Shown here one piece after another: positions 1-64,000 of a stretch of DNA of 64,000 bases (the first letter of the stretch is position 1; every line of letters starts with the position of its first letter). The DNA comes from Schistocephalus solidus (taxonomy: Eukaryota > Platyhelminthes > Cestoda > Diphyllobothriidea > Diphyllobothriidae). The notes under the pieces are model-generated. The model worked only from the letters and a program-made list of their open reading frames with translations, had not been told where the DNA came from and did not search any database. The position numbers and the translations under genes are program-made. The stretch spans positions 1 to 64,000 of the forward strand of contig WEDG01011594.1 in assembly GCA_017591395.1 (NCBI GenBank). The letters run 5' to 3'.

Positions 1-330
1 AGAGCAACCGTTTAATGCCTTTACTGCCAACCCTCCTTCAGACACCCTTTCCCTCACTATTGGCATCAATTCTATTACTCCCACCACATCCCTCTACTCA
101 TCGCCTGTTACCCCCACCACCGCAACGAACACCATCACCGTCAGCGATGGGGACTCTCTTCTAAACTGTCCTCATTGCGACCGCACATTCACCTCACACA
201 TTGGCCTGGTCAGTCACTTGTGAATCCATAATAAAGAGCCTGCTATACCAGTGCCTGGAGCACCAATACACATCAGAGATCGGCGCCTCCACTGCCCTCA
301 CTGTCCTCGCGCATTCACTCATCGCAAAAG
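1..330 (+). mobile_element. LINE ORF2 C-terminal fragment with C2H2 zinc fingers (degenerate)
   Basis: The forward reading is Thr/Pro/Ser-rich, then gives two C2H2-like fingers: one reads LLNCPHCDRTFTSHIGL followed by VSHL, stop, IH (about 155-225), the second RLHCPHCPRAFTHR (about 281-325). Thr-rich linkers between such fingers are, as I recall, the C-terminus of non-LTR retrotransposon ORF2 in diphyllobothriid tapeworms, where the fingers probably bind nucleic acid. An in-frame TGA falls between the finger's histidines and the frame is lost after the second finger, so the copy is dead. It starts before the window and ends abruptly against an opposite-strand LINE fragment. Confidence 0.75.
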
Positions 331-1530
331 TATTTAACTTACCTGGCAGCCGCATACATTGGGGCCTTCGTCAGGGTTTTAGTTGGAGCCTCATCTGAGA
401 GATGACGAGGCGGTGATCTGTCCAACCATCGGCATCGCGGATCGCCTTGATTACCAACACGTCCTGTCAATCTCGCCTACGGACGTGAACATATTCCAGC
501 AGATGCCAGCGCCGCAACCGAGGGTGCATCCATGTGGCCTTCTCCCGCGTCGGAAGGCGGAAGAAAGTGTTGGTCAGCAAGAGACGGTGTTCCGCACACG
601 TTTCTCAAACAAAGGAGGCCGTTAGCGTTCCATTACCGAGACCGTGGGGAACCAGCACACCCTGCCAAGCAGCGGGGTCCGTCCTGACGCAGGCGTTGAA
701 GTCACCAAGGACAATTAACTTATCCACCTTCGGCGCAGTCGCCAGCAGGGCGTGCAGGTCCTCGTAGAATTTGTCCTTCACCTTGTCAGAGCTCGTCATT
801 GGGGAAGCGTAGGCGCTGATGACGGTGGCGAACTGGTCTCCCTCGAAGAGGCAAGCGGAGGCTCATCAGGCGATCATTGATACCCTGCGGCAGACAGGGC
901 AGACGTCCCATGATGTCGTTCTGGATGGCAAAGGCAACACCAGGATCGCGTCGCTCTGCCTGCTCTGAGAATCGGGTCTCGCTGAGAGCAGCAATGTCCA
1001 CCTTGTAGCGCGCCAGTTCCCGTGCGACAAGCGCCGTCCTCCGTTCCGGCCGGGTGCTCCTATGATTGTCTAAAAGGGAACGACTATTTCAGGATGCTAG
1101 TATGAGTGGACTCTCCCGAGCAGCCTGGAGGATATGGCAAGGGGATTGGGTGGGGTATTGTTGTTTGTTTGAGTTTTACGACCGCGTTTATTGCAATCTA
1201 CGAGTCGCGACCGGCTGCAGAAGACGTGATACCCAGCAGTTGTTTAGGGCACCTTTTCTAGCCCCTTCCTCCGCGAGGAGGCAAGCAGTGCTGTCCCTAA
1301 ATAGGGCTGCTCGGACATCCCAAACGGCTGCCGAAATCCACTTTGGGTCACGGTTTTGTTTTAGTGGGAGAACGACCAGAGTTAGCCTGGGCCACCTTTG
1401 GGATGGTTTTCGTCCCAACCGTATGACTTTTTGAGGGGAAGAGGAGGGAAGTTCGGGAGTCAGACATACCGGGTGTGGAGGCACACAACACCGGAGACCC
1501 TCACCTGGTTTAGCCACATACCACACTCAC
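330..1530 (-). mobile_element. LINE ORF2 5' part with AP-like endonuclease domain (degenerate)
   Basis: Read on the minus strand, the order is: a leader with KPGEGLRCCV (about 1510), RPERRTALVARELARYKVD (about 1040), IAALSETRFSEQ (about 990), AIQNDIMGRLPCLPQGIND (about 930), the catalytic-loop motif LVLGDFNA-like [12 protein letters not shown] (about 700), then [15 protein letters not shown] and TDHRLVISQMRL (about 600-390). This is the exonuclease-endonuclease-phosphatase domain of a non-LTR retrotransposon, which nicks target DNA to prime reverse transcription. Several frameshifts, a stop and a short deletion after FSEQ break it, so it is non-functional. The reverse transcriptase part is missing here. 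Confidence 0.85.
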
Positions 1531-3362
1531 TGAAACATATATTTTGTTTGTTTTTTTATTTATTCAAATTACCGAGAAAACTTTATTGACATTTTTTCAA
1601 CAAACTGCTCAATCACTAAGACAATTAGTTCGGGAATACTGAAAGGGTGTCAGTAACCACTTAACTTACTGACTCAAATAATTCCACGCGCTGTGCACAA
1701 GACTGCATGGCTATAATAGATATGACTGAGGCAGAATTCTGTCAAGCGCGTCTACTTTCCATTTTAGTTAAAGTGAGGTCAGTGAAGTCGGATAGTATCC
1801 TCCACACAATACATCCCTAATCAATGACACCCACCTTTAGTTTAAAGTTTTCGCGTATCACATGGTGCTAGATATATCACGATATCTGACCTTGATTTCG
1901 TTTACGTATTCTTTTCCCGTAAATTCCTCCCCGTTCACTTTATTGAAGTAGGACATTTATCACTCCCTTCGGACTACAACATACTTTTTGCATACTGCTA
2001 AGGACAGTTGAACAATACCAGCTAGTGGTAAATCAAACGCATATGCAAACTTTCTCGAAGTTCACTGAGGGCACCAGAAGTTTTTTTAATATTTGAGGTA
2101 GCCATTGAATAGCAAAATGCAGAAAAGCTAGGTATTTTGCTATATTATGTCCAGAATCCTCTGATTTCACCCAAATTCCGACTGCTTTCCTTCAATATAT
2201 AAGATGGAAAAATTTGTTCTTTAATAAAAGTCTTTCTGAGCCTCAAAGCCATTGAACAAACCAAAATAATAAAAACCAGATCTATGCATAAAAACTTATT
2301 CAAAGTTACATCATATATTGCATGAGTCAGGTCATCTACTGTAGCGTCCTATTTCATATCGAGATGCTCCCTGAGCTAGCAATTAAGGCCCAAAACAGAA
2401 CGGGATGTGTGAATACCATAACTGATCGGAGAAGCAGCCAGTAGCAGCTTCTGCAGCAACGCCATAACAAGGAACGAATGTTAATTATGTGAAATTATGA
2501 AGCAGTAGATATTCAAAGCATTATAAAGCCGATTAAACTAAACGTCTCACCAAACTATTTCATTTCTTATTACAAAGGTGAAATATTATTTAAAATAAAA
2601 AGAAAATTGATTGGCCAGAATTAAGTTATTATGATTAGCCTCCTAAATCTTTTAAAAATATCACTCATTGAGTTCAATCACCAAATTTGCAATGAAATTT
2701 AAATAATTTTGAAATATATTATTCCATTTAACTCATTGAATATGAAAGTAAACCTTATTGGCGCTCATTCAAAACAGTGTGTCCTGATTAACAATGCTGA
2801 CAAAGACTATAGAGACTGGTTGGACTTTGCAGTCTGCATTTACCACTGCTAGGGTCAAGACTAGCCTGAGACTGGAAAAAGGCGTTAAAGGACGTTAAAA
2901 ATGTACTTCAAACTTGATTAAAATGAAAAATTCTTACTTGATATTTTTGGTCTTTTCGCACGTTTTTACCTGGCAATTATGCTCGAAAATAAACGAAACC
3001 TTTCTTTCTAGTACAAGAAAAAACCCGATTGGATAATATATGATGAAAATGATACTTATTTATACAGCTTATGCAGGTATAGTAGATGCACATCAGATTA
3101 CCAGATCATATTAACCAAACGTACATTGAAAACGCTGCTTGGAAGAATTCTGAAATATGTGTCGTTCGTGTACTGAAATTACTCATTCATTGTCTTAGAT
3201 GTGAATGGAAAAATTTAAGTATTGTGTTTTTTCTTGATTTTTTTACTCTAGATTTATACACCTTGATCTAACATAGGATATTTCACGAACTTTGTCACAC
3301 ACACCACTTCTCTACATAGCGAGAGGTTTTACTGCGATAAAGAAATGAAAACCCACAAAAAG
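1531..3362. other. AT-rich stretch, no gene seen
   Basis: No coding pattern, RNA gene or clear repeat can be supported. Around 2375-2450 is a weak match to the 3' tail of the tRNA-derived SINE described at 49760. Confidence 0.5.
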
Positions 3363-4840
3363 TACTCATATTTGAAAGTCATTGTTAAATAACTGGGCAA
3401 TCGTCTATCGAAAACCGTCAAATTTGATAACGCTTTTTTTCAGGACAATTATTGAATGCATCCCATTACTGGCGGCTGAGAAGTAAACTGTTGAATACCC
3501 TATGGCGTTTAAATTGCTGTAAATTGGGTGGATACGCATTGAACCATTTGTCGATGGTGGAATGGTGTATGAAATGTTTGAGCTCAAAATACAGCTTCCC
3601 TACATCGAACAGCGCCTCTGAGCATTTCCAAATATCCATTGGTTAGTGTGTAGCAGGTTGCTTTAAGCCTGGTGACCGGGCTATGAGCAGGACTGAAATG
3701 TCTTGCAGCATACTGCTGGTGATACTTGCAGTTGTCTAAAAAGCAGATTAAGTCACAATATCAGTCCAAATCCCCTCTCAATTGCGCAAGGAAAAGGAGC
3801 AACATGCTTTAAATTTACGGTTCCCTCTGTAGCCCGTTGAATTCAATTTTTGAATATCTTTATCCTAACCAGAGTGAGTTTTAATCCAGCTTGTCATCGT
3901 TTCCTTCAGATGAAGTGCCAAGTAAAATAATCAAGTTTTTCCTATTAAAAAAGATGACTTAATGAGGTTTAAAATATATATTATCGTGCAAACTAATCCT
4001 ACGCTCTTTGATTTACTTCAGGATACCGGCTTTGAACGAACCTCTTAAAATTGCAAAGTCGAATGAATTTTTAATTAATATTTCGGAGCCTTGATAATTT
4101 CAGATATTATTCATGGGACTGGCATCTCCTCGCTACATCAACAGTAGAAATTTGAGGAAATTAAATTGATCCAGAATTCAACGGCAAGTTTGCCTCACTG
4201 AGACAAAGTGATTCACACATCAAATGAATTTTGCCTCCATTTCAGTTCCTTAACTTTTTTTCTCAGACAGGTTGACTGAATAAAAAATGATTTAAGCATT
4301 CAACAAAATCAAATATCCTTTCCTGCGAAAGAGATGAGTTTTTCAGGTAGCAGGATAGGCGTTTGCGACGCCCACCATCAACTGCAAAATCAGCTGACAG
4401 CTCTCATCATGTTGGCACAGAAATCACGGAAATTTTTGTCTAAAGGGTCCTCCACTTTCTTTAACCTAAACTAGGTGTGGGTTTTAGGGAATTATTTTTC
4501 CGTATGATTAATTGGGTAGTTGAAATACTCCAAGCAGATCCTTGAACTAAAAAAACCCTGTCCGACAATCTGTTTTTTGATTCATTTATGGTAGTAACCA
4601 CAATGCGTACAAAGTTACGATGGGTTCAAAGTGCTCACACAAATAAGCGAGATACCTGAGACGGCCTCTACAGCAATGCCATTAGAGGAAGCGTATTTAC
4701 GGACTCACCAATCTCTCTTAACCTTTTATACAAATACGGCAAATTAATTTAAGAAGTATTATGATATACCGAAATAAGGGATTTCTCGTCAAATTATGAA
4801 AAGATTGAATATGGCAGCATTTAAATGGTCAGTTAGACCA
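3363..4840 (+). repeat. Segmental duplicate A, copy 1 (uninterrupted)
   Basis: A 1.48-kb non-coding segment that recurs at 4991-7480. Shared landmarks are the 'aactgggcaatcgtctatcg' start, a run around 3650-3800 beginning 'ttagtgtgtagcaggttgc', and the end 'atggtcagttagac'. The two copies differ by scattered substitutions and small indels. Short forward frames inside (such as 3452-3646) are not preserved in copy 2, so I do not call a gene. Confidence 0.85.
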
Positions 4841-5520
4841 AGAGGAGCATGAAATGGATCGAAATACTGGGAAGGGAGGGAATACATTCACAAATGAAAC
4901 ACACAGTTTGCCTTGCCTACATAAATGAATGAAGCTTCATATGCAGCTACTGAGCATTTCCGCATGCAAGAATACGGTGTCATTCCCAGGACTTATATTT
5001 GAAAGTCACTGTTCAATAACTGGGCAATCGTCTATCGAAAACCGTCAAATTTGAGTACGCTTTTTTTCCGGACGATTATTGAATGCATCCTATTACTGAC
5101 GGCTGGGAAGTACTATGCTAAATACCCTATGGCATTTAAATGCTGTAAATCGGGTTGACACGCATTGAACCATTTGTCTATGGTGGCATGGTTTGAGCTC
5201 AAAAATACAGCTTCCCCTACATCGAACAGCGCTTTTGGGCATTTCCAAATATCCATTGGTTAGTGTGTAGCAGGTTGCTTTAAGCCTGGTGACCGGGCTA
5301 TGAGCAGGACTGAAATGTCCTGCAGCATACTGGTTGTGATACTTGCAGTTGTCTAAAAAGCAGATTAAGTCACAATATCACTCCAAATCCCCTCTCAATT
5401 GCGCAAGAAAATGAGCAACATGCTTTAAATTTACGGTTACCTCTGTAGCCCGTTGCATTCAGTTTTTGAATATCTTTATCCTACCAAGAGTGTATTTCAA
5501 TCCAGCTTGTCATCATTTCC

Positions 5521-5856
5521 GTGCATAAGAATAATCATTGCAGCACTATGGGAAGCTCAAAACTGCTCTTACTTCAAAATCGATGAAATTTTAAAAATCA
5601 TTTATTAGTCAATGTCACACATGGTCACTTTGCTACCACTCCAAGAAATAAATGGTTTTTCACTGCACAGAAAATTTTAATTCAGATATTTCAGTTGGTT
5701 TTTTTCTCTCGCAAAAACCATCCATCATACTTTTTGAAATGGAAGCCTAAAATAAATATTCATTTCTGTTTAAGCATTCTGCACTGTTAGTGATCCACAA
5801 TTCGACCAGGATTTCATTTAAGCAATAGGAGCTACATATTTGCAACAAATTACCCT
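5521..5856. other. Extra block 1 inside duplicate copy 2
   Basis: About 336 bp present here and absent at the matching point near 3903 of copy 1. No open frame or terminal repeat is clear. It is either an insertion in copy 2 or a deletion in copy 1. Confidence 0.6.
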
Positions 5857-6064
5857 TCATATGAAGTGCCAAGTAAAATAATCAAGTTTTTCCTATTAAA
5901 AAAGATGACTCAATGAGGTTTGAAATATATATTATCGTGCAACCTAATCCTACGCTTTTTGATTTACTTCAGGATACCGGCTTTGAACGAACCGTTTCAA
6001 ATGCCAAAGTCGAATGAATTTTAATTTATTTTTCAGAGCCTTGATAATTTCAGATATAATTCAT

Positions 6065-6751
6065 AGAAATATACTTGATAGAGGTTTTTCTTATGCATGC
6101 ATGTCCTTGGAATTTAGTTCTGGAAGAATACGTGTGCTTACTTTTTTTAAATGTTTCCAGTTCCCTATAATGTTCATTGCACCATGCCCTGTATTATAGG
6201 TTTAAACCGGGCATGCTGCATGATATATGTCGAAGCAAAACACGAAGCCTCTTAGCTTTAAGGAAGAGGTCACATAATGTTCATAAAATCTGGCGGTAGA
6301 TGTGGACCGTTTTGCATTCTTGATAGGCAGCATCGACAAGAAAAGATTCAACGCTTTTTGAATGGACATTTCCCAGTGTTAAAGATCTCATTATAAAAAA
6401 TAGCTGAGAAGTCAGCAGTCCAAGAATTTGCAACGGTTGCGTAATCATAGCAATTAACGACTCAGGTATGGATGGAGACGCATTCATGCCATCAATTACG
6501 ACTCCAACGAGGAACACGAGGACAGTCAACTAAAGGTGGCGTTCAGTTAAATACCTACCAAGTCCATAAAGTACTGCATTCTGCATGTTCCATATTATTA
6601 TTTTAGGAAACTGACTCACCCAAATGTTTGCCAAAATACCTGAATATACTGCACTGGCACCAACCGCAAATAAATCTACTCATACATACAAAGTACCCCC
6701 GTTCACTTGTAAAACTGCAGGGCTCAAAGACAACATTTAACGGAATGGCAT
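6065..6751. other. Extra block 2 inside duplicate copy 2
   Basis: About 687 bp absent from copy 1, where the flanks join near 4113. The flanks carry 'cat' at both ends, a possible very short target duplication. Short frames inside (6014-6199 forward, 6281-6529 reverse) resemble nothing I know. Confidence 0.6.
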
Positions 6752-7480
6752 GGGACTGGCATATTCTCGCTACATTAACCGTAGAAATTTAAGGAAATTA
6801 GATTGATCCAGAATTCAACGGCAAGTGGGCCTCACTGAGACAAAGTGATTCACAAATCCTTTCAATTTTGCCTCCATTTCAGCTCCCTAACTTTGTTTTG
6901 CCAGACAGGTTGACTGAATAAAAAAAATGATTTAAACATTCAACAAAATCAGAAATCTTTTGCAGCAATAGAGATTAGTTTTTCAGTCAGCAGGATATGT
7001 GTTTGCGACCCCACCATCAACTGCAAAATCAGCTGACAGCTCTCAGCATGTTGGCACAGAAATCACGGAAATGTTTGACTGAAAGTCCCTCCACTTTCTT
7101 TAACCTAAACTGGGTGTGGTTTTTAGGGAATTATTTTTTTGTATGACTAATTGGCTAGCTAAAATACTCCAAGCAGATCCTTTAACTAAAAAACCCTATC
7201 CGACAATCTGCGTTAGATTCATTTGTGGTAGTAACCGCAATGTATACAAAGTTACGATGGGTTCAAAGTGCTCAAAAAAATAAGCGAGATACATGAGATA
7301 GCCTCTACAGCAATGCCATTAGAGAAAGAGTATTTACGGACTAACCAAAATCCACTTAACACTTTTATACAAATACGGCAAATTAATTTAAGAAGTATTA
7401 TGATATACCGAAATCAAGGGATTTATCTTCAACTTATGAACTGATTGAATATGGCAGCATTTAAATGGTCAGTTAGACAA

Positions 7481-8639
7481 AGTGCAAAGTTCATCGTTCA
7501 TTTTTAATTCTGGTCCTGTTTTGCCCTGCAGATACAGATAACATAGCTGTTAGCGATGTTCGTTTAACATTGAACTAAAGAAAGTTTATCCTGCTTCTTA
7601 AACTCTCTGTAAATTTTGTTTTTGCGTACTGTGATTTTGGCTATAAGCTGAAACGTCATTGTGTAAATTTATCAGGTAGCTTAAATATCTTCGAGGTCTC
7701 CTTTAATTCAAATGCTACTGTACGCCCGGACATTGGCGATAATTTCATTAATGTAACTGTTAAATACTTTATTAATATAAGCTTAAATGCTTATTAAATA
7801 CCTTAATATAATGAAGCATTATGTACCAAAATTCGGTCTACCCATACATATTTAGTGACTCCGCTCAAGTGTGAAGCTGCAGTCATAAAAGAAATCATGT
7901 TTCCCAACTATCATGCTCCTAAAAATTCATAAGAATTCACATAAATAAGAGAAATAACGTGCAAAAATATGTCATCTTAAATCTTGAAGGCTTCCGGATA
8001 TGCCTGGTATTGATAAAGATATTTTGGCATTAAAAAGTCGACCTAATTGCGCACTGTAACTGCGTACGTCAGTGGCTGCTATAAAGCTAACACGATTATC
8101 GAATATTTGGGTAGTGGAAATGCTTCAAAATGTGCCCATCTCAAATAGTGAAGCTCACGGATATATTCGTAAAATGGCAGATTTTGAAGTAAAATAATGC
8201 GAAGAATTGAAAAATGTTTAAACGTCTTCATTCTTATTTTACTGCTGATCATCTTGCACAAAATAGGCTTCCCAAAAGTATGATTTTACGCATTACCATC
8301 CTGTTACATTTCATAAGTCCCTTTTGTAAGCCGTAGCATTTTTCCGAAGGTGGCGACATGTCTGATAAAATGCAGCCATGTTATTCCTGCCTAGAAGGCT
8401 GAAGCGAAGCGATAACCGAAACATCTACTGGACATTCTATTTATCTACAAGCAAATTTGTTTGCGAATATTTCATTGTAGTTGGCACGCACTCAACGGAT
8501 ATTATTCTACGCAACCATCCCGAGACGGGGAAGGAAAACATCTCGGATCCCCTTTTTTTATGTCACCCACCGAAATGCAAGTTTCAGTTCGCCTTTACAT
8601 AAAGATTAGACATTAAATTGAACACAATAAATGCAAAAT
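7481..8639. other. No gene seen
   Basis: AT-rich spacer. Only short unconvincing frames; nothing recognised on either strand. Confidence 0.45.
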
Positions 8640-9240
8640 TTAAAAGCAAGTGTGTGTCATTGGGATAAATGTTTTACTAATCTTTTCCATTTTGCCTCCA
8701 ATTCTATTCCCGAACCTTATTTTGCCCTAGAGTTGGACTAACTGTAAAACACATTTAAGCAGACAGTACGAAGATTTCGGGAATTCTTCCCAACAAACCC
8801 AATAATTTCTTCAACAAGAGTTAATTGCTTTTGCAACAGCCATCATTAACCACACAATGGACTGATGGCTCTTACGACACTGGCACGCTAATTTTGGAAC
8901 ATGTTGCCTGAATGTTTCTCACTGATTCAACTTCACTCCTTCAACTCACTCCTTCAACTTGGTTCGCCTAAACTGGCTTTGGGTTTTAGGGAAGGAGTTC
9001 ATTTACAGCATTTATTGGGTCGGTGAACTACTCTAGGCAGATCCTTTTATTAAAATGACCCTGGTGAACAAGCTGTTTCAGATTCCATAATATTTGCAAC
9101 CAACATAATTTCAAAATTATGATGGATAATAAGTGCTCGGAAAAATATGTGATTATCCGGATACAGGCTCTGCAGCAATGCTATTGGAGTGAACATATTT
9201 CGAGGCTTCACGAAAGTTTTATGCCCTTTTAACATCGATG
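8640..9240 (+). repeat. Diverged third copy of part of duplicate A
   Basis: Matches the later part of copy 1 (about 4180-4740) at lower identity. Landmarks are 'ttttgcctcca', 'gggttttaggga' and the 'aggcagatcctt' run near 9035. It is older than the 3363/4991 pair. Confidence 0.65.
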
Positions 9241-10195
9241 GCTCATTACTGAAAATGCATAGTAGTAGGATTGGTCAACAATATCAAATATTTAAATTCC
9301 ATGTTTATCGATTTTAAACATCAACCATTAAGTTTAATCCCAAAACTGCATATAACTGAAGTTTTTCTGCATGATAATTAATAGCATAAAATTACGTCAT
9401 ACTTAGTTCAAACTGACCAAAAAAACATTAAATAACTTTTGTTTGCATTTCATTAGATACTAAATTGACTGTATATATCGAGCTCTTTCATCAGATATTG
9501 TAAGAAAAGATTCAAACTTCATAAAAACATTTTGTTTTGCTCCAATATATTTCTTCATAACTATACATAGTTTGGATTTTTCGCATAGTTCATTTACATA
9601 GTTCACAGTGGACAGGTCCTCTAATATCCCAACTCACGGCGTTTTATCGGGTTAGTGTCATTTCTATAACAGTTACATGGGGTAATGAAAGGAAGTAAAA
9701 ATTATTGCAGTGTCTGACATTATAATGAGAAGATCAATTAGTTTTTTTTACTTTTTACACTTTATTACTTTTTGCATAATTTTATCTCCTGGAATTATTT
9801 TTCAGTCTGTACTAGTATATGATGTGAAAAAATCAGTTACTACATATCTTGATGCTCAAAAATACCATTGATGTTAGATATGAGGATGTTTCCTGTTCAA
9901 ATATTTAACAATAGAATTCCCGAAAGTCGAACTGGTGTCAATGCATTAAAAAGGTAAAGGAAATAAGGGATTCGTAAAACGCTGCTGTGAGAATGGATAA
10001 TTTTTGACCACTTTTAGAATGTCAGCATGTGCTTTCAAACGAAATATTGGTATTTTCTGCGCAGTTAGGGTTATTGCATCTGACAATAAATTGCTCAATG
10101 TGAGGGTCTGATTAAAAAACTTAAAATCGGTAAAATATATTTACGTTCTATTCCATGTTTCCAAAAATTAACATAGATACCATTTTAACGGTACA
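9241..10195. other. No gene seen
   Basis: Very AT-rich, with T- and A-runs; no open frame or repeat structure that I can support. Confidence 0.45.
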
Positions 10196-10199
10196 AAGC

Positions 10200-10680
10200 C
10201 AGTGTGGCGAGTGGTTAACCAGTGGACTGGGAGTTGGACGATGATGGCTCCTTCTTATCACATAGTTTTGGTTACACTGGTATACGTTTCAAGGGCGCCT
10301 GGTCGCATTTTCACCCAAGAAGTCGGCTACGCCGGCCCTATCAACCCCTACGCTTACTACTGCAACAAATAACTCACAGATTTAGACTGTGGCCTTATTT
10401 TAGGGTGTGTTAGAGAGTGTGAGATTTACGGCTCAGTACAGTTTGCTAGCTATTCACAATTTGCTCCTCTTGAAGCTCTCATGACATCCTAAAATGTTAT
10501 GACATGTAAGGCTGCCAATTGACGGCATAAATCCGACCTCGTGTTCAGCCCAATGTGCTTTTGTACCGACTGGATTACTGGTGGACTGAAAGTCAGGCTG
10601 CAGTGGCTCCTTCTTAATGTAGCGGGCTTTTGAAATTGAGCCGCCATTTTTTCTGCTCTCCATGTGAATCCTCTTATATA
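10200..10680 (-). repeat. Dispersed-repeat fragments including R1
   Basis: About 10535-10625 is the reverse complement of the R1 repeat body at about 59725-59800 (shared 'ggctccttcttaatgt' and 'cagcccaatgtg'). The adjoining 'gggcttttgaaattgagcc' run recurs near 45958. The 10200-10260 part ('agtggactgggagt') looks like another R1-related piece. Confidence 0.55.
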
Positions 10681-12060
10681 ATTTTAACCCTATTTGTTTA
10701 TTCGAACAACAAAAATGAGGTCATCAGCGCACGACGCTGGCAAAATTTTGAAGGAAGTCCAAATTGATCCATTTTGGGGGCGCATTTAAGGACAATTCTT
10801 CATGGTGCATAGAGGACCTTTTTTGCTAAATTATTTGGAATTTTTCTTTCAAAATAAAGTATTACTCTCTCTTTCTCTCCCTTTATGACACCCATTCATT
10901 TCTAACGGAGTTGCCGATACACTTAGTGGTTGTGTTCTCGGTTGTGTTGGACGACAGTGCGTGGGCTTGGGCTCTCTCTCATCTCCTATCTTCCAACTCT
11001 GTTTTGACGCAAGCCCCGGGGCTTGGGATTGGAACAGATAGATAGGTAGATAAAGCGCAAATCTACTCTCACTTAAAACCACTGTCAACCCCTGTCTCTG
11101 CTATGGAACACATGGAGAACATCGTCTAACTTTTACGGTCAAACTGTCTTAGCGGACATCATAAAGTAGAAAATGACTAGATAAATGGTAGTTAGTTTTT
11201 CTACTAATCAAACGAGTTCGTACTCATTTTGCTGCACTTAATATTTCCCATCCACGCCACTCAGTTACTTCTTCTCCCTGATATATATCATGGGTATGTC
11301 AGGTAGTTGTGGAATAGCCAACTGTCAAGTGCCTACTGCAACCTGTACAGATAAGCAGATTTGCATTGGAGGCCGGACACATCAGACATTTATACCAACG
11401 AGTTGCACCATGATGGGCAAAAAATAGGACAAGCTAGTTTCCAGTGTTCTAATACTTATGATAGGCAGAGAAAGAGTTGTACGAAGAAGAATATACCGTT
11501 TCTTCCATCTGAAATGTTAGCAAGTTTCCGAAAATCTATTTCTCATACCATGTATTACAAAACGAATTATATAATACCCGGTACCCTGTGCCCGGAAAAT
11601 TATGAAATGGAAATTGAAGACATGTGAATTTGAATTATTTGTAATACCTATGACGAGACAATATCAGTAAATCAGATGAACTTCTTATTGGATACCGGCA
11701 CTACCTGGGCGTTTTCATTTCACTTCTTTTTAGCAGAAGGAAGTACGTTTAGGAATAGTGATAAAGGCTGTGAAAAGTATCATATTTTGTGTGACAAAAT
11801 TCCTTCTCGCATATATGATTCTTTTCGATTTCATATTAAATTGGTTACTCGTGTCTTAAAATTTTTTTATTAGTTTTGTGCGTTTATTAACTCAAGATCG
11901 TGTGCTTGGTCAAAATATTTCACTCAAGTCATGTGTGTGGGATTATCCAGGCATAAAAATGTTTTAACTTGAATGCTGCGCTAAATGACAAAAATTACAT
12001 TTTTTGACCCAACGCTTATTTGCTGGATCATGTTGCGCACCCGATGATACCTCAAACGTC
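10681..12060. other. Upstream flank of the micro-exon gene, no gene seen
   Basis: No coding feature is supported. The forward frames at 11361-11627 and 11676-11873 have no recognisable motif. A CT-rich run lies at about 10866-10885. Confidence 0.45.
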
Positions 12061-12064
12061 TCTC

Positions 12065-12072
12065 TATAAAAA
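12065..12072 (+). promoter_or_regulatory. TATA box of the micro-exon gene
   Basis: TATAAAAA in a locally GC-richer setting, 34-41 nt before the predicted start codon at 12106. A TSS at the usual 25-30 nt would leave a 5' UTR of only about 10-15 nt, unless the mRNA is trans-spliced. Confidence 0.65.
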
Positions 12073-12105
12073 GCCCCGCTTGAAGAAGCAAAGTAAGTTA
12101 CCTTA

Positions 12106-12163
12106 ATGCAGAAATTGCTCGTCTGTTGTCTGTTAATTGCAGCTGTGTATGCCGCGCCTACAC
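12106..12163 (+). CDS. MEG exon 1: signal peptide
   Basis: Encodes MQKLLVCCLLIAAVYAAPT plus one base. It has a short basic start, a hydrophobic core LLVCCLLIAAV and a probable signal-peptidase site after VYA. The donor is GTAAGT. The ATG is the first after the TATA box. Confidence 0.88.
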
Positions 12164-15100
12164 GTAAGTGTTTTACATTTAGGTTTCATTCTTCAGACGT
12201 ATTTTGACTTGTCCTTTGCTTTTTGGAATTCGGCATGCTTTTTGGTTTAATGAATAATTTGGATACATTTTGATTCACAGCGTTAATTTACTCTTATACA
12301 AGCGAAATTTGATTTTCTTGTTTTATATTAAAATGCACTCTATCAAATACCTCAATTATTTAGGTTTTATGTTAGCTTTAACAGGAATTCACATGACAAA
12401 TGAACTCAAAGGAGTTGAAGATGGCAAAACAGCAATCATATAAAAGAAGCAGAAGTCAAATTTCAATGTTTATTCTTGAACACGCTGCCCCGTAGTTTTA
12501 ATCTAAAACAATCAAGTTGAAAATCAATTTTTTTGTATTTATGGCAGCCTGAAAATATATTCGGAAAATTGAGTAAATAATTGTAAAACATAAAATTAAT
12601 CAAAGCAAAAACTAATTTCATCAGCATATAAGCTTTTCTTTATAAATTGTAAGATGGACATCCCAAGAGGTATAATTAGAAGTTAAAGGAGTTCTTTAGG
12701 GAAACAATGAGTCAATTGATATTGTAAATTTTCGACGCTGGTTCCCCAGGTCGACATCAGTCTTGTGGTATGTGTACAAAAAACAGTGAAAATTTAAAAC
12801 GTTTTGAAAAATCGATATTGCTGAATTAGTCCTGTCAATAGAAGTCATTGAGGCTGGACATCTCAATATGATTGGCTACCGGCTTTTCCACTTTTCCTTG
12901 AGCTTGTTGTACACGGGATCCAATTAGATGTGCCGATTAATTAACTAGTCATCAGAATGAATGACCTCTAAATTCAGCATCTCTTCGATGGGCAAAAGCC
13001 AACAGTGGTCGATTACGTAGCTCAGTTTGTAGCGTATGGCAATCTGATCTGGTATCGTCAACTGATGTTTGTAGGCGTGAGACTGATTTTTCCTGTTTGG
13101 CCGCAATACACAACAATGTATTTCATGATTTTGTAAACGGCTTCTTTTTATCTAAATAGCCAACCCTATCCATAGGGTGTAAAGCTGTTTCGAGTTAGCG
13201 CCACGTAAATTTGTTGCTTCGCAGTGTCTCAACGAGTTCAGACACCTTCTTAGTATGAGTGTTCGCCAGTTTTTATTGTGGGCGCATGATCGGAACAATC
13301 TAGTTCTTACTTTTTTCTTTTCCTTTTAATTCTTGATGTTTCATGCATCTATGTACAAAATCTCTAGGGTAACCGTTGCTGGAAAACAGTTTGAATATAT
13401 AAGTGAGTTCAATTTGGTAAAGTTCCTTGGTAGAACAGTGGGTTTTTGCTTGATTGATGAGTGTGCTGACAGTGCTCCGTTTGTGGGCGACAGGGTGGTT
13501 GCTCTCATAATGTACGATAACATAGAAGCTAAATGCGGATGTTATCCTATATTATTACGAGAGCAACCACCCTGTCGCCCACAAACGAAGCGCTATCAGC
13601 ACACTAATCAATCGATCAAAACCCACTGTTTTACCAAGGAAATTTACCAAATTGAACCCACTTATCTATTCAAACTGTTGTCCAGCAATGGTACCCCTAG
13701 AGATTTTCTACATAGATGCATAAGACATCAAGAATTAAAAGAAAAAGAAAAAGATAAGGAACTAGATTTTTCCGAATATGCGCCCACAATAAAAACTGGC
13801 GAACACTTCCATGCATTAAGAACGTGTCTGAACTCGTTGAAAGACACCTGTGGAAGCACCAAATTTATGTGGCGCACTAAACAAAGACTACACTTCGAAA
13901 CCAGCTTGTGCACCCTATGGATAGGGTTGGCTATTTAGATAAAAAGAAGCCGTTTACAAAATCCCATGTAACAGTTGTAATGTTGTGTATTGCGGCCAAA
14001 CAGGAAAATCAGTCTCTACACGCCTACACAAACATCAGTTGGCAGTACAGAGACGAGACCACCTATATCAAGTTGCCATGCATACACTACAAACTGGGCA
14101 CAAATTTGCATGGGACAAAACGACCACTGTTGGCTTTTGCCCATCGAAGAGATGCTGGGAATTCTTAGAGGTCATTCATTCTGATGACTGGTGCATTAAT
14201 CGGCACATCTTATTGGATCCCGTGTACAACAATCTCAAGGATAAGTGCAAAAGCCGGTAGCCAATCATATTGAGATGTCCAGCCCCAATGACAGCTATTG
14301 ACAGGACTAATTCATCAATATCGGTTTTCCGACAAGTTTTTAATTTTAACTGTTTTTTGCACACTTACCACAAGTCTGACGACGACCTGGGGAACTAGCG
14401 TCGAAAATTTACATAATATAGTTACTCATTGTTTCCTAAAGGACTTCTTTACTTCAATATATATATTTCATCGCACTGTTTTAAAAAAGATCCCGTAAAA
14501 TAATGTACTATTTAAGCAAACGCTATTAAAGGTCAAGATTCTGGTAGCCAATAATCGTAATCTATGAACCTTGATCTTAAACATCTAAGGAAACGACGTT
14601 TTACTATCTGCTAAATTTCATTAGGACACGGTTTTTTAAAGAAGATAACAAATTTGAAATCGTAAGTCAGATGTGTACAAGGGCAGGTCTTTTTACTTTT
14701 CGAAATATTTGACAGCTCAATTAAATGAATAACTGTGATAAACGCCATCATATAAGTTATTACGTATCTGAGAAATGTTCGATACTTGTTTTACGACTTT
14801 GTGAAATTTTCACTGCGAACGTATTTCCACATTATTATAACGTCACAAAAGCGTGCACAAATAACTTGGAATACAGGTCCATAGAAATTTATGAATAATC
14901 TACCCTGTACTCACCATATTTTAGCAGCATTCAAAGATTTGTCCGTTGAATTGTTTAGCATTTAGAATATTTAAAAGCTTTTTCATTCTCATACCATTTG
15001 CAAATGTGAGTATTTATATGCTTGTTTTGTGGTAATATAAAAGATTGTATTAAAACAGTTACCAATCAATCAGCATGAACTTACATTTTTATCGAAATTT

Positions 15101-18100
15101 TACCTTTATAATGCTTCGCAAATTTGATTCTTCCAAAAAAGGATGAGTATTCCAGTTAACGTATCAATATTATTTGCAAAAAATCAAAAAATATATCAAA
15201 ACACCATCGGCATCGCCATTTACAACATTTTATTGCCTTATTTGTAGAAAAATCAGAGAAAAAACGTACGTCATATATATTGATGATTCCCACTGGTTGA
15301 CTTGCTTTTTTCAAGCAATTTCTTCATAACTGCAGCAGGCGAGCTCTGCTAGAAAATTTTAAAATAAAAGAAATTGAGCTCCCCAAAATTTCTCATTTGT
15401 TTATTTATTATCAGTTCAGTGCCGATAGAAAATTAAACTACAGAAGAAAAGAGAGAGCTAAATATGGTATTAAAAACTTCAAGGGAGATCAAAATGGTCA
15501 GTTAATGCATATGAGCTGTAACACCTACGCCTCTCCTATTTTGCATTTGAACACCTGGAATCCAAACAACGGGGAAATTTTAAACGGGGTTAGTAAAATG
15601 GACGAGGAGGGCTGTGAAATGCTCGTTGGGCCTTGGCAATGTGCGGGATTGAACGAGCGTCTTCTGTATGGTCACTGCCTCTGTCATCGCATGCATCAGT
15701 TTGCGTAGAAATTTAAACTGTCTCACCTGCAAAAAGTGAAGACAAGTTGAGAAGTTTTTTTCATAATTGCATTAGCATATAAAACCGTGCTTCACTAAGT
15801 TACGTTTCATATTTCAAAGTTCGTACGACATTTGAAACAAGTTAAATAACTTTTCAACAATGTTTGAAATGAGACCAAACTAGAAGATGTACGCTTACAC
15901 TGCTTAAACGTTTCCTGGTCAAGTGTAAGCTGTAATAGTTTGGTTTATGAAGGGGTAAATTGACCAACTGCGCTTTGTGCCACTGCCGTTCAGTGCAGTT
16001 CGGTTGAAATCCTGAAGTTTTTTCGAGCAGAGGCCATGTTGATACATTTATTTGCAAAATTATATTGTACAAGTCACCTTCTTCTTATACTTTCTCCAAT
16101 ATTCTGGACTCTATAATGAAACCAGGTTAAGGTTGATGAAAAGGAGGGCGTGCATTAGATGCAGCCGCATGCTAAACCCAATCCATATGCAAGTCACCGC
16201 GCTTGCTACTAGCCTGCCTGACCACATGTGGTTGAACTGTCACTTGAAAGCTTAACTTATATTTGACAAACCGATCTACAAATTGCTTTCAGAATAATTT
16301 TACAATCAGAACGGAGGGTATAAGAGGCATTATTGAAAGCAATATAGATAGTTAATCTTGCATTACCGCAAACGTATGTGAATGGTTTTGTTACAAACTG
16401 CACGAATTGATAACATGCGTCAATTTTCTAGTTCAAATTTTAATTAAAAGATACATTTGCGAAAGAGATAAAGTACAGTGGGAAATATAAGTCAGCTACG
16501 ACAGATGCTAAAAAATGTTTTGTTAGGAAAATTTAAAGGGTAGCAAAAAAGGGGAAATAGCATTTGCAGAAAAGGCGTACTTAAGGCGAAAGGCAGAGTT
16601 ATAATTTGCCTTGAGGGATTTTCTTATCACGTCTGCACAGAGTAAAAAGGCGCCACATGCACTAGCTTTCTCGTTGATGCTGCTGGTAGTAAAATAACAA
16701 AGTGTGTCTCGTAACCCACTTACTTCAATTATAAAAAGTTTCCTTAAAGCAATGCTTTCTTGTGGACATTCCGGTGACACCGATTGAATCACGGAAGCCA
16801 AAAGATGTAGTAAATATAATGCGTCTTGGCAAACAGAATGTCTTGCTGAAGCCATTCTGTATTTGAAATGTCAGAAAAATTTAAATTCAGTAGGAAACGT
16901 TTTTCTTTCATTTATCCCTTGAAAGAACGTTTACAAAGCCAAAAACACGAATAAATATCTTTCCTTAAGTGAAGAACATTGTGGTATAAACAATTCATTT
17001 GGTGGAATATATATCCATTAATATATTACCTATAATTTACATTTCAAGACCACTGTTCATGTGTTTGCTGGTCCATTTATTCATGCTAGTATTTTAAGAG
17101 GGAACTCACAGAAAATTTAAATATGCTCAATTATGCCAATTATGTTCCCGTGCTACCGTCAAGGAAATCTGGCAAGATTTACTATACTGTTTTTATTAAG
17201 TTAAAATTAAATATTTGTTTCTGCATATTCAATAAATAACCATATGCTGCAGATGATGCTAGATGATATTCTTTTTTTTGATTTTCTAATATCCAGATAG
17301 AATTTGGGGTATGTTTAAAAGGATAAAGCGTTTGCTGCAATGGAAAACAATCTAAATTTATTTGATTACACATTCAAACTTTAGTTAAAAGTAAACTTAT
17401 CTGCCCATCATAAACAATTTTGTGTTTATTGTTATTATTCATCAAACGGCAGATAAAATTTTATGTGGGTTTGCGATCAAAACACACTAAAGGCTTCTTT
17501 ATGCACCTTTATTCTTACATTCAGATGCAGTTATCACCAGCATACTCAATGGTAAGAATTAAACGAAACCTACTTGTGCATTGCTTAACTAGACGTTATA
17601 AATTCATATTCCAGTTGAAAATGCTAGGGGTTTATAAGACGAGTGTACAAAGGGGAAACTCTGATAAGAAATCAAGCAAACATCCAAAAATATTTGCGGT
17701 TCACTGCTTATAAGTTCGCATAAATATATCAGGTAGAAATATCGAACTTCGAAGCATTTAATCTATTAGCGGTCATCTGGTTTTTATATTTTTTTGGGCA
17801 CAAAATCGAGCGTCTTTTTTATGCGAGGTTCTTTATATTTTGTGACGAGATGTATATTTTCGAAATCGTTAGAAGTTTGAGTTCGTTGTAGCAATACATA
17901 TTTATCCGGGAGTACAGACTCAGCAAAATATTTTTGTCTTATCCTGCTAATTATTTTTATAAACCCTAGCGAAGTTTATTATTTAATAACAAGTACAATT
18001 ATAAAATTATGCTGTGCATGTTAATTTGCTTAAGAAATTCATCGTGATTTCAAAACCTGAAAGATACCTATCTGGTTTAAAAGTTAATTAATAATAGAAT

Positions 18101-21100
18101 TAATAAATAAACGCAAATTTTATTTATAAAATCGTCTATTAAGCGTAAAATAGCAGAAGCATGGGAAAACGTTGATACACAATCTTCGTTCTTTTACTAA
18201 CATTTATCATATATACATGTGATCTGAGCAAGTTACTCCTGCAAAAAATCATGTTCCGAAAAAGAAAATTGTCACTTTGTAATTGATAGGGAGGATGCGT
18301 TTCACACAGTCTTATCTAGGCGTGTTTCAAACAAGCTTACTGCGATAGAATTTGAATGTTCAACCAATAAAACTGCCCAATAACGAACCATGCGGTAGCA
18401 TTTTGACCGTTAATTTTAGTACGAATTCAAAATCTATATCCGTTTAATATGCCATCATTTATTTCTTGCATTCTGTGATGTGAAAGGTCGTCCGAGTTAA
18501 TTTTAGCACTCATATGTTTTCTTGCGTCTTTTAATGCTCATTAAAGTTAAACAAACTATTGGCGATTAAGGTCCATGCTGCACAATGACGGATACTATAT
18601 GTTGAGTTCGTTTATCTGATCATTCAAAGTTTACTCAAATGGCCATTTCGTGGAATCAATGCTGTTTTAGATGTGCCTATGTTCATAAACGTGAAAAACG
18701 ATGTTGCGGTATAATAAGCACTGAGTTTACTTCCTGTCAAAGTCAAGCTTGTCTAAACAGTTGCTTATGCTTTCTGACTCCACTTATTGTTAGTTCTGCA
18801 ATCATCCTCAAATATACGCATATTTTGCTCAATGTGCTAAAAAATACTCACAGACAATCTTCTTTCTTCTGAAGAACTGAATATCGATAAAAAATGTTTC
18901 CTACTATAATCACGTATGGCAATTACTAATGGTTCGTCTTGCAAAAAAGGTGCATTTGTTTTTCAGGCAAATTAAAGGATCTATGTAAGAAAGGATTTCG
19001 TTATTTGCGTCATGCCCAGCTACAGCTAGTGGATTTATAAGCTCTTGCTCAACTATTAAGCTACTGCTTTATGCAAATTTATACTTAATAAGAATATAAT
19101 CTTCTTTTTCAACACCTTCTCTTCAAATATAACTTAGAATTCCAGACATTCTTCTTAAAACATCCAAATGACAATTTGGTGAGCATACATTTGCTTTCGA
19201 TTAATTCTCATCAGGACTTTACACATTATTCGCAAGCGCATCTCAGGAATACTATTAATTAATGTACCCGTAAGTCCAAGTTACATTAAAACAAAAACAG
19301 GATGGATCGTTCCTTTTTCTGGAAGTGCTTTGGTGTAGAAGTTATGACGGGAATATGCGGCGAGGTGTCTAACGTAAGAAGACGTGGTCCGGGACATATA
19401 CCCAGTTTGGGAGTTTTTTACCGCTAAACTTTAAGTGCAATGTAGTGCCCTGTTTGACAGAAAGGCTGTAAAAAATCAGTTCTATCGATAGAATTGAAGG
19501 ATAGCTTAAGGTTTTGGAAACCATTTTTGACAGAATGTATATATTTATTGTTATGAACATGGCCGAAAGACCACCAAATCTTCCTATGTTAATGACGAGC
19601 AAGAAAAGACTTTTCATCAGGGATCCTTTTCAAAGTGACGCAGCAAGTCAAGTCTTAAGAAGGTGTCTAAGTCAAGGAAAAGAGAACACATGCAGGTTTG
19701 GTTAGGAGAGGGTCAAATAAGGACCATAAATAGCTATATTCTCGCGCAAATGGTAAACAAGTATCATCTTCTCGATATAAGATATGCCTTACGGGCAACT
19801 GACAAGGTCCACTAAAGTTTTTCTAAAATTTCTTGGACATCGTCTGTCGGTTATCGCAGAAGTGGCTGCAATCTGACTACGTAAACGATTCCTGTGCGAA
19901 AAAATGAAATGTATACAGGCGCCACAGTTATCGTGGCTGAAAGCCATCAATTAAGCCGCCCACATCTAATTACCTGTCCCGGCGGCCACCATTCTTCTGA
20001 CGATGATCAGAAGACAGACTGCAATTTCGATTCGTTCCTCCTCCCCGCCCACCCTCACAACCGTACAATTAGTTTGACTTACCCGCATATTTGACTTAGT
20101 TATACAGTGATATAAATGTAAAATCCTGACGAGAATTTAATATTAAGCATATGTATGCTTGCTTGATTTTATTTTGAAATAGTAATTAGTGAATTTTTAA
20201 GTTCACATGTTGATTTTCAAATTACAGGGAACAAGTATTTCAAAGCCAAAGGAGGTACGTTACTGTAACAAATTCCCATGCAAAAGTTATTGATAAAATT
20301 TTTCATTCTGAAAACGGTTCTACTCAATTTTCCCCCCAGGGGTCTTCGCCATATTTCAGACATTGTCAAAAGTGCGCATTACAGTTATTTCCTACAGTAA
20401 TGCAAATTGTCCAATTGTAAATATGTACTAAATGTCATTAAATGGGGTTTAAACCTGCGACAAAACTATCAAACATTAATGCACTATAATTTGTGCCTTG
20501 GAGATGGCAAATGTCCTCCTTGCTCATTCCATCACGCGAGTGAATAATATTTCGTAACTAGAGTATTCTGTTAAACCAGTGAAGAAAAACTCAAGAAACC
20601 ATTAATTTATGTCTTATTTCGAAACACGCATAAACTGACTAATCTGATGAATTTTGGGGCTTTTTGATCTTAATAGAACAGAAAACCTATTTTTATCTGG
20701 TATTTAAACACAGTGATAAAATGAAAAAATTGGATTTTAATGATACATGATTCAGATGTATCGATATTTCCGTAGCGCTTAGTAGTGAGTAGGTGATTTA
20801 TGGAAAGGATGTTTTGCAACCTGACACATTAAATTTTTATTTAAAATGCGCTTGACAACTTCCGAATATTTCCTTTCAGAGAAAGGTTTGATACAGTTTC
20901 TCAAAGGTAATCATTAACCATTTATATTACAAACCACAAAGCGTATAATTTTCATTCGATGTGACTTGCTTTTTATAAACTTTAGAGAATGGGATGGAGT
21001 TAGGTAAGATAAGATAAGATTAGTTTTTTTATAAAATGCATCAAGAAACCGCTTACAACGATTAATATTTTAGTCAAAGAACTGACCAGGATTTCCGGTG

Positions 21101-21939
21101 GTAATTTCTCCTTATGTTTTTCATCAGTCAAACATCGCGTGTCGTCAAAATAAAAGTTAAAATGTTAACTTTACCTTTCAGTTGACGGCGATGACATAGG
21201 TAATCACTCCTAACCATTCAGCTGGCATAATCTTAGAATTTGTATGAGTTATCTAAATACAAGTGTTATTAACAGTCACTCAATATACTTGATACCCTAC
21301 AGTTTGAAAATGTACTAATTGTTTTCACATTTTCCGTTTGACAGTATCGTTGTCAACAAATGTGGTGCAATGTACGAGTTTAAATTAAATTAATTATAAT
21401 TTGGGACAATTTAATTATTCCACCCTGAGTTACTTTATATTTATTGGCTCATTTTAGTCGTACTGGCAAAAATATGTACGTTATTTGTTGCCTTCCGGCT
21501 CAAGCAGGCTTCATCAAAATATTTTTTCCATTTTGCGATTTTATCTAACTGTGGCCTATGCAAATGATCTTAACTGACATGTGCACTTCAGTCACTAAAA
21601 TAACAAAGTATCTATATATATGTTTCATTTGATTTAGTGAGAATCTACGTTCGTCTTTTGTCAGGTATATAAGTTTCAGCATTTAACCAAATACTTAACA
21701 TGCATGCACAAGAATAAACTCCAATTCTAAAGTTTCTTCTTTTGTGCTTTTAATACACAGACGAGGAAACATACGCAATTGCTGGTAGGCGTAACGATTT
21801 TCCGAAAAAATCATAAAATCTTACAACGTTTTACTGATAAATTCTATGTTATCTCCAGGAGGTTTGCGATTCATGAGTTCCTTTTGCATTTAGGACTTTT
21901 CACTGGCCTCGGTACGTTTGCTGCTTAGTTCTAAAACTT

Positions 21940-21972
<33 letters not shown>

Positions 21973-24900
21973 AAGAGAAAGCACATATTCTTAGTGATAG
22001 TTTTCATGACCGACATAATTTTTCTAATGTCAATGCTTTTTATACGGTTAACATAAAATTCAGTTGCAATATCAGTGTATGCTTATCCTTTAGAATTGTT
22101 CGGAAATGATCATATTCCTCGCAAGTTTCAACGTGGTCATAGGGAATTATATGGTCAAATTAATAGTACCACTGCATAATTATAGTCAAGATAAGCCCAA
22201 GTGCTCGATGTGTGTTCTTTTTTTGTTAAAACGAATAACTTAAAATTAATAAAAAAACAGTAAGTTGCAATTAATCTACATACATAATTTTATATTTTCA
22301 CTTTGTATATTTAGTACGGACGATAATAATAATTGTGCGAAGTAAGTTTGAACAAACATTTTCGTTGCGAAGACAGAAAAAACATCGAATCGTTGCACAT
22401 AGTTCCTTGAAATTCTATTTTTGATTCATTTTATAGAAACAATGGAGCCAAGTAATTTCTATTTGACTTTAGACTTTAATTATCTAAAAAGAACTTACAA
22501 ATAATGATGGCATTTATAAATTTTATTTTTATTATTTTTTTCCCAATCAAAAGCCGTATGTTCTCCAAATCTTATATATTTATCATACCTTCAACTTTCT
22601 GTCTTAGATGCAGCATTTATGAAATACGTCACAGGTGAGATTTAATCCCATGAGATTAATTTTATTTTCGATAACGGAAATATACAAAACAAAAATTATT
22701 ACAGATGACATTGGAAAATTGGGTAGGTCCTTAATGTGGTACAAAATAACTTTAAAAGTATTGTTTTGCTTGCGTTTCTTAAAAACTGGCTTTTTTACTC
22801 ATAAGAGGTGCTTTTTATTTTTAAGCGTCAACCTTCGCCTCCCGCCTTTTGGGTTAGTCATATTTTGTAATACCTTAACTTTCATTGGAACCACACATGA
22901 TGAATAGCTTTCGAAATCACCTAAATAAATATGCTTATAAATTATCCAAGCCTGTTTATTCCTGGTATCATTTTTAATTAATTTCAGATGCCAAAAGAAT
23001 TCTTGGTAAGTTCTTTGATACCTTTATTTTTTTTAAAAGTAAAAACATTTCTATATAAATAAATATAACTGAGGTATCATAAATATCCTCCAATAAATAC
23101 AACATTAATTGAAATTAACTCCTACCTGAAACCTAGCTTTCAAATTTTGAGTGGTTTTTATTCAGTATAACATTCGTTTTGGTATGGAGTCATGCAAAGT
23201 GAAGGTCTTTCTGTCTTTAATATTTAATTCGTTAACTTCTTCTTGGAATGATTATTTAACTATGTGGCGTTATACTAGGATGCAAACTTTTAAAAATGCC
23301 TTCAATATTTATTCGAAGATAAGCGAATCACAAATTGTATCGCAGGAACGTCATTCATTACATAACTTCGTGGCTTTCAGATGGCTATTAATATTAAACC
23401 AAGACTTAAAAATAAGTGGAAAAGTACTGATTTGCTTGCATGGTTACAAAACTATTATTTTACTGCTTACAAGTGCTTTTAATTTTATACCGGATACCTC
23501 GTCTCACCTGTTAGGTACGTCACATTTTGTGTTACCTGATCTTTCACTGGAACCACATTAAGTGAAAGTTTTTGCAAACTTACATGATAAGATATACTGA
23601 TAGATTTTCCAAGCCTGTATTTTCCTGGTATCTCATTTCATTAATAACAGATGCGACTGGAGTTATCAGTAAGTTCTTTGATACCTTACTTAATTTCAAA
23701 ACTAAGATGATATTGATAGAAATAAATATTAACTTGAGGCAACATAAATATCCTCCAATCCATAAAAGATTAATTTTTTGCATTCATATCTTTATCCTAG
23801 CTTTTAAACTGTAAAAAAATTAATTCGCTATAAAGTCTGTTCAGGTATTCAGTCATGTAATGTAAACGTCTTTCTGTCTTATTATTTAATTCGTTTACTT
23901 GTACTTGGAATTCATATTTTACTATGTAGCATTACAATAGGATGCAAACTTTTAAGAAGGCCTTTTAAATTGATTCACGCATAATCGGATCACAAATTTT
24001 ATCACAGGAATGTCATTCATTATATAACTTCGCGGCTTCCAGAAGGCTATTAATATTAAACCATGACTTAAAAATAAAATGAAATGTATTTATTTCTTTG
24101 CGTGTTTTCAAAACTATTATTTAAATGCTTACAAGATTTTTAATTTAATACCGGATACCTCATCTCACCTTTAAGGTTCATCACATTTTGTGATAATTGA
24201 TCTTTCACTGGAACCACAAATAATGAAACGTTTTGCAAACCTACATGATTAGATATGCCGATAAATTATCCAAGCCTGTTTTTTTCCTTGTATCAAATTT
24301 CATTAATAACAGATGCGACTGGAGTTATTGGTTAGTTCTTTAATACCTTAGTTTCTATCATAATTAAAGTGATATTTAAAAGAATAAATATTAATATGAT
24401 GCAAGCTTAATATCCTTTTATCCATGCAAGATTATTTTTTGTGCTTTCAAATCTTAATACGAGCTTTCAAACTTTAAGTAATTTAATTCGTTATAATGTT
24501 TGTTCAGGTATTCAGTCAAGTTATGTGAAATCTTCCTGTTTTACAATTTAATTCGTTCTTTTGTACTTAAAATTAATATTTTTCTATAAAGCATTGTAGT
24601 AGGATGCAGACTTTTCAGAATACCTATTAAATTGATTCGCAGATAATCGGATCACAAATTATATCACATGAATGTCATTCATTGTATTACGTCGTGGATT
24701 CTAAAGAGCTATTTATATTTAACGAAGACTTAAAAATAACTTGTTAATATTCTTATGCCTGTAGGTCTTCCTTCCTTAAAAATTTGATTTGCTTACTGTA
24801 TCGCATGAATTTCATTCACTGTATTAAGTCGTGGATACTAAAAAGCTATTAATCCTAAACCAAGACTTAAAAATAACATGTAAATATTATTTTGCCTGTG

Positions 24901-27900
24901 GGTTTTATAAACTTTTTTTACTCCTAAGAAGTTCTTTTATTTATTTAAGCGGATACCTTCTCGTCAGGCCTGTCAAGTTAGTCATATTTTGTGTAATCTT
25001 AACTTTTCCTAGAACCTTATATGATGAATGATTTTTCGAACTTTCCTGAATAAATATGCTGATAAATAATCAAAGCCTGTTTATTCATGGAATCACATTT
25101 AATTAATTACAGATGCAGAAGGAATTATCGGTTAGTTCTTTGCTACCTTAGGAACTTCAATAACTAAGATCATTTTTATAGAAAGAACTATAAAAATGAG
25201 GCAACATAAATATCATCCTAACCAGACAACATTTATTGAAATTAAGTCCTTTCTCAATCCTCGTTATCACAATTCCAAGGGTTAATATTCAGTATAACGT
25301 TTGTACATGTAAGAAGTCATGCATCCTGAAGGTCTTTCTGTCTTTTATATTTCATTTGTTAACTTATTTCTGTTATAAATATTTTACTATGTAGCATTAT
25401 ACTTGGATGCAAAATTTTCAGAATGTATTTGCTATTAATTCGTTAATCACAAATTATATCGCAAGAACGTCATTCATTGTAATACGTCGTAGCTTAAAAA
25501 GGGCAATAACTTTAAAACAAAGAACGGAAAATAATTTGTATTTTAATGATTTGCTTGCGTTTTTTTAAAAACTGACTTATTACTCCTAATAATTGCTTTA
25601 AATTTTTTAGCGGATACCTCGTCTCGCCTGTCAGGTAAGTCACATTTTGTGTACAATTTTCTATCCCGTGAACCGCATGTGAGGAATAATTTCGCAAACT
25701 TACCTAAATAAATATTCTGATAAATTATCCGAGCCTGTTTATTTCTCGTATCATATTTTAATAATTGCAGATGCAAATGAAATAATAGGTAAGTTCTTTG
25801 ATACCTTAGTTACTTTAACAAATAAAAACATTTTTATAGAAAGAAATATTAATATGCGGCAGCAGTATTATCCTCGCATCCATCCAATATAAATTGTAAG
25901 GCAGTCCTCGCTTAATCTTTGCTATAAATCGTACAGGGTTCTTTTTTTCAGTATAGCTTTTGTACAACTATGAATTTTTGCAACGTGAAGGTCTTCCTTT
26001 CTTAATATTTGATTCGCTTACTAACTTTCGAATTACTATTTTACTATATAGCTTTATAAAAGGATGGAACATTTTTTGAACGCCTTTTATATGGATTCGT
26101 AGATAAGCGGATCAAAAATTGCATCGCATGAATTTTATTCATTGTATTAAGTCGTGGATATCAAAAAGCTATTAATCTTAAACCAAGACTTAAAAATAAC
26201 TTGTAAATATTATTTTGCCTGTGGGTTTTATAAACCTTTTTACTCCTTAGAAGTTCTTTTATTTATTTAAGCGGATACCTTCTCGTCAGGCCTGTCAAGT
26301 TAGTCATATTTTGTGTAATCTTCACCTTTTCCTGGAACCTTATATGATGAATGATTTTGCGAACTTACCTGAATAAATATGCTGATAAATAATCAAAGCC
26401 TGTTTATTCATGGAATCACATTTAATTAATTACAGATGCAGAAGGAATTATCGGTACGTTCTTTGCTACCTGTGTTTCTTCAATAACAAGCATCATTTTT
26501 AAAAAAAGAACTATAACAATGAAGCAACATAAATATCCTCCTAACCAGACAACATTTATTGAAATTAAGTCCTTTCTCAATCCTCGTTATCACAATTCCA
26601 AGGGTTAATATTCAGTATAACGTTTGTACATGTAAGAAGTCATGCATCCTGAAGGTCTTCCTGTCTTTTATATTTCATTTGTTAACTTATTTCTGTTATA
26701 AATATTTTACTATGTAGCATTTTACTTGGATGCAAAATTTTCAGAATGTATTTGCTATTAATTCGTTATCACAAATTATATCGCAAGAACGTCATTCATT
26801 GTAATACGTCGTAGCTTAAAAAGGGCAATAACTTTAAAACAAAGAACGGAAAATAATTTGTATTTTAATGATTTGCTTGCGTTTTTTTAAAAACTGACTT
26901 ATTACTCCTAATAATTGCTTTAAATTTTTTAGCGGATACCTCGTCTCGCCTGTCAGGTAAGTCACATTTTGTGTACAATTTTCTATCCAGTGAACCGCAT
27001 GTTAGGAATAATTTCGCAAACTTACCTGAATAAATATTCTGATAAATTATCCGAGCCTGTTTATTTCTCGTATCATATTTAATAATTGCAGATGCAAATG
27101 AAATAATAGGTAAGTTCTTTGATACCTTAGTTACTTTAACAAATAAAAACATTTTTATAGAAAGAAATATTAATATGCGGCAACATTATTATCCTCGCAT
27201 CCGTCCAATATAAATTGTAGGGAAGTCCTCGCTTAATCTTTTCTATAAATCGTACAGGGTTCTTTTTTCAGTATAGCTTTTGTACAACTATGAATTTTTG
27301 CAACGTGAAGGTCTTCCTTTCTTAATATTTGATTCGCTTACTAACTTTCGAATTACTATTTTACTACATAGCTTTATAAAAGGATGGAACATTTTTTGAA
27401 CGCCTTTTATATGGATTCGTAGATAAGCAGATCAAAAATTGTATCGCATGAATTTTATTCATTGTATTAAGTCGTGGATACTAAAAAGCTATTTATCTTA
27501 AACCAAGACTTAAAAATAACTTGTAAATATTATTTTTCCTGTGGGTTTTATAAACTTTTTTACTCCATAGAAGTTTGTTTATTTATTTAAGCGGATACCT
27601 TCTCGTCAGGCCTGTCAAGTTAGTCATATTTTGTGTAATCTTAACTTTCCCTGGAACCTTATATGATGAATGATTTTGCGAACTTACATGAATAAATATG
27701 CTGATTTATTATCCAAGTTTTTATTTACTGGAATCATATTTAATTAATTAAAGATGCAAAAGGAACCATCTGTAAGTTATTTGATACCTTAGTTATCTCA
27801 ATAGCTACAAAGATTTTAAAGAAAGAAATATTACTATGAAGAAACATAAATATCCTCCAATCCATACAAAATGTATTGTAATTAAGAACTATCTTAATGC

Positions 27901-28808
27901 TAGCTATCAACGTTTAAGTGGTATATACTTGGAATAATTTTTATCCAGGTATAAATCTATGCAAAATGAAGGTCTTCCTTTTTGTTATATTGCATTCGTT
28001 TACTTACACTTGAAATTAATATTTTGCTATTTTGCTTGTAGCTTCCAAAGGGCTATTAATAACAAACCAAGACTTAAAAATATATTTTCAAGTATTGATT
28101 AGCTTGCGTGTCTTAAATGTCTGTTTTGTACTCCTAAGAGGTGCTCTTAATTTTTAGCTGATACCTTTTCGTCAGGCCTTTCGGGTTAGTAACATTTTGT
28201 GTTACCTTATTTTCACTGGAACTGCATTTAATGAATAATTTTGCAAACTAACCTGAATAAATATCCTGATTATTTATCTTGGCATGTTTTTCCTGGTGTC
28301 ATTTTTAATTAATTACAGATGCGAAACAAAATATCGGTTAAGTTCTTTAATATCTCATTTACTTCAATTAATAAGATCAGTTTTAATGAAAGACGTTTTA
28401 AAATGAGGCAATATAAATATCCTCTAATCCATATAACATTGATTGTAATGAACTCCTCTCTCAATCCTTGTTATCAAACTTTCAGTGGTTTATATGCAGT
28501 TTAACTTTTGTACATGTATGGAGTCATGCAACGTTAAGATCTTCCCATCTTTAATATTAAATTCGCTCACTTTTACTTAGAATTAATATTTTACTATGTA
28601 TCTTGATAGTAGGATGCAAAATTTTCAGGACGTCTTTTGTATTTATTTGCAGATAAGCGGATCACAAATTTTATCACATGAATGTCATTCATTGTATTAC
28701 GTCGTAGTTTTCAGTGGGCTCTTAAGAAAAAAATACCTAAAAACCTTAGAAAATTTGAGAAAACGCACTTTGCTTCCTTTCTTAGATTTAACAATGACTG
28801 ACGATTAA
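12106..28808 (+). CDS. Micro-exon gene (MEG), secreted protein, ~30 internal symmetric micro-exons
   Basis: Predicted spliced gene. The first exon 12106-12163 encodes the signal peptide and ends one base into a codon. Internal exons: 17525-17551, 18967-18984, 20228-20254, 20340-20396 (less sure), 20880-20906, 20986-21003, 21074-21100, 21182-21199, 21458-21475, 21761-21784, 21894-21911, 22315-22341, 22437-22451, 22608-22634, 22705-22722, 22826-22852, 22988-23005, 23651-23668, 24313-24330, 24950-24976, 25113-25130, 25611-25634, 25771-25788, 26272-26298, 26436-26453, 26933-26956, 27092-27109, 27592-27618, 27754-27771, 28158-28184, 28319-28336. The last exon starts at 28786 and stops at 28806-28808. 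Each internal exon is AG/GT-bounded, 15-57 nt, divisible by three and phase 1 at both ends; no junction codon is a stop. The product is about 263 aa. This is the flatworm MEG layout, in which exon skipping yields many secreted variants. Schistosome MEG products come from oesophageal gland and tegument; the site here is unknown. I recognise no specific family member. Confidence 0.87.
12860..13190 (-). pseudogene. Penelope-like GIY-YIG fragment (left arm)
   Basis: Reverse complement of the right arm with more damage: the core still reads as a broken VYCGQTGK, followed by small deletions and stops. It shares the outward end with the right arm but has accumulated its own indels, so the two arms have not been recently homogenised. 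Confidence 0.75.
13850..14263 (+). pseudogene. Penelope-like GIY-YIG endonuclease fragment (right arm)
   Basis: The reading passes through HPMDRVGYLDKKK and, after a frame change, IPCNSCNVVYCGQTGKSV then TRLHKHQ, VAMHTLQTGHKF and SDDWCINRHILLDPVYNN. The C-x2-C pair before the Y-C-G-Q-T-G core (in place of GIY), the following R and H, and the late E/N region fit the GIY-YIG domain fused to Penelope reverse transcriptases. The upstream part (about 13333-13850) is frameshifted, and no reverse transcriptase core is visible. Not functional as it stands. Confidence 0.8.
14441..15396. other. Intron 1 sequence, nothing seen
   Basis: AT-rich intronic sequence. No phase-compatible micro-exon with good splice sites was found by eye. 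Confidence 0.4.
15412..15708 (+). CDS. Unrecognised ORF inside MEG intron 1
   Basis: Open frame of about 99 residues after a good acceptor-like 'tttatttattatcag' at 15397-15411, ending TAG at 15706-15708. It is GC-richer than its surroundings and holds cysteine/histidine-rich C-terminal motifs (GPWQCAGLNERLLYGHC, then CHRMHQFA). It is open only when entered in phase 0, whereas the MEG exons are phase 1 and would meet a stop here. It could be an exon of another transcript, part of an unknown repeat, or chance. I do not recognise it. Confidence 0.3.
   Translation, partial: QFSADRKLNYRRKERAKYGIKNFKGDQNGQLMHMSCNTYASPILHLNTWNPNNGEILNGVSKMDEEGCEMLVGPWQCAGLNERLLYGHCLCHRMHQFA
15709..17524. other. 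Intron 1 sequence, nothing seen
   Basis: Only short frames without recognisable motifs (for example 16523-16855 minus). No supported gene. Confidence 0.4.
17525..21003 (+). CDS. MEG micro-exons 2-7 (5' unique set)
   Basis: Exon peptides, with the junction codon counted at the start of each: 17525 HAVITSILN; 18967 GKLKDL; 20228 WNKYFKAKG; 20340 GVFAIFQTLSKVRITVISY; 20880 KKGLIQFLK (EKGLIQFLK if the 57-nt exon is skipped); 20986 ENGMEL. Sizes are 27, 18, 27, 57, 27 and 18 nt. Donors are GTAAGA, GTAAGA, GTACGT, GTAATG, GTAATC and GTAAGA. The lysine and hydrophobic spacing suggests amphipathic helices. The 57-nt exon has the best acceptor (C-run then CAG) but is larger than its neighbours. Confidence 0.78.
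21074..22451 (+). CDS. MEG micro-exons 8-14 (middle unique set)
   Basis: Peptides: 21074 VKELTRISG; 21182 VDGDDI; 21458 VVLAKI; 21761 YEETYAIA; 21894 GLFTGL; 22315 VRTIIIIVR; 22437 KTMEP. Sizes are 27, 18, 18, 24, 18, 27 and 15 nt. All have AG acceptors and GTA donors (GTAATT, GTAATC, GTACGT, GTAGGC, GTACGT, GTAAGT, GTAATT). Introns are as short as 81 nt. The isoleucine run at 22315 makes a short very hydrophobic segment. Confidence 0.78.
21947..21972. repeat. (TA)n microsatellite
   Basis: Uninterrupted TA dinucleotides in the intron after the exon at 21894-21911. Confidence 0.95.
22608..23005 (+). CDS. MEG micro-exons 15-18, transition to the repeat array
   Basis: Peptides: 22608 NAAFMKYVT; 22705 DDIGKL; 22826 ASTFASRLL; 22988 DAKRIL. 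Sizes are 27, 18, 27 and 18 nt. The last two are the first members of the two exon types that recur downstream: type B (A-D-T-x-S-S-x-L-S) and type A (D/N-A-x-x-I-I). Introns are 70, 103 and 135 nt. Confidence 0.85.
23491..23514 (+). pseudogene. Dead type B micro-exon (acceptor AC instead of AG)
   Basis: A 24-nt block reading ADTSSHLL in the expected phase, with a good GTACGT donor. The base pair before it is AC, where the live copies have AG. It is very probably skipped. Confidence 0.75.
24152..24175 (+). pseudogene. Dead type B micro-exon (no acceptor, internal stop)
   Basis: Same 24-nt block as at 23491 and same AC in place of the acceptor. It now also has TAA in the MEG phase (CTT TAA) and a weakened GTTCAT donor. 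Decay after splice loss argues that the intact exons are under coding constraint. Confidence 0.78.
24796..26116 (+). repeat. MEG superunit 1 (1.32 kb, four micro-exons)
   Basis: Exons: 24950 ADTFSSGLS (27 nt), 25113 NAEGII (18), 25611 ADTSSRLS (24), 25771 DANEII (18). Together they add 29 residues without changing frame. Donors of the 27-nt exon are GTTAGT, those of the 24-nt exon GTAAGT. Nearly identical to the next superunit in both exons and introns. Confidence 0.88.
26117..27437 (+). repeat. MEG superunit 2 (1.32 kb, near-identical copy)
   Basis: Exons: 26272 ADTFSSGLS, 26436 NAEGII, 26933 ADTSSRLS, 27092 DANEII. Offsets to superunit 1 are 1321-1323 bp at every exon. Exon sequences are identical; introns differ by a small number of substitutions and single-base indels, so the duplication is recent. 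Confidence 0.9.
27438..28720 (+). repeat. MEG superunit 3 (diverged)
   Basis: Exons: 27592 ADTFSSGLS, 27754 NAKGTI (acceptor AAAG), 28158 SDTFSSGLS, 28319 DAKQNI. The type A to type A spacing is shortened to 565 bp. Similarity to the array fades at about 28720, just before the terminal exon. Confidence 0.83.
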
Positions 28809-28945
28809 CCAGGTGTTTAACTAATATAGTAAACAATTGTTAATTAATGCCCCATAACAGAAATGCGGGACTGAAATTTATATGGGTGGCTTCAATGTCA
28901 CGATATGTGTAATGTGATTTAAATAAACAGGGCTTCCATGCAAAG
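28786..28945 (+). CDS. MEG terminal exon, stop and polyadenylation signal
   Basis: A strong polypyrimidine tract 'tgcttcctttcttag' (28771-28785) precedes ATTTAAC; joined in phase 1 this reads DLTMTDD and then TAA at 28806-28808. AATAAA at 28922-28927 would give a 3' UTR of about 135-140 nt. An upstream acceptor at 28748-28749 is also in frame (adding ENLRKRTLLPFL) but has a poor pyrimidine tract. Confidence 0.75.
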
Positions 28946-31900
28946 TGAACTGAAAATTCACATCAGAGTATTAAAAACATATTAATTTATTCCCATGTAG
29001 CCACATAAAATATGGTCGATAAAATTGAGAACAGCATCTGGGTGGTCTTCTTCAATAAGAACGGTTAAATGGTGCAAGAATAATTTGAATCGCCAAAAAC
29101 GTTCAATAACCGAATAAACAATTCCGGGATAAACTTCCTTTCTGCTGACATTTTTTTATTCTTGCTAATCAGGTGCTTTTATATCATGAATAACAACGGC
29201 TGAAATACCAAAGAAATGTATTAGTTCGTTATTGACTTTAAAATAGGATTTAATTTCCCGATCAATTCCATGAACCCATTTGAATGAATAATATGATCTC
29301 ATAACCTTATTTAAAAAGACAAGCGAAACTGGAAGAATCATTACTGGTTTTTCAGCCTTTTTCATTCGGCCATAGTTTTGCAGGCATAAAGGGCCTAAAC
29401 TACGGCATTTCGGTTATTCTGCGTTTAATATTGGCTGCTGTGCGGAGACTGGCGGGGCTCGAGAGTGAGCTCCAAGTTATGTGGCTAACGTAATCGATGA
29501 GCTGGTCTACACCACTTTTAAATAAGACATTTTCTTGTGAAAATGTCAATCCAACATATTCCAGTTTCTTAGTAAGGAAATTAACAATGATAAACCTGTC
29601 TTTTTGAAGTCAGAAGTCTGCTCCGTAAATAAAAAATGTAAATCTTTTAAAAATTAATTGATATAAATTACAGGCATTCATCATATATTCAACAGTTCAT
29701 GTGCAAAAATAAGCTCTATCACCACCTGTTGGGTAAATATTTTTCCTGCTATGGAACAATACGGTTCCTCTATAGATAGGAAAAATAAAAAGGCATATGT
29801 GCTTGAGGGTATAAGAAATGTTCGAAAAAGCCAAGCAAATTTTGTGAAAGGAACAGAAGCTTGCTCGGAACTATTGCAGATTGTTTGACGTTAATTCATT
29901 ATTCCATTAACACTTCCTTGAAATCCAGTGTTGAGCATTTTAATCTTGAGACACTAAATAAATTTTTTTCTTAAAATATATTTTAAAATGAACACAAAAT
30001 GTACTTATTTTATCTAGCGAGGAATACACATAAGTTTGAAATAATGTTCTTAATTTTTAACTTTTAGCAGCGGCTTTTAAATTCCCGTGGTAAATACCAC
30101 TCACACCTGAATTTTACATTCAGTGAAATACAATATATGGCCTTTGTTTTTGTTTAAAATTTTACCAATTGTGTACAATTTGTTTTGAAATGCCTCTTTG
30201 GCAAGCGCATATTTCCTGTCAATAAAGTTTTGTGAGTTCAATATATCTTCATAGTAATATGGTAAATAAATTGCGTATCGATAAGAAAATTATGGCATTT
30301 CGATAAGCCTCGAAAACGGCGTAATATGCAATATATTGAACAAATAAATGTTTAGAAATCCTATAAATGGCAAAAAATCCCTCTGGCATTTCGTAAGAAC
30401 AACTGATATTTAGTAATAAGAACCTAGTAATTCGTGGGACAACGCATAGCTTCTGAATTGTATAAGCCACAAGTTCGTACTCTTACCCTCACATCGAAAA
30501 TAAAGCATGCATTTCTACCACTTCCACACTGAAGACATTTGAGCCTCACAGTCTTCTACAATTATATACTGCTCTGACAATGTTTACATATGAACATATA
30601 CCGGACTGAAAACAAAATTTCCAAAATTAATATACGACTACCTACTGTTCGAATATGGTACTATGTGAAATTCCAGGCCAAGGCCAGATACCACAAATGC
30701 TTTCTTCAAAGTAAAATAAATTATTCTTCCTTCGAAATAGTTCCTAACAGTAATTTTGAAATTTCTTTTGCGCATTCGAAACCTTCTCAACGTTAACACA
30801 TTACACAGACATGTGGCGAGTAAACATGAAAGGACTTAAGCCAGAAGTGAATAGATTCAGGGAAATCATCGAAAATATCTCAGGTCGCTACCATCTACCT
30901 CATAAATTGGTTAGTAGAAAATATTTGAAGTTCCCATATATCCACGTGTTTAAAGAAAGCATAAGAGAAGTGGGCTTGATAATCGCTCCCCCCATTTGCA
31001 TACTCACGAAAGTCTCATTTATCTTATAACCACCAGCTTAAGCATCTTTCGTGGCTTATTCATAAAACAAACTTCTAGTTTGGTTTATCCTTTTCACAGA
31101 CGACATCTTCTGAAGCTAAATTTTGTGATTTTACATATCAATTTAGTGCCATCAGATTTTAAAATATTGCGTTCAGCTTCAAACTAGGGCATAAATTTAT
31201 TGGAACCCGTAATCGTGCTTCTGACTTAATAAGTAACTCTTCAGTTAATGTGTTATTAGGATGCACTGGATTGCAATTTTGAAAAAAACCAAGCAACGTC
31301 TGCACATACTGTTTGATGGGCGTTATGCGGATCGTTATCCGTGAAAATGTGGTCACCCGTGTGGGAATTTGGCATGATGATTGCTGTCCCACCTGGATCA
31401 CCGATTTTGGCATTGGAAAAACATGTTTCCATAAGCGTTCCACAGGTGGCGGATTTCTTTGACCAAGTTAAGTCTCATCACCGAAGGTGGTTTCGGGAGG
31501 TCCCAGCACTTTTCACTTGGGAAACCTCATGAACTTTTCTATCCAAAGGTGCATCACGCAAATTTCACTTGAGGTTTTGATTTCCTCAAAAGTATCCTTT
31601 TAGAAATTCAAAAAATATATACCAACTTTCCCTTAGAAGGTTTTTCTAACGGATCTGACTTTAAGTGTGGATGAGATCCTTCCGGCTAGAGAGAGAGTCG
31701 CTTCCTGTGCTACTTAACTGACACCCCTTATTGCAGGGGGGGCTTATTATCCGTTGTATGACTGTTTTGTGAATCGGAGTCCCCTTATTGAGGCAGCTGT
31801 GTGGCACCTAGCAGGAAGCTTCATAATTTAATATTAACTAGGACTGGCACTAGGTGTTCAAATCAAGCAAACTACACGACCTTTGTTCTTCAAACCCAAG

Positions 31901-33480
31901 TCTACTGGAATAGCTCTTTTGGGCTCACATCTCACGAAGAGTGAAAACACTGTCATGTGTACCTGAGGAATACGGAGTTGTGTCATTAAATAGGTAGTAC
32001 TCACTTGGCACACCCACTATGGGGAAGGCGTAAATAAATTGATAAGAGATTCACCTGAGAAGGTTTTTAAAGTTGCTGACAGTTCATAGTAACGTGTTTC
32101 TTCGTTAGTGTAGGGAGAAAAATGAAAGCGAGGAGAAATAATATCAGTTAGCCACACTCAGAACACAGAGACAGTCAGCGCCGTAAGTTTCAGCTTCCAT
32201 CAAAAGACAACTGATTTCTCTGTCCATACGCAACATGCTGGTGCGCTACTTTTTAGCGTACAAAGGTCCCGATGAGTCAGTTTTTTTAACTTCGTTTTAG
32301 GTTTTCGTTTATATTACCCCTGGAAAGTATGTTCGGCTTGGAGACCAACCTGGCGCTAGCCTTTCAGGTTCATTTTGCAGAATGGCAATAGAAAAAGAAT
32401 TGCTTTCATTTAACTACATGTTACTCGCACTGTTCGTTGCTGCTAATCGGTTACAATAGCTTTTTACTTGGTTTCATGCCAAAGGAAAACAAGGTTTCGA
32501 ATATATTTACCTGAAAACATCCAGTCTAGCGTGTGCAAACAGAATTTAAATTTTTTGAATGGTTTCAATTTTCCTGTTTTTTGCTCATTGGGTTTGAAGG
32601 CCGCTGTGTTATTTCCTATGTAACTTGCGCTTTGAACTTCCACACTTTAAAAATTAAATAACCTAAGCAGAATTTGAACTTTCGGGTAGCAAAGTATAAA
32701 TTGGACCAACGCGCAACTCACCATTTCTGCACCAACATGCTGTGGAGTACACACTCGGACTACGAAGGTCTATATGTCGTATTGATATTGCTATATTATG
32801 CGAAGCAGGTGGTAGTTTAATTGAATATATATTCTTGGTTGTTTTTGGCAAACACTTGACGTAGAAATTTATGAGTAACAAGTTTTCATCCCAACGGTCT
32901 TGTTTGTAGTTGCAGAGCCGGTCGGAGGATTTTTCCCAGTGTGCCCTATTTAGTGCTAACAGAATACTTTTCGATAAGTTTCAGAACGTCCAGCAGGTGA
33001 TAAAATTTGAAGCAAAGTGCAAGACGTAGACGATGCATAACGGAAGTCTTCAAACTGGCATGTGAAAGTGTACGTGACTCGGCAGTAACGCAAACGATTG
33101 GCAAATTTGATGCTTCCTTGATAACGTGTTTACTTTACTTTATTTTTTCGTTTACTTGAAACTACTTCAATGTCTTTTTACAATGAACTTAAATTGCTTT
33201 TGCTGGGCCTTTTCTGAGTTCACTTCGATCAATATTACCCTACTTTACCCTATTTTACTTTTTGAAACCTGGTTAAAGAATAAATAAGTGCTCAAAGCGT
33301 GTCCAGAATATTATATGTTAAACTTTGTGAAGGCTTAGATACCAACATTGTGCTTTTGTGATCTTCAGTAGACCAGATCGGTTAGCACTACCCTCGTATG
33401 AGTCGGAATTAAGTTTCCATGTACTTTACGTTCATAAATTAATGCAAACCTCCGTTTTACAGTGTACTTAGTTTAACTTG
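28946..33480. other. Intergenic, no gene supported
   Basis: Short frames on both strands (29165-29365 minus, 30590-30796, 30811-31029, 31341-31532 and others) lack motifs. About 29395-29520 contains a fragment like the 3' tail of the tRNA-derived SINE at 49760 ('ggctgctg', 'ggggctcgag'). A possible 12-nt micro-exon lies at 32985-32996, too short to trust. Confidence 0.4.
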
Positions 33481-33560
33481 CTTCGAATTTCATATATAAA
33501 CGTTATCCTTGAACATAACATTTTGCCATTTTTAGAAGACTAATTTTCCTTTGATTTTAG

Positions 33561-33736
33561 AAATGAAAAGGAAGACGAAGATGGAAAAAAAGAAGGAAGG
33601 TAGTGCTATTCATAATATTCATAAGTCTCTGTCTCGGTATATTGGTAAGGTCGATATCATTTGTTTATATGTATAAGCATTTTAAAAAATGATATTTTCC
33701 TTTCTTTAGATAGCTGTGGATATAAAAAAGATACTT
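33561..33736 (+). other. Candidate lysine-rich micro-exon plus terminal exon
   Basis: After a pyrimidine-rich 'ttttcctttgattttag', a 39-nt block (33561-33599) in phase 1 reads KMKRKTKMEKKKE and ends at a GTAGTG donor. After 'ttttcctttctttag' at 33709, sequence entered in the same phase reads DSCGYKKDT, then TAG. The two fit together like the end of a second MEG-type gene, but no signal-peptide exon or polyA signal was found, so this is speculative. Confidence 0.25.
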
Positions 33737-33750
33737 AGCAGAATTTTCTG

Positions 33751-36700
33751 GTAACATGTACGCTCTCAAGTGTTTCTTTGAACTTTCCTACTGCTTTATT
33801 GCCTGAAATTGAATGTTTTCCTAAGATCTATATGCAAAAACAGCACAAACGGAGTTAGTTATTCCAACTGTTGTCGAGGATCCTTCATGCATTTTAAAAT
33901 TTTTCGGGGACATTTAACATAAAAGCATTTAAGTTTTACGGTTCATGCTCCCAGTATTACAATCAGTACAGTTTAAAAATGCCTTTGTTTCTATACATTA
34001 TTAGAAATATGGCCCCTAACTCACTGCGGCCCCAAAATATTTAGCCGAGAATGTAAAATTTGTGGTTGTGGAAACTTGTTCGGTTATTTGTTTTTCGGTG
34101 AGAGGTTGTGTGTACCGATAAACCTATGCAATTGTACTCCACGGTTAATGGTTATATCAGTTTTCTGGTAAAATAACAAAAATATGTAGGTGGTGAGTTG
34201 CTGAAATAAGAACCTCATGGTTACCATTCCCACAATTCCAGGCAGGATAATTTTTTTCCTTTTAAAACTCCAAGCATAAACTTACTTGTAAGCTTTATCC
34301 CAGTGCTATCCTGAACTCAAACCTTAACAAAAATCATAACCTTAAGATTAGCATCAATCCCCATGAAACCTGCGCTCTGATTAGCCTAAGGACTGCGCAG
34401 AGATTATCTTATCTGGAATTTACACTCCATGTGTTTACTAAGAAGAATAATCAGAAAATATTTTGTAAATTATTTATATAGGCTTAACCAGAATTCGGCC
34501 AACAAATAATATAATGTATAAGGAGGTCTGCTCAAACGCGTCTTAATCAGGGCCAGTCAGCTCAGCTAGAGTCTCTGTAAACACCTTGTAGAAATGAAAA
34601 TTCCTGAAGATAAAATTAAAGGCAGAAAAATTAATCAGTATTTCATTTGCGGGCTCTGTTTCTCATATCCCAAGCCAGATTCATGCGATATCCAGAGAAA
34701 TAACTGGAAAACTTCAAGAATTGCTATTAAGTAATTTGTTATTAAAGGCATTCTACTTAAACCATAAAGTCTTCATTCCAGCAAAATTGTAGAAAACCCA
34801 CTGAGAAGGGGTAAATTCCTCCTTATTTTAAAAATAAAAACAGACCATAATTGCCATAAAAATCATTATGGGCAGCACTAAGAAAGTGGCCTTCAAAAAT
34901 CCTGTAGATTATTAAAGAAGTATGTATGTATGCAAGCTAGTTAGCTAGGTGCAATAAAATTCAGCAAAGAATGTAAACGCTTCCTCTTATGTGCGTACCT
35001 CTGGTCATGAGTTTACGTAAAAAACCGAAATGTCAGGCCGATAAACTTCTGGTTCCAGGGATCATATTTTCGACATCTGATCGTCTAGCGCCTTGAAGCA
35101 AGACACTTAACGATAGTAAATGAGGTTTTCAAATGGAGCTATGACAGAGTAAACGACAACTCATTGGTCGTTCCATGTAAGGATTCGTTTGCTGGCTCTC
35201 TCCTGAAAGTCAGTGTAGAGCCGTTTTTCATGCGATCGTGCGGTGTTCTGATTAACTGCTTTTTATATTGTGTGGGGTTGCATTCACACCAAGCTTAACT
35301 TTAAACTCTGCGTTTTTACACTGTCGGCTGGGGCTCAGGGACATTTGCCAAGAGCCCTAAGTAACCATTCGAATTGAAGGGATTACGTAGATGGAGTAAT
35401 AAGGATGAAAATTAGTCATCAGTGCAGACTGCCTTGCGTTCAGAATTATCCCAGTCACTAGCACTGACTTCACTTTCAGAGAATCGCCTTCTTTCTAGTG
35501 TATATAACCTCATTTTGCGTGGTTTTAGAACTTACTAATTTTCTGGAAATGGATACAGCTTGTTTCGGAAACTTACTTTTTGTTGAGGCATAGCGCCTGA
35601 AGTCAAAGAAACTTGGCCTCAAACCAAAACGTTATTTAGAGGCTAGTTTAGTCGTTTGCTTTCATGCTGATAACTTTCTGAAATCGGCCTACAAAGCAGG
35701 CAGCTGTTTCACAATGTTTCAAATGATTTTTCCGAAAGGCACTTGAAAGTCATTAAAAAGCGAATGTAATGTTTCAGAAGCCTATATTGTGGAATTTTTA
35801 CAGAACTTCAACTAATTTTCAAAAGCAGAGAAATCTCCAGTAGGGCAGATATAAAAATCGCTGCCCTTTAAATGCAATTCTTCAAGCGATAATCAAGCCT
35901 GTGCATATGCGAGTTGACGTAACTATTGTCTTCGAGTGGGACCAACGCACATGGTATGGGGGAAACTGAGGTGCTAACCCGCGTATAATATTATCCATTA
36001 CGATTGATTTGATACCTCCGTCCTTTGAGGGAACTTATAATATGAACTGGACAAGCATTTCCCAAATGGAGCTAAGCCGAATGACACGAACAAATATTCA
36101 TTTTGCTGCTGGAAAGCCCAGAGAAGCTGTAGCAAAATCGGGCTTACGGGCCTCCACTGATATTTGATTTATATCGTTATTGATGTGGCTATCAAGGGTA
36201 CGTCTGGAGCTTTTAACTGCTTACTTGGGAGCTTTTTACTCCAGACCTCAGATATAACACGAAACGAGTTTGAAATCTACAGTATGGTAAATTATGCAGT
36301 ATTAACGAGAAACAACACCAAACCACACACTAGCAGCTTTAATTTACTTAAATATCTGTCTGTTTTACTTTAATCAGGGTCACACAAGTGGAATTGGATG
36401 ACTTTACACGCCTGAAATCACAAAAGGAAGTCTCAACTACGCGTTACACTCATATCTTTGCGAGGGTGCACGGTAAAACATTACGGCCAATAGTTTGCTT
36501 GTGGAAATTCTGCCTGCAAATGGTAACCCACAAAATTTAATTGCCTCTGGCTGTACTTATAGCAATCTATGCAAAAATCACGCTCACCTCTTACATTGTT
36601 TGATTTCTAGCCATTGTAATAAACCTGTATCCTATCCATTGTATCTAAAATACCTTTTTGTAGTGATTGCACAGTTGTTTTTAATACATGCTTCTCGTTC

Positions 36701-38925
36701 CGTAATCTTTAGATGTTATCGACTTTGCGAGATCCCGTAACAATGTGATACTCTCTGAGTGAGACGCTAATGGATGCAGGCCAACAAGGTACTTCAAAAA
36801 AGTATCTGACGTCCGAACCGGTACGTTAGAACCCAGTCAGTTTAATTTTCTCGTATCAGTCTGTCGCGTATTTCACCCATCCTAGGACCTTCTTTCAACA
36901 ATAACTAGGAATCCACATCCACCAGGCGACGTCATAGTAGCACTTTAATCTGTTCCTTGTCTTAATAAATCTGCTAAAAACATTGGGGTTGGGTGTTGTT
37001 GGTGGAGGAGCAAAGGGGAGTTACACCACGAACACATCTACATAGGCCAAAAAATTCCCCTGAAATATTATGGCACTTTCATCCCGTCCTTTGTTCAGGT
37101 ACATTAAGTCTGCGTTTCTTTGTCAAAGGCTTTTCAGACATAGGGTAGTATAAACAAAGGGTGACTCAAATCCAAGCCGACAGTGGACTCCGTGGCGTGC
37201 AGACCGCGATACCTGGTGTGGTTGGGTGTCGGCAAGCGAACAATGGTGAACATAATGGTTCATAGTTTTTATCTGTTTATTTCAGGCAAAAAACTGGCCT
37301 GGAACGGATGAATCTTTGGAACGCTATCTGTAGCTAATAAGCTCAGAAACAGTTGGCATGAGCTATCCAAATTACCGCCATAAATAGCGTTTGCCAAGAT
37401 GAGACGGTGCCCGCAACACGCACACACGCGCGAGTTCGTTACGAAGAGCCCACATCTTAATCTACCGTCACCCATTCCCCGTTGACTTTCTCTGCTGCCT
37501 CTGGTACGTGGGCATTGAAGCTTTGCTCCGAACGAAGTCTCTGGGCTAACCGTAGGCAAGCAACTAAAACGCAAAAACTACGGGTCTGAAGGGTGCTGTC
37601 AGCTTACAGGAGAAGGCACGCATATGCGCAAAATGCGGGTTGTCTTTTTTTCTGTCAAACTACTTGCTTACGAAACTGTGCAGACGAAGTAACTTTAAGT
37701 CCATGGCTCGTGGTTGACTTAATGTCCAAAGATGCACCCAAATTCCAAAAGAGAAAGAGAAACAGGCAATAACTGAGAATACGGTGTGATTGCAACAGTA
37801 AATGATGGCGAGAATGAGGTTTAACCCTGCTCCGTGGAAAGTTTGATACTTCTGAAGTCAAACTTGGGCTGTAAAGCGTTAGCGGTACTGAGCGTTGGGA
37901 TAAACCAAAAAAATGAACATAAATGGAAAACGTGAATCTCACAAGAGGCCAGGTTTGCGTGATCAGAAGAAAGTGCAATTATTTTGAACTTCGCTTCCTT
38001 GCGACCGGCCACGTGCCAACCCAAGCGTCATCATTAAGTCTCCAATATTTACTGGTGGATAGAAGCTAATAGCAGTGCGAAAACATCTTGCAAAACAAGC
38101 AGACAATGTAGATTTGTGCGGCTGTACGGCCAAACACAGTGAACGTGGCCCTTAAGACGCTGGACGGGAATTAGGAGTTATTTTCTCCACACGTATCCTT
38201 TCTCGACTATCGACTGTACTCGGAGTTGTAATGCTAGATCAATATCTCCTCTCTGTTGATTAAATTTATCCAACACAGTTCTGTCAGGTAACAATCGTGT
38301 CCTGAACAACACTTTCACTTACATGGTATTTCGTAGTCATTATTGCCATCTTCCAATGGCCAATACCTTTGTTTTAACCAAAATATCGTTAGAAATAATG
38401 GATTTATCTGAAAGTTTTGACAATTCTCAGCGGGTCTATAAACATCCTTAGTCTCTCGAGGTAGAAGGGTGACTTAAGATCGAAAAAAAGAAAAAAACTA
38501 TTCAACAAATTAGCATTCTGTGTGACTTTGTGGAGTCATTTTCCATGCAAATTAAGAAATTTGAAAATTATCCTGATACAAAAGGCTTATGGTATAATAC
38601 ATATTTATCTGTAATTTCTGCGATATTCCGTATACAAAATACACTCGCATGTTTTATCTGGATGGTCCTTGTGCAACCACATCTTCTCCGCAAACAGAGT
38701 TCAGAGTTTACATCACCGAAGATTACACAAAAGTTTTAGGAAGTTTCTCAGCTTGGCTTTACCATCCTATAGCTCGCTTTTTCTCTTCTATTAGCAAAAG
38801 CCGGTATCCGGAGAGGAATAAAATGCCTTAGGATAATATCACATTGCTACGCAAGTCTGCAGCTCAACTTGGTGTAACGATGGCTTGCATGACTGCCTAA
38901 CTAGGGCTAGAGAATAGCAACGCTC
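33751..38925. other. Long stretch without a supported gene
   Basis: Frames up to ~107 aa occur (36164-36373, 36495-36740, 37269-37574 minus, 37655-37978 minus, 38530-38739) but none has a domain signature, consistent splice context or codon pattern that I can defend. Confidence 0.4.
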
Positions 38926-38929
38926 CGTC

Positions 38930-39062
38930 CAATTAAAATAGGTGACCTTGTGATAAATGTGCGTGTCCTACCCGTGTCTTAACCCTAACACTAACCCTAA
39001 TATAAACCTCAACTATATCCTCAATCTTACCAAAAGCCCTGCCTTAAACTTAAACCGTACAG
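38930..39062 (-). repeat. Inverted partial copy of the TTAGGG-like MITE
   Basis: Contains 'cttaaccctaacactaaccc'; its reverse complement resembles the interior of the element at 39066-39455, ending at the shared 'aagacacggg'. It is degenerate, not a true telomere array. Confidence 0.6.
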
Positions 39063-39065
39063 GCT

Positions 39066-39455
39066 AGATGACGTGTGTGGGCATCTAAGCAGGACAAGGG
39101 AAGAGAAACCGCCCACACTGCATGTGGCTTTGTGCCGAATTCCGTGGAAATTGTGGTTTGAATTAATGCGAGGGTTGTGGTTAGGGTCAGGTTGAAGCTT
39201 GAGGTTAGATTCGTGATAAGGGCAAGGATTAAGGTTCTGGTTTGTGTTAACTGCAGGGTTAAGGTTTAGGGTAGAACTACAGTTAAGGTTAACATGTCAG
39301 TTTCGTTTTACGTTAGGGTCACTGTTAAGGTTAAGACACGGGGATCATAAGCCTTCCTGAAATTTATCTCAAGGCAACCTATATTAAATGGGTAGGACGT
39401 TCCTATCCCCTTATCCTATTTAAGCAGCTGTTAAAGTCGTCCTTACCACCTACAG
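39066..39455 (+). mobile_element. MITE-like element with TTAGGG-like interior
   Basis: Homologous to the better-preserved element at 52606-53010 over its ends ('aagcaggacaaggga' side and the 'cccttatcctatttaag' side, inverted to each other) and over a G/T-rich interior with repeated 'ggttag'/'gttaagg' words. Non-coding. A further inverted piece follows at about 39470-39560 ('cctaaaccctaactcc'). Confidence 0.65.
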
Positions 39456-39599
39456 TTAATCAAACCGAAACATTAACCTTTAATATACTCCTGATCCTAA
39501 ACCCTAACTCCGACCCCAACTCTAAACTTACCCCTTACCCTCGGCTTAATCCTAAACGTAAGTGATCCGGAATTTGGTGCAAAACCCCATGCATTGTGG

Positions 39600-40804
39600 C
39601 GATTCCTTCTCCAGTATACTGTTCAGGCGGCCAAACTACTCCGTGCTTTTGAACCAAAATAGTATTTAAAAATCTCAGTTGATTCACCGTGAATTAATGT
39701 AGGTTCTTCGGCGTGAGCCATTGAAAAGTATCTCGAAAATTACGGTCTATATTCGGAGCCGACCTCTGCTTCTGCTGCTTCTCCTTCTCCTATTCACTTC
39801 TTGTTGCTAAGATGTTGCCGAGGCAAATAATGCGATCTTTGGTTTGCCCAGGCTCCCGACCTCACCCACGATCTCATACAGCCCCTTTGACCCTCAGTTT
39901 TCGCGATTTAGTTGCTAGCCCGCCAGTTGAGGGGGCCATCACGCTACCGACGGGTTTAGCCCGCAGAGAATCAGACAATGCCCACGTGCCTGGGGCGGAA
40001 GAGGTTGCGGGCGCAGGGGGGGGAGTGAGAGGGAGGGAATTGAGCTCTCTGGGACCAGCCCCAGTTTGCGGGGGGAGGTGGAGGGGGGAAGGTTTATCTC
40101 CTTCCAGTGGCCGATAGCGGCCTACGCCAGATAGAACGAGTCAGTGTTGCGGCCACGGCGTCGCATCGCCAATACGTCTGGTGAGGGCTGGTTGAGGCAC
40201 ATATGCGGTACCTATAATGGCACGCCTTCGGGCGACCTCATGTTCCTGTCAAATTTGGCAGGGGTGTAGGCGGAGGGGAGGCTTACCTGCGAGCAACCGG
40301 GCTACTTGCGGGCGCTAACAGCCTCTGGGTTTCGGTGAGATCCGATTGGTTCCTCACTGTATAAACTTTCCACAGCTGGAGTATATCCTTGCTTAACAGG
40401 CAGCCATTCGCGTGAGCATTGGGTAGGCTAAAGTCGCCTGAACTGCTAGCTCACGGCATTTTTTCACACGACTGATTTGGGTTGTTGTCAGTCCTCATGG
40501 TGTTTACCCATTGTAATGAAATGAAACCATCTTCACATCAGTTTAATTCTCACACATAAATTCAGGAGTTTTGAATTGGATTTAACAGAAAATGCACTCT
40601 TCCAACTTAAAGCTTAGAACTCATACTATGCACCGATTCAAGAAATTGGCTCATTTTGCTAGCCATTCTTATCGATAACAGAGGAATGCTGCAACACTGG
40701 ATTGTTTCAGCTTTTTGAGGGCGTTTCCAGAATGCTATTGGGGTAGGACACGGGAACAGGTTCGCCCCGCCCCGACCCACCGTAATACCACTTGCCATGC
40801 GTTG
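39600..40804. other. GC-rich stretch, no supported gene
   Basis: About 39880-40330 is markedly G-rich on the + strand (runs of 6-9 G near 40017-40090). The frame 39812-40117 reads as low-complexity Gly/Arg/Pro and I do not call it coding. Probably an old dispersed repeat. Confidence 0.4.
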
Positions 40805-40827
40805 AGTTCCAGGGGGATTAGATGTGG

Positions 40828-40960
40828 GCTGAAGGTTAGGGCTAGGGTTGAGGTTAAAGTTAAGGTCAGGTCAGGGTTCGCTTCGAGGTAGGTTTAGGAT
40901 CGACGTTAGGGTTGGGGTTAAGTTACGGTTAGGGTTAAGTTTAGGGTTATTGTTATATTT
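40828..40960 (+). repeat. Degenerate TTAGGG-like repeat
   Basis: Repeated 'gttagggtt', 'ggttaag' and 'gggttgagg' words with many variants. Likely another fragment of the element at 39066. Confidence 0.65.
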
Positions 40961-41077
40961 TTAGAGATACTGATGGTTATGGTTGTGTACTGGAAATAGA
41001 CGTCCTCGCTGGAGTTATGAGTAAGGCCATCTGTGTTATAGGGTTTGTATTCCCGCGTAGCAAACAGTTATTCAGGA

Positions 41078-41287
41078 AATCAACTTCGGTGAACGTACGT
41101 TTTTGGTTATTCGTCGTCGGGTATGTACAATAATATAAGTGGGTTAGCGTAGCAGGTGTTTACAACCAATAACCAGCAAGTATGGGGGAAGGGTTGAGGG
41201 TGTTCACACGTCTAGTTCTATCAGGGTTTATTGTACACGGCATACGATGAATAATCGAAACCAAAGTTCGCCGAAGTTGACTTCGTG
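41078..41287. repeat. Short inverted-repeat element
   Basis: An arm at about 41078-41135 and its reverse complement at about 41229-41287 share roughly 58 nt (for example 'caacttcgg' near the outer ends and 'tgtacaataa' near the inner), around a ~90-bp centre. A single related arm occurs near 61755-61795. Non-coding. Confidence 0.65.
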
Positions 41288-41561
41288 AATGTTTACATGG
41301 TGTCATAACTGAATTGAAACATTTGTTCTCATATTTGCTTTGTATTTAGGTGACTGCACTTTGGGTATTGATGAACATCCTGGTCTCTTTACGCGTAGGG
41401 GAAAGTTGGGTTAAAATGATGGTCCAACATCAAGTAGTGTGGTTAGCTAACTGGCCATAGTTGATGTCAGTCTTCAGAACGCATACACGGGTTCAACATT
41501 GTCAGGCTCAGTTCGTGTGATTTGGAGGTTACTTCAGTAAAGCACAGAAAATAGCTTATGG

Positions 41562-41960
41562 ATGTTACAATTATCCACCTCGGAGGGCATCCTCGTAAGT
41601 GTTAGCTGCATGGAGGCAGACGTTCGCTCGCCCAATGCACATCAGCAGTCATTAATAACAGGCTGCAATTTCTGTGGAGTCTTTGGCCGTCAGCCAGATT
41701 TCGTGTCAGACGAGGGGCTGGGCGGACAACGTGGAATGTCAAAACATTCATGTATGTTACAGTGGCACTGTGCACGTCACTGTCCGCTTTTTGTTATTGA
41801 GCCCGGCTCAGCCCAGCTACAGTACGTGTCCAATCTCATGAAAAATCATGGTTTTCATGAGATAGGTAAATTATGTGAAACCAGCCCACAATGCATCTCC
41901 CAAAGTTTTACAGGAGTAAATAAGCGACAGTTCTTAAAAAGAAGGCAAATTGTGGTTTAA
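41562..41960 (+). CDS. Unrecognised 132-aa ORF
   Basis: ATG to TAA with several Cys and His residues (CNFCGVFG, HSCMLQWHCARHC) and a basic end KRRQ. No family recognised, no clear promoter or splice context. A small hairpin (about 41836-41863, 'tctcatgaaaaatcatgg' and its mirror) lies inside, which is more typical of repeat DNA. Could be chance. Confidence 0.2.
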   Translation: MLQLSTSEGILVSVSCMEADVRSPNAHQQSLITGCNFCGVFGRQPDFVSDEGLGGQRGMSKHSCMLQWHCARHCPLFVIEPGSAQLQYVSNLMKNHGFHEIGKLCETSPQCISQSFTGVNKRQFLKRRQIVV

Positions 41961-43985
41961 AAATAGATATTGCATTGTTTAGAAATACTTCTTTTTAAAA
42001 AAGCGGCAAATTCCGAAAACGTAAAAAATCGGGTTAGCTAATTAACCTGAAGTTTTAAATATACAGAATGCTTGTCTCTGTAACCAAACGAGTAAATAAA
42101 GCATCACAAGTAGAATTACTTTTGAAAATAGTCCTTTCAAATTGTAGTAAATACTTTACGTTTTCCTGTGTTTTATATCTATTGTCCAAAAAATGTAGAT
42201 TCTGTCGTATGTGCTTATCAAATCCTTTAAAAAAGATATTTCTTAAAGACATTTACCAAAATAGTGACTTCGGACAAGTCTCAGTAATGCAGATGGCCGT
42301 GTGGGTCATATTTGTAGACTCACCAAAACACGAAAACACGTTGCTGAGAAGAGTAAACACCCACAACATAATTAGGCAATTGATATGACTAAGGTCTATT
42401 TAGAAACTCTAATAATAAATTGCCTATTTGATGAAAAAATAATTAGATATTTCATTGTCGAACGTCTTGCGTACTCAGCCATTTTCCAAGATCAAGTCAA
42501 GGAAACATTGGGAATGTTTTAAAGGTTTCTCAACTTCGCTAAAAAATAGGGGATACGATGTCTGCTGAAAACGAATGCACTCACTTATTTCGTTCTATTG
42601 CAGCGTTTTTCGCTATAATTACTTCCTTTTCAGTCCAGTTCTAAGATTGATAATGCCAAACCAAGTGCCCAAATTTCAATCTTCAGCCCTTTCCATTTCA
42701 ATTTTCCTTATTGATTAATAGTGAACTACAGATAGCTATTGACTGGACATATTTCGTGTACAGCGTGACAGAGAAAAATGATGGCATGTGGCTGCTTTTC
42801 GTTTATATGCTCGTTTACAGTTCCAATTTTCGGTGTTGTTAAATAAAAAACACTCACACAAGTTTATTACTGAGTTGTTTATAACAAGAAGTCACAAATT
42901 TTCAAAACTGAATTTTTAAAACTAAATCTCTCCAAGTTTATCCGAATACAAGGTGATTTCTCATATCTCAATTAAACTCATTTTCGTGAACGCACGATCA
43001 AATTTTCCGTTTGCTGAAGGATATAATTAAAAATAATTCTAGCTCATATTAATATTCATTTACATTAAAACACACATAAACCAGAAGATTTGGTCCGGAA
43101 GGTTCATTAACGTGGGAAAACACCTGAAAATCAAGAAACGTCGGATTTGGCCCCATTTTGCCAGTTTTGCGTTAAATAATCAGATCTGAAATGAACTATG
43201 CCTTAGTAAACAGCATTTTTCGCCTGAAATCATTACACAAACACAATATAACATATTCAAATATGTGCCATACTACCATCTCCGATTTCTAGGATTACAT
43301 TTACTCAGTTAGGCAATCAACTGTATATATGGCATAACGCCCTCAATATAAAAACGAAGTGGGCTAAATTTAGTGTCTTCCAACGGATTAAATCGATTGG
43401 CTTTCCCTCTTACTGTTTGTCAGGATTGACTGGCTAGTTCTTAGGGAAGCGTTTATGCCAGCTCTCGTTCAGAAGGAATCCCGTAGCCTTTTCTTGAAGT
43501 CTGGTTCGTACGCGTATAGGAATAAACACTTGTGTGAACATGTCATGCATGGATTCAACCACAGTTGCCTTGGCCTTACCGTGCCACCGGAGTGCAAGGT
43601 GGATTTGAAGTAGATGCAACGCAAGGCACCGATGTGCCAGTTGGAATATGATGGTACTCGTCGCCCGAGATGGGCGAACTATTGCACCCTCTCGATGCCA
43701 GTTCAGTAAAAGCTCAGAAGACCCTGTAAAGCTAGTTTTGGTCTGTTTAATTGTCCTCGCTTTAGTTTTTACGAACCTCCCTGTGTCGTGTACTTCGCAT
43801 ATATAGCTCTAGCTGCAGTAATTCCCCTTCCCAGATATTCCAGGAGGTGTTCTCTGCTAACTCTAGCATTTGCTCTGTTTTGTCATTTTTATTTTCTACG
43901 TGCTGTCTTTGGTTTGCCATCATCTCGCCTCAGCCACTTTCATAGGCCTTTCTGCAATTAATTCTTAGTGTTATGATTGTATGGC
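41961..43985. other. No gene seen
   Basis: AT-rich; frames at 42068-42388 and 43434-43619 (minus) show no recognisable motif. Confidence 0.4.
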
Positions 43986-43987
43986 TC

Positions 43988-44165
43988 TCACCAATCTTGT
44001 TACGGAACATGCTCGTGCCTTGGGGCTCAATCTAGAACCCTCGCAGGCAGTCACACAATTAATAGTGGTATAGGCAGATAAGGTCGTATCTACTGTCTGC
44101 TAAGGCTCTATATTGAGGCCCAAGGCACAACGGGAGGAGTGTATTCCGTAACATGATCTGTGAGC
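43988..44165. repeat. Inverted pair of SINE 3' tails
   Basis: About 43988-44062 read in reverse matches about 44100-44165 forward ('gaggcccaaggcac' against 'gtgccttggggctc', then 'tccgtaaca'). The same tail follows the tRNA-derived SINE at 49760. Confidence 0.6.
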
Positions 44166-44194
44166 GCAAAACTATTATAATTAATATTCCCGAT

Positions 44195-44370
44195 TACAAC
44201 CGACAGGAAATGGACCCAACGCTCAATGCTAGATTGTTACACTCCATGACCAAAAATCCCATCTTCGAATCTCAGTTAATCCATACCTGGGACTGGGTAT
44301 GACTGGCTGATAACTACTAATAAGCCAGAAGAGGCCATTCCGGTATAGTTCGTAGTGTTGCATAATTGAC
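44195..44370 (+). mobile_element. tRNA-derived SINE (family 2), degenerate
   Basis: Starts 'aaccgacaggaaatgg', as the copy at 56377 does. It has a B-box-like 'cttcgaatctc' near 44274, then the shared body 'gactggctgataac' and 'gaggccattccgg'. The A box is decayed. Confidence 0.6.
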
Positions 44371-44989
44371 AGCGAGCGTCCTCTGAAGATAGTAAAATTG
44401 CAGTCTTAGTAATATATATTTCGGCCTTAAGCTCCATCGGAGAACATGTCCAGCCATTTTCACTGCAATTTTTTAATCTTCTCCCTCAATAGCGCCTGTT
44501 GGATATAGATCGCAAATGAAGACCGGCATGGGACAAGGCGTAATGTATCGGAAACTGATACAAGCTTTCATTTTTGCTCACTAGCATTCGATCAGTCAGT
44601 GAACATCGGCTGGAATGATGTAGATCGGCATAGGTTACGTTTACAACAGACTTCCTTGGACAACTTTAAAGGTTCTTTTGGTAATACCAGGAACTCCATC
44701 CCCCAGGACCTTACACTAAATTGCAAGAAGATTATGACTAAAGGCGAATATGAGTTTTTGGTAACACTTAAGCTTACGGTTAGGGTTAGAAAATGGAATC
44801 GGCGTCCCTCCTAGAATTTAATTCAAGGCCATCTGAACTACTGGTGTGGGTTCCTTTTTTCGTTCTGTTCGATGACCATCTGAAATATTTGGCTACTAAC
44901 AGGGTTAACCACCTGACTTGCTTACGCCCCAAACATTTCAGTGGCTGAGTGATTATTCGTTAGCGTGATGCATTGTTACAAAGCTTAGG

Positions 44990-45960
44990 GCAGCCATCTC
45001 AGATGCAAACATAAAAGCCACCACCAAGGCGAACAACGAATCCCACAAAGTTCACGTACTATGGCCTAATAAAGAAGCACCCAAACGCCACTGTCTAGCC
45101 CACGCTGTTAATGGACATTCGAGGAGCGGATCAGCCTCATGGGACCTCTCAGGACCCCCAAATACGGCCACCCCACCATAGCCACCACCAACATCACCAA
45201 TTAGGACACTCCTACCATGCTTAAAAAAACTTCCCTATTGCATCTGTTACCAGCAATGTGAAGGCAGCTCCAATCTCTCTCTACATTGCCATTGCATTTT
45301 CTCATCGCATATTGGTCTGATCGCGAACTAGAGAATCTCTAGCGCTGAAAGCGACGAACTAGTGTCTGAAGTCCCAGCATACACCTGTCACACATGCCAT
45401 ATCTACCAATGGGTCCCTATAAATGCAGGCGTTGTATGCTTTCTCATGGTTATATGACCATCCATGATAGCGCAATTCACCGGAACGTTACGACAGTCAA
45501 CCCACTTCCCACAACTGAGTACTACTCTAGCACCAGCACCGATAACTCCAACACCTGTGGAATCAGTATCCAAAGTTTCTTTTTGTCATTAGCACCAACG
45601 CCTATTCGAATCAAGCAGTGGTCTGTTCAGACACGTATAAAATGATCACATTAATTCTGATGCACCAGTATAAGGAGCCCTGGCATACACCGATCGTTCT
45701 TCTCTCACCTACCCACACTGTCCCAGGACATTCGGCCGTCGCATGGGCCTTTTCGGCATATGCGTCTCCACAAAAACCTTCGGCAAATAAACTCTAACTC
45801 AGATCTAATTGCCACACCACGCCTACTTGTCCACATACGTATCTCTAGACTACATAGGAACCAGCTTCAAAACACTCCCACACACCCCACCCGATTAATA
45901 CTATGGCTCTGTTCAGCAGCAAGCACATTGTCGACACCGGCATGACTGGAAAAACGTCAC
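44990..45960 (+). mobile_element. LINE ORF2 C-terminus with zinc fingers (degenerate)
   Basis: In shifting forward frames: AAISDANIKATTKAN (about 44994), a Thr/Pro-rich stretch, SSHIGLI (about 45303), EVPAYTC (about 45369), then LTYPHCPRTFGRRMGLFG and HMRLHKNLRQ (about 45707-45785). These are the same C-terminal zinc-finger modules as at 1-330. Multiple frameshifts and stops; the reverse transcriptase part is absent. Confidence 0.7.
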
Positions 45961-46703
45961 GGGCTTTTGAAATTGAGCCGCGATGTTCTTCTGCTCTCTA
46001 TTCACAGGAAACTTTCTTTGTATGTTCATCGGGTGGCCTATTTTGCTCATTATATAGGAAGTTTCACCCTTCGTTGTTTGTATTAAACCATAATAATACC
46101 GTCATCTGCTAGAACCGTTTTGAAGAAAGTAAAATCTGACCTAATTATTGCCACACATTATTTAAGGAATATTAATGATGTCAAAAGTTGTAGTTTTAAG
46201 CCATTATGTGTTGTTTTTTCATCTGCCTGTGTTATCTGTTTTGCATACCCATTTTTATCCAAGGTCAATGGAGGAACTTTTACTGAAAATTTAGGACTGA
46301 TACTTCCAAAAGGAAACCAATCTCTCTCTTTCTTTTCGGTATAGACAAAGTTCACGGACGCGGAAGACATATCTTGTGGAGCAGCCTGGCGTAGGGACAA
46401 CGTTGTGTGTCTAGCGCAGTCATGCTGGGGTGTTTAGCTTTGTCAACCTCTGTGCTCATTCCCGTCATCAGATGGGTGAGAGAGTGGTACAGTCGACTGG
46501 TTCATGAAAGAGAAAGTGAGATTGAAACTGGGGAATTTGTCCGCACGGGAACTTAGCACGTTCTTTACCAGAGGCGCCTTAATCTGTCACAACACATACG
46601 AAGCATTCCGGGTTCGAAAGTTACCACCTGAGAGAATAGGTCAGTCGCCAGGAGAGTGTTTTGGAGTGAAAAAAATTGGCATATTTGAATAATTCGTTTA
46701 ACC
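45961..46703. other. No gene; repeat fragments
   Basis: Begins with the 'gggcttttgaaattgagcc' fragment shared with 10625. Frames at 46120-46344 and 46158-46400 (minus) are unrecognised. Confidence 0.4.
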
Positions 46704-46770
46704 TTCTTGTGAAAAACTCGGTGACCTCAGTAGGATTCGATTCCACACCAGCAATGGGAAGGCTTTAGTA

Positions 46771-47544
46771 CAGAGATTGGCAAACTCTGGCCTTTAGGCC
46801 AGATACGGTCTAGCTAGTATTCCAGTTCAGCCTAACGCACCCGAGTTAATTATTGTTGGATCTGGCCTAATTGAAGTGTCGCGGATTTGTTCCCCTTCAT
46901 TACTGCTGGTTGCAGCTCAAGCTGTGGCTCATGTTTATTTTAGATCATTGGTGTCAGGCGCTTATGAAACAGAAGCGCCTGACCGGGGAGGGATGATAAC
47001 TGTTGTGTTGTAAACAAGTTCACTCTCTGGTCTCGTTCTCATTCGCAAGAGTTAAAGATTGTCAGCACTCATTTTGACATTCCCTATGACGACGCCCCTG
47101 TGATGTGCAATTGGAGTTGATTGAGCTGCAGGCTTCGGACGTTCTCTTGTCTAAGTTTACTCCTTGCACTTCGCTCATTGACTTCTACCGTCAGATACCA
47201 CATGCTCAGTTTCCAATGTTGTTATCCCGTGCCAAGCGTGTGGTGGCAATGCTTGGCAGCACTTATTCGTGCGAACAGCTGTTCTCAAAAATGAAGCTCT
47301 GTAAGAACAAGCTGTGCTCTCAGCTCACTGACAATCGCCTAAATGACATTCTGTTGCTGATCTCCTCATCATTAGAACCTGATATTGTATCTGTCTCTAA
47401 GAGCATGCAACATCATGTTTCCCATTGATCGTACTGTATTTTTGAATAATAAACGTTTTCTTGGACACCTTGTTTCGTCTGGCCTAGTGTGCCTTCTTGA
47501 CCTTTTGAAATGGCCTAGTAGTCCGAAAAGTTTGCCGAGGCCTT
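46771..47544 (+). mobile_element. hAT transposon remnant with 8-bp target duplication
   Basis: Flanked by perfect CTTTAGTA at 46763-46770 and 47545-47552. The ends carry an imperfect inverted repeat sharing GGCAAACT (start 'cagagattggcaaact'; the reverse complement of the end reads 'aaggcctcggcaaact'). It contains the hAT C-terminal ORF. Only ~774 bp long, so most of the transposase has been lost by internal deletion. Confidence 0.85.
47105..47428 (+). pseudogene. hAT transposase C-terminal dimerisation domain fragment
   Basis: Encodes 107 aa. The core FPMLLSRAKRVVAMLG followed by STYSCEQLFSKMKLCKNKL and LTDNRLNDILLL is the hAT dimerisation region, as in vertebrate-type GTF2IRD2/ZBED-like hAT proteins. 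The DNA-binding and catalytic parts are missing, so it cannot transpose on its own. AATAAA occurs after the stop near 47448. Confidence 0.85.
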
Positions 47545-47942
47545 CTTTAGTACAACCCACGGTCTAGCCAACTGAGCTACGAGGCCCCACCAGGAACCGT
47601 GAACTTAATCACACTTGCGAGTTACCCACCCATCCTACTGCAACGCACGGAATCCATCAATTCTGATCCAGTAAACTGACTACTTAAGCAGGATTTACTA
47701 AGCAATCAAGATAGAAGACCAGATTACTACTAGGCACAAGTGGGTCAAAGGAATTATTCAAATCTGCTAAAATCCTCTACTAATTAATTGTGCCTGGTAA
47801 CCATCTGGTGGGTTCTAGATTAATTGTCTAGGAAATCCTGCATGAGCAGTCAGCTAACTGTATCAGAATTGGTGGATTCCATACGTTGCAGTAGGTTGGG
47901 TGTGTAACTTGACCCAAGTGTGATTGAACTCGCAGCTCCCAG

Positions 47943-48042
47943 TGAGGCTAATAGCTCATTTGGCTAGAGCGTTGGTCGAACTAAAGCCTTCCCCTTGCTG
48001 GGGTGGTTTTGAATCCCAACGAGGCCGCCGGGTTTTTCACAA
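47943..48042 (+). mobile_element. tRNA-derived SINE (family 1), plus copy
   Basis: The tRNA-like head 'tagctcatttggctagagcg' (A box) is followed by 'ggttttgaatccc' (B box) and ends 'tttttcacaagtgggtca'. Related to the split minus copy at 46704/47587. Not a functional tRNA: the arms do not pair as a tRNA. Confidence 0.75.
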
Positions 48043-48059
48043 GTGGGTCAAATCTTTTT

Positions 48060-49755
48060 TTGAATGACTGGAGAACCAGATGTTAGGCTGCGGGGACTCC
48101 TTCCCAATAGGACCTCAATGATATTCTCCCGGATGTGAGGTCCCAGTCAACCTTATTGTAGCCCGGTACATGTACTGAGGAGCACGTGGTGTTTGGCACG
48201 TGTGGACGCGTTGTTTCGCTTTGTCTGCCTTCGGTCGTCTTGGCAATTTTTTCGATTATAACAATCTATGTGAGGGAAATGAATCGTGCGGTAGGTGTTG
48301 CGCAATTCCACTTCTGCATGGGCTAATTCACGCTGTGCTCCACCCACTCGGTTGGACACTAGGTGGGCATTTTCGCTTGCGTCAATCAAACAGTCACTTA
48401 GCGGGCGATTAATATTCTGTCAGTGAGAAAATGGGGAAGCTTACAGCTAAGCTATATAATTTAATGGTTTGGGTCCAGCTTAGACTGCAGCCCCTAAGCA
48501 GAACCTAATCGCACGTACGTCGTCCCACCGTCGGAATAAACGCAACCCCTGGTATGAATTTAAATAACCCGTATGACACGAACAGGACGTGCACTCCTGG
48601 ACTTAAAAGGTGGCGCATTTCAGTCAAATGCTGTGTAACCACATAACTTGGATCCAAATTTCGTTCTTCTCGGTATGCGATTAGGGTTTGTCTGCAGGAT
48701 AAAATAATAGATAAAGAAATTCTTCATCAATCTTCCCTTACCCTTGTACGCTTCAAATAAATTTTCGTTTGGTTTTGTTGAGACGGTATATTTTTTATTC
48801 TTCTGCCGCAGTCATGGTTCAATACACAAAATACCGAACAGTTAGCAAGCTTGGCAGTATTATTCGTCATCAATTATGTCTTTTCTAAACCTTTTAGACG
48901 TCTGTCCTGGAAATAGATAAAAAACGTAATCGTCATTGAATTATATTAAAAAAGACCGGAGTTTATCTCATTTGTTTGATGGGTATTTTAACCAAAAAAG
49001 CATTTGGCGGATACCATTTTATTTTTACCTTAGATCAACTTACTATTTGCTTACTTCGACGTGCGGTATCATAAAAAACAAGTTTCGAGTGCCCCTTTAA
49101 TGCCTCCAATTGCTGGACGCAAAATCAGACTTTCTTTTAGAAAAATAATAAAGCTGGCAACAATTGCTTAGGTGCTCTTGGGAGGATCTACGTCCAGTCT
49201 TCAACTCGTTCACGATCGCATCAATTTTATTAAGGTCCGTATTTAAAGTTAAAACAAGTGTGCATTCAAAAATTCAACCGTATTATCTGCTGGTTTTATT
49301 TAGGTTTCTTGGCGACTCAAGCTACGAAGGCTTATAATCGTGGTCCTATGGGAGGTACAACCTAAACGACAGGTAAAACAGCTAAATTAAACACTATATG
49401 CTCATTCAGCCTTCCCATTTTTCTCACTAGGGTTTAAAATAGTTTCCTAACACATCTTGAGCAGATTGATGCGCGCGCATTTCCTGTGAAACATTTCCTA
49501 GATCCGCAATTGTTATTATTCGTCAATTTAAATGTCAGAACAGGGTTCGCATTCCCATTCGCCTGATAGGCTTCAAATACTTTCGAAATCGGTCATCTTA
49601 CTTACCAGGGATATTGTAAAAGTTAAATACGAAACATTTGTAAAATTGATGTGGTTTTGGAATGAACCTTTCTGACTAAGTAGCCGTAATCATGCAGTCA
49701 AACCCAAGCCAAGAGAATGCTGGCATTCGTTGACGAACGCTCACTCGATCCAAAT
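48060..49755. other. No gene seen
   Basis: Frames at 48153-48389 (minus) and 48200-48412 overlap and have no motif. The remainder is AT-rich. Confidence 0.4.
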
Positions 49756-49759
49756 CGGC

Positions 49760-50025
49760 AAAATAACGAGCCCTTAGCTCAATGGTTAGAGCGTTGATCA
49801 AAAGGTCGCTGTCTCTAGCCTCGGGTTGGGTATTACCTGGGGTTGGGCATGAATCGCCATTGACGGCTAATGAGCTAGAAATGGCCATTCCAGTCTCCCT
49901 CGTCTTTACCGGCATTGTTCATTTGCCTTTACTATAACTAACCGCTTTTCGGCTGCTGGTGGGGCTCGAGTGAACTCCATGACAGAACGGGACGAGTGAG
50001 TTCCGTTAGGATATCGGAGAACGTT
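49760..50025 (+). mobile_element. tRNA-derived SINE (family 2), best copy
   Basis: The head 'tagctcaatggttagagcg' fits an RNA polymerase III A box well. The B box is weak. The body includes 'ggttgggcatga' and 'gccattccagtctcc'; the tail includes 'tggggctcgag' and 'ttccgttaggat'. Related copies lie at 44195 and 56377. Confidence 0.7.
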
Positions 50026-50680
50026 CATCAACGAATATGCGGTTTTCTAACCTCTTTAGACAAAACACACTTTTAAGTCATGACTTGGAAGTAAGCTAGG
50101 TAAATAGGCAACTCCATCCTTCATCGGAACCATGGTCAGACTGTAGTTGCTCCCTGCCAAGTGGTATAATTTATGGCATGTTTAATCTCCGTGCGAGTCG
50201 ATGCTATCCATTTGCGTCACCCTGTGGGAAGAAAGGAGTTGGGATCCGGTCGTGTGTGACCCACACCGAAGCAGTTTTGGGTCTTGTCAGCCAGTGCGCT
50301 GGCAACCCGTCTCCGGTCGTCTTCAACTTGTCTTGTCATGGGAAGAGTCAAGTGTGCCAGATGCATCATAAGCCTTCGTCACTACAAACAGATCCACGCG
50401 CAAATCAAAACTGCTCGCGGTTTCTGAAAAGGTGGTGGCCTATATCGGCCGTGAGCATCAAGCATGTACTAAAAAATGATCACTGATGTTTTTGAGCCAG
50501 CGGCTAGTCATGGGTACATCGAGGTATAAGTGAGGAATCCTGCACACCATCCCATTCAGTTTCAATTCCTAGCCTGTTTTAATGCTAACGTGAAATCCAG
50601 GTGACTGGAGGTGAAAGTCTGTCAAGTCGTGGACGTAGAATTCGTTCTAATCTCAGAGCTCAATGTTGAAAGAACTTAGA
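50026..50680. other. No gene seen
   Basis: The frame 50178-50486 is unrecognised. Confidence 0.35.
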
Positions 50681-50682
50681 AT

Positions 50683-51715
50683 ACGTTCCCTATCTCATGA
50701 AATTTCAACCGCAATTCTGAAAGGATTTCGATTCAAACAAATTACTCAAGTAATTATTTCACATTGATTATCGTACAGACGAATACCAAAATGTTTCTTT
50801 CACGATACAATACCGGCTATTGAACGATCCTCTTTCTGTTCGCTAGCAAAAAAATATGCTGTAAGTAATGGCTAGTTAACTAGTATGCAATGTACTCATT
50901 GTTTCTCAATGCCCTTAATAATAAAAAAAATATTATAGAAAACACGCACACACATGTTCTTGCTTTTACTCATTTGATAGCAAGTTACGTCCTTTTCAAA
51001 TTTTAATCTCGAAGGAGGGGTATTTTTCGGGTTTTAAAAAATTGTGAAATTACTGGATGATTTTGAAACCTACCGGCCGTTACACTTAAATTCAAGGTTT
51101 CCAAACTGCATGCTGTATACATTCTGTGTAAGTAAAATCACGCATTCCTCTACACTATGAGGAAGAGATCATGCATTTATCTTAATGTTTTTCAATAAAT
51201 GTGGATCACGTTGCATACATTGTAGGCAAAATTAATAAATGGACGGCTACAATGTATTATGGAAAAACATTTCAATGTTTTTAAAAATGTCATGAGTAAT
51301 AAATTTTCTTAAATCGAAGGATATACTTTCTTCAGGCATAACATTTGTAGAAAACGTCATTTGATATAAAACGAGTACAATAAATAATATTTTAGTGCAT
51401 GTTTTATGTAAAATATATTTGAATTAATAGGAGCCATTTTAACAGAGTACACTGTCAAAAGATCGTTCAATAGCCAGAATTCTACTGAAATATCTTGGTA
51501 TTAGTCTGTACGATAATCAATATGACAACCCTTATTTAGGGATTTATTTAAATCGACTACTCTCAGGCACAAGCAGAGAGAAGTAAGCTAAATATGCATA
51601 AAAAATTGAGTCTAGGACTATAAGTCTTCAAGTAGACTGACATGCTCCAAGTTAGCAATTAATTTCTGAGGAAATTTCATAATTTTGTTTGACATTTCAT
51701 GAGATAGGGAATCTA
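50683..51715. mobile_element. Non-coding element with long terminal inverted repeats
   Basis: The ends are inverted copies: 'ttccctatctcatgaaat' at about 50684 and its reverse complement ending near 51712. A second inverted block, 'gattatcgtacagac' at about 50766 with 'ggctattgaacgatc' at about 50816, matches the reverse of 51463-51520. The interior is AT-rich without an open frame. A clear target duplication was not found. Confidence 0.65.
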
Positions 51716-52227
51716 CAGTAGGACAGCACACGTACAGGCGCGTTTGGATACAAGATCTCTCACCCAAATTGGGTGGATTCATTCACTAGAATAATCTTTT
51801 TTTCCAGTGATGTAAGGGAAGACTGTTTATAGGTCTTACGAAGACATTTGGGACGCCTTGATAGTTTGAATTTGGGGAAAAGGTTGTTTGCTAACTTGGC
51901 TATGGGTTACCAGGCATACCGACAACGTATGGCGCAAGGACCTTCTGTGAAAACTGACTGACTGATGAAGAAGCACCTTCGGATCATTTAGTTGTCCCAA
52001 ATTAAAGCCTGGTTGTATAACGACCTAAAAAAATGGTTACTCATAAAAAAATCAAAGATAAAATGAATATTTCTATAAGTATTCATGACTTTTGTTGTGC
52101 AATTTACCACCCATAAAACCAACATCAGCCCTCTCAGGTCGTTGTATCTGTACTTCACTGTAAAGATAAAGCCTGATTAGTGAACGGTGTGGATGAGGAT
52201 AACATTCTTAACCAGAAGCAAATAATT
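51716..52227. other. No gene seen
   Basis: No motif or repeat that I can support. Confidence 0.35.
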
Positions 52228-53240
52228 CGAACATCGAGAACGATGATCTACAGCGTGTGCTCCACAACATGGTGGGTGAATGGGTGGTGACTTGCGCGTG
52301 AAATAGTTTATATTGATAGTAAACTTGCACAGCATTTACTACATTCTTTCTGCCCCTTACAAACCATGTTCCGATGGCAAAGTGTCGTCAGAGGTGGATC
52401 GGGTGCAGCGGCTGAGAGTGCTGAACAGCCCGTCCACTGGTGCCCTTCACGCTAGGTTGTCACTCCGCTTTCACCGAAACAAGAGACGCGCAGATCATAA
52501 CTGACTGGGATTGCCATAGGGACCACAGTAAGAGGGAGCTATTACAGCCTGACTATCAGTCTACGAAGGCTGATTTATCTCGTCAGTTAGCAGCCTTGTA
52601 ATTCATGGCGGTAAGGATGCCTTGTATGGCCACCTAAACAGGACACGGTAATAGGAATAACCCATAATGCACGTGAATGTGCGCCAAATTCCAAGGAAAT
52701 CATGTTTACGATTAATGTGAGGGCAAGGGTAACGTTTAAGTTTGAGAGTTAGGTTACAGTTGGGGTCAGGGTCATAATTAGGCCAAGGTTTATGGCTATT
52801 ATTGTATTAACAGTAGAGTTTAGGAAAAGGATATGGCTCAGATTAAAATAAAGATGACAGTTTTGTTTCATATTAGGGGTAGTGATAGTGTTAAGGTATG
52901 GGTATATTTACCGTTTCTGAAATTTATTGTAAAGACACTTATTTTAAGCAGATGGGGTGGTTCCTATTCCCTTATCCTGTTTAGGTGGCCATACAAGGCA
53001 TTCCTACTTTCATTTTATAGCTTTTAGTTCATCAGGATAGTTTAAGAGCGCCTGAGATTGTTGATAGTCCGAAATATGCGCTGAGTGCCACGGGAACGGG
53101 GTCCCCAGAGTCAACCTCTCTCTCTCTCCCCCTCTTTCCTTTCCCAGTTCACCGTCCGAGGCGGTCCGAACCATCTGATGCGCGGATTAGGCGCCTGCGC
53201 CCAGCCATGCCACCCTCTCTGCTTGCCGTGCCCTGTGTTG
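52228..53240 (+). repeat. Dispersed repeat R1, copy interrupted by a MITE
   Basis: Body motifs 'ggtgacttgcgcgtgaa', 'gatagtaaacttgcacag' and 'agcctgactatcagtc' match the copies at 59.1-60.4 kb and 62.2 kb. After the MITE at 52606-53010 the R1 sequence resumes ('agtttaagagcgcctgag', 'atgcgctgagtgcc') as in 59855-59915. Confidence 0.75.
52606..53010 (+). mobile_element. MITE with ~45-bp terminal inverted repeats
   Basis: The left end 'gatgccttgtatggccacc' and the following 'taaacaggacacggtaata' are inverted at the right end ('tcctgtttaggtggccat', 'acaaggcattcctac'). The interior has degenerate TTAGGG-like words. Possible TTCAT target duplication ('aattcat' before, 'tttcat' after). Non-coding. 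Confidence 0.8.
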
Positions 53241-54970
53241 GTTCAGTGTATCTCTCGCGTGGGTAGCAGCATTGTTAACCTACGAGTGCCACAATGAACC
53301 ATCGGTTTAACTTCCAAACAACCCAGACCTCGACCTGGTAGTAGCCTCATCATATAATGCATAATCATTTTCCCTTCTGATGCCCCAGCGCTACTACGTT
53401 GTAAACCATTGTCCTGTTTGTCAACATCGTTGGCTCGCTAAGCGGTTGTTTGATTCCAATCTTTATTAGGAGACAGCGCCAGTCGTCTACTACCCATATA
53501 GCTTTTATTGTTGTACCAGTTACTTTGACACAACTTACAGAGATGCCTATTTAAGACAACTGCAGCAAAAAAGCCCTTACACAGACAGAATATCACTCGG
53601 AAGTACGATGTGTTTTACGTCCAGTCTACCAAGCCTCGAATGTCTCAACAATCTCTTCTCGGCTGTTGGCAGCTTACACATCTAAGGATCTCGAGGTCAA
53701 CTAATGTCTCAATAAGTGATAGTAAAGGAGCAGAACCACTGTAGTTTCTTCCTTTGGCACAAACAGTAGGTTCATTTTTGAGTCAAAGCTTGCGGAGTCG
53801 GGCGGATAGGAAAACTCACCAAGCTCTTCTCTTGTGTCTGCTTTGTGGATTAATCCTGCACATCCGCCCCTCAGGTCGGCAGTAAATTGCTTGAGGGCAT
53901 TCTTTACGTTACCCAGTTGGAGATAACTAATTAAGTTCTGACGAAGGCGGCCCTAACCACCCCGCTGCCCCCGTCCCAGCATCTTCAAACTCACTACCCG
54001 CTCCTGTGGGCCGCAGAGTGGTGGGGGGTGAGGAAAGAGGGACGATGCTGGTCCCCACCGTATAATACGTCGTCTGCACAGAACCCGTAAGCGGCTGAAA
54101 AAGCTAATCTGCAGGTGCTCACGCATTCGATGCGGGAGCACGAATGGAGATGGGCACGCGTCGAGGAGGAGGTGCGGGTTGGGGAAGAGATCACGCATCT
54201 TCCCTCTTAAGATGGCGGACGTCACTGGAACCCCCCCCTGCCCAGTCCACTCCAGTCGCTGCCGCATAGGCCTCACCGCGGTTGTAAGCAGCTCTACGGC
54301 TGCAAGTCAGAGGATCTGGAGTGTGATTGGCCTAGCCCTACAAGTGCCGATTACAAATAAAGGGCTTGAGTGGCCAACGCAATTCCAGTTTTGATTCCAC
54401 GCTGTCATCTGACCGAATTGGTATCAGGCATAGAGAAGACAATACACTGTAAGTTCCCTTTATCCATAACAGTAAAATAATGATGTGCTCATCGCTATGA
54501 ACCGACTTACCAGAAAAGGGTTAATTTAGAACAAGGAAACTATTATTTGAAAGAATTATTTTTCTTGTATTCGGTCGTTAATTAAACCATGCTTAAAACA
54601 GGGATAGGACCCTAAATAACTAAATTCTACAACACTTAACAAAGGAAGTTAGTTAAAATGGGAGACGCTGCATAGCAGGTTTTTTAATCCTTCCCAAGAT
54701 CTCAAACTTACTAATGATCAGCTAAAGGAACACAATGGCTAAATTATGTAGCTACCAGTCTTTTCAAGACGTAAACATGTCACTTAAAAAAGGACTGCGT
54801 AAGGCTGTTAGATCCAAAGTTCATCCCTCCTGTTCTTCAGATGGAGAGCTCATGTGGACAACTGTTCACTAAATATGAGGGTACACTCTTGGATTAAGAC
54901 ATCTTGAAAGACATGCCTTCCGGTAAAGCACTCGCCGGTTTTTTACCTTCCTATATAATTTTTTTTACCT
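53241..54970. other. No gene; GC-rich patch
   Basis: About 53940-54310 is GC-rich with overlapping frames on both strands (53953-54276 minus, 54179-54394 plus) of low-complexity Arg/Ser/Pro. Possibly an old repeat, or regulatory DNA of the downstream homeobox gene. Nothing decisive. Confidence 0.35.
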
Positions 54971-55018
54971 CAGTTTGTTCCCTTTTGTTTATCATGTTTA
55001 TTAGATCTAAGCTCAAGG

Positions 55019-57636
55019 ATGCCACAACATTCGGACGTTGTTCAACCCCTAAGAAACCAGCAGCTGGGCCGTTCAACTATTTCTTCAGACGTGGAAAACA
55101 ACATACCTTTTCATCCTCCCACTGGACTGAAATTGACCTGCAGCAGTCCGAAGAATAACGACTCAGGCTTCGATGAGAACCTCACACAAACCGGAAATTG
55201 CCATATCCAGCAGAATTATTTAACTGACATGTGTCTCCACCTCACCGATTCGGACTCTGAGAACCGAAAGCCACAGTACCAGAAAGAACCAGTCGATAAC
55301 AGACGTCCAGAGCCATTCACTTTCGAGGCACCTTCCGCACCCTACGGCCCCTTACATTTCGACTTGTCCACCCCTTTTGTTGTTCCTCCACCGGCACTTC
55401 TACTCTCCACGCCAGTGTTGCAGTCCATTCAAGTTCTCAGTCCTGCTGGTCTCTTCTGGCCGCCCCTACCGCCACAACCGACCTCCAGTAGGTGGTCAGG
55501 GTTGGGAACCACAGGGCAGCCGTCAGTCACGCCCAGCGTCTACGATGTGACCAATGGAATAACCACAACTCATCTCACGACGGTCGCAGAGTCACCACAG
55601 TCGCCAATTTTTCATAGTCAAAGTGAGGAGCAAAACGTCCTCTCCACGGACTTGCTATTAAATCTAATCGCCAGTCTTCAAAAAAACGTGCGGGAAATGG
55701 TGCGTTTGAGTTTACAGAGAGCAGAACTGAATCCACAGTCGACAACGATTGTCGCACCGGATCTTCGCCAGAAGACGCCGAAGAGGGGTGAGGAATCTGG
55801 CCTGCAGGGTGCGAAACGACTCAGCTCCTCTAGAAATGATGTGTCACACAAAAATTGGCTCAGGGTAGACTGGCAAGCTGAGGCTCCTCTGCCACTGGAG
55901 ACAGCAGGCAGGCCGGAAACAGAGGAAGGCGAGAGATTAGCAAGGATGACAAGTAGGCGTTTCGACTCGCTTTCGCTGAGTGGGCGAGAAAACAGGCCAA
56001 TTGATGGAGCCAAGGCAGTAAAAGTTAACATCAAGACGAAATCGAAAACTATTACTCAGGCCGATGAAGCTTATATCAACAAGGTAGATTTATTTTACAG
56101 GGCTTATGAACTTCAAAAACTTAATGAAGTAGTTTTTTCCTTCTGTGCCTACTTCATTGCTATGTATGCAGTTCAATCACAATTTTGCTGGGATTTATTT
56201 CTGGAAAATGCAGGTAAAGGAAAATTTTTGAAATTTTATAGACAATAAGATAATTCTCATAATAATAAGCAGAATTACCTTACCGAAAAATACGATGAGC
56301 TTTAAATGGTCATTTTTGGCTAATTAGTCATAATCAGCCAATCATACACAACCTCAACCACTATTAACATAACAGAATTGAACCGACAGGACAACGAGCC
56401 CACGGTTCAATGGTTAGTGCCAGCTTTAAGCCTTGGGTTTGTGAAATCTGGGGTCGGGCATGGCTGGCTAATGATGGCTCGTAAATCATAAATGCCATTC
56501 CAATCTCCATTTTCTCTGTCAGTAACGTCATTTTATCTATATTAACAACCCCTGAGCTGCTGCTGTTAGGCCTCGAGGTTGAGTCCCGAGGTAAAAAGGA
56601 ACAAGTTGACTTCATAACACAATCGGTTAGTGCCTTGCTGTCGTTAATAATAAGATACTCTCTTGGAAGTTTTAAAGTAGTCTAATTCAGGAAAATCGTA
56701 AAACATCGTGTAATATTTTATCGCATAAAGAATCTGTTTGATTGTACATCCTACAGATAGAACATGCCAAACAGTTTCCAGAAAAATTCCTCTCAAAAAT
56801 TTGCATATTTGCTCCAAATCCAACTGACCGGGAAACCCACTTTACTAGTGTCCCTCAAACTTCCTAACGAATAATCTACTTGTTTTACTGTTTAGGGCGG
56901 ACTCCTCAACGGAATTTACCTCCGAAAGGCCAAATTGATGTTTCTGTATGCGCGCTATCCCACCTCCTTTAACCTTAAATCCTATTTTCCTGAGGTATCC
57001 TTCACTCGGTATAATACTGCACAGCTAGTCAAGTGGTTCAGCAACTTCCGGTAAGCCCAAGAAAAAAAATTATCCTCGTGATCGTTTTCATCGTCGTCGC
57101 CTCTGCTGTTGTGAGTACGCGGTTGTGTGCAGCTGAAACGCTTGAGAAGATGACGGGACTCCAACCAGCAAGTCATTTGCTTTTAGTCTTCGGGTTTTCT
57201 CAAATTCCCTCTGTTTCTGAACCATTTATTTATTTATGCTTCAGGTTAAGGGACCGAATACTCTAGTCGGACGCATGGGGTAACTGCGGTCATTTTTAAT
57301 ACATTTCAGGGAGTTCTTCTATATTCACATCGAAAGATATGTCCGGGGACTTATAGCCTCAGGATTGAAGTCGGAGGACAGTATTCATATCACGCCAATC
57401 CATGAACTATGCCGATCCCTGATTCTCCATTACAACCGTGGCCTTGACATGAAAGTGAGCAACTAAGCTGTAGTTTAACACAATCAGCATAAGACGCATA
57501 TAAAGAAGATTTTTATAATTGAGATGTTCAACCATTTTTTTCTTCCTAGATGCCACTTGAATTCCCCGTTGCGGTAGAACAGGCTACAAGGCAGTTTTTT
57601 GCGGCCATCCGAAGTGGGGCAGACGCTAAGCCTTAA
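55019..57636 (+). CDS. pros: Prospero-type homeobox transcription factor, C-terminally interrupted
   Basis: Nuclear DNA-binding regulator of the prospero/PROX family, which controls neural and other cell differentiation in animals. Exons: 55019-56083 (355 codons, Ser/Pro-rich and poorly conserved; donor GTAGAT), 56896-57050, 57310-57454, 57550-57636. Exon 2 encodes the homeodomain: [19 protein letters not shown] through [12 protein letters not shown]. Exon 3 carries [16 protein letters not shown] and LYRALNMHYN-like [13 protein letters not shown] of the prospero domain; exon 4 continues with [15 protein letters not shown]. Junction phases 0, 2 and 0 agree. At 57634-57636 a TAA replaces the residue before the conserved WKK. 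The frame upstream of 55019 is open to an acceptor at 54973, so the true start may lie in an earlier exon. Another donor at 56210 would break phase. Confidence 0.85.
56377..56640 (+). mobile_element. tRNA-derived SINE (family 2) in prospero intron 1
   Basis: 'aaccgacaggacaacgagcc' head with decayed A box 'ggttcaatggttagtgcc', body 'ggtcgggcatggctggct' and 'gccattccaatctcc', tail 'ggcctcgaggttgag'. Same orientation as the gene. Confidence 0.7.
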
Positions 57637-57729
57637 TGGAAGAAGAATATATATAAGAACGTCGCTCAGTTTGATCAGCCCATACCTGAATCATTCCGGT
57701 GCGAAAATTCATTTAAGATGAGGTCCTGA
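57637..57729 (+). pseudogene. Continuation of the prospero domain after the in-frame TAA
   Basis: Thirty codons stay open in frame to TGA at 57727-57729. They read WKKNIYKNVAQFDQPIPE and SFRCENSF, which fits the normal end of the PROX/prospero domain (W-K-K-x-I-Y-K, then P-x-P-E/x-F). The stop is therefore within a formerly coding, conserved region. Confidence 0.8.
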
Positions 57730-59060
57730 TATACTGTTGTATTTTGGCCTGTATTTGCAACAAATCATTCATTTAAAAACGCAAATACCTACCTTTTTTG
57801 GATCTTTTCCAGGCACACTCATTGAATTTAGCCTCTTTTGGAACGCAATATCCTTGCACAGACGATAAACTGGACAACTTCATAAGTACATTTACAGAGG
57901 GGGTATTGAAAGCGCAAATTCAATGGTGAAATTTACATTGTGCTAGTTTCGATCCCGTGAATCGGCTCCACCAATTTGAACCCCAAATGAACGCAGAGTT
58001 TCGATGTTTTAATATCCAGCTTCATAAGTTGTGGCTTGGTACCTTTGCTTTCTTTGGCCTCTGTGTAAATCAACTTTGTCATTAGAAAGTTATTTTTAAT
58101 TCAGCGAACACAAGGTCATGCTGGTCTGTTGACGGGTAGGTAAATAGAAGACCGAAAAATGTCCGATGTTTACCATTATCGCTTGTTGCCAATATGCCAT
58201 GGCGTTTCCTCACTGTGTGACTACTTAGACCTAGAAAGTAACCACTCGACTCCCCACCAGCGATCAACGCTTTATGATTCTCTGATGCTGGGAGGGCTTT
58301 TTACATCAAGCACAACAATTCCTACAAATTGGGCCAGTACTATGGTCCCGTGCATGCACGCTTAAAAAACCTATAGTTTGACTGCCTGTTGGTTTCAAAT
58401 TTCGAGAAGGTTCTTTGCTCGAAATTGGAGAGGCACATCGTTAAAGTCCTGGGCAGCTCAGCCGCGGACGTTTCTGAGCCAATATACACTCTGCAGATGA
58501 ATTCAATCTTGTAAGCTAACTTTGCCCGTTTTTCATAAGCAATGTCACTTGACAAGGCGAAAATCACTATACAGATCTTTAACATGAAGGATTCAGGAGG
58601 ATACAGAAGAGTGTGTGATGGATATTGGAGTAAACGTGAAGCAACCTTATGACGATAACTTGATAGGTAAAAACAAGGATAATTTATTTGGATAGAAAAA
58701 TTTTAACGGATAACTAATTATTTTTGGTGAGTACTAAACTTTCAGTCCCAAATCGCTTAATTAAACACTGGATGGGAAAACCGAGTTTCGATCTATATGC
58801 GTGTTATAATTGCAGCTTATGCCTGTCAGACGTAAACAAGCAGAGATAAAGTAAACAGTGGTGGACTAGACTTAATTGACTGCACAATAGGACGGCTAAC
58901 TTGGATTTAGGAATTCAGCTTCGAAATACGGATAAGGTATAAAAGGCTGCGTGTTGACTGGGCTGCGGAAAAGCGAAGCATTGCATGGATTGCCAACTAA
59001 AAAATTCAAGGCAGTGCAGGGAGCACGACATTTCGGCCGTCCTTGCCAACAATTTACAGT
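57730..59060. other. No gene seen
   Basis: Frames at 58159-58365, 58082-58267 (minus) and 58340-58585 (minus) are unrecognised. May hold the 3' UTR of the prospero gene. Confidence 0.35.
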
Positions 59061-60445
59061 GCATGACGCGTAGCAGGGTGGATACAGGGACGATGATAAT
59101 TGCGCGCGAATTAGTTCATACTGATAGTAGACTTGCATATCACATATCGCACCATCTCTACCCTCACCCACCTGAACTCGGTGTCACCCAATGGTCAAGC
59201 AAACTGGAGGCGGGATCGGGTTCAAACGATCGACACGATGTGAATCCGCACCGAGGCATGCCAACACGCTCCCTGCTCCGCACTCACACGATCGGGATTT
59301 CATACAAAAACAAGGGGAGGCAGGTTGGATCCCACTGCGTGGGAGTGAGATAGAGGCCACATTAAGAGGGAGCCATTGCAGCCTGGCTCGCAGTTCATCA
59401 GTCGAACGTTCGACACAAACACATACACAAACATAGGATGACAGTTCGACCGTCGATTTCGACGAGGTTCAACGTATGCTCCACACCAGGTTGTGCAGGG
59501 ATGGTGACTTGCACGTGAATTAGTTTTAAGTGGTAGTAGCCTTGCGTTGCAGCTACCGCACTCCCTCCTCCTCCTCCACCTAAGCCCGTTGTCAAGACAG
59601 AGTCAAGAAGAACGGAGATGGGAGAGGGCGCAGGTGGCGGGCGCGCCTGGAGCCGCCCCTGGGTTTACAACCACACCTGACTCGGATCCCACGGAGTGGG
59701 AGTGCCATAAAGGCCACATTAAGAAGGAGCCATTGCAGCCTGAATCTCATTCCGCCAGTCAGCCACTGCACACAAAACACACATTGGGCTGACCACGCGG
59801 TCCGAGTTATCCCGTCATTTGGCAACCTTCCAAGCCACGGTTTTTAGCGCACCGTGATAACTTTAAGCGCGTCCGATTGTTTATAGTGAGGAAAATGCGC
59901 TGAGCTGTTGACCTCACTTTCTCCCCCGCCCCCACAATCAGACCACCATCCGAGCCAGTCAGTTGTCTGAGGCGGGAATGGGCTCATTGGCTGATGGGTC
60001 GGCGTACCCGTCTTCGCGCACCACGGCACGACCTGGCCCCCATAACGCACCCACCAGGATTTACTTAGTCAGGGGATATGGAGGAGCCATCGCCATCTGA
60101 CTCCCAGTCTACTGGTCAGCCACTCGAAACACACAGCACATACACTGAGCTGACGGCGTGGTCTGGTGTAAGCGTCAGATTGGAAGCCTTCTCAGCCACG
60201 GTTTCTAGGAAACCATGAACACACACACACGATAGTTCGACCGTCGTAATTTGACGATGTCCACCGTATGCTCCATGGAAGGTGGAGCAGGGACGGTGAC
60301 TTGCGCGTGATTTAGTTTAAAGTGATAGTAGCCTTTCGCTGCAGCTACCGCACTCTCTCCTCCTCCCCCACCTGAGCCCGGTGGCAAGACAGAGTAAAGA
60401 AGACTGGAGGCGGGAGAGGACGTAGGTGGCTAGCGCGGCTGGGTT
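59061..60445 (+). repeat. Cluster of R1 repeats (three or four partial copies)
   Basis: Recurrent blocks: 'gatagtagacttgcatatc' at 59118, 'ggtagtagccttgcgttgc' at 59530, 'gatagtagcctttcgctgc' at 60322; 'agggagccattgcagcctg' at 59370, 'aaggagccattgcagcctg' at 59724, 'gaggagccatcgccatctg' at 60081. Units are GC-rich (CTC-rich and GGAGG-rich tracts). Forward and reverse frames inside are not conserved between copies, so I read them as non-coding. Confidence 0.75.
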
Positions 60446-62155
60446 ACAAATGGTAACACGCACTTCGTAAATTCAGACACAAGAGATAGTTAGCTCAATG
60501 CTCGTCTCTTCCGCTTAAATTAGTAGCACTCGTGCTGAAATTTGAGGTGGGTTGAAATATGGTCGCGCTGCCTAGCATGGCCACTGAATGATTTAGTTTC
60601 AAATACATGTCTACTAACAGTAGGCATATTTATATGCTTTATTGTGTGGATTGTTCCTCGGTCGGTTACTTGGTTTCAGTGACTCATTTCATGGCACACC
60701 TTACGATTTTATTTAGTTAACAGTGAAAGGCTTATCTGCAATTGTAGGGGTGGGTGAAGAGAGATAACATGGGTATAGGCGGCTGCACAGTTTCACCCCT
60801 CCTTTCCCAGTTAGTGTCCCTCCAAAAATCCTATATGCCCGTATTGGAAGTGGCCTGGTTTACCCATAAATTTTGGCAGACATACAATGCAGCCCTACCT
60901 AAAATATTAACGAGGTAGAATAGTTGGTCAATGGAGAAAAAATATAAGAAGAGAACATAGAGAATCAGGGGTAGACCTGCATCAGAATACTCATAACCCT
61001 CATAGGTGTTATTGGGAATAGCTTTAAATTCCATTGTCCCTTGCATTTAACAGCGACTTTCATAGTCTTTGCCCACAACTGCCTGCGGGGGCTTATTCAA
61101 AGTCGGCATCTGAAAGTTACCAGTGATCATCTAAAAATCATAAAAATACTCAAACTTATAGACACATATGGTAAACGAATGTAATTGGCCATTTCCGGTG
61201 AAATTATTGAGTGTATAATCTCCGCGCATTTAAATAAAATTGAGTTTAAAATTTAGAAATTATTGAAATATGCTCACTTTACTTTCATGTAGCAGCTGCT
61301 AGAAGAGAACTGCACCTTTATCGATGCACATGCCGTTGTTTTCCTCACCGAAGGACTGAAAAAACGCTGAAACCGTAGATTAGAATGTTCTTAATGGATT
61401 TTTTTTAATCAACGCGCAAAACATGTAATCAAGAAGACAACGTTCTGAATCTTGTGATCTCAGACAGGATTCACCGACGACCAAACCAGATTTATATGTG
61501 TTCTCCGATAATTGCAAGTATGTTAATCACTGCATCCAACCATCCCGTTACAGGTCAGCGGTTCCACATTTTTTTCAAGATACCCTTTGAAGGATTTACT
61601 AATGAATTTATAAATTTTCATATGAGTGCCTATGATATGAGAAGACTATAATCTCTGAACTCTGAACACCCTCAGCTATCTCCGTCATGCTTACTTTTTA
61701 TTAAGGTTAAAAAATCTTGTTACTCTACCCTTCCTTATATTACTGCATAGACGTAATTATGAATAATCGGAAGTCTATGTTCGCCAAACTTGACATCTTC
61801 AGTACGATAGTAGTCTAGCATCTATGAAAACTCAGAACAGAAAATATCGATCACATTGGTTGGACTGATTATTTTTGCAATTACTAATATCGGGACTATA
61901 AATACCTTGAACAATACTAGTAGGACGTAGACAATGGTTTTCCAGTGTGGGGAAAAGAGGGTGATTCCACTGTTGTCGCGTTTTTGCGGTCATAACTAAG
62001 TCTGAAAGTCACTAAAATTCGGAAGGGATCAACCAAATTCAGTCAGGAAGCCTCAAATTCATTATGAGTATAAACTTCACAAAAATAATTGTAAAGTGAG
62101 TTTCATTCAAAATTTGACGAGAATGTATCAAAACAGTTATTTCTTGCCACTCGCT
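60446..62155. other. No gene seen
   Basis: The frame 61454-61651 and reverse frame 60831-61046 are unrecognised. About 61755-61795 is a single arm of the inverted-repeat element at 41078. Confidence 0.35.
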
Positions 62156-62159
62156 GTGC

Positions 62160-62620
62160 CACGATGATAACCACCACCTGTGCAACAGTATGGTAGGTGT
62201 AAGGACGGTTACTGGCGTGCGAAATAGTTTGCAGTGATAGTAGACTTGCACAGCAACTACCGCATTCTCTCCTTGCTCATCTTCCTTGGCCTGCTGTCAA
62301 AGCCGAGTCAGAGGTGACAGAGATGGATCGGGTGCAGCCCATCTGTGCGTGCCACACACACGCCTGGTCTGTGCGCGATGGACCCAGTTTTCATCAAAAT
62401 AAGAAAGAGGCTGCTCAAATCCAACCTGAGTGGGAGTGTCATAGAGGCCGCAGTAAGTGGGGACAAGTAAAGCCTGGTTCGGGTTAACCCGTTAGGTTGT
62501 AGGCTTTCAAGCTACGGCTTTTAGCGCACCATGTCAGCTTAAGAATGCGTCAGATTGTTTCTACACGAGTAGGTAAGCTAGGTGCCATGGCGGTAGAGTC
62601 TTAAACGTCTTCTTTGCTGT
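62160..62620 (+). repeat. Dispersed repeat R1, single copy
   Basis: Contains 'gatagtagacttgcacagc' (62236), 'gatggatcgggtgcagc' (62320; shared with 52395), 'gagtgggagtgtcatagag' and 'cggcttttagcgcacca' (62514; as at 59840). Confidence 0.75.
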
Positions 62621-62769
62621 CTGTGCCCGATATAATGCGTCAGTCAATTTTCCAAGGTAGTTAATTAACTGATGTCAACATCAGTCGCACATGGCTAAAA
62701 GAACTGCAGGAACCTGCCTACGCGAGCCACACATGACATGGTCGCACACCACGCCAGGTTTTCATGAGA

Positions 62770-64000
62770 AAGGGTTGGAGGTTTAGATCTCAACTGTTTG
62801 GGTTATTGTAGAGGCCCTCATGCAGCTCAGTCAACACTGAACTTGATCCTGCCAGGTCTCCGGGTTGATTTACAATTGTTTGAGTGAGATATTCAGGATG
62901 TCGTTTGTGCTCGTTGTTGCCAAACACCCCTAACGACGTCACTGTAGAAGCGTCGGTTAGGTTGGCCGTCGTACTCCAGCGGCGCGGTTGAATGGGCTTC
63001 AGTATGGCATTGCTACCAAGGATGACGGTTCGTTCGAAGACTTCTGTGCCTGGAAACTTGTCTTCCCATAACATCTGAGGTGGAATTGATCGAGATTCCT
63101 CGTCTGTTTCTCATAGACTCTCAGGCTGCCTTCCCGTGCAGCAGCGTCGTCAAGATGACGCCTCTGTAAATCTAAAATTTATTGGTTAGATGGAGATCGA
63201 TGCGATTTCACACGGAGTCCTAAGGGCAGCCAAAGGCCTGAATGGATTTTGAGATACGATGTGCAACCGTATCCTCGATTTTGGTGTTTCCTAAGAGGGT
63301 ACTATCTCGGTGAACAAATTTTTAAAATGCTTGGATTGAGATCCGTTTATACGGATGCAAGGCTCGTTCTATTCACTGTTGGGTGTCGGCCGGTATTTTC
63401 TCAGTGTTTTATTGTGTTGATGGTCAGCCTGAATTGTGCACATGCGGTGACTTAGAGTTTCATGCTCTGTTGCATATCCGCTTTTGCCACTGTGTTGGGT
63501 GCACAGTCGTCCACGAAGCGCAGGCCACGGACAGTTGTCGCGGCCAACCACGATGGTGCCTGCATGCGTCAGATATTGATAAGTCGATCGAATGTCCTTT
63601 AAGATATGTTTACGCCTGGGCGCTCTTCCCGGTAGGCGTACATCAACATTACAGATAACATGAGAGTGGGTTAGTGTTTAAAGTCCGGCTTAACCCCATT
63701 AGTCACTACGAATGTTTCATAGGGCCTCGGCAGGCGTATAAAGTTAGCATGGGAGCTTTTCGATTTTGGTGGCACTTTTCTTACAGCTGATGGTCGGCGA
63801 AGATCAGTTCGACAGTGCCGCATTTCACACGAAATTTGTAGTGACAATCCAGTTGGATTCATTTTTCCAAGTTCATGTTCAGGCGATTGCAGAGGACGTT
63901 GGCGAAGATTTTCCTACAATGCCACGGTGGTTGCTATGGCTTCGACGGCTACTGTTAGGTTTAAAGTTGTGAACCTTGAAGTACTGAGGGAATTATCGTT
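62770..64000 (-). mobile_element. LINE ORF2 reverse transcriptase region (degenerate, runs off the window)
   Basis: Minus-strand reading, with frameshifts and stops: YETFVVTNGVKPDF (about 63720), VMLMYAYREERPGVNIS (about 63630), RMQAPSWLAATTVRGLRFV then DDCAPNTVAKADMQQSM (about 63570-63470), KFPGTEVFERTVILGSNAI and QPRRWS (about 63070-62970), then LHEGLYNN (about 62810). The F-V-D-D box is the catalytic YADD-type motif of non-LTR reverse transcriptases (finger/palm). It is the same LINE family as the endonuclease at 330-1530. The polymerase is dead because of the breaks. Confidence 0.85.

Follow-up and report, generated by a model that had tools for sequence, protein, structure and literature searches.

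A 64,000-nucleotide stretch of a Schistocephalus solidus contig (the window) very probably carries an intact protein-coding micro-exon gene (MEG) of this diphyllobothriid tapeworm, with an acidic, putatively secreted product of 262 amino acids and a 3′ third that grew as a tandem array. Mitochondrial evidence from the genetic code and cox1 agrees with this origin, cox1 placing the worm in Diphyllobothriidae. Three lines of evidence agree on the micro-exon gene originally predicted at 12106–28808: the best chain of exons compared with shuffled sequence, blocks defined by splice sites only, and a second copy of the locus on another contig (C1736).

Anatomy of the predicted gene

The anatomy is directly observed. 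On the forward strand, a 58-nt signal-peptide-like exon is followed by 32 micro-exons of 15–27 nt and a 23-nt terminal exon, together spanning 12106–28808. The micro-exons measure 18 nt (n = 15), 27 nt (n = 13), 24 nt (n = 3) and 15 nt (n = 1). All 33 introns are in phase 1, and of the 34 predicted exons all but the first and the last, which contribute 58 and 23 coding nt, have lengths divisible by three. Joined without a stop, the exons encode 262 residues. The locus had been described as about 31 blocks of 15–57 nt, all divisible by three, open in phase 1 and joining without a stop, with a product of about 263 residues. Many micro-exons are indeed predicted and all 32 accepted ones behave in this way, the product length was close to that of the revised exon model, and no block longer than 27 nt was accepted.

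Exon 1 (12106–12163) contains the start codon and a hydrophobic leader and ends in phase 1; a putative TATA-like box lies upstream (12065–12073). Terminal exon 34 (28786–28808) ends in TAA, has a counterpart at C1736rc 28947–28969, and is followed by an AATAAA polyadenylation signal (28922–28927). Most micro-exons of the 5′ part were listed by eye and compared with C1736. These are the 18-nt micro-exons 3 (18967–18984), 6 (20986–21003), 8 (21182–21199), 10 (21458–21475), 13 (21894–21911), 19 (22988–23005) and 20 (23651–23668), the 27-nt micro-exons 4 (20228–20254), 5 (20880–20906), 7 (21074–21100), 11 (21638–21664), 14 (22315–22341) and 18 (22826–22852), the 24-nt micro-exon 12 (21761–21784) and the 15-nt micro-exon 15 (22437–22451). 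Micro-exons 2 (27 nt, 17525–17551) and 16 (27 nt, 22608–22634) have in-frame second acceptors, giving exons from 17531 and 22614, and micro-exon 17 (18 nt, 22705–22722) has one extra base at the donor in the first C1736 copy. Micro-exon 9 (27 nt, 21345–21371) was absent from the by-eye list of 31 and was added from the chain search.

Array-unit alignment covers the rest: the 18-nt micro-exons 21 (24313–24330), 23 (25113–25130), 25 (25771–25788), 27 (26436–26453), 29 (27092–27109), 31 (27754–27771) and 33 (28319–28336), the 27-nt micro-exons 22 (24950–24976), 26 (26272–26298), 30 (27592–27618) and 32 (28158–28184), and the 24-nt micro-exons 24 (25611–25634) and 28 (26933–26956). Micro-exons 25 and 29 are open only in phase 1, and 33 has a weak donor.

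The exact number of micro-exons is uncertain by a few. Between 12.2 and 23.7 kb, 23 blocks are kept in both copies, of which 15 were already listed, one (21345) was added, another three are listed exons with an alternative acceptor, and the other four are uncounted. Among the last, 12750–12767 was left out because it falls within intron 1's inverted repeat and 15248–15265 on judgement only. The 39-nt block 19326–19364, which the chain search also picked, is part of a transposon-like repeat, and its sites in C1736 are weak. The fourth, 17297–17308, is a possible additional 12-nt micro-exon with strong sites in both copies; its counterpart in a related locus, C5223, keeps AG/GT and contains a stop. 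Also left out were a 72-nt form of exon 4 using the upstream acceptor 20183, the 33-nt AG/GT block 19144–19176, which has a stop in phase 1, and the chain-search pick 20360–20371, which does not belong to the 23 blocks shared by the two copies. The pick at 22614 is the alternative acceptor of exon 16 and no separate exon. Outside the by-eye list, the chain search also picked 28486–28515, which is not in the exon model.

Intron 1 (5,361 nt) is the longest by far and contains repeat sequence, including a mobile-element-like inverted repeat. It could therefore be read as the boundary between a short secreted-peptide gene, represented by exon 1, and a micro-exon gene whose 5′ end lies elsewhere. 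We consider such a split improbable, since exon 1 ends in the phase common to the other exons, its C1736 counterpart is identical (58/58) and precedes the same exons in unchanged order, and S. mansoni MEG introns reach 5 kb according to PMC10526429.

Frame, splice sites and a second genomic copy

As the by-eye list had been drawn with the frame in mind, the exons were retested without that bias. Blocks selected by splice scores only, with no frame filter, on the forward strand of 17400–28900 were multiples of three in 12 of 13 cases at the strictest setting; all 12 are open in phase 1 and 11 are in the exon list. Five control strands or regions yielded 17 of 48 at this setting. Looser settings gave 17/21, 22/30 and 30/42, with controls remaining at about one third. 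The best phase-1 chain scored 118.3 (30 blocks), compared with a mean of 6.8 and a maximum of 19.7 in 100 dinucleotide shuffles, which sustains the original argument that such agreement of length, phase and reading is hard to obtain by chance. This chain includes 25 of the 31 by-eye exons, omits six and adds five blocks from outside the list. On the same strand, chains built from block lengths of 1 or 2 mod 3 reach no more than 12.1, and opposite-strand chains do not exceed 38.2; a minus-strand gene was rejected by the splice-block and chain controls. Phases 0 and 2 reach 85.4 and 96.6 because a short block can often be read through in more than one phase. No known RNA family matched at gathering score.

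The blocks had been called independent, which does not hold for the 3′ third, a tandem array of duplicated exon pairs: beyond about 22.7 kb they are copies of one another and hence not independent evidence. In the unrepeated part (17400–22740), the chain scores 55.4 against a mean of 4.2 and a maximum of 26.4 in 200 shuffles. The non-chance frame is thus directly observed. Chance AG..GT blocks in AT-rich repeats would account for the ease with which short blocks are open, many in two or three phases, and for the few uncounted blocks that likewise persist in both copies. However, the shuffle, length-class, strand and between-copy controls all oppose this explanation, which the chain test in practice refutes and to which we attach almost no probability.

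C1736 is a collinear copy, 91% identical, with collinearity extending from 9.5 kb to 57.8 kb, mostly at 90–96% outside the array. It may represent a second haplotype or a segmental duplicate; the 53–58 kb stretch is present on C1045 as well as on C1736, and PGK appeared on just a single contig. Over 19 compared exons, GT is kept in 19/19, AG in 18/18 internal cases and length in 18/19. Identity is 0.967 in exons, 0.955 in splice flanks and 0.922 elsewhere, and the gap fraction is 0.002 against 0.021 elsewhere. Exon changes in the predicted frame comprise nine synonymous and seven non-synonymous differences, compared with 3/14 and 1/15 in the other two frames. This frame-specific excess of synonymous changes (permutation P 0.015), together with a dN/dS of 0.23, is observed directly as a signal suggesting that selection acts on the predicted reading frame. 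Two partial copies inside C1736 differ by three synonymous and eight non-synonymous changes, with no sign of constraint.

A decaying relic of a former micro-exon gene, now unexpressed or yielding truncated RNA only, would be in line with the state of C5223, where AG and GT are both kept at 6/16 compared micro-exon positions and 5/16 contain a stop, and with broken array copies in the window and C1736. We judge it hardly probable for the window itself, in which all 34 exons, from exon 1 to the terminal one, form a single uninterrupted reading frame and the dN/dS against C1736 is low. An intact gene is the reading we retain.

Tandem array of exon pairs

The array (22743–28818, forward strand) consists of units of about 660 bp, most of which carry a 24/27-nt exon and an 18-nt exon; a higher-order unit of 27+18+24+18 measures about 1,322 bp. 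The number of modules differs between the window and C1736, as is directly observed. The introns of duplicated exon pairs can still be recognised as homologous, at identities ranging from 99% to about 60–70%, so that the growth of the gene can be traced step by step. This duplication history, likewise observed, indicates that the last third has grown via tandem duplication of genomic modules that each carry an exon pair.

Two 24-nt exon copies lack an acceptor AG and are uncounted: 23491–23514, with the same loss in C1736, and 24152–24175, which also contains a stop. Two 24-nt copies in C1736 lack the acceptor, and one 27-nt copy there has AA at the acceptor position. Across 26 aligned units, the 18-nt exon is gap-free, compared with 3.3% gaps in the rest, and its donor and acceptor are 92.6% and 81.4% identical against 70.6% in the rest. 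Its letters stand barely above the rest (0.724 vs 0.706; window rank 283/614), with no preference for third codon positions. At the 24/27-nt exon, identity in the splice flanks reaches only 0.763–0.772, with 5.2% gaps at the acceptor. For the 18-nt exon, length and splice sites are kept and letters drift, as expected if the cassette system outweighs single cassettes.

On the origin of micro-exon genes, PMC5825161 considers micro-exon duplication and shuffling, and MEG curation across flatworms is termed a high priority in PMC7653826. The decayed relative, on the separate contig C5223, has no array.

Predicted product and comparison with known systems

In the proposed model, transcription would start near 12.1 kb, and splicing would join the putative signal-peptide exon to as many as about 32 in-phase cassettes and to the short terminal exon. 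The leader, read by eye, is hydrophobic with a plausible cleavage site, and the acidic product would be secreted; its mature part is without cysteine. The cassettes have 5–9 codons, mostly alternating 9+6 residues, and the hydrophobicity period of the product is 3.65–3.8. Since 9+6 residues make about four helical turns, the protein probably consists of successive amphipathic helix segments, which probably act outside the worm's cells, possibly at the host interface. The non-array helix signal is modest, being matched by 39 of 1,000 shuffles, and cassette moments are weakly aligned, with R at 0.21 for all 32 and 0.44 for the first 19.

Because all introns are in phase 1, the frame would survive the omission of any set of cassettes as well as the use of an in-frame second acceptor. 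Skipping would yield protein variants, and differences in the number of array copies carried could give the worm a second source of variation. Alternatively, splicing could be constitutive, with the phase-1 symmetry merely reflecting exon duplication and no isoforms made. Tandem exon duplication would in itself need symmetric phase-1 exons, and the two copies have most splice sites in common. Nevertheless, we regard this as a possible but rather unlikely reading, as donor scores spread from –3.4 to 8.8, exons 2 and 16 have second acceptors, and exon skipping is reported for S. mansoni MEGs in PMC4015677.

Building on exon skipping, we speculate, with low confidence, that the locus generates variation at two levels. 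At the germ-line level, the four-exon, ~1,322-bp module would expand and contract by unequal exchange, so that the count of encoded 29-residue helix units differs among copies or haplotypes; at the somatic level, in-phase skipping would multiply this diversity. Skipping a 9+6 pair would roughly keep the helical face, and skipping a single cassette would turn it. In this way, splicing would adjust which surface the host encounters.

A flatworm-type micro-exon gene, as first proposed, is the best reading of the locus and is supported by the frame selection and the splice sites kept in the second copy. The predicted gene fits the structural definition of MEGs in PMC7653826, which requires at least seven exons; here 34 are predicted, 32 of them multiples of three in one run of 32. 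In keeping with a wider description of MEGs as lacking a known domain, no Pfam family exceeded its cut-off (best FIVAR, 16.8 bits vs 29.2). In a database with UniRef and nr among its sources, no protein relative, MEG-1 to MEG-32 included, was found at E 0.01 among 7,992 candidates scored, nor any at E 0.1 among 58 candidates; fast evolution can hide kinship. Our literature search found no paper with both 'micro-exon' and 'Schistocephalus', and the gene is probably undescribed, as had been surmised.

Hymenolepis microstoma and Echinococcus multilocularis belong to the order Cyclophyllidea, tapeworm lineages other than that of the present worm. Their MEGs, counted as 52 and 35 in PMC7653826, are likewise tapeworm genes under common structural criteria, whereas the motif of a ten-gene H. 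microstoma cluster, as given there, is unlike exon 1 here when judged by eye.

The layout resembles that of S. mansoni MEGs as described in PMC10526429 and PMC4413821: after a leader exon come numerous tiny exons whose lengths are multiples of three, the introns measure between ~100 nt and 5 kb, and the small product, secreted (here putatively), is without a known domain. However, the gene here has 34 exons, mostly of 18 and 27 nt, and its end exons hold only 58 and 23 coding nt. An exon number at the high end had been expected; this holds against the 10–20 exons, mostly of 15 nt, given for S. mansoni MEGs in PMC10526429, but not against SmVAL6, described with 38 exons in PMC4015677. SmVAL6 shares the high exon number and has four larger exons with conserved motifs, unlike the gene here. 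S. mansoni MEG-4/antigen 10.3 also has tandemly repeated exons, as the title of Davis 1988 states, but its repeats are of 81 bases. The schistosome MEG-26 family, according to PMC5825161, resembles the prediction made here in combining a signal peptide, a predicted amphipathic helix and an internal duplication, which shows there as a recurring pattern of exon lengths; a motif is tandemly repeated in three named members. No sequence kinship with MEG-26 was detected, and the S. solidus gene has undergone many exon-pair duplications whose introns still show homology.

Exon chain of the predicted gene

The predicted micro-exon gene (MEG) opens on the forward strand with an exon that reads as a hydrophobic leader behind a start codon (12106–12163), continues through 32 predicted micro-exons between 17525 and 28336, and closes with a predicted terminal exon ending in TAA (28786–28808); an AATAAA lies 114 nt beyond it, all on the same strand. 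In order, the micro-exons measure 27, 18, 27, 27, 18, 27, 18, 27, 18, 27, 24, 18, 27, 15, 27, 18, 27, 18, 18, 18, 27, 18, 24, 18, 27, 18, 24, 18, 27, 18, 27 and 18 nt. Every intron is phase 1, splitting a codon after its first base; the median intron length is 145 nt, and intron 1 spans 5,361 nt.

The first exon list was compiled by eye and is possibly biased; three tests avoid or lessen this bias. When blocks were picked by splice scores alone, with no frame rule and at the strictest setting, 12 of 13 were multiples of three, each of the 12 being open in phase 1; across five controls (other strands or regions) the count was 17 of 48 blocks. Secondly, a phase-1 dynamic-programming chain scored 118.3, compared with a mean of 6.8 and a maximum of 19.7 in 100 dinucleotide shuffles, and chains of lengths 1 or 2 modulo 3 on the same strand reached at most 12.1. 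The array-free part (17400–22740) yielded 55.4 against a maximum of 26.4 in 200 shuffles. Chain scores were also high in phases 0 and 2 (85.4 and 96.6), since a short block is frequently open in more than one phase; the highest score belonged to phase 1, in which exon 1 ends. The third test is a second genomic copy on another contig, C1736. Shuffles, controls and copy together bear out the original prediction that agreement of length, phase and open frame across so many blocks is hard to obtain by chance.

Micro-exon 21345–21371, absent from the by-eye list, was added after the chain search and a comparison of blocks common to both copies. The interval from 12.2 to 23.7 kb has 23 such blocks, 15 of them already listed; the other eight comprise this added exon, three alternative acceptors and four blocks left uncounted. 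The total exon number is uncertain, give or take a few. Second in-frame acceptors at 17531 and 22614, 6 nt into exons 2 and 16, occur in C1736 too, and in exons 23 and 27 ATGCAG likewise directly follows the AG.

Second copy, relative and tandem array

A search of the assembly (603,688,359 bases, 8,019 contigs) located the collinear copy on C1736. Its first part retains the donor GT in all 19 exons compared and the AG in the 18 internal ones; length is unchanged in 18 of the 19, the remaining one having an extra base at the donor. Identity to the window is 96.7% in exons, 95.5% in splice flanks and 92.2% elsewhere, with gap columns of 0.2%, 0.3% and 2.1%, respectively. There are 17 exon differences, 21345 included: nine synonymous, seven non-synonymous in the predicted frame and one in the uncounted last codon. 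The other two frames give synonymous/non-synonymous counts of 3/14 and 1/15, and of 20,000 random placements 1.5% reached the nine synonymous changes of the predicted frame. With dN/dS at 0.23, and 0.25 when the window is compared with C1736's internal second copy, the differences show a signal of selection on the predicted frame. Between the two C1736 copies there are three synonymous and eight non-synonymous changes, a pattern that speaks against this reading. In the two partial copies on C1736 the scan listed 58 micro-blocks resembling exons, 54 of them with AG, GT and an open frame, and the 21345-like exon adds one further block per copy.

A relative of 15.7–22.9 kb, 72% identical, lies on contig C5223; the search matched no counterpart of exon 1 there and no more than one array unit. 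AG and GT are both intact at 6 of the 16 micro-exon positions compared, and 5 of the 16 contain a stop. Three exons are 81.7% identical (surroundings 74.0%) and thirteen 70.0% (surroundings 74.8%). This relative behaves like a pseudogene.

The 3' part of the gene is a tandem array of exon pairs that begins at 22.7 kb with a spacing of ~660 bp, most units holding one 24- or 27-nt exon and one 18-nt exon. The window holds two copies of a larger 27+18+24+18 module (~1,322 bp), with 99% identity over stretches; judged by exon order, the second array of C1736 holds four. The exons are in phase, the gene has grown by module duplication, and module number differs between the two copies. Array exons cannot be paired one-to-one between contigs; we aligned 26 units from both. 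The 18-nt exon has zero gaps compared with 3.3% in the rest, and identity is 92.6% at its donor, 81.4% at its acceptor, 72.4% in the exon itself and 70.6% in the rest; it therefore keeps length and splice sites while its sequence drifts. For the 24/27-nt exon (77.2%, splice flanks 76.3–77.2%) this conservation contrast is weak. AC replaces AG before two 24-nt copies in the window and two in C1736, where AA also stands at the acceptor of one 27-nt copy.

Neighbouring sequence and source organism

Intron 1 contains an inverted repeat of coding-like sequence (12671–14455), which by eye we take to resemble a Penelope-like element ending in GIY-YIG; its ORF at 13330–13935 has no Pfam match. A second copy of 13570–15718 lies in C1736 directly before the second partial gene copy. 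Intron 3 holds a transposon-like repeat (19155–20198) whose two ends share sequences in opposite orientation. The genome is rich in this repeat, with 1500 first-look candidates of which 40 were scored; matches across it lie on C7027 (the gene's own contig), C1736 and C5223. A 429-codon frame at 54959–56245, without a Pfam match, recurs at 97% on both C1736 and C1045, and this segment therefore has three copies; the micro-exon gene, by contrast, was located on C7027 and C1736, with a decayed version on C5223. At 40905–40941, a short repeat with a 17-base unit containing TTAGGG may be telomere-like sequence at an interstitial site.

Translated with mitochondrial table 5 or 9, cox1 of this genome has an open frame and, under table 9 (AAA as asparagine), matches a named tapeworm protein at AAA codons by eye. 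Among the best 120 of 7,998 matches (cluster representatives at 90%), the best named were Dibothriocephalus dendriticus (94%), Spirometra erinaceieuropaei (88%) and a Diphyllobothriidae entry (85%), which places the worm in Diphyllobothriidae. Several mitochondrial-like contigs carry cox1 (C6369, C1080, C5997, also C589, C7083, C6182 and C5619); C1080 deviates near the 3' end of cox1, and the copies on C5997, C7083, C6182 and C5619 are broken. The extra contigs may be nuclear copies, heteroplasmy or assembly errors.

Predicted product and known micro-exon genes

The predicted product has 262 residues and no Pfam domain over cut-off; its mature part is predicted to be acidic (pI 4.8) and without cysteine. 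No convincing relative of solved structure was found (best E 0.56). Protein searches gave no match at E 0.01 for the full product among 7,992 candidates scored (those sharing most words), and none at E 0.1 for the first 155 residues among 58 candidates. Hydrophobicity across all cassettes, the peptide pieces encoded by single micro-exons, has a period peaking at 3.70 (reached in 1 of 1000 shuffles). Within the array the peak is at 3.65, which none of 1000 shuffles reaches; outside it the peak is at 3.79, reached by 39 of 1000. This suggests an amphipathic helix, which the product may form; the 9+6 residues of a cassette pair equal about four helical turns. Cassette hydrophobic moments share direction weakly (R 0.21, n=32; 0.44 for the first 19), which argues against a simple shared helix face.

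The gene would be transcribed, its product presumably secreted and its cassettes perhaps skipped, and by analogy with what is reported for schistosome MEGs, the product may act host-facing. That the gene is a two-level variation device, changing module number in the germ line and skipping exons in phase, strikes us as rather unlikely, the weakly aligned moments lowering its odds.

We found no description that combines these features with a long array whose exon pairs can still be recognised. No paper containing both 'micro-exon' and 'Schistocephalus' was found, and 'micro-exon' was absent from the 20 papers listed, of 189 matching, in a search on MEGs in diphyllobothriids. The predicted gene has the structure that defines MEGs in PMC7653826. 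S. mansoni MEGs are described as having 10 to 20 exons, mostly of 15 nt (PMC10526429), and SmVAL6 as having 38 (PMC4015677); the products of MEG-26 genes have a predicted amphipathic helix, and three of these genes show an internal duplication (PMC5825161). Thus each feature of the gene, taken singly, has a precedent.
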